From Arabidopsis thaliana (taxonomy: Eukaryota > Streptophyta > Magnoliopsida > Brassicales > Brassicaceae): a stretch of DNA of 64,000 nt. This document shows positions 1 to 64,000 of this stretch, piece by piece. The DNA lies in contig NC_003076.8 in the NCBI RefSeq assembly GCF_000001735.4, forward strand, positions 15,689,835 to 15,753,834. Direction: 5' to 3'. Below the pieces are notes generated by a model. That model did no database searches. It was not told the origin of the DNA and worked only from the letters and a program-made list of their open reading frames with translations. Made by a program: the position numbers and the translations under genes. Numbering within the stretch: position 1 is the stretch's first letter; every line of letters begins with the position of its first letter.

Positions 1-2936
1 CATGTCAAAAAGGAGATGAAGATGTAAAAAGACGTTTCATGTTGATACGTAAGAGAGGCAATGCCTTATATACAACAACATGATTTAACCTAGTGTAGCT
101 ATACAATCTAAGTGGGCTCGGGAGAGGCCTCATAGCCCAATATATCTTAGATTATATATTTACAACATATATACTTTGCAAATCTGCTATAACTTGACGA
201 CCAAAAAAAAAAAACTGATATAACTTATGTAAGTTATCTATTCCTACGTCAATTAACCAGAGACTTGCTTAATCTGTCTTGATAAGCAAATTTACAACAA
301 ACACGAACAAGTCTTCTATGTAAATTTTCAAAATCCTGCTTGTATTTTAAATTCAATGGTATAGTGAGAATATTTCAAAACTGGTTGTTTGGGTAGGAAA
401 TTCATTAGGTGCATTGATCTTGGTTATTTTCAAAATTCAGTGGTCTTTTTGGAATAATACTTATCTCTTATAAAACGTAATGACTAATTCAAATCAGGAA
501 AAGTACGTTAAAACTAAAATATCAAATTAAGCAAAAGACATCATTTAGTTGGTAAATATCCCAGTCTCTAACCACTGCCAGAAAGACAAAAGTAGTGACC
601 AAATTTCTAGCATGTATGTGGCCTTGTAGAGATCAACCATTTCACTTTGTGTGTATCTTTTTTTCAACAAGACATGCTTTATAAAACTCTCAATCAAATT
701 GATACTATGATTTCGGGGGAAAGTAATAATAAGACTGTCTATATCATATTTCTCGCATGATGAGTCACTTGGGATATGACTTTGGGTTTGTTTTGAAGGA
801 TTGAAGTGTGTTTGTGTACCCCAAATAGATTCCAGTTATTATTTCATGATGAAAGTTTTTTTTTCTTTTTGACAAGTAAAAGTGTGTTTTTTCTTTTTAC
901 TTTCCCCTTCATCAATAGTTATATTTTATGATTTTTAGATGGAGTTTTAGTCTTTGTTCAAAAACAAAAAAACTGTAGTTTTAGTAGTAAATTGATGCAT
1001 TTATACGAAAGTTAGTTTTTCTGTTTTATGGCTTGTTTACACTAAACGTTTTTTAATTTGAGTAGTTTTATCTTTTGTAGCAACTAGCAACATTAAAATA
1101 AAGACATGATTAGGTATCCATGAAAAGCGACATCATAAAGACTTGATTTGAAAAATTATTTAAAAAAGACTTGATATTAAGTTACGTTGACTAGTATTTT
1201 ATCCTTGTAATTTTGTCTATAATACTTTAACAACATATAAAATTTTGTTTATCAATATTTGAACTTGAATGGTTTAAACAAAACACACACAAACCACTAG
1301 ATTACAATTACATGTCTCGATTATTCTTGTAATTTTATCCGATTGAGTAGTTTTTGCTGCTCTTAGACAACACGTCGTACAATTTTTCACCTACTTTATC
1401 TTTCAATCTTTGGAAAGTGAGGAAAAAAAACATGCAACCTTACGACTGAGACCATTTTTAGAGCAACTTTTAAAACACATATTTTGCAAATTTGCAAATT
1501 TTTCAAATCAAGCACTAAGCATTTTTTTTGCTTAGATTCAGAGGTTCATGAAGAATTTGAATGTTGGAACTTGGAAGCACTTGACTTAAACACAAAAAAA
1601 AATAAAAATAAAGAGCTCTTGGCTTAGATCGAGGAATGGATCCGATCGTTAGATCATTGTGGTTCTTATACCATGTACAGCTTGATGAGAGATAGAGATT
1701 GGAAGAATATGTTATTGACTCTTATAATGATAAGCTTTGGGTTACATATGTTTACATAATAAAATGGTTTCCTAATCTAAGATAGAACTAAATCTGTACA
1801 TATCAATATAATAAATATACAACATCTTCATATTAACTTGTGGATCTTCTATATCCTTCTACAGTATAGAATTTTTGTTAGTAGCACGAGTATACAGCTT
1901 TAATATTCATAACCTCTGATAAACTTTGTCCATTCATTAAATTATTTCACTAACTATTTAATTGTGAAAATAATTAAAATATTTAGAAGTTTTCATGAAT
2001 TACAGAAAATATTTCATCCATTATTACTGAAAAAGAAAACAAGATTTTAATAACTACAAAATTTGACGTACGAAATGGTTGGTTTACATAATAATTGGTA
2101 GACTTGCTCAATAGCAAATTCATAGCATAGACAGGTAGATCAGTAACTAATCTATAACTAAAGTAGACACTTCTATCGTATGAAAAGTAGACTTCGAATA
2201 CTTAAACAATAAGAAATTGTTTAAGTTGATCATTTTAGCTATTTAAATTTGCCTGTTTAGGATTATTTTCTCTTACAAAAATGCAAGAATAAATCAATAT
2301 AGGAATAATAATATAAAAAAGATCAATATAGGAAAAGTAATTCACGTGGAAAGCAATAACTACTTGGTGAATATCCCACTTTTGAACTATTACAAGTAAT
2401 TGCAACATCAAGAAAACAAGAAACCGTGATTCAATTTGTGTTTATCTTCTTTCAACAAGACACGCAAGCTTTCTACAACTCATGCTTCCATCAAGATGAT
2501 ACTTTGAATATGTACATCAATTTTGAAGTTTTTTATATCCAACAAAATATATCAGAATTTAACTAGGTATCTTTTCAACTATGAAAGTGTGAAAGTTATT
2601 TCTTACAGATTGTTTTATCCAAACCTTATATTATAAAGTTAACGAGGAGCTTTTCCAACTGTGAAAGACTTTTCTTGCAGTTCTTCACCCCAAAAATAAA
2701 AAATAAAGTAAAATAACTCTAAAAGACATAATTAGTAAAATGTAAGACTAAAATCTATATGGGAAAAGTTGATATATTATAATATAGAAACTTGGTACAT
2801 AATCCAGGTTTTATTTTGTTACATAAATATTTCATAGTAGTGTATTCCTTTAATTAAGTGTTTCAATGATAAATACTTTTTTTTCTTTTTTTTGGTAAAA
2901 GATGATAAATACTCTTAAACGACTTAGATGATCAGT
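1..2936. other. gene-free flank of the germin-like gene
   Basis: No convincing coding region is seen here. The stretch is AT-rich. Two short segments, about 545-720 and 2348-2515, resemble each other in the same orientation: both contain a TTGGTRAATATCCCA word, a TTTCAACAAGACA-type word and a GATACT word in the same order. This fits duplicated flanking DNA of a tandem germin-like gene array of which only the last member is inside the window. Confidence 0.5.
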
Positions 2937-3712
2937 TCATATGGACCCAAACTTGGCCTGAAGTTCTTTGACAACACTTGCATCCAACTGGAACGCCCTG
3001 GCAAGAAGCTCTGGATAAATCGGAGGATTGGACCCAAACACAGTGTTTGCAATTGTGATAACACCTGCGTTCTGGCTACTCAATCCCGCAAAAGCAACTG
3101 CTGGAATTTTCCCCACATTTACCTGAAAATGGATCATTCCTATGGGGAACACGAAAACATCACCGGGGTGCAATACTTTGGCGAATAACCGGTTGTTATC
3201 TTGATTGGAAGAGACAAAACCGACGTATAATGTTCCTTCGACAAGGACAAGGATCTCTGAGCCACGAGGGTGCGTGTGAGGTGGATTTTGGCCATGCGGT
3301 GCGTAGTCTATGCGGACCAATGATATTCCCATGGTGTTTAGCCCTGGGATCTGATCAACATTAACAGTGGTCACATTAGAGCCAACTTGATTATTGGTGT
3401 TCCCGGGCACATTGAGACCTGAGAAGAAAAAATCTTTTGCATCGACTCGCTTCGGGTCTTTACAAAACCTACCATTCACAAAAACTGCATGTAGAAATAT
3501 AATATCAAAGAGTATATATTATATTACTACGTCAAAGTTAATCATAAGGAGAAAAGTAGAGAAATAGATAACCGGAGATTTCTTTACGTACCGCCTTTTA
3601 GGTCATCAATGGCAACACAGAAGTCTTGGAGTGGACTTGGATCATAAGCATTGACAAAGGAAAGGACCAAAGCAATTATGGCAAAAGGGACAAGAGATTG
3701 AGAAACCCTCAT
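2937..3712 (-). CDS. GLP2A: germin-like protein, subfamily 1 (GLP2A/GER2 type)
   Basis: Secreted cupin of the germin-like family, expected in the cell wall as a stable oligomer that binds manganese. Enzyme activity varies in this family (superoxide dismutase or none is usual in Arabidopsis members). Two exons, 3712-3592 and 3484-2937, with GT-AG borders, give 222 residues, the normal family length. A signal peptide of about 22 residues ends in FVNA. Two cysteines (about 32 and 48) would form the conserved disulfide. Germin box 1 ([10 protein letters not shown]) supplies two His and a Glu around 110-117, and box 2 ([15 protein letters not shown]) gives the last His at about 159. An NVT glycosylation site is present. 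A TATA-like CTATAAAT lies about 60 nt upstream of the ATG. The symbol rests on near identity to remembered GLP2A/At5g39190; tandem siblings are very similar, so it could be another member. Confidence 0.93.
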
Positions 3713-3765
3713 TATTGCTCGCTCTTAATTTGTTATGCATGTATACTTGGTGAATCCTCATTGCT

Positions 3766-3780
3766 TTAAAATTTATAGGA
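3766..3780 (-). promoter_or_regulatory. TATA box of the germin-like gene
   Basis: On the minus strand the sequence reads CCTATAAATTTTAAAG, a good plant TATA box, about 55-65 nt before the ATG at 3712. That leaves a short 5' leader, as is usual for germin-like genes. Confidence 0.5.
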
Positions 3781-4472
3781 CAAGAGCATAGAAGTCATAT
3801 TTGACATGGAATGGACTAAATAATTAATGTTTAATGAAATTACACAAGTTTGGTACGGACTTTTAGTTACAAGAGAGCATTTAAACAAAAATGACCGGTA
3901 GATGGAATTCCTTTAGAAAGATTAGCCAAATGTTGATGAGTAGATGTCAAAGAACGTAATTAGAGAGTCCCCACCCACCTATTAGATGAAATCAAATTTG
4001 TATTATTATTTAACACACGATCAAAAGTTTCATAGGAAGAATATAGGTTGCATATAGTGTGAATGGAATAATCAATAATGGACTGACCAAAAAAAACATA
4101 GATTATAACTTACGTTCATAATTATATAAAAGTATTAAACACTTGAAATTTTAACCGACTAAGAAAAATGCTTGTTATGTTATAAAAATAGCATATATAC
4201 AGAATTTGTTTTTTTTTTATCACTACATTGTTTTCATGTATTTGGGAGGGACCAAATTTATAATTTATAAAGCGTATATATGCTAAATAATATATAGAAA
4301 ATATTTACAGAATACTTTATTTTTTCATTCCATCGACACATTAAGATTACGTAGTATCTGAATTTCGTTACATAGGAATATATAGGATACAATCGGTAAT
4401 TACCTTGTCTAATGTCTCGCGTCTCTTGGACAGCTATGACCTAAATAATTGACATGACAAAGAGTAATAACC

Positions 4473-5208
4473 TCAATTTTTCACCGAAAAACAGAGACAA
4501 CAAGAAAGCCAACCACCAGCACCAGCACCAGCACCGCCCTGTTTCGAATCATCCGGGTACAATCCGGTCTTCGAGTCAAGTCTTGATAGTTCTCTTTTTC
4601 CACTTTCACTCTTCGTGTTTAGTGATGTCTTTCGCTCTTGTTGGTACTCTCCTAATCTACAAAGGATTTTAAAAATAAACCAATAGACCTCATAAGCACA
4701 ACTCAATTAATTAAAACCGATTTTTCAGTCCAACCAGTCTGGTTTTAACCGAGCAAATTGGCATGGAAGATTAGAGAACGACTTACGTGGGAAATGCGAA
4801 AGAAGTTGTACTGTTATTACTTGTTTCGGAGTGACAAGACTTGGTTGGAGAAATAGGAATCTGTTGTCGTGGATCCGGTTTAGGAACATTGGTTAAGCCA
4901 TCTCGATTACCGGTTTTTGGTCCGGTTTCCACCATGGTTATATTGACTTCTTTGGTTCCAGCGTCAGTCGGAGCAATTTTGTTATCAATGTTATTGTTAT
5001 AGTAGCTAATATAGGGCGAAGCAGTATATTCGAAATTGGTGAGTTCTCCAGATTTATACATCTTGGAGAAACTATGGTCTCCCATGTGAATACTGAACAA
5101 AGACTCGTTCGATTGGATACTCCATTCTTGTTTTGGAGTTACCGAGGTTGCAAAAACCGAATGTGGAATCCGATCCGGTTCATAGCCTGGTTTAGTTTCC
5201 TGGTCCAT
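4473..5208 (-). CDS. unnamed plant protein with C-terminal W-S-C-C motif
   Basis: Two exons, 5208-4787 and 4656-4473, joined at a GTAAGT donor and a TTTGTAG acceptor, keep one frame and give 201 residues. The stop that would follow FAFPT lies in the intron donor, which supports splicing. Visible features are a WSIQSNESLFSIHMGDHSFS segment at about residues 27-46, a serine/threonine- and asparagine-rich middle, and a Gly/Ala run leading to a WLSCCLCF tail. The SLFSIHMG and WxSCC pattern occurs in a small family of uncharacterised plant proteins, so I give no function. The ATG (MDQETKPG) follows a further acceptor (GGAGACAG), so a 5' untranslated exon near 5290-5330 is likely. The Gly/Ala run comes from a CACCAG repeat. 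Confidence 0.75.
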
Positions 5209-5410
5209 TTGTGTACCTGTCTCCAGAAAAAAATATGAGATATCAATCAATTTATGTAATCAGATTTCTTCAACAAATGGAACATTTGTAACCAATAGAA
5301 GAGCTCTCATCACCTTTGATCAAGTTCAAGCTGAGAGTTCTTCAAGAGCCAAAAGGTTGAAAAGAACAATTTCTTCTTTTAAAAAATGATGTGAGGAAAA
5401 TTGATCAAAG

Positions 5411-5660
5411 CTGTGTCCTCATTAATAATGATTATTTTTCGTTTGATAACAAACGTAATTAAACTAACTAATCTCCATTAGAGAGTTAGTTATAATTTTT
5501 AAAACCGAAAAACTTTGTGGATTTCTGGTATAAGTTATAACCAAATCCTTGTGGTCATTAATAATGACTACTTTTTAGATATATTAATAAAAACTAACTT
5601 AACTCCATTAGAGATTTTTATGAATTAGGAAAAACAATTTAGACTTCTGTTATAAGTTAT
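5411..5660. repeat. diverged direct duplication, period about 139 bp
   Basis: A CATTAATAATGATTA-type word at about 5418 recurs at about 5557, and both copies end in a shared TATAAGTTATAAC word. The two copies have many substitutions, so the duplication is old. It lies just upstream of the preceding minus-strand gene. Confidence 0.55.
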
Positions 5661-6295
5661 AACAAAAAAAAAGGGTTTGTAAGAAATTTTGAAAAATTCA
5701 ATGGCTGGGAGCCTAACTCGGAGCTGTTATTATAATAATGCATCAGAAAGTGTTTCTGCGATTTTAATCTCATCATTAACTCTCTTAAATCTTCTATTTC
5801 TATATTTAGTTGTTCTTATTTTTTCAACTAGTTACATACAAATCTTGAACTTATTTTACGTTGGTCGTTCCTTTTGGAAGTTGAACCTTGTACTTCTAGT
5901 TCTAGTTTGAAATCTTTGGGGGAAATGATTTACGTATGGTCAAGGTCAAGTATTATATATTAACGGTTTTAACAAATAACTACTATTAACGGTTGGTTCT
6001 AAACCTAGAAAAACTACATATTTAAGTTTAGAACATCTTGCTTGATAAAAAAAAGTATCTATATTTTGTTTAACTATTTTTGTTTTTATGTATGAATTGG
6101 TATATTATATATGGACATATAAAATGACAGATTAAGTTTTTCTCGAAAGAAAAAAACCACATAGAATTCATTTTAAAAGGGTTTCAGTTAATATCTATTT
6201 TTTTGTAGTTTCATGTTCGAGAGTTATACATTTTTGGGAAATCACATGATGAGACTTTAATATGCTTCTCATTGGTGAAGTTTTATTGGTTCATA

Positions 6296-6694
6296 CTAGT
6301 TTATTAACCCCTATTACGCGGGGGTTTGTTGTTATCGATTTTTTAAATTTATTTTTTGGTTTAGTAATCATTTAAATGAGGTTTGTTGTTATTAATTTTT
6401 AATATATATTTCTGTTTAGTAATGCAAAAGTACTATTATAATTTGTTTTTGTTTCTTTCACATAAATATTTTTATATAAATTTTTAGTATCATTTACGTT
6501 ATTTAACATTTTATTTTAATAAGAAAGAAAATATATATCGGATTAAATTTAGGTATGAAACATATTGCAAATATGATGTGTCATTTTCTCTTACTTATTT
6601 ATATTATCAAAGACGTTGTTGTTAATATAGCAATATTAAAAATATTTTCAAAATATAACTGAAAATAAACTACCAAAATATGTACACATTTGGA
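6296..6694 (-). mobile_element. Helitron 3' end (non-autonomous, ATREP-like)
   Basis: Read on the minus strand the element ends in CTAG followed by T. Ten bases inside that end is a hairpin with an AACCCC/GGGGTT stem (6306-6311 and 6321-6326). A CTRR end, a nearby hairpin and insertion before T are the standard Helitron 3' signature. The 5' end was not found; the element probably runs to the right, past the hAT insertion at 6695. The exact subfamily is unknown. Confidence 0.6.
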
Positions 6695-7640
6695 TAAGGT
6701 GTCAAAATGGGTCAAAATTCATGAGTCGACTCAACTCAACTCAACCCGTGAACCCTAATGAGTTTAAAGTTTTGACTCAAATGAGTTGATGAGTCAAATG
6801 AGTTGATGAGTCAATTGGTTTGATGAGTAAAATGAGTTGGGTTGTAATGGTTAATGGTTTGAATGGTTTACCTAATTAACCCATCAAGTTTTGTAAAATT
6901 GAATTAAACCAACTAAAATCTCTAAACCAATGCCAATTTAAATTTAACCAACACAACTAAACCAATTTAATAAAATTAATATTTTTCCAAATTTCTTAAA
7001 TATACAAGCGATGAAATTGAAAAAAAAAGTAAACTCGTAATTTTCCACCAAAAAACATAAACCCGTGATTTTCCTGCCAAAAATTTAAACCCGTGATTTT
7101 CCCGCCAAAAACGTAAACCCGAGATTTTTCTGCCAAAAACGTAAATCTATAATTTTCCCGCCAAAAACGTAAACTCATAATTTTCCCGCTAAAAAACATA
7201 AACCCGTAATTTTCCCGCCAAAAACGTAAACCCATGATTTTCTCGTCAAAAACGTAAACCCGTGATTTTCCCGCCAAAAATGTAAATCCGTGATTTTCCC
7301 GCCAAAAACGTAAACCCGTAATTTTCCCGCCAAAAACGTAAACTCGTGATTTTCCCGCCAAAAACGTAAATCCGTTAAAAGTGGAATCCGTAAATATCAT
7401 AAGTTTGATGATAATGAATTAATAATAATAATTATTTATTATTGTTTTATAATAATAATTAATTAAATTATTACTTAAATGGGTTAATCCATTTAACAAC
7501 TCAACCCATCAAATTAAATGAGTTATGGGTTGACCTAACCCATTTAACAAAATGAGTTGGGTCAACCCATAACTCATTTAACCCTAAACTCATTTGATTA
7601 TAAGTTAAGTTGAGTTGGATTATCCATTTTGACACCCCTA
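6695..7640. mobile_element. non-autonomous hAT element with internal minisatellite
   Basis: Imperfect terminal inverted repeats read TAAGGTGTCAAAATGG on the left and TAGGGGTGTCAAAATGG on the right. A perfect 8-bp target duplication, CATTTGGA, flanks them at 6687-6694 and 7641-7648. An 8-bp duplication with TAGGGGTG ends is diagnostic for hAT. Sub-terminal regions are rich in TGAGTTGA/TCAACTCA words in opposite orientations. There is no transposase; the 946-bp interior is mostly a 28-bp tandem array. The open frame that crosses it on the minus strand is a by-product of the repeat. Confidence 0.85.
7021..7376. repeat. 28-bp minisatellite carrying E2F-like sites
   Basis: About 12-13 head-to-tail copies of a 28-bp unit lie inside the hAT element. 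Each unit has an A-rich spacer around CGTAAACCCGTG and a core TTTTCCCGCCAAAA. Seven units keep the exact core (starting near 7096, 7152, 7209, 7265, 7293, 7321 and 7349); the rest differ by one to three bases. TTTCCCGCC matches the plant E2F consensus TTTSSCGC/TTTCCCGCC. Confidence 0.85.
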
Positions 7641-7649
7641 CATTTGGAC

Positions 7650-9340
7650 ATACATATATTTCTCTTACTTTAAGATTTTGTTTGCTATTAATCAAATAAT
7701 TAAACAGTTATATTTTTTTTTACTAAAATTCCGGGTTGACATCTCCCCATTTTTACCCTTTTTATCAATGGCAAGAGTTAATTTGATTTTTGTGATGATT
7801 TGAAGAATTCTTTTGGGTTTGGGAAAACCAAGATATCCTCAAAGACGCATATGTAAGCTGCTGCAAAAATTAAATATTAACTGAGTAAATCTAATCAAAT
7901 ACGGATAGCTCCCTATCAAGAGCAATAAGAACAATGACACAAATGTTTTAGTATGTAGTTACGACTACTGTTCTATATATTGGTTTGTTGGTTTTTTCAT
8001 TTATCGATTTTTTGAACTGTTGACTAATTCTTTTTTTGTTTAACGATTTTAAAAAATTTCTTCGACTTTATTATCCTTTGTAGACTTCTTTTGTTGCTCA
8101 TTCACTTATCAATAAGTTTTTTTTTTATTGAACAGTACTTTACATTATTTCTATCAACTTATTTTTTTCTTATCTACTATTGAATAATTCATTTATATTT
8201 GACAACTTACTTGTTTTCCTGAAGTGACTTATTCTAAAGCTAGCAACTACTCTTCTTTTTCGATGTTGCAATTTTTCACGAAGAGCTCTCCACTTGATCC
8301 AAAACCATTTTTTTCATGCTCGACTGTGAATATTGTGTCCATGTAGAATTTGAGAAAATTAGAGATGTATATGGAAAGAAATGTGGTTGCCGATGAGAGG
8401 CACGATTCCTTATCGTTCTTTCAGCTTGAATCCGCGTATTTCTGATTTATATCACCATACCATTGCCAAAATTTCAAGCATCTAATCTATACACTACGGC
8501 CTGAGAATCGTGTAGATATATATGAATTTTCTCTTTTTTAACAGCATGTTTTTTTATAAATTCATAAATTAAAAACGTTAAAAAATATAGTTTTATATAG
8601 TAATAATGAAATTTTACTTTTTTCTTATTTCCATATGATATACTTTCAAAGGCTTACATATCTCTTCTTTCCATATAATAAATATCTTAATATCTTAATA
8701 TACTTTTAAATGCTTACATATCTCTTCTTTCTTTATCACATGAAATCATTGAAACTAACCAAAATCATCACCATAACCAAAAATACTATACGTTAAAGAA
8801 ATTGATCCTAGGGCAACCACCAACCAAAATAATTCGTTTTTTGTTCCTTATTATTATAAGTTACCAAACAAATTAGGTTTTGATCAAAACTTACTTCATA
8901 TCATACGATGAAACCTTCATGCATCTATCCACGCTAGCTGCTATAAGTTCCTGCATTGAATCAAATCAACATATTAACCACTGGATTCAAACAACTTAGG
9001 TAACATTAAACATGTAAAACTAAAAACTAACCACATGACGTTAAATAAAACTAAAAACTCACCATATGACGTTGAGTGACATTGTAGACCATGTGTATCA
9101 AAAATCAAATTGTCCGGAATTGTGTCATGATGTTGCTTGCATACACACATCCTACAATCATAAGAAAACACCATTAATTAATATGTGTCGCAAAACAACC
9201 AAAACGTATCAACACAAAAAAAAAAAAAAAAAGTGGGTTAGTTATGATCACTTATGATCTAGAAGTGAATACCACACAAAGTATTTATATCATGTTAAGA
9301 GGCAGTGTACAATCGCTAAAAAAGGAACATTACAAACTTT
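7650..9340. other. AT-rich gene-free stretch
   Basis: No gene is supported. A local direct duplication of about 40 bp with period about 61 occurs at 8640-8740 (words like GCTTACATATCTCTTCTTTC). Part of this stretch may belong to the Helitron whose 3' end is at 6296, but its 5' end was not recognised. Confidence 0.4.
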
Positions 9341-9352
9341 TAGATGTGAATT

Positions 9353-9655
9353 CGGCCCAAGCATCTGTTGTCCAGTGGTAGGAGAAGATTTGGGGAAGGG
9401 TGAAACTTTCAGATCCGAGTTCGATCCTCCCTGAAAACAAAAATCACATTTGTTTGGGAAGTCTGTTAATTGGTCCTTGGCCCAATTGGTTAATCTGGTA
9501 GTCAGAAATGCAGGCGGCCTGACTACCCTCTGGCATTAGTCGGAAAGCATTCCAAACTGGGGACAAACAGTGTGGTGGTCCTTCGGAAAGAAGTCCTATC
9601 TGAAGTACTTCGGTGCGTTTTCTACCGAAACTAACCGGAAAAAAAAAAAAAAAAA
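9353..9655 (+). mobile_element. tRNA-derived SINE with poly(A) tail
   Basis: About 303 bp with a 5' head holding pol III-like boxes: a box A-like GTCCAGTGGTAGGAG near 9370 and a box B-like GAGTTCGATCC near 9417. It ends in a run of 18 or so A residues. A perfect 11-bp target duplication, AGATGTGAATT, flanks it at 9342-9352 and 9656-9666. Structure and target-site length fit reverse transcription by a LINE. I cannot name the subfamily with certainty (Brassicaceae SINEs of the AtSB/RAthE kind are candidates). Confidence 0.8.
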
Positions 9656-10484
9656 AGATGTGAATTTGTAAAATTATCATCTATTCATTATTATCCATGT
9701 TACTTTTAAAGAACATTTACTTTTTTCATAAAAAGATAAAACAACTATATTTGACATTTATTGAGATATAGCATTATCGACATAAAATATAAAAACAAAT
9801 CTCCTTTATTTTATCTGAGATATGAAATTAAATAAGGACAACAGGGTATTTTAATATATTCGGCCAATATATATATATCAATAGAAAAATAAACTTTTTT
9901 TTACCCGTGATGATTATGATAACAATATTAGACAAACAAAAGAATTTCTTAAAAAGATAGTATGATATTGTGAATTTCTACAGTGCTAACAATGCGTCTC
10001 TTAACCTCAACTTATATATTTTGAAACTTTATTCAAGTTGATACGATTAAGAACACCACCATAAAACTATGTCATTGTTGCTTTAACTCTTCACAGAACA
10101 AACACATCTTAATCCTTTATCACTTAACCGTCATTTGAAAAAATCCTTTACATATTTCCTTCTTATGGTGCCTCTTTCCATCCTCTTATGATTTTGTTTA
10201 AATCGTACGTGTACTATCTTCCAAATTTTTCACATGCTCTATATTTTTTTTAAAAAATCTCTTACTTTCCTTGAAAGTAAAAGCTTTTTTCAAGCTTGTC
10301 GAAAGATAGGTTAGTTAAGTTAATAAACTCGTTATTTGAATTTTTAAGAATAAAATATTTGTTTTGCTCTGTTTTGTTTTCTATTATTCTAATAAAAAGT
10401 TTTAACTTCTAAATTGGTTCTTAACTTTATCACTTTCTCTCCTTTGATGTTATTGTTTAAATCCTCTTCACCTTCACGCTTTCT

Positions 10485-10777
10485 AAACCATATTAACATA
10501 TAATCACGTTAGATTATCTAGCATTGAAATTTAGCAAATTTTGTTTTCTATTTTCTTATTTCCATATGTTACTTTTGAAAAATTAACAAACTTTTTTTCT
10601 TTTTTCTTTTTATTCATAAATATAATAAAAATAATAAAAAAATATAGAAATTAAAAAGTTAATTAAAGTCATGGCTAAAAAATGTAAACCAATGAGATGG
10701 TTAATCCTGATTGGTCGTTTAAAAACTTATGTGGACGCTTTTAGAAGCGAATAGCCTCAACTTTTATATAGTATAGA
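10485..10777 (-). mobile_element. Helitron 5' segment, copy A (ATREP3-like)
   Basis: Read on the minus strand it starts with TC inside TCTATACTATATAAAAG, preceded by A, which is the Helitron 5' pattern. It shares about 290 bp with 12005-12298. The shared block stops at the same point on both copies (AAACCATATTAACAT). No CTRR end with hairpin was found at that side, so these may be 5' pieces of a longer element. Confidence 0.65.
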
Positions 10778-10924
10778 TAAATACCTTGCTTATATTCCTA
10801 TATTCTTGAACATATTAAGAGTTTATAATACCTTGCTTTTAATCTTGTGAGCTGATTAATTTATGTGATGATTTTAACTATAGTATATTTGATAGTATGA
10901 TATTGAAAAATTAAATCCGCCATC

Positions 10925-11370
10925 ATAGTCGTTCAATGTTCGAGCAGAAGGCTGACCTATTGACAAAGGCTCTCGGGCGAATCAAGTTTAAAGAAATGAG
11001 GGAGCTCATTGGTGTGAAGGACATGGGACAAGGTGACTTCAAGTTTAGGAGGGAGAATGTTGGATTAAGCTTGAAGAAAGCTGATGAAGAAAGTAATATT
11101 AAACCGAGTTATGGTTTAGTTCCTAACCGAGTTATGGTTTAGAAAGTGATCATCTCAAATCTCTTTAGGAGTTATCTAAATCTATGTTTTCCTATTAGGA
11201 TTAGGACTAATGCTTTCATATAAATAGATGTGTCGAGTTCTAATATCAATGTGAGAGTTGTATTAAGAGATTGAGAGAGAAAGCTTAAGTTTTGTGTAAG
11301 TTTCTTAAGCTATAAAGTGAGTTATACTTTTATATTCTTGAGTTCTTAAACAACAACCAAACCTAGATTC
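10925..11370 (+). mobile_element. copia LTR-retrotransposon 3' remnant (fossil)
   Basis: The peptide QKADLLTKALGRIKF is the conserved end of the copia RNase H region. It is followed by a purine-rich tract and an LTR-like start TGTTGGATT at about 11058; the LTR probably runs to about 11365. Gag, protease, integrase, most of the reverse transcriptase and the 5' LTR are absent, so the element is broken and old. The family is Ty1/copia; the subfamily was not assigned. Confidence 0.7.
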
Positions 11371-12004
11371 TATAAACTGAGAGTAATCAGGCGTTGAAAA
11401 AATAAAGACTACTGGAATAAGAGCAAAGATATTCAAACATCAATGTGTGGTTTAAGTTTGAAAACTACCCTCTTTCTTTTCATAGTAAATTGAAATTTCT
11501 AACCAAAACGAAAAAAAACACACACACAAAAAAAAAATCAGAGCCAAGAGACTACCAATAATCAATATCCAACACATTTCACATCAACTCGTTCATTCAA
11601 TCTTTTGATAAAATCCCTCCCATGTTACCCAAAACACAATTCAAAAGATATAAATCACCAAAAAAATATCGATATTGATTCGTAGAACAACAAAATAACT
11701 ATACACGTATAGCATCAACATCAAGTGAAAAATCTAGCATGGTAAGAAATTCGACTCATACAAAGAACCAAAGCAATATAAAACAAACCATAATATCAGA
11801 ACTATATATTTAATAAAAAGTCCTTTTGATATGGTGTGACCGAGACTTGTATTTATAGCTAAATGTTTAGGACAAACCATCGGAAGTTTTACTTTTTAAT
11901 TTTTTTTATACAAATATTTGTATATAAAAAACAATTTAACATATATTTGTATACTTGGACGATTTAACATTTCATTGTATTAGGAATATAATAGTTACTC
12001 CTCA

Positions 12005-12298
12005 AAACCATATTAACATGTAATCACGTGAAATAATCTAGCAATTAAATTTAGCAAATTTTCTTTTCAACTTTCTTATTTCCATATGTAACTTTTGAAA
12101 AGTTAACAATTTTTTTTTGTTTTTTCTTTTTAATCATAAATATAGTAAAAATAATAGAAAATAATATAGAATTTAAAAAGTTAATTAAAGTGATGGCTAA
12201 AAAATGTAAACCAATGAGATGGTTAATCCTGATTGGTCGTTTAAAGCTCACGTGGACGCCTTTATAAGCAAATAGCCTCAACTTTTATATACTATAGA
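12005..12298 (-). mobile_element. Helitron 5' segment, copy B (ATREP3-like)
   Basis: Same orientation and end points as the copy at 10485-10777. It starts on the minus strand with TCTATAGTATATAAAAG preceded by A. The two copies differ by scattered substitutions and small indels, so they inserted or were copied long ago. Its open frame is not a gene. Confidence 0.65.
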
Positions 12299-12390
12299 TT
12301 GCATAATTCTTCTTGTGATAATATTATTGATCTTTTCTACAATAATACAATTTGTTGTCTTGTCTTCATTGTTTAGTCCACATAACAAAT

Positions 12391-12786
12391 TAGGGCCGAG
12401 CATTGGGATATGCGAGTTGGGTTTGGGTAAAAGCCGATTAGGTACGGATTCTTTGGGTAGAAGAGTTTAGAACTCAATATATTAAATAAAAAATATATGT
12501 TCGGTTTTGGTTCGGGTCCTTTCAGGTTTAGGTCGCTTTGTATATAGATTTCAGAACAACTTAATAAATTATCGGATAAATACCCATATTTTCGGGTAAA
12601 TACTCGCATTTCAGAGTAAAAGTTTGGGTATTCAAGTAAAATATTAAGATATTTTTGGGTTCAGATTTTCGAGTATAGGAGTTTAGGATCCAATAAAATA
12701 AATCTAAATTTTTATTGTGTTTAGAATCTAATTTTTTGGGTTGGTTCGGTTCAGATATTCTGATCCAATTTTTTTCCCCAGCCCTA
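12391..12786. mobile_element. hAT-type MITE, 396 bp
   Basis: Short inverted ends read TAGGGCCGAGC on the left and, in reverse complement, TAGGGCTGGG on the right. Flanking 8-bp target duplications are TAACAAAT (12383-12390) and GAACAAAT (12787-12794), seven of eight matching. The interior is built of GGGTTTGGGT/TTCGGGTA-like words and has no coding capacity. Confidence 0.7.
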
Positions 12787-13212
12787 GAACAAATCATAAG
12801 TGCATAACGATAATGAGCAGTAAGGTACTTAGTAGTTTGCATATATGGACGAAAGATATTATTTGTATCAAGTGTGGTACAACTATGGGCCCACGAATAT
12901 TCAGTATCCAGTTTTGTACAAGCCCATGTGATCCTTGCAGGCCAATTGACAATTTTAAATATATTTATAGCAACAATACAAATATATATTTTTCAGTCAA
13001 ATTTGAAAATTGCAACCGAAACTAGAGAGCAGAGTAGAGATCAACAACTGGATCAAAATTTTGAATTTTTATAAAATCTATAGAATTAAGAATATATAAT
13101 ATGTTAAAACTGAATTTACTCCAAACCTATATTGTACAAAGCTGATTAGAATTAGTAATCATTTTAGTTCCACATTTCTAGCTTTTACGAGGCTATTCGG
13201 GGCAACTATAAC

Positions 13213-13241
13213 TGGCCCTATTTGGCTCATCAGTGGCCCAT
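13213..13241. promoter_or_regulatory. Site II-like promoter elements upstream of CRR7
   Basis: TGGCCC and TGGCCCATTA (complement TAATGGGCCA) occur about 155-185 nt before the CRR7 ATG. TGGGCC/T elements bind TCP factors and are common before nuclear genes for organelle proteins. The position fits, but binding is inferred. Confidence 0.4.
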
Positions 13242-13396
13242 TAAAGATATATATGAGTTACATTCATAATTTTAAGGAAAAGAAATAGTTGGTGTATGCT
13301 CCTCGTAATATCATCTTATCTATAACAACTACAAGAAGCTTACATTGCTGCTACTAAAATACAAAATTGTTGGAAGTCATTTTTCAAGATATCAAA

Positions 13397-14165
13397 ATGG
13401 AGTGTTCGCTGCAGAAACAGCTTTTCAACAACGGAGATAAGCTCTTTAGTTGTAAGCTCTAACACTTTCCTCCCTCATATTCACATCTATTAGTGCAAAT
13501 CAAGAATAACTTAAACCAATCCATTACAATTCTTCCATTTCTTTGCTTTCAGCTCGACATAACCGACGGGTTTCGATAGAACAAGTCCATGTGACAGATT
13601 CTCTTTCCGTAAACTCGATAAACCTGTTTCATAAACCTATATGTTATCCAATATCATCCATCATCACTTCAAGAAAGAGCAAAAGCCATTTTAGTGTAAG
13701 TGTTGGTTAATTGCAATTTTGTAGAATATTTTGTAAGTTGATAACATTTAAAAGATTATGTTGCATAATTTTTGGAAATTTGTGATTTCAGTCATTTTGC
13801 AATCCCGGAAATTAAATTACTGAACTCATGAGGTTAAAGGTTAACTTAGTATGATTTAACAAATGTCTAGTTAATGTGATTATATAATATAGGTTTGTGC
13901 AACAAGGAGAAGAAGGGTGCATTCGAACTCGGATACATACGTACTGTTAGAGGCAGGACAAGATGAGCAGTTTGTGACGGAAGACGAACTCAAGGCTAAG
14001 CTCAGAGGGTGGCTCGAAAATTGGCCGGTGAACTCTTTGCCACCAGACCTGGCTAGGTTCGATGACCTTGATGAAGCCGTAGATTTCTTGGTTAAAGCTG
14101 TATGTGAACTAGAAATTGATGGAGAAGTGGGTTCTGTTCAATGGTACCAAGTTCGTCTTGAGTAA
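13397..14165 (+). CDS. CRR7: CRR7, chloroplast NDH complex assembly factor
   Basis: Three exons, 13397-13451, 13553-13695 and 13893-14165, give 156 residues, the length I recall for CRR7 (At5g39210). CRR7 is needed for accumulation of the stromal arm of the chloroplast NADH dehydrogenase-like complex, which drives cyclic electron flow around photosystem I. The N-terminal ~75 residues are basic and Ser-rich with a CATRRRR stretch near the end of the presequence, as expected for a transit peptide. The conserved acidic body ([16 protein letters not shown], then [19 protein letters not shown]) fills the last exon. All three junctions keep the frame and use GT-AG sites. Confidence 0.92.
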
Positions 14166-14470
14166 TTAAATAAACGTATTATGTGTTTTGAATGTAACAA
14201 GCACATCTGTTTAATCTAGTAGTTTGGTTTGTTCTTTAATAGATAATTGCTATTGTTGTGGATGTCAAAATCTTGTGTGTTGGTTTTAATAATCGTCAAA
14301 GAGAATTAGGGTCATAGCTTTCGTAAATAAGAAGACACTACTCGAACTAAACAATATGCGAGTTTGATTCTTTCATCTTTGATAGTCGGCACTAAATATC
14401 CAAATAAAAATAAAGATTTTTTAGTCTCACCTTTAAATTTGAAATTTGGTTTTGTGATTTGAATCTCTTC
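14166..14470. other. CRR7 downstream region
   Basis: Probable 3' untranslated and intergenic sequence; nothing else recognised. Confidence 0.4.
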
Positions 14471-14471
14471 T

Positions 14472-14800
14472 TTTTTTTCGTCAAACATCATTTTATTAAG
14501 TTAGCGGACGGAGGTTTTCTTCTAAAGAGAGTCAATCCAGAGTCGATGTGCTTACATGGAGAAAAAAGATTCTCGTACTCTGACCTTCTTAGCTAGACAA
14601 TCGACACAAATATTGTTACAACGAGGAATCTTTTGTGCTTAATTAGCTGGTGCGAAATTGATAGCTTATCTTCCAATTTCCCTTGCTTTGGGGGATACAT
14701 ATTCTACCTTGTGGAACTTATGACACTTAATGGGCTTCGTATTGGATTGGATTTGTGAAAAATTGACATTGCATTTGCCCGTTAGTTCTTCAGGCGGGAT
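14472..14800 (-). mobile_element. LINE 3' fragment (RNase H-like C-terminus)
   Basis: On the minus strand a short peptide stretch reads IPRCNNICVDCLAKKVR, which resembles the C-terminal part of the plant LINE RNase H domain (an IPRxxNxxAD-LA-type motif). Weaker similarity (INFAP, AN, AQK) precedes it with stops. It ends in a short A-rich tail at 14470-14480. The piece is a few hundred bases long and clearly degenerate. Confidence 0.5.
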
Positions 14801-15940
14801 GGTCTACTAGTACTAGAAGAACGAATTGTAGATGTAGATTCTGTAATAGTTGGCTGTTGGGATAAACAAAAACTGCATCCGATCACATCAGAAGACTGAG
14901 CTGCATATAACTGTGATTTTTATGTAAATAATCTTACAAAAGTTTTAATAACATTAAAATTCTTATATTGTTTATTTTGGGGGACAAAATTGTGTTTTAA
15001 AAAATTACTTTATATATTAGTTAATCTTATCGAAATCTTAGTTCTGATTTTTTCAGTTCCTCATGTAATATTTTAAATAATTACCTAATTTAACTAACAT
15101 ATTCATAATTATCAAATTAATTGATTAAATCATAGTATATAATTTTGAATGGGGTTTAGTGTTGTTAATGCATTTGATTGTGTTTATATATATAAATCTC
15201 AGAAAGATTTATGCACCCAATAAGTGTAGGTTAATTTTATAGTAAAAAATGAAGTCAATTTTATAGTTAAGATGATCAATAATATAGAAACTTTTAAAAT
15301 AAAATAATAAGATTTGCACCAATAGCGTGAGAGAGAAACTCAACTTTGATATATTATGACTTAATAAATGACGTTAATTCTTATGTAAATTAAGTTATAA
15401 CATATACAAGGATTCATAAGTGGTCAAACTGCAATTAAAGTATTTTTTAAAAAATGTAGCAAACTAAAAATAAACTATTGTATTTTGAGAAGACATGTGG
15501 CAGAAGTACAATATGCACATTTATATGTCATTCTAGAAGAAACTTTATTTTATAAGATTAATAACTGATTAAATAACAATTTACCATGTAAATGTAATGA
15601 TACAGTGATTAAGTAAGATTCTACTACGCAAAGGTAACCTTATTTAACACACGTTAATTACTGTTTGGAAGATATTATGGACGGAGAGAAACAAAAAAAT
15701 GTTATTAGTTGTGGCTCTACGTTTTTTTTGTCTTTAAGCCTTAAAAATTAGAAAGCGTGTAAATTGTCAGAAAACTTGTGTGGTCATTTCAAAACAAAAC
15801 AACAAAAGGTAGTAAATAAAAATAACAAGATCGTAATGAATGAGCTTGGTATAAAAACAAGAAAAAAATAACGAAGTTGGGGGTAGTTGCGTTGCACTTT
15901 GATTTAAATTCTATTCAAATGGTTATTGTCCAAACATAAC
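14801..15940. other. AT-rich gene-free stretch
   Basis: No coding region, RNA gene or clear repeat was recognised. It includes the promoter of the hydrolase gene, with a CTATATATAGG TATA box at about 15950. Confidence 0.4.
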
Positions 15941-15948
15941 ACTCTTTT

Positions 15949-15958
15949 CTATATATAG
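15949..15958 (+). promoter_or_regulatory. TATA box of the alpha/beta hydrolase gene
   Basis: TCTATATATAGG lies about 125 nt upstream of the first ATG at 16079. A purine-rich leader (GAGAGAGAGAAATG) precedes the start. Confidence 0.45.
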
Positions 15959-16078
15959 GTAGTCTCTTCAATGTCACAAATAATCGAATCACACAATATT
16001 AAACACTAAATTATTCACAGTTTTCTTGGAGAAAAGATTCAAGTACAAGTACAAGCAGAGAAAGTGAGAGAGAGAGAA

Positions 16079-18205
16079 ATGATGGGTAGCTTGAAAATAA
16101 TATCTCCACCACCTCCGGCGACAAGATTCCGGCAACGAGTAACGGCGAACGGAGATGGGTTTCCGACATTTCTTCCGAAGGAGATACAAAACATAAAAGA
16201 TCCATTCGCAAGAGCTTTAGCTCAAAGGATTGTACGAATTCCTGTTCCTCTTCAGGTTCTTCTTCTTTTTCTCTGTCTCTTGCATGAGTAGCTAAAACAG
16301 AGAATCTTTGTCCTTAGTTTCTTGAATTTTGTGTAAGAAGATGAAAATGTGTTTGCAGATGGGAAACTTTAGAGGCAGTGTAATGAGTAGCTGTATCAAA
16401 CCACTTGTTCAATTACACGACAAAAGTCCCGTTGTTCTTCTCCATTGTTTCGACAGGTATTTTATTTTTTTTACTGACAGTATAATTATTTTTATGAACT
16501 CACTGTGTCTGAATTTTACTTTTGTCGGAATTCTTTTGGGCTTTTAGTTCTTGTCTTGAATGGAGACGTACTTATCCTCTGCTTGAACAAGCTTGTCTTG
16601 AGACTTGGGCTATTGATGTTCTTGGTTGGGGATTCTCAGATCTTGGTAAGATTTTACATTTTACACAAATTAAACAAGATTCTTGATAATTCGATTTTAG
16701 TACATATGAATGTGTGATTGTTTCTTTTCACAACTTAATGACACTGTAGAGAAACTTCCACCATGTGATGCAGCATCTAAGCGACATCATTTATTCGAGG
16801 TCAGTACTATTTATTAATTATACTACAAGAAAACAAGCGAATAACAACGAAAAACTGTGTCACTAAATGAATGAAATCAGTCGATGAATCATATTCTTTT
16901 GGCACAAATAACTATACACTAAATGGACTATTATCGACGAATACAAATTCGTGTCGTCGCTAAATAACAACAGATACAATGTTGTGGCAAATTTAGCATT
17001 GATGTTAGAACTCTCTAGTCCGTCTTGAATTTCCTGATGATTTTGCGATATATTTTGTTGGTTGGTAACTAAAAATTGATACAATGATGAATTAGCGACT
17101 ATAAGGTTGGTCGAAACCAACAAATTATTTACAGAATTTACAAGGCATAGCTTATCCAATGGTATGGATTTTCCCTGTGGTTAATTCTTTGTTCTTTGCT
17201 TTGAATTTTCAGCTTTGGAAAACATATATCAAACGACCAATGATTTTAGTTGGACCAAGCTTAGGAGCAACCGTAGCTGTTGATTTCACTGCTACTTACC
17301 CGGAAGCTGTAAATTTTCAGTTTACCATAATCAAACTCTTTTGGATTAAACCCATCTTAATATATACTTCACTAACTAAATTTGATTATTTCCGTGGTTT
17401 TCAGGTTGATAAATTGGTTCTTATTAATGCCAATGCGTATTCAGAAGGAACCGGTCGGCTTAAAGAGTTACCAAAATCCATCGCTTACGCTGGGGTTTGT
17501 CCGTAAAGTACCCTTCTAATACTCGAGATTTAACGTTTGTATTAATATCATTGTTGTTCTTTCAGGTTAAGTTGTTAAAGTCATTCCCTCTGCGCCTTTT
17601 GGCCAATGTCCTAGCCTTTTGTTCCTCGCCCTTATCCGAGAACATAGATTGGACTAATGTAAGATCAAATCTCCCTTCAAATTTTCTTTTACATCTTCAT
17701 ATATCAAAGTGATTTTAGAAATGAATCTTTTTTTGTGTAGATTGGTCGGTTACATTGTCAAATGCCGTGGTGGGAGGATGCTATGGTCGATTTTATGATT
17801 AGCGGGGGCTATAACGTCGCGTCACACATCAAACATGTAATAAAAAAATTTCACATAGTTTATTCAAATGTAACAAAAGGTCGAATCAGCTTATATATGT
17901 TCTGACTTAGTTTACGTTTTTTATGTAACATGTGCGCAGATTGACCATAAGACGCTCGTGGTATGCAGTGAGAACGATCAGATAGTTAGCAACCAGCTCT
18001 CAGTTGTAAGTTTCCTCTTAATTGAAACATTGAAAAACTAGCTAAAAAGTGTCTTAATGTCATCAACAAAATGCAGAAATTGTTGTGTGAGCTAGCAAAT
18101 GCGGTTTTGCGGGAAGTACCAGATTCCGGTCATCTTCCACATGTTGAGAATCCTAAACACATTGTGAAGCTGATATCAGATTTCGCCAGTGGAAAGCTCT
18201 ATTGA
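16079..18205 (+). CDS. alpha/beta-hydrolase superfamily protein (At5g39220 type)
   Basis: Ten exons join in one frame to 330 residues: 16079-16255, 16359-16456, 16548-16645, 16750-16799, 17213-17308, 17405-17494, 17566-17658, 17741-17836, 17940-18005 and 18077-18205. The fold is the alpha/beta hydrolase. The nucleophile elbow is VGPSLGA with Ser at about 157, the acid is likely Asp 279 in CSENDQIVS, and the base is likely His 307 in SGHLPH. The oxyanion region is LLHCFDSS. The substrate is unknown; the family includes esterases, epoxide hydrolases and pheophytinase-like enzymes. The Ser/Pro/Arg-rich first 50 residues could be a chloroplast transit peptide. The start could be either of two adjacent Met codons (MMGS). 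Intron 4 holds a transposon remnant. Confidence 0.88.
16819..17130. mobile_element. CACTA (En/Spm) remnant in hydrolase intron 4
   Basis: The stretch begins with ACTACAAGAAAAC, which matches the common CACTA terminal repeat CACTACAAGAAAA. It carries sub-terminal words of the GACGAAT, TTCGTC, GTCGTCGC and TTAGCGAC kind in both orientations. No second end was located, so it is a partial or decayed copy. It makes this intron about 410 bp, against about 100 bp or less for the others. Confidence 0.6.
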
Positions 18206-19570
18206 TTCCATATACTGTAAACTCTGCTTAAAGCTCATTGATTGGCTACAGAGGAAGGAGTTATAACTTATATATTATTAATAAAAAAATACTAATTAAT
18301 AGATAAGTCCATGATGAGCCTGGGATGGCTATATATATATGTATTTTGTTTATGAACAAATGAAGAAATAGAAACATCTACTTTTTTTTATCATTTTCGA
18401 AGCGATAAATTATAAGAGTATTGATTTAACTTCAAGATTGTAGGAGGTATGTGGATGCGAGATACGCTAAGGTGATTTTCTCCAAGAAAATGTAATGAAA
18501 AAGTTTTGTCTAAACTAAACAAAACCAAACTCAAAGATATGTTTGAATTAGGGAAAATGTTATAAAAGACCACCAACTTTTTACATTTGTTCTACTTAAA
18601 CCTCTAAGTTTGATCCAAATACAAATGTAGTGAACTGAAGACAATTGTTTGCTCTCTACAACTCTCTAGTCCAAAAAAAAATTTATTTTCTGATGCTTCT
18701 CCTCTATTATGTAAGTGTCAATATTGTTACTCGATCTACGCTATCCTCGGTAATAACACTTCCTTAATCCCTCGAGCTCGGAGACTTACCAGTCGAGGGT
18801 TAATGCTCGATTTCAGACGTTTTGACAGGGGTGTATTTGAATCAAACTAATGATTTATTTGGTAAAGAGTCATCAAGTAGCGAATTCAATTATTGAACAG
18901 TGTTTGTGCCTTAAAAACCGGAGTTTTGTTTGCACAATTACAAGCTTCGTTTTGGCTGGGCTCATGTGTGAGATTTGATACCAACATAGGAGGTGAAAAC
19001 TTTTAAGCTATATATTTAGGTTAAGTTTGTGTTAGTTTTTATGGTTGGTGTATTTTTTATTTTCTTAACGAAAACACATTTAAAGTTGTTAGTTATATAC
19101 CAAACCGGAAATTAACTTTATTTGCTTTCGTTGTGGTTGCCAATTGTAGGGTGATGTAGAAACTGCTTCATGAATCACCTCAAATCTTTCCTCACATTTA
19201 TTGAAACTTTTGGTAGATATTAAAAAGTACCATGTACTGTGTATGGAATTGGTTCATGGATCATATTAAAGACATAGCATTGTCCTTTTCACACTTAATT
19301 TGGCGATACAGAGATTGGAATCTTATTTAGGCTTATTAATAGTCAAATCTATAAACATGGAAATATTTTGAATATTTAATGAAATATAAGTACATTAATG
19401 AGGAACCAAAGCAAAACCAAATCCTATCATGAACATTTAACTGACAACTTTATGCTGATTAATTATCAAATCTAACAAATATTAATATAATTAACAAAGT
19501 TTAAGGAAAAAAATAAGAAGGATAAAACCAAATCTTGTTGGGAAAAAAAAAAATTCCACCTTCCCAGCTC
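18206..19570. other. intergenic region between hydrolase and TFIIB-like gene
   Basis: Contains the hydrolase 3' end and the promoter of the next gene. No gene or well-defined repeat was recognised. Confidence 0.4.
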
Positions 19571-19578
19571 CTTCCTTT

Positions 19579-19587
19579 GGTATATAA
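19579..19587 (+). promoter_or_regulatory. TATA box of the TFIIB-like gene
   Basis: GGTATATAAACC lies about 60 nt before the ATG at 19640, a good consensus and spacing. Confidence 0.55.
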
Positions 19588-19639
19588 ACCCCACAATACC
19601 CATCAACCCTCGCAATAGAGAATATTTATATAAGTCACA

Positions 19640-19984
19640 ATGGAGGTAATTACTTGCTTGGACTGCAAGAAACGAACCGATACGGTAATTGATTATCGAT
19701 CTGGGGATACAATCTGCACAGAATGTGGTTTAATCCTCGATTCCCACTATATTGTCGATTCTTTTGACCGAAATATCTCATATATGACTCCTTCTATCAG
19801 GACCAAACACAAGGTCGGCACAAACGTTCTCATCAAGAACCCTAACCCTAAAGACAAAGCCTCCTCCATAAGCTTCAGGGTCTCATCACCATCTTGCTGC
19901 AGTCATTATGCTCTTCTAGAAGTAGAAGTTCATCACACGAGGTTGATCGAGGAGCTAGGTTTTAAAAAAAAAAAACCAATTTGA
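19640..19984 (+). CDS. truncated TFIIB-like zinc-ribbon protein (At5g39230 type)
   Basis: Short 114-residue protein. The N-terminus has the TFIIB zinc ribbon: CLDC at residues 5-8 and CTEC at about 26-29, with the TFIIB-like GLIL after the second pair. Normal TFIIB continues into two cyclin folds that bind TBP and DNA (over 300 residues in all). Here the frame ends in a lysine run (FKKKKPI) at a poly-A tract and no cyclin repeats follow. It could be a truncated gene, or a ribbon-only protein that binds RNA polymerase II or competes with TFIIB. Related short or divergent copies exist in Arabidopsis (pBRP2 on chromosome 3 lies in the paralogous block). Expression is unknown. Confidence 0.75.
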
Positions 19985-20330
19985 TTGTCGTTACTTATTA
20001 TTATATATTCATTATTGTTTGTATATTTAATCTTGATTTATTTAATTAAGTGCTCGTGAGATTTGATTGTCTTGCAGTTTACTTGAGATAGATGTCTGAT
20101 TACGAAAGCATCATCTCTCAAACTTCGGATTTTCAATGATCTACCATGTCTTTGATGCCGTGATGAAGTCTCTTTTGGAGGTGACTCATATATTATTTTA
20201 ACTATCTAAGAATTAATTTGTTTTGAGTTGTCTTAAGTTTATATCTACTGCAAATTGGGGCTTATGAATCTATATATTGTTCTACAGACATCTCAGTAGC
20301 CGCATGAGTCGTGGAGCCTGAGGATCAGCA
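19985..20330 (+). pseudogene. possible degenerate downstream exon(s) of the TFIIB-like gene
   Basis: A TTTTGATTTG...CTTGCAG acceptor-like site at about 20077 is followed by a short run of codons with early stops. This may be decayed coding sequence from the longer ancestor, but no TFIIB cyclin-fold motif could be identified, so this is weak. Confidence 0.25.
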
Positions 20331-22840
20331 ATCAAGGTTAATTACCGAAAACCGGGAACTAATTTGCTAATTTCACATGAGTATTTAGGAGTTTTCTTAC
20401 ATCTTATTGTTCTATAAAAATTGATATGTTCCAAGAAAATATAACAAATTAGATTTATTGTATAGTTGGTGAAATGTATCTTTTTTTTTGGAGCTTTTAC
20501 AGAAATTGGTACTTTTTGGCCCAAAAATTAAAAATTGAGCACTTTTACAATGGGCTTATGGGATAAGGCATTTTCTGTGAGATGGATTGACCAAATTCCC
20601 CGTAAAATTATTTCTTCATCATCTTTTTCTTCGACAACTCACAAACATCTCTACCACCAACACCCATGTTCCGATTAATCCAATAAACTCAATTAAATAC
20701 TTGTTTATGGAAAAAAACTAAACCCTAAATGGATACTATATAGTGAACCCAAGGGATCCAATCCAAAACCATAATCAAATCTAGTAAAATTTCAATAGTT
20801 TTCTTTCTTCCGTTTGTAAAATAAAGTAAGAGATGATCAAATTGTGATTCATATTGACATATTAAAATTCAAAGAAGGTATGGATGATAACCCTCTGCTT
20901 CGTCGAAGAAAAAGATTGAACACGCATAGATCTGAACTTCAAAATTTTGGTTGAGGTGATGGAGAAGCAATTGAGCATAAATGTACATAGGTACCTCGAC
21001 GTGCAGACCAATCCTTTTGCTAGATTCTATTCACAAGACATGAGGAAAGGCTTTAACATTCGTGACACCAAGTAATGTCCTCATATGGATGATAAAGGAA
21101 CTCAGCATCGACCTCTTAGAAAAAATAAAGCTTCAATTATTCATTGAAACAGGTTTCTCTGATTTGGGAGACTCGTAGGCGATGTTAACGAAGCCCGAAA
21201 AGAAGCTTGACTCTTTAGAGGTATACGAGGCTACTTTTGATAATGAATTGGGAAAAGACAAAAAAACCACGGAATATTAAAGTCAGTTTAAGTGAGGGTA
21301 AAATCGTAAAAACCTTGTAGAAAGAAGTACCTAAATCAATAACGCATATGAGATATGCCTATTTCAACAAAAGCATAGACTTTAATGTGTCGATCCCATA
21401 ATTGATCCTTTTTTTGTCATGCTAATCTTCTTAGTATAATTGATGAAATATATCTAATACTAAAAATCATGACACTTGTCAATCCATTTATAAAAGTACT
21501 ATAAAACCAAAATTAAAATTAATTGTTTAAAAGGTTACATATACGTAACATTTTTTTGGGGGTAAATATTACATGTACTAGATGTACGTATATTTAAATA
21601 GTTTTTTTTCTTCAAATAAAAATCGTTGGACTAATTTAATTTTGGAGTGAACAAACCTACTAGATATAGGTAAGACGTCTGAGCCGAAGCTTAAGTGGCC
21701 AAGTGACCCACACAGATTGTTTGTACAATGAACTCAAAATTTTTTGACCAAAACTCGGAATTATGACGAGTTTACATTATTTACCCTTAAACCGAGACAT
21801 TGTCGCATGAAGAATCTTGGGTTTAGAAATTTTAAATTTTTTTCTTTCTAAGAAAGAAAATAAAGACAGACATATAAAAGAGGAAAAAGCACCATGCGCG
21901 TTGTAGTATAATTGGAATGGCCTATGGGTTTCAATTCATATTGAAATCTTTTATGAAAGTTTTAAAGAGAGAGGTCACATGGTGTAGTTAAGCAAAAGGG
22001 ACTAACAAGTCACAATCATCTTGACCATGAAATACTTACACGATACATATATGCATATACACATGTACATACAATATGTGCATGGGTGTGACAAAATAAA
22101 ATGTAGTTATTTCCGATACGTATATGATATATCAAATTTGTAAATGAGTGACATCCTAAAGGGGATATACATAAAACACACCTCACATGCATCATATATA
22201 CTGATGTACCGTGTACGTATCTCTTCCTTCTTTACTTTTATGTCAACTTTCTATCTTTAGTTTTGTAGTCTAATACTTAAGTAGAAAATCTTTTGTTGTT
22301 TTTCATTTTAAGGTTTGTTTTCTCTCCAGTTGCTACAATTATTTATAAAAAGACTTAAAATTCAATTCAAAAAAAGAACATAAAAAGGAATACTGTTCTA
22401 GACTTCTAATTCTAGACTATATCATATGGTTTAAAATTCAGAACTGATTAAGCTATCAATCACTAAAAGCACCTAAAAATAACAAGAATCCTTAATTTGT
22501 TTTGAGGAAACCCATAACACATCATCCATATATAAGACATTTTCTAATCCGATTTTCTTTTTTTGACATACTCTAATACAAATATACAATTTTACATTTT
22601 ATAATTTAAAATGATAATTCGAATTTAATTTTTTTGAAAGACTCTTTTTCTTTTTACAAATTTTTCATGTTCATTTGTTGTCGCAAAATCAGGTAAGCTT
22701 TGTAACTGATGGTGACCGATTTCATTCTTTTCGTTCGTCAAAATCAAACATTATACATCGTGACTACCTAAAAACCATATTAGGTTCAAAATACGTAACA
22801 CATTGAAAAAAGCTTAATGAAAAACATTATCATAATTTAA
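20331..22840. other. gene-free stretch, possible decayed Mutator-like element
   Basis: No gene is supported. The segment from about 20460 to 21410 has loosely inverted flanks (a TTGACCAAATTCCCCGTAAAAT block near 20590 against the complement of GAGGGTAAAATCGTAAAAACC near 21295), a layout like a Mutator-like element with long degenerate ends. The similarity is weak. The rest (21420-22840) is AT-rich intergenic sequence and downstream DNA of the HLH gene. Confidence 0.25.
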
Positions 22841-22848
22841 TATGAACA

Positions 22849-23187
22849 TTATGAAACAAAATTATCTTCCTTCTGATCAGATGATCCATAAATCTCGATT
22901 AACTTTTGCAACACCACGACTTGTCCCCTAAGTCTGACAATGTAATCCGCAGTTTCTTGAAACAACTGTTCCGTCTCTCCAACACTGGAATCTTCTTCCA
23001 CGTAAGCATCTTGACGACTCTGCTCCGTCATCTTCGACGGCGGAGGAAGAAGACTCTTAAGCGCCTGAAGCTTCTCCGAGAACTTTTCTCCTCCACTTGT
23101 TCTTCTGTTTCCAAATTTCTTGCTTGTTCTTCTTCCTCCTCTGGATCTTTGAGTTTTCAAGATTCTCATCGTGAAGAACAAGAACAT
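22849..23187 (-). CDS. small atypical HLH-type protein (At5g39240 type)
   Basis: Single exon of 112 residues from the first ATG. A second in-frame ATG at 23169 (MRILKTQRSRGG) gives 106 residues and may be the true start. An N-terminal basic stretch (QRSRGGRRTSKKFGNRRT) precedes a helix-loop-helix-like segment: helix 1 EKLQALKSLLPP, a polar loop, then helix 2 ETEQLFQETADYIVRLRGQV with a leucine-rich tail. The key basic Glu/Arg pair of DNA-binding bHLH proteins is not obvious. It therefore resembles the atypical HLH regulators (PAR1/UPBEAT/IBH1 type) that act by dimerising with other HLH proteins in growth control. The family assignment is by pattern; partners are unknown. Confidence 0.75.
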   Translation of the reverse strand: MFLFFTMRILKTQRSRGGRRTSKKFGNRRTSGGEKFSEKLQALKSLLPPPSKMTEQSRQDAYVEEDSSVGETEQLFQETADYIVRLRGQVVVLQKLIEIYGSSDQKEDNFVS

Positions 23188-23689
23188 AGGATTTAGATTC
23201 TTTGTTTGAAGAGGAAAAGAAAAAGGATCGGGGTTTATGTACGATTGGTTATTCGTTAATAACCCTTAAGTTATTGTTTATTACGATAGTACCACTGGTG
23301 GTGGTTTCATTCCTTTGATTGTCGTTTTGTACTTTTTTCTTGGTCCCTTGTGGACTTGTGTGGGGTATTTCAAGTCAAATAAAATATCTCGATAATATCT
23401 TAATATCACGTGCTCGTCAAATATCTCTCAGAGGAATATCCTAAAATAGTTCTTCAATTGCAAAATATAAATATAAAAATCAACCATAATATTTTTTTTC
23501 AGAAATAAATTTTACACATTGTTTAATCTTTAGCTATTGTTTCATTAATCGAATTGTATATTGAGAGTTATGAAAATCATTCAACCGATTAAGTAGCCAA
23601 AAGAGAAGTGGATGAAGAGTGCGCATTTGCCATATGACAGCAAAAGCCTGAGCCTTCTGTGACGGCACATGATCATATGTTCGAGCAAT

Positions 23690-23835
23690 ATCATTTTATT
23701 TTCCAAATTTTGCCCCTCAAGAACTTTATCCGTAATCCATTATTTACTAACATATGTTATTGACCAGTAAAATATGTTAGTAAATAATGGATGACGGAAG
23801 GGCATTTTGGTACACAAAAGTGACATAAGTAGCGT
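23690..23835. repeat. foldback (hairpin) element, MITE-like
   Basis: Two arms, 23730-23755 and 23772-23797, are perfect complements over the central 21 bases (23735-23755 against 23772-23792), with one mismatch in the extended 26-base stem and a 16-base loop. Weaker complementarity continues outward (TTTTGCCCCTC on the left against the complement of AAGGGCATTTTGG on the right). It looks like a small foldback MITE; no target duplication was defined. Confidence 0.7.
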
Positions 23836-23859
23836 ATTAAAATGTGCTTCGTAGAGAGG

Positions 23860-25069
23860 TGTTGCATGTGAGCCAGCAAAACCTCATTTGAAATATGAGA
23901 ACCAGGGAATTGAACCGAAAACTGGTTTGGTTAAAGGGCATGTGAAGGCACATGGGAGAAGGAGACAGAGAAGGAAGGCATGCATGGAAGTGAACAGAGA
24001 GCATGTTCTGTATATTCCCTGCATGCACATAACTTCCTTTTCTTTTAATGTATAAATAAGATTATATATTACATAACATATTTAACATCTTACAAAAAAA
24101 AAACTAAAAATACTTATACATTATAACATGGTTTTAAGATTTTGATTAGTTTAATAAGTAATCTAAAGGGAAGTGGATTTTCTTTTTATAATTTCGATTT
24201 GGTGCACATGGTTTACTATCCAGATTTCAGGTTAATAGCATGTGTTTAGCTGTTACTCCACGTGACTGATTTGTGTAATTGGGTACATTGATTAACAATT
24301 ATCAAATTTTGCAATTATATTTATGTATAATTAAGGACTAATGAACAAGAATTAAAGAGTAGTGCAATGTTTCTAATATTAGCCTTATTGTCACGTAATA
24401 CTGTATATGTTTAGAATCTGATTTAGTTGATCATTTTATAACCAAAATATTCATTGCTAAACGTGCTCGTACATGTTTTACACCTATACTTGAATTAGAG
24501 AGTCGAACATTCCATACTGCACTGATAAAAAAGTTGATTCCAATTTTTATTTGATTTTTTCTCTAAATGTACATGGAAAATATAACAAAACAAACCAGTT
24601 GCACCTTAATGTAGACAAGTTTTGTTAATTTAAAATGCAAACCATACTGAACTACTGTATATTAAAGAGTTAAACCAAAATATGGAAGTATATATGGGTT
24701 TATCAGAACAAAAGGTTTTGGGTTTTGTTTTGTTTGTTTGATGAAAGTGGAAGTGAGGGACAATATGATATAGGGAAGGGACAATCTATTTATTTTATTT
24801 TGTCATAAATAAGTAAAAATATTAGAAAGAAATTTAGATGTTGACGAGACTTCTTTTCGTCCCCTTTGTGTTTCCTTCGACACTCACCATTTTGTATAAT
24901 CAAAATTAGTAAGCATCTGATTATGGGACTAGGAATTGCCTATACTTTTTTAGTGTTCTCAAACAATAACACGTTGTTTCACTTTTAACCATTGAAATCT
25001 GGCAAAAAAAAAAAAAAACAGAAATATACATATATATATCATTGACCCACATAAAACATATATATAGAC

Positions 25070-25070
<1 letters not shown>
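23860..25070. other. AT-rich gene-free stretch
   Basis: No gene or repeat family was recognised between the foldback element and the TA microsatellite. A short reading frame at 23837-24028 on the minus strand has no supporting features. Confidence 0.4.

Positions 25071-25073
<3 letters not shown>

Positions 25074-25112
<39 letters not shown>
25074..25112. repeat. TA dinucleotide microsatellite, left part
   Basis: A pure TA run of roughly 38 bp ends exactly where the Helitron starts; the run resumes beyond 25840. The Helitron therefore inserted into a pre-existing TA repeat. Confidence 0.85.
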
Positions 25113-25115
<3 letters not shown>

Positions 25116-25840
25116 TATTATATAAAGTATGGTTTTGAAAATTACTAACTCATAGGATTATGCCATGTGTCAAGTCTATCGATCAGATATTGACACGTGT
25201 AAGAAAATAATTAACTTTTTCCTTCTTAAAGAAATAGAAAACTAAAAAATAAATCATTATTAACATATACTAATTCATATGTCTATATCTAAGATATATT
25301 ACATTTTATTTTTCTTAACCAAAAGGAAAATTAACCAAAAATATTTATATATGTTATTGGTCAAATTTTTAATGTGTATGGTATTAACAATTTTTTTATT
25401 ATTATTAATTATGTTTTGTTAATTGTTAATAATTTTTAATATTAACTAAGATATAGATTTGATCTCATATATATATTATTTTGACATGAAATCATTATCA
25501 AGTAAGATGAAGTGTGTAGAATTAAAATCGAGTTTTTTATAAAATACATAGTTAAATTGTATTACAAAATTGAATATGTAAGATAAAAATTTATTCTTTT
25601 CTTCTAAATACTAAATTATAATAAAGAAAAGTGTGTAGGTTACTATTTACACTTCAAATATCATCAATAAGATTGAATGGGTATAATAAAATAAAATGCA
25701 TAAGACTACTATTTTACTATTCAAAATTATATATCAAGAACAATGTATAGATTATTATTTTATTATTCAAAATTTAAGTATTATCGATAAAAAATTACAG
25801 TTACATTTTACACCCGCCTATTTAGGCGGGCCTTATCAAG
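25113..25840 (+). mobile_element. complete small Helitron (non-autonomous, ATREP-like), 728 bp
   Basis: The 5' end is TC in TCTTATTATATAAAGTATGG, preceded by A. The 3' end has a hairpin with 8-bp stem CCCGCCTA/TAGGCGGG (25813-25820 and 25823-25830), then ten bases ending CAAG, followed by T. The A|T target, lack of target duplication and terminal hairpin are the Helitron signature; CAAG departs from the usual CTRR by one base. There is no coding capacity, so it must have used a Rep/helicase supplied from elsewhere. Confidence 0.8.
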
Positions 25841-25860
25841 TATATATATATATATATATC
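25841..25860. repeat. TA microsatellite, right part
   Basis: TATATATATATATATA continues the TA run interrupted by the Helitron. Confidence 0.7.
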
Positions 25861-26209
25861 TTTAATTAGAGTCTTTTTCCTTTGTTTTTAATATTTGATG
25901 TTCAAAGTTTTTGCGTACAGATTAGAAATCATTTAATTTTTGTATATTTTAAACCAAAACATATTCGACTAAATAAAAAAATAATCTTCAGAATATCAAT
26001 CGTAAAAGTCAATAAAAACTAATTACTTTTGCATTAAGAACCAAAAATATCATCTATTTTCAAGAGAGATTTGCAAAACTATCCTTTTTTTACTATCTTT
26101 TTGCAATAATGCCCTTTTATATTGTTTATTTTTAAAAATATCTCTTCCCTTGAACAGAATGACCAAATTACCCTCATTTAATAAGAACATGTACTTGGAA
26201 ACTTTCAGT

Positions 26210-26300
26210 TTCCCGCCAAATTTTTGGCGCCAAAAAAAAAAATTTCCGTCCCGCCAAAAAAAAAAAAATTCCGCCAAACATTTTTTCCCGCCAAAATTTT
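26210..26300. promoter_or_regulatory. cluster of E2F-like sites, left end of MULE
   Basis: TTTCCCGCCAAA (26209-26220), the palindrome TTTTTGGCGCCAAAAA (26221-26236) and TTTTCCCGCCAAAA (26283-26296) match TTTSSCGC-type E2F sites. Similar sites, inverted, recur at 27533, 27644, 27672, 28143 and 28168 on the right side. Confidence 0.55.
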
Positions 26301-26329
26301 TTCTCGTAATTTTTTTTTCCCAGCCAAAA

Positions 26330-27500
26330 AATGCTTTTAAAAATCCTTGTAAATTTTTTTAAAACTCTTTTAAAAAACCTTGAAAAGTTTTTTAAAAGCT
26401 TTGGTAGTTGCTAAAAAGCATTGTAAATCATTTTAAAACCTCTTAAAATCTTTATAAAGTCTTTAAAAACATAGGTAAATACTTTAAAACCCCTTTTTTA
26501 ACCTTTGTAAATCATTTTAAAGCTTTTTACAATAGTTTTACAATCGTTTTTTAAGCATAAGTAAGTAGCATTGAATGATTTACAAGAGATTTTAAAAGCT
26601 TATAAAAGGGTAAAACATGATTTACAAGGGATTTAAAAAAGGTTATCATGGTTTACAATCGTTTTTTAAGCATAAGTAAGTGGCATTGAATGATTTACAA
26701 AGAATTTTAAAAGCTTATAAAAGGGTAAAACATGATTTACAATCTTTTTTAAAGCATAAGTAAGTGGCATAGAATGATTTACAAGGATTTTTAAAAAAAG
26801 TTAGCATGGTTTACAATGTTTTTTAAAGCATAAGTAAGTGACATTGGAATGATTTACAAGGGATTTTAAAAGCTTATAAAAGGGTAAAACATAATTTATA
26901 ATCGTTTTTAAAGCATAAGTAAGTGGCATAAAATGATTTACAAGGGATTTTAAAAGTGTTTGTATGGTTTACAATCGTTTTAAAGCATAAGTAGGTGACA
27001 TTGAATGATTTACCAGGGATTTTAAAAGGGGTTAAAATGATTTACATTCGTTTTTAAAGCATAAGTAAATGTCAAAAAATGATTTCCAAGGAATTTTAAA
27101 TCTTTGTAAATCCTTTTAAAACTCTTAAAAGTCTTTACAAACATTTTTTAACTCTTAGAAAAAGAATTGTAAGTATTTAAAACATTTATAACTCTTTTTG
27201 AACCATTTTAAAACTCTCAAAAGGTTTTAAAAAGATTTACAAGAGTTTTGAAAGGATTTTTTTATAAATTTTTTTAAAATCTTTTAAAAACTCTTGTACA
27301 TCTTTTAAAACCCTTTAAAAATCCCTTGTAAATATTTTAAACACTTTTAAACCCTTTAAAAATCTTTAAAAAACTCTTGTAAGTCTTTTAAAGCCCTTTA
27401 AAATCCCTTGTAAATCTTTTAAAACCCTTTTAAAATCTCTTGTAAATCTTTTAAACCCTTTTAAAATCTCTTGTAAATCTTTAAAATATTTTAAAACTCT
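26330..27500. repeat. two families of internal tandem repeats
   Basis: Family one is a 20-25 bp unit of the form CTTGTAAATCTTTTAAAAC with Pu/Py runs, repeated many times at 26330-26520 and 27060-27510. Family two contains AAGCATAAGTAAGTG and ATGATTTACAAGGG, with seven copies starting near 26553, 26668, 26752, 26826, 26911, 26983 and 27057 (spacing 72-115 bp). Both are built on the TTTTAAA/GTAAAT theme. Confidence 0.75.
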
Positions 27501-28032
27501 TTTAAAATCCCTTATAAATTTATTTCCCGCCAAACAAAAAAAATTACGGGAAAAATGTTTTTGAATTTTTTTTTGGCAGGAAATGTTTTTTCGAAACTTT
27601 TTGGTGGGAAAATTTTGACGGGAAAAATGTTTTTGGAAAAAAATTTTGGCGGGAAATTTTATTTTTTGAAAAATTTTGGCGGGAAATTTTATTTTGGAAT
27701 ATTTTAGGCGAAAATATTAATATTTCATTTTGTTAACCTAAATCAATTTACAAATAAGGGTAAAATGGTCATTAAAAATTTAAATAGTGTATAATTGAAA
27801 AGGGTAAATAGAAAATGGTAGAATTGAAAAGGGGTAGTGTGAAAAGTGCATTAGAAAAAAAATTTCTAAAAAACTTTATGCGTTATTTTTGGAAGTTTAA
27901 AAAAAAAAGTCATTTTAAAATAATAAAAAAAATTAGTGTCATTTGTGTCAATCTCCCTAATATATATACATGTAAAATTACAGATTTAGAAAAAATAAAA
28001 GTATTATAAAATTTTATTGAAGTGTCAATCTC

Positions 28033-28382
28033 CCTTTTAAAATCTCTTGTAAATCTTTTAAAACCCTTTTAAAATCCCTTGTAAATCTATTTCCCGCTAA
28101 AAAGAAAATTTTTACAGGAAAAATATTTTCGAATTTTTTTTTTGGCGGGAAACTTTTTTTTCGAAATTTTTGGCGGGAAGTTTTTTCCGAAATTTTTTGG
28201 CGAAAAATTTTATTTTAGAATATTTTAGGCGAAAAATATTAATACTTCATTTTATTAACCTAAATCAATTTACAAATAGGGGTAAAATAGTCATTAAAAA
28301 TTTAAAGAGGTTATAAATGAAAATAGTAAATAGAAAAATGTAGAATTAAAAAGGGGTAATGTGAAAAGGGCATTAGAAAGAA
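28033..28382. repeat. second copy of the MULE right end
   Basis: About 350 bp repeating the segment around 27455-27860 in the same orientation: CTTGTAAATC repeats, the GGCGGGAA block, a TTAACCTAAATCAATTTACAAATA block and a GTGAAAAGKGCATTAGAAA end. The copies differ by several per cent and small indels. The LINE insertion begins immediately after this copy. Confidence 0.8.
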
Positions 28383-28524
28383 TTTTTTTTTTTTTTTTTT
28401 TTTTTTTTGAAAATAATGTTAAATTATATTCCAAAGAAAAACGTTTTTACAACAAGTGCAGCTTGGTTTTGAGAATTAGAGCTGAGAATAGTTTTGAACA
28501 AAAGAAAGAAACAGAGCTAAGAGA

Positions 28525-31500
28525 TTAACTTCTTGACTGAAACCAAACTTGGAGACTTCCATCATAACGCTTGTCCCCCTTGAGACAGATAGAGGACAGC
28601 TGATTTCTAATTTGTTTATCTATCCAACCAACGAGTTGAGATGCTGTGTTCGGAGGCTCGCCGTGACGCCTACCATTCCGCTCCCTCCACACAATGTAGA
28701 TTGTGGCTTGGAAAACATAGCGGCGGAGAAACCATTCCACACGGTGATGCTGAGAGTTTGTAATGGCTTCAATTATCGATTGCCAGTGTGAAGTGTACTG
28801 CGTTTTGAAAATTCCTCTCGCTAAATCTACCCAAATTACAGAAGTGAAACTGCAAGTAAAGAAGAGGTGGTCCCGTGTTTCTAGAGTCCCTTGGCAAAAA
28901 ATGCAGTCTGTTGCAATGCCATTTGCCCAATTGATCATACGATCGCCTGTTGGGAGTCTACCATGTGCTGCAAGCCAGGAGCAGAAAGAGTATTTCGGGG
29001 TGGCATGACTGAACCAAATCACCTTATGCCATGGAACCCTAGCTGACGTAGAACGAGTATGATGCCAAGTATCTCTAGTAGAGAAAGTAGTCCTGAAAAC
29101 ATCAGATTTTCCTCTCCAAAGGACCTTGTCTTCAGTTTCCGTTCTAGTATCCCAAGACTTTTTCAAAGCATCCTCTATCACGTTGTAGACATCGTTTCTA
29201 TGGCGGCGCTGCCGTCGATTCGTCCAAGCCTCCTCCACTGTCATTCTGCGACTTATACCCAAATCGATGAGTCCACGATCCCCTGTTCTCTCTAACAGCT
29301 GTCCCAAGTCAGACCAATTATCATACCAAAAAGACGTTTGCTTGCCATTTCCCACTTCAACTTTGCTTAGAGTTTTTGCAACCTCTCTGTATTTAAGTAG
29401 CTTTTTCCAAATCCACGAGCCTTGACTGACAGTTTGTTTAACTTCCCAAAAAGAAGCATTCCTGAGAAGATGTTGATCAACCCACTTCACCCAGAGAGAA
29501 TTGCTATGCGAGACTATTTTCCACACCAACTTTAAACAACACACATCGTTAGCTTCTTTAAGCGAGCGTAAGCCAAGCCCACCCTCATCTTTCGGTTTGC
29601 AGACCATGTGCCATGATATTTTTGCTTTATTCGAGTTCATCTCCGTTCCCGACCAGAGAAAAGCAGAGCACATTTTCTCAAGTTCGCGGATGCATTTTCG
29701 GGGTAAACGAAATGCTGCTAACCAAAAATTGCAGATACTCCAAAGGACTGAACTAATGAGGTTTAGTCTACCTGCATAAGAGAGAAAACGAGAAGTCCAA
29801 GATCCAATTCTTTTCCTGACTTGCTCTAGTAACGGTAGACAATCTGTTGTTGAAAGGCGTTTAGTGATGAGGGGCAGGCCCAAGTACCGCACTGGTAATT
29901 GGCCACTGGAAAACGGAAACCGGTCTGCTACTTCATTGCGAGCGGTAGCTGAGAGTCCTGCGAGGTAGACAGTTGATTTTTCTAAGCTGATACGAAGCCC
30001 TGACCATTTTGCGAACTCGTCAAAGACCTTAATAATTCTTTCTATTGAACGAATTTTCCCATCAGATAGTACCATGAGATCATCTGCGAAACTTAAATGT
30101 GTGAGGCCCATAGTCTTGCATTTCGGATGATACCCAAAATGTCTTGCAGCTGCTGCTTTATCCAACATCTTAGATAATACATCCATACATATAACGAACA
30201 GATATGGAGAGAGTGCACATCCTTGCCGTAGACCTCGAGAGCTCTGAAAATAACCCGCTAATTCACCGTTTACTTGAACTGAAAACGAAGCCGTAGTAAT
30301 GCAAATATTGATCCAATGAATAAACTCTCGTGGGAACCCCAAAATAGTAAAAACATTAATGAGAAACGGCCATTGAACTGAGTCAAAAGCTTTGGAGATG
30401 TCAATCTTAATAGCACAACGGGTTGAGATGGTGTCTTTATGATAGTCCTTGACAAGCTCAGTAGCGAGGAGAAGGTTCTCTATTAATAATCTGTCTTTAA
30501 CAAAAGCTGATTGGTTTCCCGCAATGAACTTTGGAAGTACTAGCTTGAGTCTATTTGCAATGATCTTAGATATAACTTTATAGAGCACATTGCAGCAAGA
30601 GATGGGTCTGTAGTCCTTCATTTCTCTTGCCTCGGTTTTCTTTGGTATAAGAGCTAGAATGGTAGAATTAATACCTTTAGGCAGAAACCCTTTTGTGAAA
30701 AAAGATTGAACCGCTAAGGTGAACTCGTCCCCAATAATCTCCCATGTTGCCTTAAAAAACTCCGAAGTATAGCCATCTGGCCCTGGCGATTTATCACTAG
30801 GCATTCGAAACAAAACCTTCCTTATTTCCTCTGCAGTGACAGGCCGAATTAGACTTTGCTGATCAGCATCTGAACATCTAACAGGAAGTAACTGCTGTAG
30901 TTCTGTGATCGTAACACCCTCAAAATCATTAGGAATCAGTTGCAGGAACTCACGGAAAAACCTCTCTGCTTCTGCTTTTATTTCGTCCCCTTTTGTTTTC
31001 ACAATTCCATCATTACTAAGAATCTCACGGATAGTATTATGAGCTTCACGAGCTGCAGCTGCTCTATGAAACGCCTTTGTGTTTTGATCACCCACCTGAC
31101 ACCAGTGAAGTTTCGATTTTTGCTTAAGATACTTTTCTTCCAAAATAGCCACTCGGTCCCATCTAGAATAGGCTGCATTCTCTTCTTCCATAGCCATTGA
31201 AGAGGGATTGGTTAGATTGACATGTTGCTTTGCGCAGAGAATTTTATAAGCCTCATTTGCTTTCTTGGACAGATTTCCTAAACGATCTCGAGCCATACTC
31301 CTTATTTTCGGCTTCAAACCCTTTAAATTCTTTGAGAAACGAAAAAGGGTTGAAGTAGAGAGAATTAAGGGTTCAGTATCCTTCCAGTAAGTGCTCACCA
31401 TCGGTTTAAAATCCTCCATATCAGTGAGAGCATTGACAAACTTGAAAGGCTTTAGGCCCTGGACTTTGTTGCCTGCTTCACTATTTAAACTGATTCTACA

Positions 31501-32196
31501 TCTCAAATGATCTGAGCAACCTCCTGCTTCAAAAACACTATAAGATTGAGAAAAAGTTTGGTTCCAACAATCATTAATCAATACCCTGTCGAGTTTCTTC
31601 ATGATGAGACCATGCTCCCTCTTGTTACACCATGTGAATAGTGGCCCCTGAGCTGCCATATCTGTTAAAGAGCAATAATTGATCACCTGTTGGAAATCTC
31701 GCATTCCTGGAGTTACCATAGGGTGAACAAAAGATTGTGAGTGTTCTGCTATATCAAGCGTCTCATTAAAATCACCTAACAGAGTCCACGGTTTGTGTCT
31801 GATGATGGGAGAATCATAATGATCCTTCAGTTCTGACCATAAAACTTTTCGCTCCTCCACGTAGTTTGAAGCATAGACAAAGGAACAGAAAAATTCATCC
31901 TGTCGATCTTCTAGCTTCACCGAACAAGTCAGCAATTGACAACTCTTATAAATAGGACTAAGTCGCACATTCTTACGCCATAGAACCCAAATACGACCCC
32001 GTCTATTGTGCTCATAGTTAGTGAGAATCGACCAATCCTTGAAAAGCTTACCAACAAGCTGCGAAACCTTACTCTCCTTTACTCTCGTTTCAACCAAGCA
32101 ACCAAACTGAAAGTTATTTTCCTCTATCCACTTCTTAATAACAGAATGTTTTGATGATTTGTTAAGACCTCGCACATTCCAGAAGAACCCAGACAT
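28525..32196 (-). CDS. LINE ORF2: endonuclease-reverse transcriptase
   Basis: Uninterrupted frame of 1223 codons. The N-terminal ~240 residues form an APE-type endonuclease: WNVRGLN at 6-12, VETR near 35-38, LLGDFNE at 139-145 and CSDH at 227-230. The reverse transcriptase follows, with SPGPDGYTSEFFK near 470, a GLRQGCALSPYLF block near 655 and the catalytic FADD near 705 (F replaces the usual Y). The C-terminus carries a zf-RVT domain around 1080-1165 (CSWLAAHGRLPTGDR, CIFC, HLFFTC). No RNase H domain follows. ORF2 makes the nick and copies the RNA at the target. The start ATG overlaps the ORF1 stop. An intact frame suggests a fairly young insertion, but the element lacks its promoter. Confidence 0.9.
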   Translation of the reverse strand: MSGFFWNVRGLNKSSKHSVIKKWIEENNFQFGCLVETRVKESKVSQLVGKLFKDWSILTNYEHNRRGRIWVLWRKNVRLSPIYKSCQLLTCSVKLEDRQDEFFCSFVYASNYVEERKVLWSELKDHYDSPIIRHKPWTLLGDFNETLDIAEHSQSFVHPMVTPGMRDFQQVINYCSLTDMAAQGPLFTWCNKREHGLIMKKLDRVLINDCWNQTFSQSYSVFEAGGCSDHLRCRISLNSEAGNKVQGLKPFKFVNALTDMEDFKPMVSTYWKDTEPLILSTSTLFRFSKNLKGLKPKIRSMARDRLGNLSKKANEAYKILCAKQHVNLTNPSSMAMEEENAAYSRWDRVAILEEKYLKQKSKLHWCQVGDQNTKAFHRAAAAREAHNTIREILSNDGIVKTKGDEIKAEAERFFREFLQLIPNDFEGVTITELQQLLPVRCSDADQQSLIRPVTAEEIRKVLFRMPSDKSPGPDGYTSEFFKATWEIIGDEFTLAVQSFFTKGFLPKGINSTILALIPKKTEAREMKDYRPISCCNVLYKVISKIIANRLKLVLPKFIAGNQSAFVKDRLLIENLLLATELVKDYHKDTISTRCAIKIDISKAFDSVQWPFLINVFTILGFPREFIHWINICITTASFSVQVNGELAGYFQSSRGLRQGCALSPYLFVICMDVLSKMLDKAAAARHFGYHPKCKTMGLTHLSFADDLMVLSDGKIRSIERIIKVFDEFAKWSGLRISLEKSTVYLAGLSATARNEVADRFPFSSGQLPVRYLGLPLITKRLSTTDCLPLLEQVRKRIGSWTSRFLSYAGRLNLISSVLWSICNFWLAAFRLPRKCIRELEKMCSAFLWSGTEMNSNKAKISWHMVCKPKDEGGLGLRSLKEANDVCCLKLVWKIVSHSNSLWVKWVDQHLLRNASFWEVKQTVSQGSWIWKKLLKYREVAKTLSKVEVGNGKQTSFWYDNWSDLGQLLERTGDRGLIDLGISRRMTVEEAWTNRRQRRHRNDVYNVIEDALKKSWDTRTETEDKVLWRGKSDVFRTTFSTRDTWHHTRSTSARVPWHKVIWFSHATPKYSFCSWLAAHGRLPTGDRMINWANGIATDCIFCQGTLETRDHLFFTCSFTSVIWVDLARGIFKTQYTSHWQSIIEAITNSQHHRVEWFLRRYVFQATIYIVWRERNGRRHGEPPNTASQLVGWIDKQIRNQLSSICLKGDKRYDGSLQVWFQSRS

Positions 32197-32537
32197 TAAC
32201 GATTTTTGGATTTGTTTCTTTTACTCTGATCTTTAGGAGGAATCCTAGTTGATTGAGTAGAAGGAACTGATATCACTTTGTGAGCTGTTTTAGATACACG
32301 GGGCAAAGACTCGCGCAACAACATCTCTGATGTGGCCGGCTGTGTCCCTATTGAAACTTCTTTTGATGAGATTACACCAACATCTCTCGTATCTGTCGTT
32401 GAAATAACATCGTCATAGTCTCCTTTCTCACTTAAAACAGAGTAAGCATTCGATAGGATTGAAACTTCTCCAAATCTCAGCTCTTTGTTTTTATTTCCTG
32501 GACTGCGGTGTGAACCTGGAAATTTTTCTATGTTCAA
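32196..32537 (-). CDS. LINE ORF1, C-terminal remnant
   Basis: About 113 codons, rich in Ser, Lys and Thr with a basic end (KDQSKRNKSKNR), resembling the tail of plant LINE ORF1 RNA-binding proteins. The usual N-terminal domain and CCHC zinc knuckles are missing. There is no ATG at the open frame's left limit (a TTG lies there), so it is a truncated piece and not a free-standing gene. It ends in TAATG, sharing one base with the ORF2 start. Confidence 0.7.
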   Translation of the reverse strand: MNIEKFPGSHRSPGNKNKELRFGEVSILSNAYSVLSEKGDYDDVISTTDTRDVGVISSKEVSIGTQPATSEMLLRESLPRVSKTAHKVISVPSTQSTRIPPKDQSKRNKSKNR

Positions 32538-32699
32538 ACAAACATGTTTCCTAAAACATCAAATAAAAAGAACAGAGGATATTAAATTAACAAAACTTAT
32601 CTACTTTAAGGTCAAACTGATTGGTTTTGTTATATATGTTTCCATGTATTTGAAAAAAATCCAAAAAATCCAAATTAATTAATTAGAATGTTTAAGGCA

Positions 32700-34440
32700 C
32701 ATTTTCATTTTTTTGTAGTCGACCACATAGATGTTATGAATGAGGTACATACATGAGTTTGTTTAGTAATGATAGATTGTCTTATAATTAGAACTATCAT
32801 TATCCTATCCATAAATATCTATATTATTAGTAAAACCTGATAACATCAACTAATAAACCAAATTACATTTCAGTAATTAACAAAGTCAATAAGAAAAGAC
32901 CACAACCTATTCGATTTCAGTATACATTCGATTTTTTTTTTTTCAAGTATCTTCTAGCTTTAGATATCAGAATAATCGACCATGAATCCAAGCAAACAAA
33001 GTTTTAACTTGAAGCTTTAACATAGATTAAATTGAGGGGCATGCGACTATTTCAAAGAGAAATTCAGTGTAGTCTATTATATTTAATATTGTTTTCTACA
33101 TTCTTACGTTCTTTAATTTTGTATTACTTTTTTGCACATTTTTTTGGGCTGATGAGCCACAATAGTTTTTAAGTAAATAAAAAACAACACTTTAAACAAA
33201 TTATTGCATCTTGTATTACTTAAAAATAATAAATATTTCTTTTATCTTTTTTATTTTTCCAACCAACATACTCTTACTCAAAAAAAAAAAAAAAAAAAAA
33301 TCACACATAATTACGTAAATTATTGTGTGAACAAATTCTAGTTTTAATAAATGACATTTAAACTAACAATCACCATAATTCTTAGTGAATAAAAAATCTC
33401 ATTTTTGGACTGCAGATATTTTTGTTTAATTAGTATCGAGTATTCAAATACCAAATTGTTTTTATAACCGGAACAAGGAACCATCATACAGTAGGAATCA
33501 AACTCAAATACACAAAATCAGAAGAGTGCAATCTTTTTCCCCTAAAAGTTGAGCTAACTACTGGTACTACACTACACCCTACACCCTACCACTATAGACC
33601 AGTCATTAATGATCAGATTTTCAAATTACAATTTAATAAAACATAAACCCCATATAGTTTAATTACATGTAAGTGTTGCCTATCTATAAAAATCATTTTC
33701 TTTTCTATATATTAAGAAGTATCGTATGTAAGTGTTGCCTATCTATAAAAATCATTTTCTTTTCTATATATTAAGAAGTATCGTATGAAGAAAAGACTCA
33801 AAATTCACGTCAAATCATCCACTTTTTTTTCCCTGAAAATATCTACTTTCCATGTGATGTAGTTTTCTTGTTCCTTTCGCTTTATTCCCTATGTTTTCTT
33901 ATAAAAAGAAAAAACACAAAGAGAAGGAAAAAAGAAGTATAGAGTTTTTTTGTGTGTGGGGAAATAAGGTATCCTGATACTAAAACACAAGTCAGTGAAG
34001 AGTGTGACTACTGATCCCACAATCTGACCTCTTTGCTCTTGTCTCCCATGCTCGTCACTTATTTGTCCTCTTTCACGTTTATCATTTCGTTTTATTCAAC
34101 TCAATATATATGTCCTCACAAATTGTCATACTCCAAACAAAAAAATACGGCATAATCAATAACATATTTGAGTTAAGTGATAACGTCATTCTTAAATTAA
34201 AAGTGTGTAATATTAAAATAAGTTTTGTGGAAGATTAGGGTTAATTTTGCGAACAATTCTTGGGTTCATCCCTAAAGATGTTTTGAAATATTTCATTAAC
34301 ATCAAAAAAATTTCTTTTCTTATTTACCTCAAGAAACTAAGATTCGAATATAATTTTTGTTTCTTTTTGATAATGGCTTCTTATAAGAAAATTCATCCAC
34401 TTTTTATGAAGCAAATCTATATATTTTAGCAAAGTCAACT
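32700..34440. other. intergenic region upstream of the F-box gene
   Basis: AT-rich, without a supported gene. It holds a perfect 59-bp tandem duplication (listed separately) and a simple A run at 33278-33299. Confidence 0.45.
33669..33786. repeat. perfect 59-bp tandem duplication
   Basis: Two identical adjacent copies, 33669-33727 and 33728-33786, starting GTAAGTGTTGCCTATC. Identity is complete as read, so it is recent. Confidence 0.95.
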
Positions 34441-34483
34441 AGCATTAAGCTTCTTAAATTGATGAGAGAAGGCTCATAGTCTA

Positions 34484-34587
34484 ATGGGCTTTGGGCCGGG
34501 CCGTTGAGGTCTCCATTTTGTTTTTTAGTGTCTAAATTATTTTCGTGTTACTCGACTAAATATTTAATTGGGCTTCTATATGGGCTA
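34484..34587. promoter_or_regulatory. cluster of Site II (TGGGCY) elements before the F-box gene
   Basis: AATGGGCTTTGGGCCGGGCC at about 34482-34501, then TTGGGCTT near 34568 and ATGGGCTA near 34580. TGGGCC/T boxes bind TCP factors and mark housekeeping promoters. They lie about 180-280 nt before the first exon ATG. Confidence 0.5.
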
Positions 34588-34762
34588 AGGCCTTTTTACA
34601 TTACCAATTTAATTTCTTATTTCATTTATCAGATTAAATCTTTTTAGTTTTCATAATGTTTCTTTTTTTACAGCCTACCAAAATCCTAATCGATCAAATG
34701 AAACTTTCTTCAATTTCCTCGTAAAATCATACTTAATCCGATCCAGATTTCAACTCCAGATC

Positions 34763-35022
34763 ATGTTTCAAAGGTTAGTTCATTTCCCATATCGTCGATC
34801 TACATAATCTTCATCGTTCTGATTAGTTTTGACGACGATGATCGTTTCCTCTTTCGATCTTTCGAATTTTCCCTGTAGAATTATCTTAATCGTCTCGAAT
34901 TCAATAGAATTTGATCGATTTCAGTTTTGATTTGTTATTTTTCGATGTTCCGGTTATCGTAATTGATCGGTTATTGAAATTGAAGCATTTGTGATCTCAA
35001 TTTTGATTTCAGTAGTTGTTGA
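34763..35022 (+). promoter_or_regulatory. six-codon uORF spanning the 5'-leader intron
   Basis: In the spliced leader (donor after 34773, acceptor before 35013) an ATG at 34763 opens a frame MFQSSC that stops at 35020-35022, three bases before the main ATG at 35026. If the transcript starts upstream of 34763 this uORF would be read first. Confidence 0.4.
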
Positions 35023-35025
35023 AGA

Positions 35026-35784
35026 ATGTTTAGTGAAGAAGTATTGAAGAATGTGTTTCCATTGCTAGAAGGCGAAGATCTCGCGTCATGTATGGGTGTT
35101 TGCAAACAATGGAGAGATATCGCAAGAGACGATTTCTACTGGAAATGTCAATGTGCAAAGAAATGGCCATCGGTTTGCAAACGGCACAAACCTCCTACTG
35201 AAACATACTACAAAATGTATCAAACGTTTAGTAAGCGGCGGTTAAACCGCGCGCTTCCTCCTCCGCGATTGTCGTTCGAAAACTTGGAGTTTTTCATCGA
35301 TATTTGGTCGGAAGAGAGGCTCGTGTTCTCGGGGTTAATACCCGGTGTTGCGTTGGAAAATGGTATCGAAACGTTACCGTTAGGGATCAGTAATGTTCTT
35401 AGAACTCATCTTGGTAGACCTGATTACAAGATGGTTGTTCCTGCTGAGCCTAGGTTCACTATTCCGTTAAACCAGTCTGTTAGTGTCTCTGTTCTTGTGG
35501 CGAGGAATGATTCTGATAAGGTCGCTCGGATAATCAACCGGTCTGTGTTCGATTATATAGACCGGTCATCGTATAGAGCGCTTGCGTTTGAGTATCTTGA
35601 CTTGTCTCCTTGTTATCCTTTTATCTCCGGTATACGAGCTTGGATCTCTTTGCTGTTTATGGATGTTGAGGATATGAATGATGATGGGTTACTCGATGTT
35701 TTCGGGATTCAGTTGGATTTCAATGATGTTGCTGACACTAAAGAAGAGGTTTTGTGGCTTCTAGATATGCTTGATTGGAAGTGA
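35026..35784 (+). CDS. F-box protein (At5g39250 type)
   Basis: Single coding exon, 252 residues. Residues 1-50 form an F-box: EEVLKNVFPLLEGEDLASC, then VCKQWRDIARDDFYWKCQC, the segment that contacts SKP1/ASK in an SCF ubiquitin ligase. The remaining ~190 residues contain no kelch, LRR or WD repeats that I can recognise; related plant F-box proteins of this small type share a conserved tail (here DIWSEERLVFSGL to LLDMLDWK). The target is unknown. A 5'-leader intron is likely (34774-35012). It converges on the first expansin gene. A damaged copy of its last ~100 bases lies beyond the expansin array at 50827. Confidence 0.88.
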   Translation: MFSEEVLKNVFPLLEGEDLASCMGVCKQWRDIARDDFYWKCQCAKKWPSVCKRHKPPTETYYKMYQTFSKRRLNRALPPPRLSFENLEFFIDIWSEERLVFSGLIPGVALENGIETLPLGISNVLRTHLGRPDYKMVVPAEPRFTIPLNQSVSVSVLVARNDSDKVARIINRSVFDYIDRSSYRALAFEYLDLSPCYPFISGIRAWISLLFMDVEDMNDDGLLDVFGIQLDFNDVADTKEEVLWLLDMLDWK

Positions 35785-36093
35785 AAACAAGCTTATGATC
35801 CTATTAAAGCTCTTTCTCAGGTTTGGAACTCTATACATAATCATCATTTTGCTCAAGAACTAATCTTTCACAACTTTTGGTCATTTTCTTTAATACGAGT
35901 TTGATTTGTTTTTTCTCTCTTTAACTATATAGCTTTTGTTTGATCATTTGCTGTAATTCGATTTTTTTTTTGTTTATAACGAAAATTGGATATAAGAAAC
36001 TGAATAATTTCAACCAAACTAGATATTGAAACGCCATGTCAAAAGAACTCAAAACAGAACACACATTTTTGCACTTCTTTTCAATGTTTTGGT

Positions 36094-36488
36094 TAGGGGT
36101 GGACATTCCGGTTTAGGGGTTTGGATTCAGATCGAATTTTGTTTTTCTTTTCTCAATTTTTTTCGGTTTTGTAAAAAGTGATAACACATGTAAAACCATT
36201 TGTACTTCGGTATGGTTTCAGATCGGTTTGATGCAATTTCGGTTGGCACGGTTCAACTTTTGATAATAAAAATTTATAGAAAATAATCAAACAGTTATTT
36301 ATTTATTATTTATTATTTAGTATGGTCATATCTATTTTCAGAAGATATATAATTTATAAGTAATATTTAAGGAAATTTAGAATATTTGGTTAACATAATA
36401 ACCAAACAGTTTATAAACAAATATCGGTTCAATTTTGTTCAACTGTTTTGGGTTGGTTCGGTTCATGTAGTTTCATGGTCCATCTCTA
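36094..36488. mobile_element. hAT-type MITE, 395 bp
   Basis: The left end is TAGGGGTGGACATTCC; the right end in reverse complement is TAGAGATGGACC. Flanking 8-bp duplications are GTTTTGGT (36086-36093) and GTTCTGGT (36489-36496), seven of eight matching. Interior words TTCGGTT/GGTTCGGTTC give it the common Brassicaceae look. No coding capacity. It sits between the F-box gene and the first expansin. Confidence 0.7.
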
Positions 36489-36644
36489 GTTCTGGTTAAA
36501 TCTTTAGATTGAAACCAAATGCAGGAAGCCAAGAACTAAAAGTATCATAAACAATATTTCATTTATTTTTAATTATTGCAACCAATACATCTCTCTTAGT
36601 TGTAACTTGTAAGCCAAAACTAAAAAAAATTCATATCATTTTTC

Positions 36645-37582
36645 TTAAAAGTTAGTCTTTCCATCAAAAGTCTGCCCAAATCCCCAACTTGCTGGCATCA
36701 CATCAGTAAAATCCTTTGTAATCCCATCACTCGTTGTAACCCTTAATGATACACTTTGACCGGTTAGATTAACATTAGTAGTCCAATTTTGTCCCCAATA
36801 TCTGCTCATTACTACCCACGCGGTTTTGCTTCCCTTAGCAGACACGGCTATAATATCTCCTGCTCCTCCTACATTGTACGGCAAGATCGTTAAGATATTA
36901 GGGTTTCCTTTAACTTCAAACTTGACACCACCGGTTTTCGCACAGGGAACACGTCTGTATCTAACCGGGACCATCTTGGCTTTGACCTGAGCGATCTTGA
37001 TGAACATTGGTAAGGAGAGATCAAAGTGTTTATTTGGTAGGTAGCACCAAGCGGATCCTGGTGGACATAAATCTGTTGCTGTGATCTTGATAGATCCGGA
37101 CAAACATCCTTGTGGATTAGGAGAGCACATGATCTCGTAACAAGCCCCACATGAGGCCCCGCTGTTGAAGAGCGCCGTGCTCAATGCTGCTGTGGCTAGA
37201 CCATATCCATGTTTGTTTAGATCACCGTATCCACAAGCTCCTTCTACTGAATGTATAATAATAAAAAGTTAGTATGTAACTATTATGGATTTAATTGTTT
37301 ATTTATATTTAAAACAATCGCAGCTTATATACATTTTGAAACAAAACATCAATGTAATAATTAGATTCGACAACATATTAGTAATTTTAACTTACGTTCA
37401 GTGCCTCCACCATGGATATCACCATAATATGCGGCTCGCGCATCATACCAAGCAGTATCAAGTCCGTTGGTTCCAGGTGCTGCAGCTACATTGGCTCCAT
37501 GACTGTAACTTATGAACATGAACCATGTCGCCATTATTATCATAAAACATTCTACATATGTCATTTTTTCTAGCAATTTCAT
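36645..37582 (-). CDS. EXPA21: alpha-expansin, EXPA21 position
   Basis: Two exons, 37582-37396 and 37243-36645, give 261 residues. Expansins are secreted and loosen cellulose-xyloglucan contacts at acid pH without hydrolysis. Signal peptide about 1-32 ([20 protein letters not shown]...). Domain 1 (double-psi barrel) shows [25 protein letters not shown] and the HFD motif; the third Cys-containing segment reads CSPNPQGCLSG. Domain 2 (cellulose-binding) shows [22 protein letters not shown] and the WGFGQTFDG end. It is the most diverged of the six here: AAYYGD replaces ATFYGD and PGSAWCYLPNKHFD is shorter than in its neighbours. The phase-1 intron after GGTE is shared by all six. TATA box at 37658-37668. 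Confidence 0.88.
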
Positions 37583-38404
37583 GATTATTATCCCTCTTTG
37601 ATGATTTTGTTTTACTTTTAGCTTTGATTGATGGGAATAAATGAACAACATGAGTGGGTATATATAAGTAGACATATATTTGACTATAGTCATATCTTTT
37701 AAAATCTTTCCAAATGTATTGAAATTTTTTGTAGTCAATCTGAATTGATAACATAGCCATCTTTGTATTTTGGATAAAATGGTAAGATGTTTATAGGTAG
37801 TTAAAAGTCATGAAATGTGAAGTGATAGTCCCATTTCTTTTTACTGGTTATTTGTAATATTTTTTTAAATCATTCCAAATGTGCATATATTTACTTAGTG
37901 AACATGATAAATTAGTAATTGTATTGAATTTTATGTAGTCAAAATCTGCAATCCTAAGAAGTGATGATATTGCCATCACCTGTATATATTTTGAATTCAT
38001 GGTATGATGATAATAAGTTGTAAAACAAGGTATGAAATGTAGAATGAGTAAAGAAGTCTCATGTTCCTTTAATCCTTTTGACTTCTAATTTAATGACATA
38101 TCCAATTATAAATGTTAGCAATGTTCTTTTCTTTTCTTGTAGGCCATTTCATTTCTTTAAAAGTCCAATGGACTAAGTACAAAAGAAAGGAACTCTATTA
38201 GAAATCCATTACACATTACAAGTATAAACTCGAATTAAGATTAGGGAAATTTGCAACTATAATCTAAATAAATTTAATAATTTGGAAACTAACACCTCAA
38301 AAACTACGTACAAGGCAATACACATAACACACGCTCTTCCTCTTCCAATTCTTAATTTTGTTTTTCTGCAACTCCAACTCTTATTATAACTATCCCATAT
38401 ATTT

Positions 38405-38605
38405 TTACACCATCACATCTACCATCAACTCACCATCATCATTTATCACTGCCACAACTGTATCGCCGCAACCACTACCGTCAACTTCACCGTTAGTGCC
38501 ATCACTACCATTGTCATCATCACCACCATCATTACCGTCACCACCACCACCACCTTTACCGTCAACATCACTACTATGATTTACCTTGCTTGCTTGGGTT
38601 GCCAA
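38405..38605. repeat. CAN-type trinucleotide-rich tract
   Basis: A degenerate run of CAC, CAT and ACC triplets leaves both strands open for about 65 codons (Gly/Asp-rich on minus, Ser/Pro-rich on plus). No gene features support either reading. Confidence 0.5.
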
Positions 38606-38934
38606 TGTTATATCGCATAGGGTATAGTTTTTTTTGGGATCGGATCGGTTTAACTCGATCCTTTGTTAGTCTAATGTTCGTTCTATACTATTTAGTTTTA
38701 TTTTATATTTGTGTTTTAGCCAAATATTATTCACTATTTTAAATAATTTGTATGAGATTTCAAAATTTTAAATCATGTTATACATAGAAAAAAATCTAAA
38801 AATGTTTTATTTTAAACAATTAGGTTCACAAAACAAATCTGTAAATTGATTCCATGGCAAAAAAATAAAAAGATGGAAACATAGAAGTAAAAAACTTCAC
38901 TCCATCAACTACACATAATAAAGCATATCTCATT

Positions 38935-39060
38935 TATTTTTAGTTATTGAACCCAATACATCTGTTAATTCATTTTAATTGTATTCCTTCTTATCCTAAA
39001 AAGTAAAAAAACTCAAATAGTTCTCCTAAAAGTTGATCTTTCCATCAAAAGTCAGCCGGT
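38935..39060 (-). pseudogene. relic of an expansin 3' end
   Basis: At 39027-39052 the minus strand reads a tail like that of the array genes, ending in FDGKINF and the stop, followed by 3' flanking words (AAAGTTRATCTTTCCATCAAAAG and a CATTTATTTTTARTTATTG block) shared with the intact genes. Upstream the similarity stops. It marks a lost or partially copied array member. Confidence 0.7.
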
Positions 39061-39283
39061 TCCCCTTGGAGGCGACCAATTTTCCTATGCCTCCAAACCA
39101 CAAACAACATACGATTTTTAAAAGAGGTTACATGTAGAAGTGAAAGATAATAGTATAAATATAGATTGTGGATACATCCTAATTTTTTATGGATAAATAG
39201 TATCTTCTTTATTTTTAATTATTGCAAGTACGTATTACATAACTTATGTGTAAGACACATATAATAAAACTCAAATCATTCTC

Positions 39284-40364
39284 CTAAAAGTTAATCCTAC
39301 CATCAAAAGTCTGTCCAAACCCCCAATTTTTTGGCATCACATTCCAAAAATCTTTTGTAATCCCATCACTCGTTGTAACCCTGAACGATAAACCTTGGCC
39401 GGTCAATACTGTAATAGTGGTCCAATTCTGCCCCCAGTTCTTTTTCATTGTTATCCACCCGGTCTTGTTTCCTTTAACTTGCACGTACTTAATATCTCCA
39501 GCTCCTCCTACGTTGTATATCAAGACCATTAAGAAATAAGGGTTTCCTTTGGTTTCAAACTTGACACCACCAGTTTTGCTACAAGGAATACGTCTGTATC
39601 TAACTGGGACAACCCCGGCTTTGTACTTGGCAATCTTGAGAAACATTGCTAAGGAGAGATCAAAGTGTTTCTGTGGTGGGTTGCACCAAAGGTCTGTGGT
39701 TTTGCTGTAATTTGCGGGACAGAAGTTTGTTGCTGTGATCTTGACGGATCCGGGTAAACACCATTGTGGATCACGCGTGCACATGATTTCATAACAAGCC
39801 CCACATGTGTACCCGTCGTTGAAGAGTGCCGTACTTAACGCTGCGGTGGCTAGACCATAGCCTTGTCTGAATAGATTACCGTATCCACAAGCTCCCTCTA
39901 ATGAATATATAATGATAAAAAGTGATTATGTATGTGTTAATCACAAAAACTAATTTTGGCTTTGAATTTTTTTCTTACATGTGTGTTGGTTTTATATATA
40001 CATGTTATCATATAGAGATTTTTTGATAATGAAAATTTGCATTCAATAATTAGATTCGTTGTAACCAAAAATCATATAATTTTAACAAAAAACAAAATCG
40101 TATTGAGGTTAAAAAAAAACATTATTATTTGATCTTACGTTGAGTGTCGCCACCATGGATGTCACCGTAGAACGTGGCTCGTGCGTCATACCAATTAGTG
40201 TCGAGTGCCTTGCTTGGGTCATTAATCCCTGGTGCTTCCGCTACATCAGGTGCTTCGACTGCATTACCAATCATCGCTCCATGACCGTAACTCATGGGCA
40301 CGACCCATATCACCATTATTATCATCAAAAACTCTACATATATCATTTTTTCTAAGAGTTTCAT
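39284..40364 (-). CDS. EXPA22: alpha-expansin, EXPA22 position
   Basis: Two exons, 40364-40139 and 39897-39284, give 279 residues. Signal peptide of about 28 residues, then a short linker rich in Ala/Glu/Pro (AVEAPDVAEAPGIND). Domain 1: [25 protein letters not shown] and HFDLSLAMF. Domain 2: [22 protein letters not shown], ending WGFGQTFDG. Reads MVLIYNVGG where sibling genes have MILPYNVGG. It is almost identical to the gene at 46037; only a handful of residues differ (for example GNKTG against ENKTG). TATA box at about 40445-40453. Confidence 0.9.
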
Positions 40365-40878
40365 GATTATTATCCCTCTTAAATGATATTTTATTACTAA
40401 GCTTTGATTAATGATGAATTTTGATGGGAGCCATATGGGTGGGCATATATATAACGTAGAAACATACTATATTAGTAATTGTATTCAAGTTTATTTAGTC
40501 AATATGCATCCTGATCATTAACATTATCATTATGTAATCAGCCAGAAAAAGAAAAAATTACCATATGTGTATTTGAATAAAATAGGTTTGAAAAACGTTG
40601 AGTGTTGAATATTGACCAAGCTTTCGATTTGGTCTATTACTAATTTTGTTACAAGATATTTGTAATACTAGTTTGATGTTTTATGTACATACACATTTTT
40701 AATAATATCAAATCGAATGGTGTATGAAAAAATTCGTTTAAGTTTATGTTTGGATTTGGTTCAGATCATGATTTTGGGTTGAGGTTTTGTTGCTAAATCA
40801 AGTAGTATAAATAATATCATTTATTTTTAATCATTTCACCCAAATAATACATTGGCATACAAAACTGAAATCATTCTC

Positions 40879-41920
40879 CTAAAAGTTAATCTTTCCATCA
40901 AAAGTCTGTCCAAATCCCCAATTGTTTGGCATCACATTATTAAAATCTTTTGTAACCCCATCACTCGTCGTAACCCTGAATGAAATACCCTGACCAGTCA
41001 AATTAACACCAGTGGTCCAGTTTTGTCCCCAGTTCTTTTGCATTGTTATCCACCCGGTCTTGTCTCCTTTAACTTGCATCAACTTGATATCTCCAGCTCC
41101 TCCTACATTGTATGGCAAGATCATTAAGAAATAAGGGTTTCCTTTGGTTTCAAACTTGACACCACCAGTTCTTGCACAAGAAATACGTCTGTATTTAACT
41201 GGGACAACTCCAGCTTTGTATTGGGCGATCTTGAGGAACATTGGTAGGGAGAGGTCAAAGTGCTTTTGTGGTGGGTTGCACCAAACGCCTTCGGTTTTGC
41301 TGTAATCTGGTGGACAGAAATTAGTTGCTGTGATCTTGACGGATCCGGGTAAACACCATTGTGGATCGTTCACACACATGATCTGGTAACAAGCCCCACA
41401 TGTATACCCTTCGTTGAAGAGTGCTGTGCTCAATGCCGCTGTCTCTAGACCATAGCCTTGTTTGAATAGATCACCGTATCCACACGCTCCCTCTATATTG
41501 AATAGAAATATATAGAACAAAAAAATAAAATATTTTTTTTTATGATAATATCTTATCGGAGAAAACACATATTTTTTCTTTTATCAAACATTAAGATAAA
41601 TGTAAATGCAATCTCAAACGCAAAAGTAAGCATTTAAAACAATCGCAGCATATATGGTATTTTGAGAACAAAACAAAAATTCAATAATGAGTGTTTTCAC
41701 ACTTACGTTGAGTTTCTCCACCATGGATATCACCGTAAAATGTTGCTCGTGCATCATACCAAGAACTGTCGAGTCCGTTTGGGCTGACTACATCGTCAAA
41801 CACGGGTGCTTCGGCTACATCATTAATCATCGCTCGATGACCGTAACTCATGGACACTAACAATGTAGCCATTATCATCATAAAACCTTCTACATATATC
41901 ATTTTTCCTAAGAGATTCAT
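40879..41920 (-). CDS. EXPA23: alpha-expansin, EXPA23 position
   Basis: Two exons, 41920-41707 and 41492-40879, give 275 residues. Signal peptide (MNLLGKMIYVEGFMMIMATL...), then a linker with AEAPVFDD. All expansin landmarks are present: [72 protein letters not shown]. It is nearly identical to the gene at 47593 and together with the gene at 39284 forms the ancestral pair that was duplicated. TATA box at about 42000-42010. Confidence 0.9.
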
Positions 41921-42199
41921 GATTATTATCCCTCTTGAATGATATTTTTCTTATTTAACTTTGATAGGTGATGAATATTGATGGGGACCATGCGGTGGGT
42001 ATATATATAAGTAGAGAAATCTTTCCTAATGTGCATATATTTACTAAGTGAACATAAATTAGTAATTGTATTGAATTTTATGTAGTCAATCTGCATCCTG
42101 AGAAGTGATTACATTGCCATGTTAATGTTAATAGGTTCAAAAGTCAAGAAATGTGGAGTGAAGTCTCATTTCTTGTTGACTGCTTATTAAATGATATTG

Positions 42200-43240
42200 G
42201 ACTGTGTAAAACATATGACACATGTTTAATGAGTCTTCGTATGCAATTCTTGTTATACTTAGCGACTAAATAAAAATTGCTAAATATGATTTGGTTTTAA
42301 TGGATTTTTGCTTAAATTTAATAGTGAATTGTAATGGATAACAAAATTGGTTAAACAATTATATTGATAGTAGTAAAATTACCATCACTAATATTTTTGG
42401 TCAACCAAAAAAGTATAATTCAAAAAAGTACTATGAAATCATTTAAATGCTCTTCCTAAACAATAAAAAATTCAACCATATGTCATTAATGTAACATCCA
42501 TGTAAGGGCTAAAGATATTCTAATAACAGAGAAATACAAGAAATACAAGGGTAAAGTGTAAATACATGAATGTCGTGTTAAAATAAGTCTTTTATAATAT
42601 TTATAAAGTTCTATCAACTAACTGAAAAATTAAGACAAATTATGATTTCATAACTTAACTCAGTCGAATTTTTTTTAAAGGACGCTACGGCAAAAAAACG
42701 AGCTTTTTTTTGGGAATTTTGAAATTTTGGAAAACTGATTGACTTAATATTATCTATGAATTTGAATTTATTTCATGATTGGTGTGTATTTTACTATTTT
42801 TTGGTTTCGTAATTAACATTAACATTTATCATTTAAAAAAAATGTGTGAAAAATTATTTGTATAGATATCTACGAATTAAATTTAATATGTTAAGTTTAT
42901 ATCTAAAAGTTGGAACACTTAAGGTTTAAAGTTAATTTTTCTAGAACTAACTTCAATCCCTATTTGATGTGTTTAGTACTAAAAGTTAACAACTATCAGC
43001 TTCTTATATTATTTAAGATATGTTTTGAAGATCTAAATAAGTAAATTCCCAACAAATGTGATTTCGTTTTACATAAGTTTAAGATACTTCAATTTTATTT
43101 ATATATTTAAGATTGTGATAAAGATTACAAATGCAAAAGCTAGAACAAAAAGGAATTTGTAATCTTTTCAGTTTTGACTTTTTCATATGTTATTTAAGGT
43201 AATTTTGTTTATAAAGATATAGGTTAGTTTAAGTCTATAT
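42200..43240. other. AT-rich spacer in the expansin array
   Basis: No gene or expansin relic was recognised between the end of the duplicated expansin unit and the 354-bp repeat array. Confidence 0.4.
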
Positions 43241-43244
43241 ATAT

Positions 43245-45525
43245 TGAGATTATTATACATTGGCCCCTAAAAATTACAAATTCATATGTAAACCCATTAA
43301 GTTTTATCATAATTTTGTTCTACTTTGTGTGTTGACACACTTCTTACATGTTTTAGCCTTTTTTTTTTATTCACCAATAAGTATTGAATGTAATTTAAGG
43401 TATTTTTTTTAACGAAAATAAAAATTTTTTAGTTTTTTAAATTACTAATTATTTTAAGTTACATTTTGATGTGGTAAAAATATTTCTAAATCCTCCGCAT
43501 GGGCAGACTCAAAGAGGATTATAAAGGGGTCAGCTAACAACAACTTCAAATGTTGTGTACAAAAATGGTTTCAAAACATCTTTTTTCACGATCATTAATA
43601 AGGTTAAAATTTTCCATTTTGGGTATATGGACAAATATGTAATTCAAATAATATAAAATACTACTCAAATTGTTCTCGATAAAATACATGTAATTCAATA
43701 TCATGATGAAAACATGAAATTTTGGATGACAAAATTCAATTCTCAAACTCTCATTAGTTATAATAAAAATAGACTTTGAAATGAATATTTTAGGATAGCT
43801 TTGAAAAAATCAGTGGAGAATTTTTGTAGAGATATTTCCAAAATTTTTGTAAAAAATAAATATTCAAAGGATAAATATGAGTATCCCATCTTAATCTCTT
43901 ATCCGTTTGATTAAAATAAACATTCGCAAATGGATTATATTTTTAGTAGCCACATTTACATAGCGGGTAATTTTTTTATATATGCTAGACTTGACGGGTT
44001 GTTATCCTGGAATGACCATGATTAAATTAGAGTTAGAGTTAATATTATCAAAACTTGGTTAATTCTTACCTAGACTGATTTGCTTTCATGGACAAGTATA
44101 TGTGGCGCTAACATCTAAAGATTGTTTAAATTTTTAAATTGTAAATAAAAATAGAAATACTAGGATAAAAATCTTAATGTTGTATATGAAAAATTGTATA
44201 ATAACATCTCTTGGTTTCTAAGTTTATCATGACTATTAAAAAAAGTCACGCATTTCTACTTCGAGTTTTAGGATGAGAAATATGCATGGGCGGATCCAAA
44301 GATGATTAAAGGGGATCATCTGACTCTTCTAATATTCTACATTTGCATTATAGCCTTTTAATTTTTTTATATTACTTATATTTTCTTCAATTTTGATCCC
44401 CTTAAAAATTAAAAAATTTGTATGTAAACCCTTTAAGTTTTATCATATTTTTCTTGTCCTTTGTATTTTGCCACTATTTCTACATATTTTTTAAAATCTT
44501 TTTGTTTATTTCACCCATAAATATTGAACATAATTTGTGGTATTTTTTAAGCAAATGAAGTTTTTTTATAATTGTTTTTTAAAAATTACTAATTACTTTA
44601 AGTTATATCTTGATCAGGTAAAAAGTATGTATGGGTCTTACGCAGACCAAAAGAGGATTAAAGGGGGTTAGCTCACCCCACTAAAAATATACATTTGTAT
44701 TATAGATATTAATTCTATTTTTAATATTTTGACCCCATTAAAATTACAATTTCGTATGTAAATTTTTGGCATTTTATCATATTTTTCTTCTTTTTTTTCC
44801 TCCTATTTTGTGTTTTGACACTATTTCTTACATGTTTATAGCATTTTGTTTTTATTCACCCATGAATAATGAACCTAATTTGTTGTATTTTTAAGGAAGC
44901 GAAGGTTTTTTTTAATAGCTTTTTTAATATTTTAAATTATCAACTATATTATGTTATATTTTGATTCTGTAAAAAGTATTTTTGATCTGCCGCATGGGCA
45001 GACCCAAAGATGTTTAAAAGGGGTCAGCTGACCCATCTAAAATATTATATTTGCATTGTATTTATATTTATATTTGCATTTTATGATATCATTTATATTT
45101 CTTCTGTTTTTACCCTTTTAAAATTACAAATTTGTATGTAAACCTTTTAAGTTTTCTAATATTTGTTTTATACTTAGTGTTTTGATACTATTTTTTACAT
45201 GTTTTAATTTTTTGTTTGATTCACCCATAAGTATCGAACCTAATTTGTGATATTTTTTAAGGAAATAATGATTTTTTTAGTTATTTGTAATTACTAATTA
45301 TTTTGAGTTTGATTTTTGATTGGAAAAAATATTTATAACTCTGCCGCATAGGCAAACCCAAAGAGGATTAAAGTGGGTCAGCTACCTAAAATTCTACATT
45401 TGCATTATAACCCTTTAAAGTGTATATATTATTTATATTTCTTCAACTTTTATCCCTTTAAAATTACAAATTTGTTTGTAAATCATTTAAAACTATAAAT
45501 TAGTATGAAAAATCTTTTAATATTT
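43245..45525. repeat. diverged tandem array, unit about 354 bp
   Basis: The word GCAGACCCAAAGAGGATTAA or a close variant occurs at 43503, 44290, 44642, 44998 and 45352. The last four are 352, 356 and 354 bp apart, and the first gap (787 bp) holds an unrelated stretch at about 43530-44200. Each unit continues with GGGGTCAGCTGACCC-like, TTAAAATTACAAATTTGTATGTAAACC and TTTTTATTCACCCATAA words. No open frame of note. The origin is unknown; it resembles decayed transposon-derived repeats. Confidence 0.75.
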
Positions 45526-46036
45526 TAGAGGAGGATCAAAGTCAATGTTATCACGAGATTTTTTCACATTGTTTCGATGAATGAGGTGATAAAATTAGTC
45601 TTTGATCTAAATATTTGGTCTTGAAGAATACACATATATCATTTACAGATTTATATAGGATCATTACGTAGAATATATTAATCTGATTATAAAAAATAAT
45701 GTTGGGAACTTTTTTTATTATTATTATTATTCCACTCGCATGATTGAGTAGTTATGGATAGTGTTACCGAAATGTCAAATGATTTTGGTGTTTTTATGAA
45801 TTATAGTTAATGGATAAATCGTTTGTACTTAGTACGTTATGTTTCATCATTTGTAATAAATCAGGCATATGTTAAACTCGCTAACCTATGCCTAATATTG
45901 GTAGATTATATTTGTTTTCGAGATATAATCTTGGTTGTGCAATGCGCAGATAACTCCCCTAGTTTTTAAATTTATTGCAAGTACGTAATACATCACTTAT
46001 GTGTAAGACACGTATAATAAAATTCAAATCATTCTC

Positions 46037-47122
46037 TTAAAAGTTAATCTTACCATCAAAAGTCTGTCCAAATCCCCAATTTTTTGGCATCACATTCCAA
46101 AAATCTTTTGTAATCCCATCAGTCGTCGTAACTCTGAACGACAAACCTTGGCCGGTCAATACTGTACTAGTGGTCCAATTCTGCCCCCAGTTCTTTTTCA
46201 TTGTTATCCACCCGGTCTTGTTTTCTTTAACTTGCACGTACTTAATATCTCCAGCTCCTCCTACGTTGTATATCAAGACCATTAAGAAATAAGGGTTTCC
46301 TTTGGTTTCAAACTTGACACCACCAGTTTTGCTACAAGGAATACGTCTGTATCTAACTGGGACAACCCCGGCTTTGTACTTGGCAATCTTGAGAAACATT
46401 GCTAAGGAGAGATCAAAGTGTTTCTGTGGTGGATTGCACCAAAGGTCTGTGGTTTTGCTGTAATTTGCGGGACAGAAGTTTGTTGCTGTGATCTTGACGG
46501 ATCCGGGTAAACACCATTGTGGATCACGCGTGCACATGATTTCATAACAAGCCCCACATGTGTACCCGTCGTTGAAGAGTGCCGTACTTAACGCTGCTGT
46601 GGCTAGACCATAGCCTTGTCTGAATAGATTACCGTATCCACAAGCTCCCTCTATTGAATATATAAGGATAAAAAGTGAGTATATATGTATATGTTAATCA
46701 TAAAAACTAATTATGGCTTTCGTTTTTTTTCTTACATGTGTGTTGGTTTTATATATACATGTTATCATATAGAGATTTTTTGATATTGAAAATTTGCAGT
46801 CAATAATTAGATTCGTTGTAACCAAAAACCATATAATTTTAACAAAAAAACAAATTCGTAATGAGAGTAAAAAGAAACATTATTATTTGATCTTACGTTG
46901 AGTGTCTCCACCATGGATGTCACCGTAGAACGTGGCTCGTGCGTCATACCAATTAGGGTCGAGTGCCTTGCTTGGGTCATTAATCCCGGGTGCTTCGGCT
47001 ACATCAGGTGCTTCGACTGCATTACCAATCATCGCTCCATGACCGTAACTCATTGGCACGACCCACATCGCCATTATTATCATCAAAAATTCTACATATA
47101 TCATTTTTTCTAAGAGTTTCAT
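46037..47122 (-). CDS. EXPA26: alpha-expansin, EXPA26 position
   Basis: Two exons, 47122-46897 and 46650-46037, give 279 residues, with the same structure and length as the gene at 39284 and very few differences (IWVVPMSY preceded by MAM instead of MVI; STVLTG instead of ITVLTG; TTDG instead of TSDG). Signal peptide, linker and all expansin motifs as there. TATA box at 47203-47212. With the next gene it forms the second copy of a duplicated two-gene unit. Confidence 0.9.
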
Positions 47123-47592
47123 GATTACTATCCCTCTTTAATGATATTTTCTTACTAAGCTTTGATTGATGATGAATTTTGATGGGAGCCATATGGGTGG
47201 TCATATATATAAAGTAGAAACATACTATATTAGTAATTGTATTCAAGTTTATTTAGTCAATATGCATCCTGATCATTAACATTATCATTATGTAATCAGC
47301 CAGAAAAAGAAAAAATTACCATATGTGTATTTGAATAAAATAGGTTTGAAAAACGTTGAGTGTTGAATATTGACCAAGCTTTGGATTTGGTCTATTACTA
47401 GTTTTGTTACAAGATATTTGTAATACTAGTTTGATGTTTTATGTACATACACATTTTTAATAATAGCAAATCGAATGATGTATGAAAAAATTCGTTTAAG
47501 TTTATGTTTGGATTTGGTTCAGATCATGATCAAGTAGTATAAATAATATCATTTATTTTTAATCATTGGCATACAAAACTGAAATCATTCTC

Positions 47593-48601
47593 CTAAAAGT
47601 TAATCTTTCCATCAAAAGTCTGTCCAAATCCCCAATTGTTTGGCATCACATTATTAAAATCTTTTGTAACCCCATCACTCGTCGTAACCCTGAATGAAAT
47701 ACCCTGACCAGTCAAATTAACACCAGTGGTCCAGTTTTGTCCCCAGTTCTTTTGCATTGTTATCCACCCGGTCTTGTCTCCTTTAACTTGCATCAACTTG
47801 ATATCTCCAGCGCCTCCTACATTGTATGGCAAGATCATTAAGAAATAAGGGTTTCCTTTGGTTTCAAACTTGACACCACCAGTTCTTGCACAAGAAATAC
47901 GTCTGTATTTAACTGGGACAACTCCAGCTTTGTATTGGGCGATCTTGAGGAACATTGGTAGGGAGAGGTCAAAGTGCTTTTGTGGTGGGTTGCACCAAAC
48001 GCCTTCGGTTTTGGAGTAATCTGGTGGACAGAAATTTGTTGCTGTAATCTTGATGGTTCCGGGTAAACACCATTGTGGGTCGTGCACACACATGATCTGG
48101 TAACAAGCCCCACATGTATACCCTTCGTTGAAGAGTGCTGTGCTCAATGCCGCTGTCTCTAGACCATAGCCTTGTTTGAATAAATCACCGTATCCACAGG
48201 CTCCCTCTATATTGAATAAAAATAAATAAACATTAATTTTATGTACATTTTTTTCTTTGATCAAAACATTAAGATATATGTAAATGCAATCGCAAACTCA
48301 AAAGTAATCATTTAAAACAATCGCAGCGTATATGATTTTTTATGAACCAAACAAAAATTCAATAATTAGTTTTTTCACACTTACGTTGAGTTTCTCCACC
48401 ATGGATATCACCGTAAAATGTTGCTCGTGCATCATACCAAGAACTGTCGAGTCCGTTGGTTGGGCTGCCTACATTGTCAATCACGGGTGCTTCGGCTACA
48501 TCATTAATCATCGCTCGATGACCGTAACTCATGGACACTAACAATGTAGCCATTATTATCATAAAACATTCTACGTATACCATTTGTTCTAAGAGTTTCA
48601 T
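47593..48601 (-). CDS. EXPA25: alpha-expansin, EXPA25 position
   Basis: Two exons, 48601-48385 and 48206-47593, give 276 residues. The second exon has the same length (614 bp) as that of the gene at 40879 and encodes an almost identical protein; differences include VHDPQW against VNDPQW and PGTIKI against PGSVKI. The signal peptide and linker vary a little more ([24 protein letters not shown]). All expansin landmarks are kept. TATA box at 48681-48692. Confidence 0.9.
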
Positions 48602-49445
48602 GATTATTGTTTCTTTTGAATGATATTTTTCTTATTTAACTTTGATAGGTGATGAATATTGATGGGGACCATGTGCTGGGTATATATATATAGGTAGAGA
48701 AATCTTTACAAATGTGCATATATTTACTAAGTCAACATAAGTTAGTAATTGTTGACTGCTTATTTAATGAGGATTTGTTTTCATATTTTAGATATATATG
48801 AAATATCCAATTTAAAAATGTAAATGATTTTGTAAGACATTAAAGCAAATGATGATGTACATGTTGGTATTGGATCTCGCACAACCTGGCCCGGCCCGAC
48901 CCATTTCATTATTAAACTCATAAATCTGATAAAAGTTCAAACACATGTAAGGGAGAAATGAGACTATAAATTGAAAATGGATCGGTCACCACGGAAAGGG
49001 ATCCTGTTCCTCATACAAAAAATAAATATCTATGAAAATTTATGTTCATTAGGGACCATATTTTATTTCTCATAAATGGATTTGTAAAGTAACTATTTAC
49101 CTATCAAATATTCAGCTATGGAAATCAAGATTTGTTAGAGCCAAATTCACAGTGGTACGAAAGATGCCGAAAATAGAAGCGAAGTCTCATGTCTTTTCTA
49201 AAAGTTTTGAATGTTATTAACTCCAGTTTGCAGTCTTTGTTACACTTATTGTACATAGAATATCAGAAAGAAGTTTGAGTAGAGTTACAAAATCATCAAA
49301 CCAATTATATTTAGCAAGAATTCAAAACAGGAATTCGTTAACCAATAACAACAAATATTTTTATATTACAAATTAATTGACCTACCAGTAACCCTCTCTT
49401 CTTAGTTACTTGCAAGTATTAACTAACAAAACTCAAATTCATTTT

Positions 49446-50728
49446 CTAAAAATTAACCTTTCCATCAAAACTCTGTCCATTACATTTCCAGTCCGGCGGT
49501 GTAACATCAATAAACTCTTTCATAACTCCATCACTTGTGGTAAGCCTAAACGATAAACATTGTCCGGTCAACACAACACCAGTGCTCCAAATCTGTCCCC
49601 AATTCTTCTTCATCGCAATCCACTGGGTCCTTGTTCCCTTAATTTGCATAGCCCTAACAGCTCCAGCTCCTCCTACATTGTACGGTAAGATCATTAAGAA
49701 ATGAGGATTTCCCTTGATTTCAAACTTGACACCTCCGATTTTCGCACAAGGAACACGTCTAAATTTAACCGGGACAACCCCGGCTTTGTATTTAGCTATT
49801 TTGAGGAACATTGGTTGCGAGAGATCAAAGTGTTTTTGTGGCGGGTTGCACCAATTGTCATTGGGCTTGGTAAAATCTGGTGGACAGAAGTTTGTAGCTG
49901 TGATCTTGATGGAACCTGGCAAACACCATTGTGGAGCGTGTTCGCACATGATCTCGTAACAAGCCCCACACCTTGAGCCGTTGTTAAATAGTGCGGTGCT
50001 TAGTGCTGCGGTCTCTAGACCATATCCTTGTTTGTGTAGATCACCATATCCACAAGCTCCCTCTATCAAATAGAAAAAGAAAGTATGTACTACTTTCAAA
50101 AACAAAACAAATTATGTGTAAAAAAAAAACTAATTATTTGGCTTCGTTATTTTTCTTTTGCATGCACGTGTTTACTTTCGCGTTTGCAAATTATAATTAT
50201 TATAAGTTCGTTTCTGTCAATAACTTTTCTAAACTTTATGGTTACTTATGTAAATGCATAAGCAAACAATATTAGTTTAGTGGTCAAAGATTCACGAGTA
50301 TACTACGTCGTCATGTTGGCTTTTGTATACGTCTAAAACAATCTTAACATTTTTACAGGTCTCGAGATTGTTGAATTATATATTAAGTATATATTTAGCT
50401 GCTTACGTTGAGTTTCTCCACCATTGATGTCACCGTAGAATGTGGCACGGCCATGACCCCAACCAGAATGCGGCACTTGGCCACCATGGGATGGGAGGGC
50501 GCCATGGGATGGGTGAGCACCATGGGATGGGTGGGCACCATGGGATGGGTGAGCACCATGGGATGGGTGGGCGCCATGGGCTGGGTGGGCGCCATGGGAT
50601 GGGTGGGCACCGGGTCTTCCACCGGGTACGTGGCTTGCATGATCATGACCGTTAGTCATAGGTGCAATCCATATCACCATTACCATCATCAAAATTTTTG
50701 CATATAATTTTCTTTTTAAGAGTTCCAT
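49446..50728 (-). CDS. EXPA24: alpha-expansin with His-rich N-terminal repeats, EXPA24 position
   Basis: Two exons, 50728-50407 and 50062-49446, give 312 residues. After a signal peptide (MELLKRKLYAKILMMVMVIW...) comes a region at about residues 28-85 made of six-residue repeats of the AHPSHG type (variants AHPAHG, ALPSHG), preceded by GHDHASHVPGG. Normal expansins have only a short linker here. The expansin part follows: [65 protein letters not shown]. Differences from the other five are WGQIWS (for WGQNWT) and the C-terminal WKCNGQSFDG (for WGFGQTFDG). The His-rich block could bind metal or be sensitive to wall pH, which is inference. TATA-like TATTTATAG at 50793-50801. Confidence 0.88.
50467..50638 (-). 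repeat. 18-bp minisatellite in the EXPA24 coding exon
   Basis: Head-to-tail 18-bp units (plus strand GGGTGGGCACCATGGGAT and variants), about seven copies, encode the six-residue His-rich repeats. Because 18 is a multiple of three, unit gain or loss keeps the frame. Confidence 0.9.
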
Positions 50729-50826
50729 GACTTTATCTCTTTTATATTAAATCTTACTAATCTTATTGATTATTGTTGATGAGAGAATGTAGGTATTTAT
50801 AGCTATGTAAAGAAATTTTGGGCTTG

Positions 50827-50944
50827 TCGATATTTTTGGGATTCAATTGGAATTCTACGATGTTGCTTAGACTAAGGAAGATGTTTTGTGGCTTCTTAGA
50901 TATGACTGGATTCTCCGAAATTTCATTAAAGCTTTACCGTCAGG
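50827..50944 (+). pseudogene. fragment copy of the F-box gene 3' end
   Basis: Colinear with the last coding bases and 3' flank of the F-box gene (about 35694-35821), in the same orientation: GGGATTCARTTGGAWTTC, GATGTTGCT, GAAGAKGTTTTGTGGCTTCT and ATTAAAGCT blocks recur in order, with many substitutions and small gaps, including an in-frame TAG. The rest of the F-box gene is absent. It lies just upstream of the last expansin, outside its TATA box. Confidence 0.8.
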
Positions 50945-50949
50945 TCTAT

Positions 50950-52700
50950 AATTTTTGTTTAGCCAACGGTTATGGTTCAGTACTAATATATTTTTAACAT
51001 CTAGATTTGGGTACGTATATGATGATCGGCTCATATAGCTCGGAGAGTAAAGTGGTGAAAACAAGGTGTAATAGAAAGTTCGGAGTCATCGTTGATCAAT
51101 ACTAACATCTATATCTCTATCCTAAAGGTGTTTAACGGAGAGATAGTTGAGATATCGTACGTATTATGCAGGCTAGTCCAAAGAGAACGACTAAGCAAAC
51201 CAGTTGGAGCCACCAATTTATCTTATGTTTTTGAAGACTACCAAATTATTATTTTAGTGAGATAGTGAGATGTCTTAAGAGTAAAGAAAACATTTTCACT
51301 AAAAAATGTTGTTTTACAGAAGATTTAGCTGAAATTTACATAATATTATAACTAGTATTTGTGAAAGATTTTGAATAATAGATAGAAAGATGGCCACACA
51401 TTTTTCTATATTCCGATGCCATTTTTGTTGAGCCGGCTCTGATTTTATGTGATGTGTTAAAATTGTGTCTAAAACCCAAGAAATGATATTAGAGTAAGTG
51501 GCAATGTTGGCTCTTAGTTATCGATTAAGTAACAGTGTCAGGTTAAACATTTTATAGACCATGTTACGTTTCAATAACTCGAAACCTTACTCGATCTCAA
51601 GATCTTTCACACAAATTATTTACCCAAATCGATTCACCGGTGTGGTGAATCTACGTCTGGAGCTGGATTCAACCCATTTATTCACTATAACAGACCAAAG
51701 GTTGCTCTCAAGCTCAAAACCATAGCTTAAAAGGATTACAAGAGAGATTATATGTTGTGTTACAAGAAAGAGAGATAGAGAATAGATATTTAACTGGTTT
51801 ATTCAAGTCGACTTCAGAGCAAAACTAGAAAAATTTGGATCATACCTTCACAGACCTTAGCAAAAGAATTCAAAAACATCCCCCTAAACATATAAATTAG
51901 GGATTATTGTTAATATGAGAACTTTTGTTTTATAAAAACTTTAATTTTAGGCACAAATGCAGTGTATTTAAAAAAGACATATTTATTGTTTGAAAAAGAC
52001 GATATTGCCCATGTCTTCTTTTCCCTTCTTCTTCTTCATCGAGTCTGTTTCATTTTTTTTTCTGTCAAAATCAATTTTTCTTTATTTTTCAAAGAAACTT
52101 AAAATCGTTTTCAGTTATATAATACTAAATCCTAAGATAGTATATAGAGAACCCAAACAACCAATTTTACAGATTTTATGAGAAAATTTCAGACCTAATT
52201 TTGTATATATATGCATGTATATTTATGTGAATTTGTTTAGTTATATCACTGGATCCAAAAATCAACTCAAACACATCTCGATCCCTTTTTAAATGTTACT
52301 TAATTAGTTTTTTGTTTGAAAAAGCATGAGATCCAAAAATTAGACATTTACATAGAATTTCCAAAAATATATTCATACCGATTTTCCTACTCATCATTTC
52401 CAATCTCCATTATCGAGATTTTCTTCCTAAATTTGTTAGAGATAATGATGGAAGGGTAAAAGCGTCATTCCGTAGTCATATAAATGGGGTTTTTCGAAGC
52501 ATTGCGGCAATGTACCACTTTGGAAAAGATTTTAACATTTCAGTCCCTTTCTCACAATTAATTCTATAAATTATTGAGTTAAATTTTCTAAAACAAAAAT
52601 TTATATAATAAGACACTTTTTTTTGTCGGAAATTTATGGACACTTTTGTTGGCAATATTTTTTTTTGGCTTTTTTTACACACAAATTTATTTCGAGGTCC
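50950..52700. other. gene-free stretch right of the expansin array
   Basis: AT-rich; no gene, RNA gene or repeat family recognised. Confidence 0.4.
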
Positions 52701-53010
52701 CTTCTACCCACAAATGTTTTGGACATTTTTTATTCATAGACGATAACACGGCGGCAATGTCGGCGGACGGCGGCTAGTGAGTGAGTAATGAGTTCGTCGT
52801 GCATAGACTCTATGGAAAAACGTGGGCTACCTCCTACAAGGACATTATCGTTATTTCAATAATCTTTCCAAGAAATTTCCGTTTTTGCCCTTTGCGTTTT
52901 TTTAACCGAAACTCTTTCTATAAACTGCAACATTCTTCTCCTTCTTCTTCTTCCTCGTCGTTTCTTCTCCTTCCTCAAGAGAACAACTTCTTAACCACGA
53001 ATCTTCAGAG

Positions 53011-53400
53011 GTAAATCTCGATCTCTCTTCACCATTTTTGAGCTGCATTGTTGATTTTTCTCTAGAATCTGTAGCTGAATCTTCTCTGATCTCTTTCTGA
53101 ATCGTTCTAAGAGATCCGTTCTCTGTTTTTGAAATATAGATTTGAGAATTCTCGAAATGTATGTAGATCCTGTGTTAGTCTTAGTTTCTGTGTATCGATT
53201 TCTTCGAAATCAAGCTAGATTTTTGTTTAGATCCGTGTGATCCGTGTGATTTGAGTGATTTTTGTGTTTTATTTGAGATCAGATCGGATCATGAGTAGTC
53301 TCTTCCTTGCACACCAAGTGTTCGACGTTTTTCTACTATATATAGTCCAGATCTGAGCTCTTAATGTAGATCTGTATTGATCTTTATTTGAATTTTGCAG
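53011..53400 (+). other. 5'-leader intron of UGD4
   Basis: Donor CAGAG|GTAAAT and acceptor TTTTGCAG| bracket a 390-bp T-rich intron between a CTTCTTC-rich leader exon and the coding exon. Leader introns near the ATG are common in highly expressed plant genes and can raise expression. Confidence 0.7.
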
Positions 53401-53419
53401 AGAGATTTCAGGAAACAAA

Positions 53420-54862
53420 ATGGTGAAGATCTGTTGTATTGGAGCTGGATATGTAGGAGGACCAACAATGGCAGTGATTGCATTGAAATGTCCAGATATT
53501 GAAGTGGCAGTTGTTGATATCTCTGTTCCTAGAATCAACGCTTGGAACAGTGATCAGCTTCCGATTTACGAGCCAGGTCTTGACGATATCGTTAAGCAAT
53601 GCAGAGGAAAGAATCTTTTCTTCAGTACTGATGTGGAGAAACATGTTAGAGAAGCTGATATTGTCTTTGTCTCTGTTAACACACCGACTAAAACGACTGG
53701 TCTTGGAGCTGGGAAAGCTGCTGATCTCACTTATTGGGAGAGTGCTGCTCGTATGATCGCGGATGTATCGGTTTCTGACAAGATTGTTGTTGAGAAATCG
53801 ACTGTTCCGGTGAAGACAGCTGAAGCTATTGAGAAGATTTTGATGCATAACAGTAAAGGAATCAAGTTTCAGATTCTTTCGAATCCGGAGTTTCTTGCTG
53901 AAGGAACTGCTATCGCTGATCTTTTTAACCCTGACCGTGTTTTGATCGGAGGGCGAGAAACACCTGAAGGATTCAAAGCTGTTCAGACACTTAAAGAGGT
54001 TTATGCTAATTGGGTTCCTGAAGGTCAGATCATCACAACTAATCTCTGGTCTGCTGAGCTTTCTAAGTTAGCTGCAAATGCTTTCTTGGCTCAGAGGATT
54101 TCATCAGTCAATGCCATGTCTGCACTTTGTGAATCCACTGGTGCTGATGTTACTCAAGTGTCTTACGCTGTTGGTACTGATTCAAGAATCGGTTCCAAAT
54201 TCTTGAACGCTAGTGTTGGATTCGGAGGTTCTTGTTTCCAGAAGGACATTCTGAATCTCGTCTACATCTGTCAATGCAACGGACTTCCAGAAGTGGCGGA
54301 ATACTGGAAACAAGTGATCAAGATCAACGATTACCAAAAGAACCGGTTCGTGAACAGAATCGTGTCCTCTATGTTCAACACTGTCTCCAACAAGAAGGTT
54401 GCGATTCTTGGATTCGCATTCAAGAAAGACACTGGTGACACAAGGGAAACACCTGCCATTGATGTGTGTAAAGGTCTATTAGGAGACAAAGCACAGATCA
54501 GTATCTATGATCCTCAAGTCACAGAGGAACAGATTCAGAGAGATCTCTCGATGAAAAAGTTCGACTGGGACCATCCTCTTCACTTGCAGCCAATGAGTCC
54601 AACCACAGTGAAACAAGTGAGTGTGACTTGGGACGCATATGAAGCTACAAAAGACGCACACGCGGTTTGCGTTTTGACTGAGTGGGACGAGTTTAAGTCG
54701 TTAGATTACCAGAAGATCTTCGACAACATGCAGAAACCGGCTTTTATCTTCGACGGAAGAAACATTATGAATGTTAACAAGTTAAGAGAGATTGGTTTCA
54801 TTGTTTACTCCATTGGTAAGCCACTTGACCCATGGCTCAAGGACATGCCTGCCTTTGTCTAA
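53420..54862 (+). CDS. UGD4: UDP-glucose 6-dehydrogenase (UGD4)
   Basis: Cytosolic enzyme that oxidises UDP-glucose to UDP-glucuronate with two NAD+, the entry to UDP-xylose, arabinose, galacturonate and apiose for wall polysaccharides. 480 residues, uninterrupted, the normal plant length. The N-terminal NAD domain starts with GAGYVGGPT at 8-16. VNTPTK, EKSTVPV and [10 protein letters not shown] are conserved. The [17 protein letters not shown] block carries the catalytic Lys near 220. The nucleophilic Cys is residue 272 in [12 protein letters not shown]. The C-terminal UDP-binding domain includes [16 protein letters not shown]. Position between the expansin array and AHP3 fits At5g39320. Paralogs share over 90% identity, so the symbol rests on context. 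Confidence 0.95.
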
Positions 54863-55189
54863 TCACAAGGCAAAACCTGGTTGATTCTTGTTTCTTACTT
54901 TCATTGTTTGTGCTTTTTTGCTTTCGCTTTCATATAAATTTTAGTCTCAAGATTCGATTTGTGAAGTCTTGAAGAGTTGTTTCTTACATTTTACAATGTG
55001 TTTCTTATGCTAAGCTCTTATAATTTTGTGTTTCACATTTTGTCAAAAGCTCGTGTAATTGTTGTTTCCTTAGAAAAAAGCAATAAAGGTTTAGTTTTTA
55101 ATTCAAAGTCAATTAAAATTGAACCTGTTCATCAAATTCTAGAATTGAAGTCTAAATTATTGTAGATTGGTGTATAATAATATAGTAAT

Positions 55190-56340
55190 AATCTCTTTAG
55201 ATCGGATCTGAAAATACTGGAACATTTCTAGCCCATAACTTATTGCGTTGACAAAAAAAAATCAAATAACCTATTGAGTTAACCAGACTTGAGTTAGAAG
55301 TAACCAAATTTCGAAGCTTTTAAACCACAGGATTGGCTCCGATTTATAGTAAACTTTGGTTGTTGTTGAGAAGTTAAAACAGAAAGAAAGTAAATAGTGT
55401 TATTGTTTTCTTACTTGTGGTAGAATTCACAATTGTGAATAAGAAGATCTTAGCCTAGTGAGTGAGGGACGTCCAAAAGTTAGACTTGTATAGTGAGAGT
55501 GTAGTGGGTGAACGTGGGACAGAACATGCGAGTCCGTGCAAGTCGCAGAGTGGTTGCTTGCACGAAATTATTGTAACTCATATGTAATGTCAATGTCATA
55601 ATGATATATCTTTTCGTTGGAGATGACTAAGCTGAGGTTACTCATATCTATTGTCATCATTCATCTCCAACAGTAACCTCAGCTTATTTTGATTATATTT
55701 TATTATTTTTCATTGTGAACGTTAGGTGTGAGAGTTACGTGAAATCGGTTTATTCGGGTCGGGTTATTTGGTTTTAGGAAATTCGGTTTTTGAAAAATCT
55801 CTCCGAATTGAACCGAAATTAAGTTCGGTTCGAGTCGGTCGCTACTCGGATTATTCGGTTCAGTTATAGGGCTTAAAATTAATTCCAAAATTATATTTCG
55901 GTTAATTTGAATCAAATTACAAAAAATAAAAAAAGGAGAATGAGCTGAAAACAAAGCCCAAACATAGTATCTCTCCCTTTTAAAAGAGTGGTTAGAGATA
56001 CATTTTCTTAGGAACCTCATGCAAAAGATATTATTGGAAACCTTATGCAAAAAAGGTAACAACAGATACAATTTTTTCATCAACAAAAATATACATTGAT
56101 ATAAGGTAATAATATTTCCCACACATATTTTTTGGATTATTGAATCAATTCTTGATTTAGATTTCCTTACACTACTCTAAAGTCTTATAAACTTTAAAGC
56201 ATAATGTAATAAAACTAACGAAACACAATACAAAATGGGAAAGATATCAGTAAAAAGATATACACATATAAAACATTTTTTTGATCGATACACATTAAAT
56301 TTTTGTAAAAGAAAAACGCTATTTATAGCAATACATTAAC
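55190..56340. other. intergenic stretch with inverted repeats
   Basis: No gene. Holds the interlaced inverted repeats at 55616-55688 and an AACCGAA/TTCGGTT-rich patch at about 55750-55870 resembling the interior of the hAT MITEs seen elsewhere, but without recognisable ends. Confidence 0.4.
55616..55688. repeat. interlaced inverted repeats
   Basis: Element A (GTTGGAGATGA) is followed by B (AAGCTGAGGTTACT), then, after about 18 bases, the complement of A (TCATCTCCAAC) and directly the complement of B (AGTAACCTCAGCTT). The order A-B-A'-B' is not a simple hairpin; it fits an inverted copy of a tandem unit in a shifted phase. Confidence 0.75.
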
Positions 56341-56434
56341 GTCGACATAAAAATCTTTGATTATAAGAAAAAAAGAAAAGAAAAAAAAAAACTTTGATTA
56401 TATACACGTCTCTCTCTCTCTCTCACAGAAAAAA

Positions 56435-57173
56435 ATGAAAAAAGAAGCATTAGTTCCCAAACTCACATCTGAATTGCCTCCGTTTACACTAAAAGACCAT
56501 CCGAAGTTTGTCGTCTTAGTGGTCATCTTGTTCTGTATCGCTTTCTTCATTGCTATGACCTTTTGCGGGTATGAACAAGATAAAGAAAAAGAAAACTATG
56601 TCCCAAATATTACAATACCTTCTATGGATTTCACGGTCCTTAATATAACCGAGACTCATCTTAGTGTAAAATGGGATTTATTGTTAAGGATCCCTAGAGA
56701 TCTTCCTGGTTGGTATATGTGTCTCAAAGGAGATTTTCAGCTTTCCATAATATACAGAGGTGTTACCATTGCTACTTCATCCATAGAGAGGTTAAACTTT
56801 TTTTCTATTCTATTGTCTATATTTTAGAATTTTTAATAATTTATTCAGCTTATTTGTTCACATATTTTTGTGTTATTCCTTATCATGATTGATCAGTTAC
56901 AGTCTGATACCACGGTGGGCTCAGCTGATTAGGGTTTCATCGATTGCTTCTGAAGGAGACATGGAGGGTGTGATTATAAAAGATATTATGAAGGATATCA
57001 AGGAAAAAGGTGAAATAAGGTTCCGATCGCGATTGCTTCTTCCGGATTGTAGATATGGGACAAGTGGAAAGATGAACTATGCGTGTGATGAAGCCATGTT
57101 AAGGTTCGAGCCTGGCTCTCAAAGGAATGCAACTTTGTTTGGAGACCACCCTATTTGCCGCTATCTTCGCTAA
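56435..57173 (+). CDS. DUF1163 family membrane protein (At5g39330 type)
   Basis: Two exons, 56435-56790 and 56897-57173, join in frame to 210 residues. A short basic N-terminus (MKKEALVPK) and one hydrophobic helix at about residues 26-46 (FVVLVVILFCIAFFIAMTF) indicate a type II membrane anchor. The outer part contains SMDFTVLNITETHLSVKWDL, LSIIYRGVTIATSS and RWAQLIRV, a beta-rich layout like LEA2/NDR1-HIN1-type proteins, then a Cys-containing C-terminus (LLPDCRYG, MNYACDEAML). Small plant-specific family of unknown role. An upstream in-frame start is possible but the ATG after the CT-rich leader fits best. Confidence 0.78.
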
Positions 57174-58610
57174 GTACTTTTCATCAATAGTTTGTTCTTT
57201 AGTTTGTCAAATGATGGACTTTCTAAATTCTTTTGCGTTTTGATATGGACTTGCTTTACCTAAATTAAATTCCTATAAATTAATTAATGGAATATATTTC
57301 TTCTAGATGTTAAGTGTTGAACATTCTTAATTCTCTCTCTTTACGAACAATAGATATGTTCTAGAGCAATATCATGGAGTTGTACGTGGTGTTATGATGA
57401 TTTCTACACGAGGCATTTATCCTTGACGGACAAGTTGCAATTATTTTCCTCCATGATATTCAATTTTTGGGATGGTATTTTCATTCTCCACAAATGTTGC
57501 ATCTATGAGATCAATATGCATGCAAGATCTCTAATTAATGGTGTGGTGCATGGTCTGCCCTCCCAAAGGTGGATCTTTATCTTTTGTGTTGTGATAGTAA
57601 ATTTGTATATATATATCTAGTGTTTAAAAATTTGCTAAGCATGGGGTGATCCAATACCTACCTATTAAAAACGTTTAATCCGAACATAGCTACACACGGA
57701 CCGAATGTTCTTTTTTGGAGTTTTTTATAATTTTATTAAGATTTTGGGACATTTAGATCTCTTTAAATTAATATTTACTAAATTAAAGAGAGTAGTTAAG
57801 ATCCTTACCAATAAACGAGAGAGATGTTAAGATCCGTCTCATCAAAAAAAGAGAAAGATTTTAAGATCCAAGTCAGGTCACTTTTTTCTTTGGTATTAAT
57901 CTCACAACTCAATTCTCAACTCAACTCAGGTCACCAAGATTTAACACTTATAATTTTACACTTTGTTTTCTTAATCATTATATACTATCCTAAGCATATA
58001 TATGAATCTTTCACCATAAGTTATACCATTTATATATGCTAATATTTTCTAAATAAACCTTACAAATTTGTTGGCGCTAACAACCATTGTTTAATTTTGC
58101 TTGGGGTGGCTCTAGTTATATTATATAGACCTTAATTTTGCAGGAGGTATGTAACACCTCATATTGCTTCAGCTTAGCAATTCATATATAGCCAAGACGT
58201 GTGGACTTCTCACCCAAAGTTTCCTAGTTTAAATGTGAATGCCTCTAAACAAAAGTTCTTGCTTTCGATGTCTAAACTTAGATGTGTTACCGAATAAAGC
58301 CAGATTTACCTCCTTTGACCTTACTATATAGCCAGCTCGCTGCCTCCGCAACTCTCAAAATGACACTCGCGATCATATTAGTTGTTTCCAACAAATTGAA
58401 AAATAAAACATTTCACTCAAACAAAAAAAGATCTAAACAGCCGAAAAAACAAGTCCAATATCAAAATCTGTTATAGCAAAAAAAAAGAAGGTAGAGTATT
58501 TTGGTAAGAAAGAACTCTAAATGCCTCTACGATATAATATTAATAAGTATGTTACCAAACAACTTAATATTAGTGCAAAAAACCCTTTAGTTTGTCATAA
58601 ACAGCAAAAT
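57174..58610. other. gene-free stretch downstream of the DUF1163 gene
   Basis: AT-rich with no supported gene. Several short open frames have no family features. A block at 57340-57620 has slightly higher GC, but no motif was recognised. Confidence 0.35.
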
Positions 58611-58629
58611 CTGCCACTATAAGTTGTTT

Positions 58630-58800
58630 TCATGAGGTCAAGTTGATGAGAGTATATGATTCTCTGAAGCTCATGTCAAAAGAATAGAACCAATGTTCTT
58701 CAGTCTTGTCCACACGGTAATGCTTCAAATGAACTTGTCTATAGAGAATCTTCCAGCGTGAGAGATTCTTAGTGTTGGTGGATTGACATAACAGAAACAT
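58630..58800 (-). CDS. possible short ORF of 56 codons, unknown
   Basis: Starts at an ATG (MFLLCQSTNT) and ends HWFYSFDMSFRESYTLINLTS-like before a TGA. The tail has a fairly even codon use and a hydrophilic core (RWKILYRQVHLKHYRVDKTE), unlike the low-complexity frames around it. It could be a small gene, an exon of a decayed gene, or chance. No homologue is recognised. Confidence 0.25.
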   Translation of the reverse strand: MFLLCQSTNTKNLSRWKILYRQVHLKHYRVDKTEEHWFYSFDMSFRESYTLINLTS

Positions 58801-59106
58801 ACCTAACATTGGAAAATGCTAAAAACTTTGAGTGAATGAATGAATGTATCAATCATGAATTAGAGATTCCATTTTTTATGGCCTAAATCAATGTTTCTCA
58901 CTTGTAAAAGTTGTCTTTTTGACAACTAATCATATTCTAATTCTTTTTCTCTGCCCTTTATGGAAAAGCTTTGTGACTATTTCTTTATTTATTTCTGTCC
59001 AAATTTGATGATCTGTAAGAATCTCTTTATTGGGATTGCAATTTCAAACAAACTTTACATCTTCTTCTTCTCTCTGCTTTTGCCTTCACGACGAGTAGAG
59101 AGAGCC

Positions 59107-60414
59107 ATGGACACACTCATTGCTCAGTTACAGAGACGATTTTGTGATTTCACCATTAGTCTCTATCACCAGGTAAATTTTAGCATCTCTCCTTAGAGAT
59201 TCAGGATAAAAGTGATTAACTTTCTTGTGAAGAGAACTTAGAAATTGTGGTTGAGTTTTAAAGTCTCCTTTTTAGAGATGGCTCTCCACAGTCTTTAGGG
59301 TTCTTATTGAAGCTTTTAAATTGGAAACTGGGGATTTAAGAGTTAGGTTTACTGATTGTGAAATGGGTTATTGTCTCCATTTTCAAAGTCGTCTCCTTTC
59401 AAAGTGATTACTTTTCTGGTGAAGCAAACTTTGAATTTGTGGTTACGTTTTTAGGGTTCTTATTGAAGCTTGTATATGGCAATTGGGGATTTTGGGAATT
59501 GGGTTTAGGGTCTGTGAAATGGGTTATTGTCTCTTTTTCAAAGTTGTCTTCTTTTTAGGGATGACTACTCTCTACTGTTTTTAGGGTACTTGGAGCTTGT
59601 ATTTGGAATTGGGAATTTTGTGAAATGGGTTTCTGAGATTCTTTGTGTTGGTTTTGTAAAGGGGTTTTTGGATGATCAATTCACAGAATTGAAAAAGCTG
59701 CAAGATGAATGTAGTCCTGATTTTGTGGCTGAGGTTGTTACTCTCTTCTTTGAAGACTGTGAGAAGCTTATCAGTAATATGGCTAGAGCTTTGTAAGTTT
59801 ACTTTTCTTTTACGAGTTTAATCATCAAAAGCTAGCAGATATGGTTTAATGATTGGTTCATATGTATACTCAGAGATCAGACAGGAAATGTAGATTTCAA
59901 ACTGGTAGGTTCTAGTGTTCATCAACTCAAAGGTAGTAGCTCAAGGTATGTCACATTTGATCTGTATAGTCTCGGTCCTTTAGTCTAATCTCGGATCTAG
60001 TCTCAGTGAAGAGCTCCTTTCTTGTTGTTCTATGAAGTGTTGGTGCCAAGAGAGTCAAAGGTCTTTGTGTTACCCTCAAGGAGTGTTGCGACTCTCAGAA
60101 CTATGAAGGGTAAGCTTTTGTTTTCCGGTTCTTCTTTAAGAGAATCTCAAATTTCTGCTATGTTCATTTGATTGTTGAAACTAATTTGGGAAACAATCTC
60201 TGTTATAGGTGTGTGAGATGTTTGCAGCAAGTGGATATTGAGTACAAGACATTAAAAGCAAAGCTTCAAGATCTGTTCAATGTGAGTGAAAAGCTACGTG
60301 AATTGTGTCGGTTTTTTGCTTTCGAATTTCGTGAATAAGTCTTGCATTGTTTTGTTGCAGCTTGAGCAACAGATTGTCCAAGCTGGTGGTAGAATCCCTC
60401 AAGTGGATATATAA
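59107..60414 (+). CDS. AHP3: histidine-containing phosphotransfer protein AHP3
   Basis: Six exons, 59107-59172, 59662-59792, 59874-59945, 60038-60109, 60209-60281 and 60361-60414, give 155 residues in one frame. AHPs take phosphate from cytokinin receptor kinases (AHK2/3/4) in the cytosol and pass it to type-B response regulators in the nucleus. The HPt site is [11 protein letters not shown], with the phosphorylated His at residue 82. Flanking helices read [30 protein letters not shown] and [14 protein letters not shown], as in AHP1-3. The end GGRIPQVDI fits AHP2/AHP3; position beside UGD4 identifies AHP3 (At5g39340). The exon-intron layout is the family norm. All donors and acceptors are canonical. 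Confidence 0.94.
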
Positions 60415-60884
60415 ACAATAGACCTATCGACAACAGAACAGCAAGATGATGATCATCCAGTTGCATTCTTCAGACGAGTACTACTCGAATTTGTTGCTTC
60501 GAAAAAGAAAAAAAACTCTTGAGAATGTGTGGAAAAGAGAGGTGATTGTTGTTCATAGATCAATACTATGTATCTTTTGTATCATCATCTCTTGAATCTT
60601 GGTACTGATCTTATCTGAATAGTATGAATTTGCATCTCATAAGACCATATGAACAAGAGTGAGTTATGTATTCAAAAACAGGAATATTTCCAGACACAGA
60701 AGCATCATAAGAAGCAGAAAATTCAAGGAGAGCTACACAAGACAACGCGCAAAAGAATAGACTCTGAAAGCAAAAAGCTTCACGAAGACATTGGCAAAAG
60801 GAACAAACCAAGAACAAACACTCACAAGTGTCCCCTGTGAAAGCTGAAACCTAAAGTTAAACCCATCAGCTAATGTTAAGAAAG

Positions 60885-61026
60885 AAAACGTCACGCAGTT
60901 CTCACTGTGAAATACAAAACGTCAACGCAGTCTCACTGTCAAATACAAACGTCACGCAGTTCTTACTGTAAAATAAGAAAACGTCAAGCATTTCTCACTG
61001 TAAAATACAAACGTCACGCAGTTTGG
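60885..61026. repeat. 30-33 bp tandem repeats upstream of the PPR gene
   Basis: Four full copies and one partial copy of a unit beginning GTCACGCAGTTCTCACTGT and ending AAATACAAAAC, at about 60890, 60921, 60950, 60983 and 61013. Copies differ by a few bases and one or two indels. They end about 70 nt before the PPR start. Confidence 0.8.
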
Positions 61027-61094
61027 TTAGATATGTCGTTGCTTTTAAAAAATTGCGACCCAATAGATTTTTCAACAGTCGTTTTTTTCTTTAA

Positions 61095-63128
61095 ATGAGT
61101 GAAGTTTTGCGCAGAGCCAACAACGCACTTAGTAGCGTCAAGCAATACCAATCTCTCTTGAATCACTTTGCAGCTACTCAATCAATTTCAAAAACCAAAG
61201 CTTTACACTGCCACGTCATCACCGGCGGTCGAGTTTCCGGCCACATTCTCTCGACTCTCTCCGTAACTTATGCGTTATGTGGTCACATCACTTATGCACG
61301 GAAGCTGTTCGAGGAAATGCCTCAAAGCTCTTTGCTTTCTTATAACATTGTTATTAGAATGTACGTGCGTGAAGGATTGTATCACGATGCGATTAGCGTG
61401 TTTATTAGGATGGTTAGTGAGGGGGTTAAGTGTGTTCCGGATGGTTATACATACCCTTTTGTTGCTAAAGCTGCTGGAGAATTGAAATCGATGAAATTGG
61501 GGTTGGTTGTTCATGGGAGGATCTTGAGGAGTTGGTTTGGTAGGGATAAGTATGTGCAGAACGCGTTGTTAGCGATGTATATGAACTTTGGGAAGGTTGA
61601 AATGGCGAGGGATGTGTTTGATGTGATGAAGAACCGTGATGTGATTTCGTGGAACACGATGATTAGTGGGTATTATAGGAATGGTTATATGAATGATGCG
61701 TTAATGATGTTTGATTGGATGGTTAATGAAAGTGTTGATCTTGACCATGCTACGATTGTTTCTATGTTGCCTGTTTGTGGTCACTTGAAGGATTTGGAGA
61801 TGGGGAGGAATGTTCATAAGTTGGTGGAAGAGAAGCGGTTAGGGGATAAAATTGAGGTGAAGAATGCGTTGGTGAATATGTACTTGAAATGTGGTCGTAT
61901 GGATGAAGCGAGATTTGTTTTTGACAGGATGGAACGAAGGGATGTGATCACGTGGACTTGTATGATTAACGGATATACTGAAGATGGAGATGTGGAAAAC
62001 GCTTTAGAGTTGTGTAGATTGATGCAGTTTGAAGGCGTAAGACCTAATGCTGTGACTATAGCTTCTCTTGTTTCGGTGTGTGGTGATGCTTTGAAGGTGA
62101 ATGATGGTAAATGTTTACACGGTTGGGCGGTGAGGCAACAGGTTTATTCCGATATCATTATAGAAACATCTTTGATCAGCATGTATGCTAAATGCAAACG
62201 TGTAGACCTCTGCTTTAGAGTATTTTCGGGGGCTTCGAAATACCATACCGGTCCTTGGAGTGCAATTATCGCTGGTTGTGTACAGAATGAACTTGTGAGT
62301 GATGCGTTAGGTCTATTCAAACGGATGCGACGGGAAGATGTGGAGCCCAATATTGCTACATTAAACAGTCTCCTTCCAGCATATGCAGCTTTGGCAGATT
62401 TGCGTCAAGCAATGAATATCCATTGCTACCTAACCAAAACCGGGTTTATGTCAAGCCTTGATGCTGCTACAGGGTTGGTTCATGTTTACTCAAAGTGTGG
62501 AACATTAGAATCTGCTCACAAGATATTCAATGGAATCCAGGAAAAACACAAGAGCAAAGATGTAGTTCTATGGGGTGCGTTAATATCCGGCTACGGGATG
62601 CACGGAGATGGTCATAATGCGTTGCAAGTTTTCATGGAAATGGTTCGATCTGGTGTAACGCCAAACGAAATCACATTTACATCTGCCTTGAATGCTTGCA
62701 GTCATTCGGGTTTGGTTGAAGAAGGCTTGACATTATTCAGGTTCATGCTTGAACATTACAAAACGTTAGCCAGATCAAACCATTACACTTGCATTGTTGA
62801 TCTCCTTGGTCGAGCAGGTCGGTTAGACGAAGCTTACAATCTCATCACAACAATTCCATTTGAACCAACGTCAACCGTTTGGGGTGCGTTGCTTGCTGCT
62901 TGTGTCACACATGAGAATGTCCAGCTTGGAGAAATGGCAGCAAACAAGTTGTTCGAGCTGGAACCAGAGAACACGGGCAACTATGTGTTGTTGGCAAACA
63001 TCTATGCGGCTTTAGGACGATGGAAAGATATGGAGAAGGTGAGAAGCATGATGGAGAATGTTGGATTGAGAAAGAAACCAGGTCATAGCACAATCGAGAT
63101 CAGAAGTAATTCAGTTGATACAAGATGA
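61095..63128 (+). CDS. PLS-class pentatricopeptide repeat protein (At5g39350 type)
   Basis: Intronless, 677 residues. About 15 PPR motifs of alternating P, L and S type run from about residue 45 to 610, recognisable by repeats such as DVISWNTMISGYYRNGY, DVITWTCMINGYTEDG and VVLWGALISGYGMHG. The end carries an E-type extension (STVWGALLAACVTHENVQLG, then ENTGNYVLLANIYAALGRW and KKPGHSTIEI) without a DYW domain. Such proteins bind organelle RNA and many act as site-recognition factors for C-to-U editing, recruiting a DYW partner. The N-terminus is basic and Ser-rich (MSEVLRRANNALSSVKQ), suited to mitochondrial or plastid import. The target RNA is unknown. No intron, as usual for this class. Confidence 0.93.
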   Translation: MSEVLRRANNALSSVKQYQSLLNHFAATQSISKTKALHCHVITGGRVSGHILSTLSVTYALCGHITYARKLFEEMPQSSLLSYNIVIRMYVREGLYHDAISVFIRMVSEGVKCVPDGYTYPFVAKAAGELKSMKLGLVVHGRILRSWFGRDKYVQNALLAMYMNFGKVEMARDVFDVMKNRDVISWNTMISGYYRNGYMNDALMMFDWMVNESVDLDHATIVSMLPVCGHLKDLEMGRNVHKLVEEKRLGDKIEVKNALVNMYLKCGRMDEARFVFDRMERRDVITWTCMINGYTEDGDVENALELCRLMQFEGVRPNAVTIASLVSVCGDALKVNDGKCLHGWAVRQQVYSDIIIETSLISMYAKCKRVDLCFRVFSGASKYHTGPWSAIIAGCVQNELVSDALGLFKRMRREDVEPNIATLNSLLPAYAALADLRQAMNIHCYLTKTGFMSSLDAATGLVHVYSKCGTLESAHKIFNGIQEKHKSKDVVLWGALISGYGMHGDGHNALQVFMEMVRSGVTPNEITFTSALNACSHSGLVEEGLTLFRFMLEHYKTLARSNHYTCIVDLLGRAGRLDEAYNLITTIPFEPTSTVWGALLAACVTHENVQLGEMAANKLFELEPENTGNYVLLANIYAALGRWKDMEKVRSMMENVGLRKKPGHSTIEIRSNSVDTR

Positions 63129-63478
63129 GAGATGTGGAAGATATATCTAGTTTTTTTGTTGGGTTCAAATGATCATAAATGTAGCAGAAATATATGCGTC
63201 TATTACAATTTGCAAGTGTTGTTAATACATATACATGCACAGAATCAACAAATGGTTTGTAGATGCACACCAATGGTAAATTGAGAATCTGAAATCGTCA
63301 AACCTTGCACAACTTGAGCTTATGATACACTTAACATCAACTCTTTGCAAAGTGATGATTCCCAAAGTTTAGCAGCAACAATTCACCAGTACATAAGAAA
63401 CAGAGAGACGACATCATAACCTCTGACCAAGCTTCAAGCATTTTCTGCAACGGAAAACGCAAGGTCGGCAATTTATAG

Positions 63479-64000
63479 TCACTGAAACTCGGAGGCCCCT
63501 TCAGAATCAGACAAAGGTAAGAGTGTACAAACTCCAAGCATATGCCCATTGAGACAAACATAATACTCAATGCTATCTTCATAAGCCCCCAATCTACAGC
63601 TAGCACTCTGTGGTATCATTTTCGCCTGAAGCATACTCCACAGCTTCGCTTTGCAATACGGACAAACTTCCGTAGGATGAAATGGTGTCCCTTTCTTAAT
63701 AAGCAACTTCCTCACCTTTGACATAGAAAACGATTTGAAAATCCCACGGAAGAATCCCAAATCACCATCTTCTCCTTGATCCAAATGTTCACAAGGATCA
63801 GAAACATAGAGAATATCATCAGTTCGACATTGTGGAGGAAGAAAGCTCCTTCCCGATGTTCTAGAGAAGCGGGTTCTGTGAACAAAATGACCAGAGATTT
63901 GAACATCATTAAAGAGTCCACCTTTGCTTGAACCAGAGCAGTAAATCAAAAGTTTCCCTAGTGCTCTCCAACTCCCATCAACACTATGGCTACCACTAGA
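63479..64000 (-). CDS. EDL2: EID1-like F-box protein 2, C-terminal part (cut by window edge)
   Basis: Frame open to the window edge (64000) on the minus strand; the visible 173 or so residues are the C-terminal part. Features are GSWRALGKLLIYCSGSSKGGLF, VQISGHFVHRTRFSRTSGRSFLPP, a CRTDDILYVSDPCEH segment and VCPYCKAKLWSML with CxxC and further Cys/His. This matches the conserved tail of EID1-like F-box proteins, components of SCF ligases; EID1 itself acts in phytochrome A signalling. EDL2 is At5g39360, the next gene after the PPR locus in Arabidopsis. The F-box at the N-terminus lies outside the window. The stop at 63479 is convergent with the PPR gene. Confidence 0.85.
   Translation of the reverse strand, partial: SSGSHSVDGSWRALGKLLIYCSGSSKGGLFNDVQISGHFVHRTRFSRTSGRSFLPPQCRTDDILYVSDPCEHLDQGEDGDLGFFRGIFKSFSMSKVRKLLIKKGTPFHPTEVCPYCKAKLWSMLQAKMIPQSASCRLGAYEDSIEYYVCLNGHMLGVCTLLPLSDSEGASEFQ

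Follow-up and report, generated by a model that had tools for sequence, protein, structure and literature searches.

A non-autonomous hAT element of Arabidopsis thaliana with an internal array of E2F-consensus sites

Why does a short transposable element carry a tandem array in which the same E2F-like sequence recurs in unit after unit, and does the element, the host or neither make use of it? The question is raised by a 946-bp element in the window, by which we mean the whole stretch of 64,000 nucleotides analysed here (G000:C5:15689835-15753834). We consider it probable that this is one non-autonomous hAT copy whose minisatellite of E2F cores was left behind by the deletion of a transposase gene, that the array would act as a passive docking sink for E2F, and that copies decay neutrally once they have landed.

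The element and its array

Short inverted ends together with an 8-bp target site duplication are features of the hAT class. In the copy at window positions 6695-7640, the inverted ends agree exactly over 13 bases (GGTGTCAAAATGG) and CATTTGGA is present on both flanks as an 8/8 target duplication (Table 1). The matched ends and the perfect target duplication described in the initial annotation are thus confirmed, and the 946-bp copy is a non-autonomous member of the hAT superfamily. Between the ends, TRF found 12.6 copies of a 28-bp unit, in agreement with the earlier count of about 12 copies and seven exact cores. Seven cores are exactly TTTTCCCGCCAAAA, four further ones differ by one or two mismatches, and the twelfth unit, at 7041, is degenerate. 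Allowing up to two mismatches, TTTTCCCGCCAAAA has 25 matches in the window, where a single palindromic place contributes one match per strand. The expectation is 0.88, and 0 of 100 shuffles reached the observed count. The plant E2F consensus is WTTSSCSS. A loose form of it, TSSCGSS, is used in the available part of PMC5464667. The 28-bp spacing had also been taken to keep the sites at a near-constant helical offset, a description that is misleading: at 10.5 bp per turn, successive sites are rotated by 240 degrees, and therefore a given face of the helix is presented only once in three sites. A 134-aa minus-strand open reading frame (ORF) at 6996-7400 was rejected as a gene within the array, being merely the 28-bp repeat read in three frames.

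Table 1. Features of the 946-bp element and its flanks (window positions).
Feature	Position	Strand	Remark
Target site duplication, left copy CATTTGGA, 8 bp	6687..6694	.	
Left terminal inverted repeat TAAGGTGTCAAAATGGG; usual form in the family TAGGGGTGTCAAAATGGG	6695..6711	+	
Family left end, ~324 bp, without E2F core	6695..7018	+	
17-bp subterminal repeats TGAGTCAAATGAGTTGA	6773..6839	+	candidate transposase-binding region
28-bp minisatellite, 12.6 units; well-kept units with E2F-consensus core	7023..7375	+	TRF score 480
Exact core 1 of 7	7097..7110	+	
Exact core 2 of 7	7153..7166	+	
Exact core 3 of 7	7210..7223	+	
Exact core 4 of 7	7266..7279	+	
Exact core 5 of 7	7294..7307	+	
Exact core 6 of 7	7322..7335	+	
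Exact core 7 of 7	7350..7363	+	
Family right end, ~261 bp; contains 32-bp inverted repeat 7514-7581	7377..7640	+	
Right terminal inverted repeat	7624..7640	-	
Target site duplication, right copy CATTTGGA, 8 bp	7641..7648	.	

Such a density of E2F-consensus sites could in principle serve the host, with the 946-bp copy enhancing the expression of a gene nearby in S phase, and in the part of PMC12595863 at hand E2F sites in MITEs of A. thaliana are described near genes and as polymorphic between ecotypes. However, the cores of this copy are exact in 7 of 12 units, the rest being altered, and the nearest ORF with a known domain (at least 100 aa, window positions 1-16000, introns not considered) is 3.2 kb away, which makes host use a barely plausible explanation. 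This ORF is a minus-strand Cupin (germin-like) frame at 2937-3479 (Cupin_1, 7e-53), and the ORF at 4783-5250, which is closer to the element, has no Pfam match.

The family, a coding relative and the origin of the array

We searched the genome (119,662,809 bases, 7 contigs) for further copies. Exact TTTTCCCGCCAAAA cores occur 1184 times (654 + 530) and the reversed pattern 0 times, an enrichment of the E2F-consensus motif within transposons whose setting was checked for the 416 cores that fall within 48 extracted complete copies. The core followed by the exact start of the family spacer (a 21-mer) is found 384 times in the genome and accompanies 295 of the 416 cores in the 48 copies. By scaling, ~541 of the 1184 exact cores can be attributed to the family, an estimate that assumes the 21-mer to be family-specific. 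The whole-element search gave 209 candidates, of which 40 were scored; these are sited on all five large contigs, and the best matches among them show 81-92% identity, the element itself excluded. The array region was matched in all 40, as expected, because they had been selected for similarity to a query that itself bears the array. Genome-wide, there are 77 matches to the left end alone at up to two mismatches. Among 14 further places found by the left end only, nine are complete with array, two have the array with the right end not found, two are coding relatives with array (L064; L067 with L087), and one is a truncated end without array (L063). The earlier proposal that the core is an E2F-consensus site amplified by a transposon is therefore supported by a multi-copy, array-bearing hAT family.

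The 48 complete copies comprise 38 from the whole-element search, nine from the left-end search and L053. Dropped from the family counts were L056 as a family-1 copy (a duplicate of L013), L012 and L042 (left end and array, failing the automatic end search), L055, L061 and L062 (array, right end not found), L063 (left end without array) and the coding relatives L064 and L067. All 48 share one layout, with a left end of ~324 bp, the array and a right end of ~261 bp. The number of units per copy ranges from 8 to 34 (median 18, partial end units counted), and exact TTTCCCGCC occurs 451 times in these copies, or 9.4 times per copy. Target duplications match at 8/8 positions in 31 copies, at 7/8 in 13 and at fewer in 4; the score is the best over small offsets, for which random pairs give 8/8 in 0.13% and at least 7 in 2.1% of cases. 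Two of the dropped loci have features of their own. L061 (G000:C1:16737780-16738560) is a rearranged element with two inverted left ends and cores on both strands. At L063 (G000:C2:6733010-6734510), the truncated family left end lies upstream of a frame encoding RNA polymerase Rpb3 domains (RNA_pol_L, 3.7e-11), ~0.45 kb from where that frame begins.

The family ends TAGGGGTGTCAAAATGGG are also those of a coding relative, L087 with L067 (C4:2789600-2793680), which encodes the transposase domains zf-BED (2.3e-5), hAT-like_RNase-H (1.6e-20) and Dimer_Tnp_hAT (4e-29) and whose first frame, as it stands, stops at stretch position 2617. It contains 4.43 homologous units of 86.7% identity (score 180, with no score above 30 in 100 shuffles) at stretch positions ~3677-3803, that is, 3' of the transposase gene, and the array starts ~400 bp from the right end. 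The 4,081-base stretch contains three matches to WTTSSCSS, all within the array, and none upstream of the transposase gene in this one coding relative. The idea of E2F-timed transposase expression is weakened by this one coding copy, since the sites are downstream of the gene and none is upstream. Two deletion derivatives connect the coding and the array-only forms, as each retains part of this sequence next to its array. In L064, 4.3 units come after the beginning of the transposase frame (55 residues, 93%); in L092, 8.9 units come after sequence from beside the 3' end of the gene (partly judged by eye). No core was found near C3:8209830, C4:9796365 and C1:14069839 (L093, L094, L091), in stretches that may miss the element ends. 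Stretches of the coding element occur at 100% identity in three places (C4:2792180-2792629, C5:20631336-20631785 and C2:9634379-9634717; 339-450 bases), which may be taken as a sign of recent movement or exchange.

The simplest order of events would be an array 3' of the gene, then loss of the gene, then growth of the array. The array would first have stood 3' of a hAT transposase gene; an internal deletion of this gene would have left the two ends and the array. Slippage or unequal exchange would afterwards have lengthened the array, and the array-only copies would have spread through transposition in trans. The array may instead have moved from a non-coding copy into the coding copy; a single array-bearing coding copy was examined. 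The simplest order suggests a source for one set of transposon E2F sites, namely the region 3' of a hAT transposase gene, with multiplication after the gene had been lost.

The same layout bears on another explanation. hAT transposases bind subterminal repeats, and the array might belong functionally to the right subterminal region, where it would bind the transposase or set the length; the resemblance to E2F sites would then be secondary. Its position ~400 bp from the right end of the coding relative and the preservation of left end, array and right end in all 48 complete copies would fit such a role. But a unit number that ranges from 8 to 34 does not, the left end has its own subterminal repeats, and a single founder deletion accounts for the layout without any function. 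We therefore regard a subterminal role as decidedly unlikely.

Further carriers of the core

A second family (L049, L054 and L079-L086) has the distinct ends TAGAGATGTTAATGATGGG. Its target duplications, read by eye, match at 8/8 positions in five and at 7/8 in two of nine two-ended copies. Its left end, used as a query, yielded 27 matches, some of them weak (70-78%), and three of the weak ones (C3:8209830, C4:9796365 and C5:15640508) adjoin hAT transposase-like frames. For this reason the second family is likely to be hAT-like as well. In its arrays the units are 26-27 bp long and combine the same core with several other spacers. Over 237 units of this type from 11 loci (the ten above and the second array of L056, which has none of the second family's ends), agreement with the consensus is 0.906 in the core and 0.797 in the spacer. 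Among the loci compared, none is common to the non-array ends of both families. An eighteen-base sequence, ATTTTCCCGCCAAAAACG, is common to units of both, and an exchange between the families is therefore as possible as a separate gain.

Other loci carry similar sites. At L056 (G000:C1:8276000-8280500), a family-1 copy on the minus strand is followed ~0.6 kb on by a 26-27-bp array of the second-family type on the plus strand. With ends unlike those of either family, this second array is perhaps a further carrier of the core. Another repeat element is located at window positions 26080-28400 and has E2F-like TTTCCCGCC sites that are oppositely oriented towards its two ends. A search with its left part gave 184 candidates, of which 40 were scored. 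Its ends also match L052, L057, L058 and the flanks of L012, L018 and L032; neither family-1 nor family-2 ends match this element.

Change in core and spacer, and the role of the array

The initial annotation had proposed, as a check, a comparison of conservation in core and spacer. The 28-bp unit comprises 14 core and 14 spacer positions. In the 825 units that cover all 28 positions, partial units being excluded, CCCG is intact in 496/825 cores and 434/825 spacers, and the core is ahead in 28 of 38 untied elements (10 ties, p = 0.005). Selection on the core was not concluded from this raw intactness, since old unit types shared between copies are counted repeatedly. Private one-step changes at C/G positions are more frequent in the core (50/2158 vs. 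37/2321 in the spacer, p = 0.09), also under a looser parent rule (62/2767 vs. 44/2982, p = 0.04), and private changes at A/T positions go in the opposite direction (16/3037 vs. 27/2607, p = 0.03). This test is not decisive, because recurrent changes are undercounted. Decay of methylated C was considered as well and set aside; C>T or G>A make up 46 of 133 private changes and 349 of 443 differences at C/G positions between paired copies.

These pairs are 24 disjoint pairs of copies, from which aligned units with fewer than 24/28 matches were excluded. Over all 14 vs. 14 positions, the core differs less (215/4666) than the spacer (325/4470, p = 1.7e-7), and the same was found for all C/G positions (179/1937 vs. 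264/2118, p = 0.002) and for A/T positions (36/2729 vs. 61/2352, p = 0.001). Scaled by the rates at the element ends, observed over expected is 0.91 in the core and 1.51 in the spacer, a calibration with few cells from the ends (CG 89, CHG 21). Core and spacer did not differ significantly in CCCG context (137/1271 vs. 147/1247, p = 0.48) or in CG context (58/641 vs. 136/1267, p = 0.29), nor in the eight closest pairs (47/1564 vs. 50/1473, p = 0.61) or the five closest (19/914 vs. 25/856, p = 0.29). Thus, the better preservation of the core holds over the 24 pairs, both in the raw and in the scaled comparison, but not in the closest pairs, in CCCG context or for private C/G changes. Within the limits of these figures, core and spacer decay equally once a copy has landed.

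The contrast between close and distant pairs leads to the question of selfish use, in which binding of E2F/RBR would aid the element, for example by opening it or by timing its excision in dividing cells, so that it was the lineages keeping their cores intact that transposed. Distant pairs show 168 core and 275 spacer differences, whereas in close pairs the numbers are 47 and 50. This contrast is borderline: the log odds are 0.56 for C/G only (bootstrap 0.08 to 1.02, p = 0.023), but 0.44 for all positions (95% bootstrap interval -0.07 to 1.03, Fisher p = 0.067), with p = 0.15 without positions 27-28 and p = 0.09 for CCCG. Unit types that are duplicated within an element more often have an intact core (71/87 vs. 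272/622, odds ratio 5.7), and the spacer is also more often intact in them (50/87 vs. 191/622, odds ratio 3.0). The scaled rates and the second family, which repeats the core with other spacers and keeps it closer to consensus, would also speak for such a use. On the other hand, among 11 elements with an exactly repeated block of two or more units, the longest such block includes a broken core in 6, private C/G changes are as frequent or more so in the core, and the coding relative has no E2F consensus on the 5' side of its gene. Taken together, we consider selfish use of E2F/RBR binding unlikely. The wider proposal that transposon-level selection made the two hAT families carriers and multipliers of E2F docking arrays, with a coupling to dividing cells via E2F/RBR, appears improbable to a similar degree. 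Under it, the core would look protected only across old lineages, because landed copies decay freely. Selection on the core in active lineages may nevertheless have occurred, given the gap over the 24 pairs, the C/G contrast and the excess of intact cores in duplicated units.

Equal decay of core and spacer after insertion would also be expected if the E2F-like string were a pure accident of a minisatellite unit and never bound. This we hold to be highly unlikely: E2Fa binding to such sites is reported in the available parts of PMC12595863 and PMC4110626, and accident explains the data less well because the core recurs with other spacers in the second family. Passive docking of E2F on the array is likely, by analogy to what has been reported for transposon E2F sites as a class. 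Intact units would be docking sites for E2F complexes, and each copy, with several predicted docking sites, would act as a weak passive sink for E2F. The titration of E2F, the S-phase block and the replication-timed transposition suggested in the initial annotation are conjectural, as is any benefit to host or element.

Transposon-borne minisatellites are a general class, and the array shares with them its tandem structure, variable copy number and fixed ends; unlike in that class generally, the core of the unit fits a transcription factor consensus. Transposon-amplified E2F sites are already known as a class, too. According to the parts of PMC12595863 and PMC4110626 available to us, both reporting Henaff 2014, E2Fa binds the E2F sites carried by transposons in Brassicaceae, and these sites may dilute E2F; the portion of PMC13317346 at hand places the capture of E2F sites by transposons probably early in Brassicaceae. 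The link to this published phenomenon, which the initial annotation had made, holds. In that work (Henaff et al. 2014, Plant J 77:852; here via the available parts of PMC12595863, PMC4110626, PMC13317346 and PMC5464667), the E2F motif was likewise multiplied by MITEs, hAT included, in Arabidopsis and its relatives, and E2Fa binding and E2F dilution were already put forward. In contrast, our analysis describes a 28-bp array of 8-34 units, its 3' placement, a second family and tests of decay, any of which the 2014 paper may contain. BniHAT-1 and BniHAT-2 of Brassica nigra, as far as described in the part of PMC7385995 at hand, likewise have many non-coding copies with common hAT-type ends, whereas the element studied here has 946 bp and an internal minisatellite of variable length. 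No entry naming this array was found in a literature search that included the letters CCCGCCAAAA together with Arabidopsis and had Henaff 2014 outside its scope. The range from 8 to 34 units per copy, together with the different spacers of the two families, provides a natural dosage series for the question whether E2F is bound and diluted by such arrays, as has been suggested in the literature.

Two other tandem repeats were observed in the window. At 33667-33787, a 59-bp duplication is present in 2.1 copies at 100%, and it is probably recent because the copies are identical. At 50478-50611, an 18-bp repeat (TGGGCACCATGGGATGGG) is present in 7.4 copies, and its unit length would keep a reading frame.
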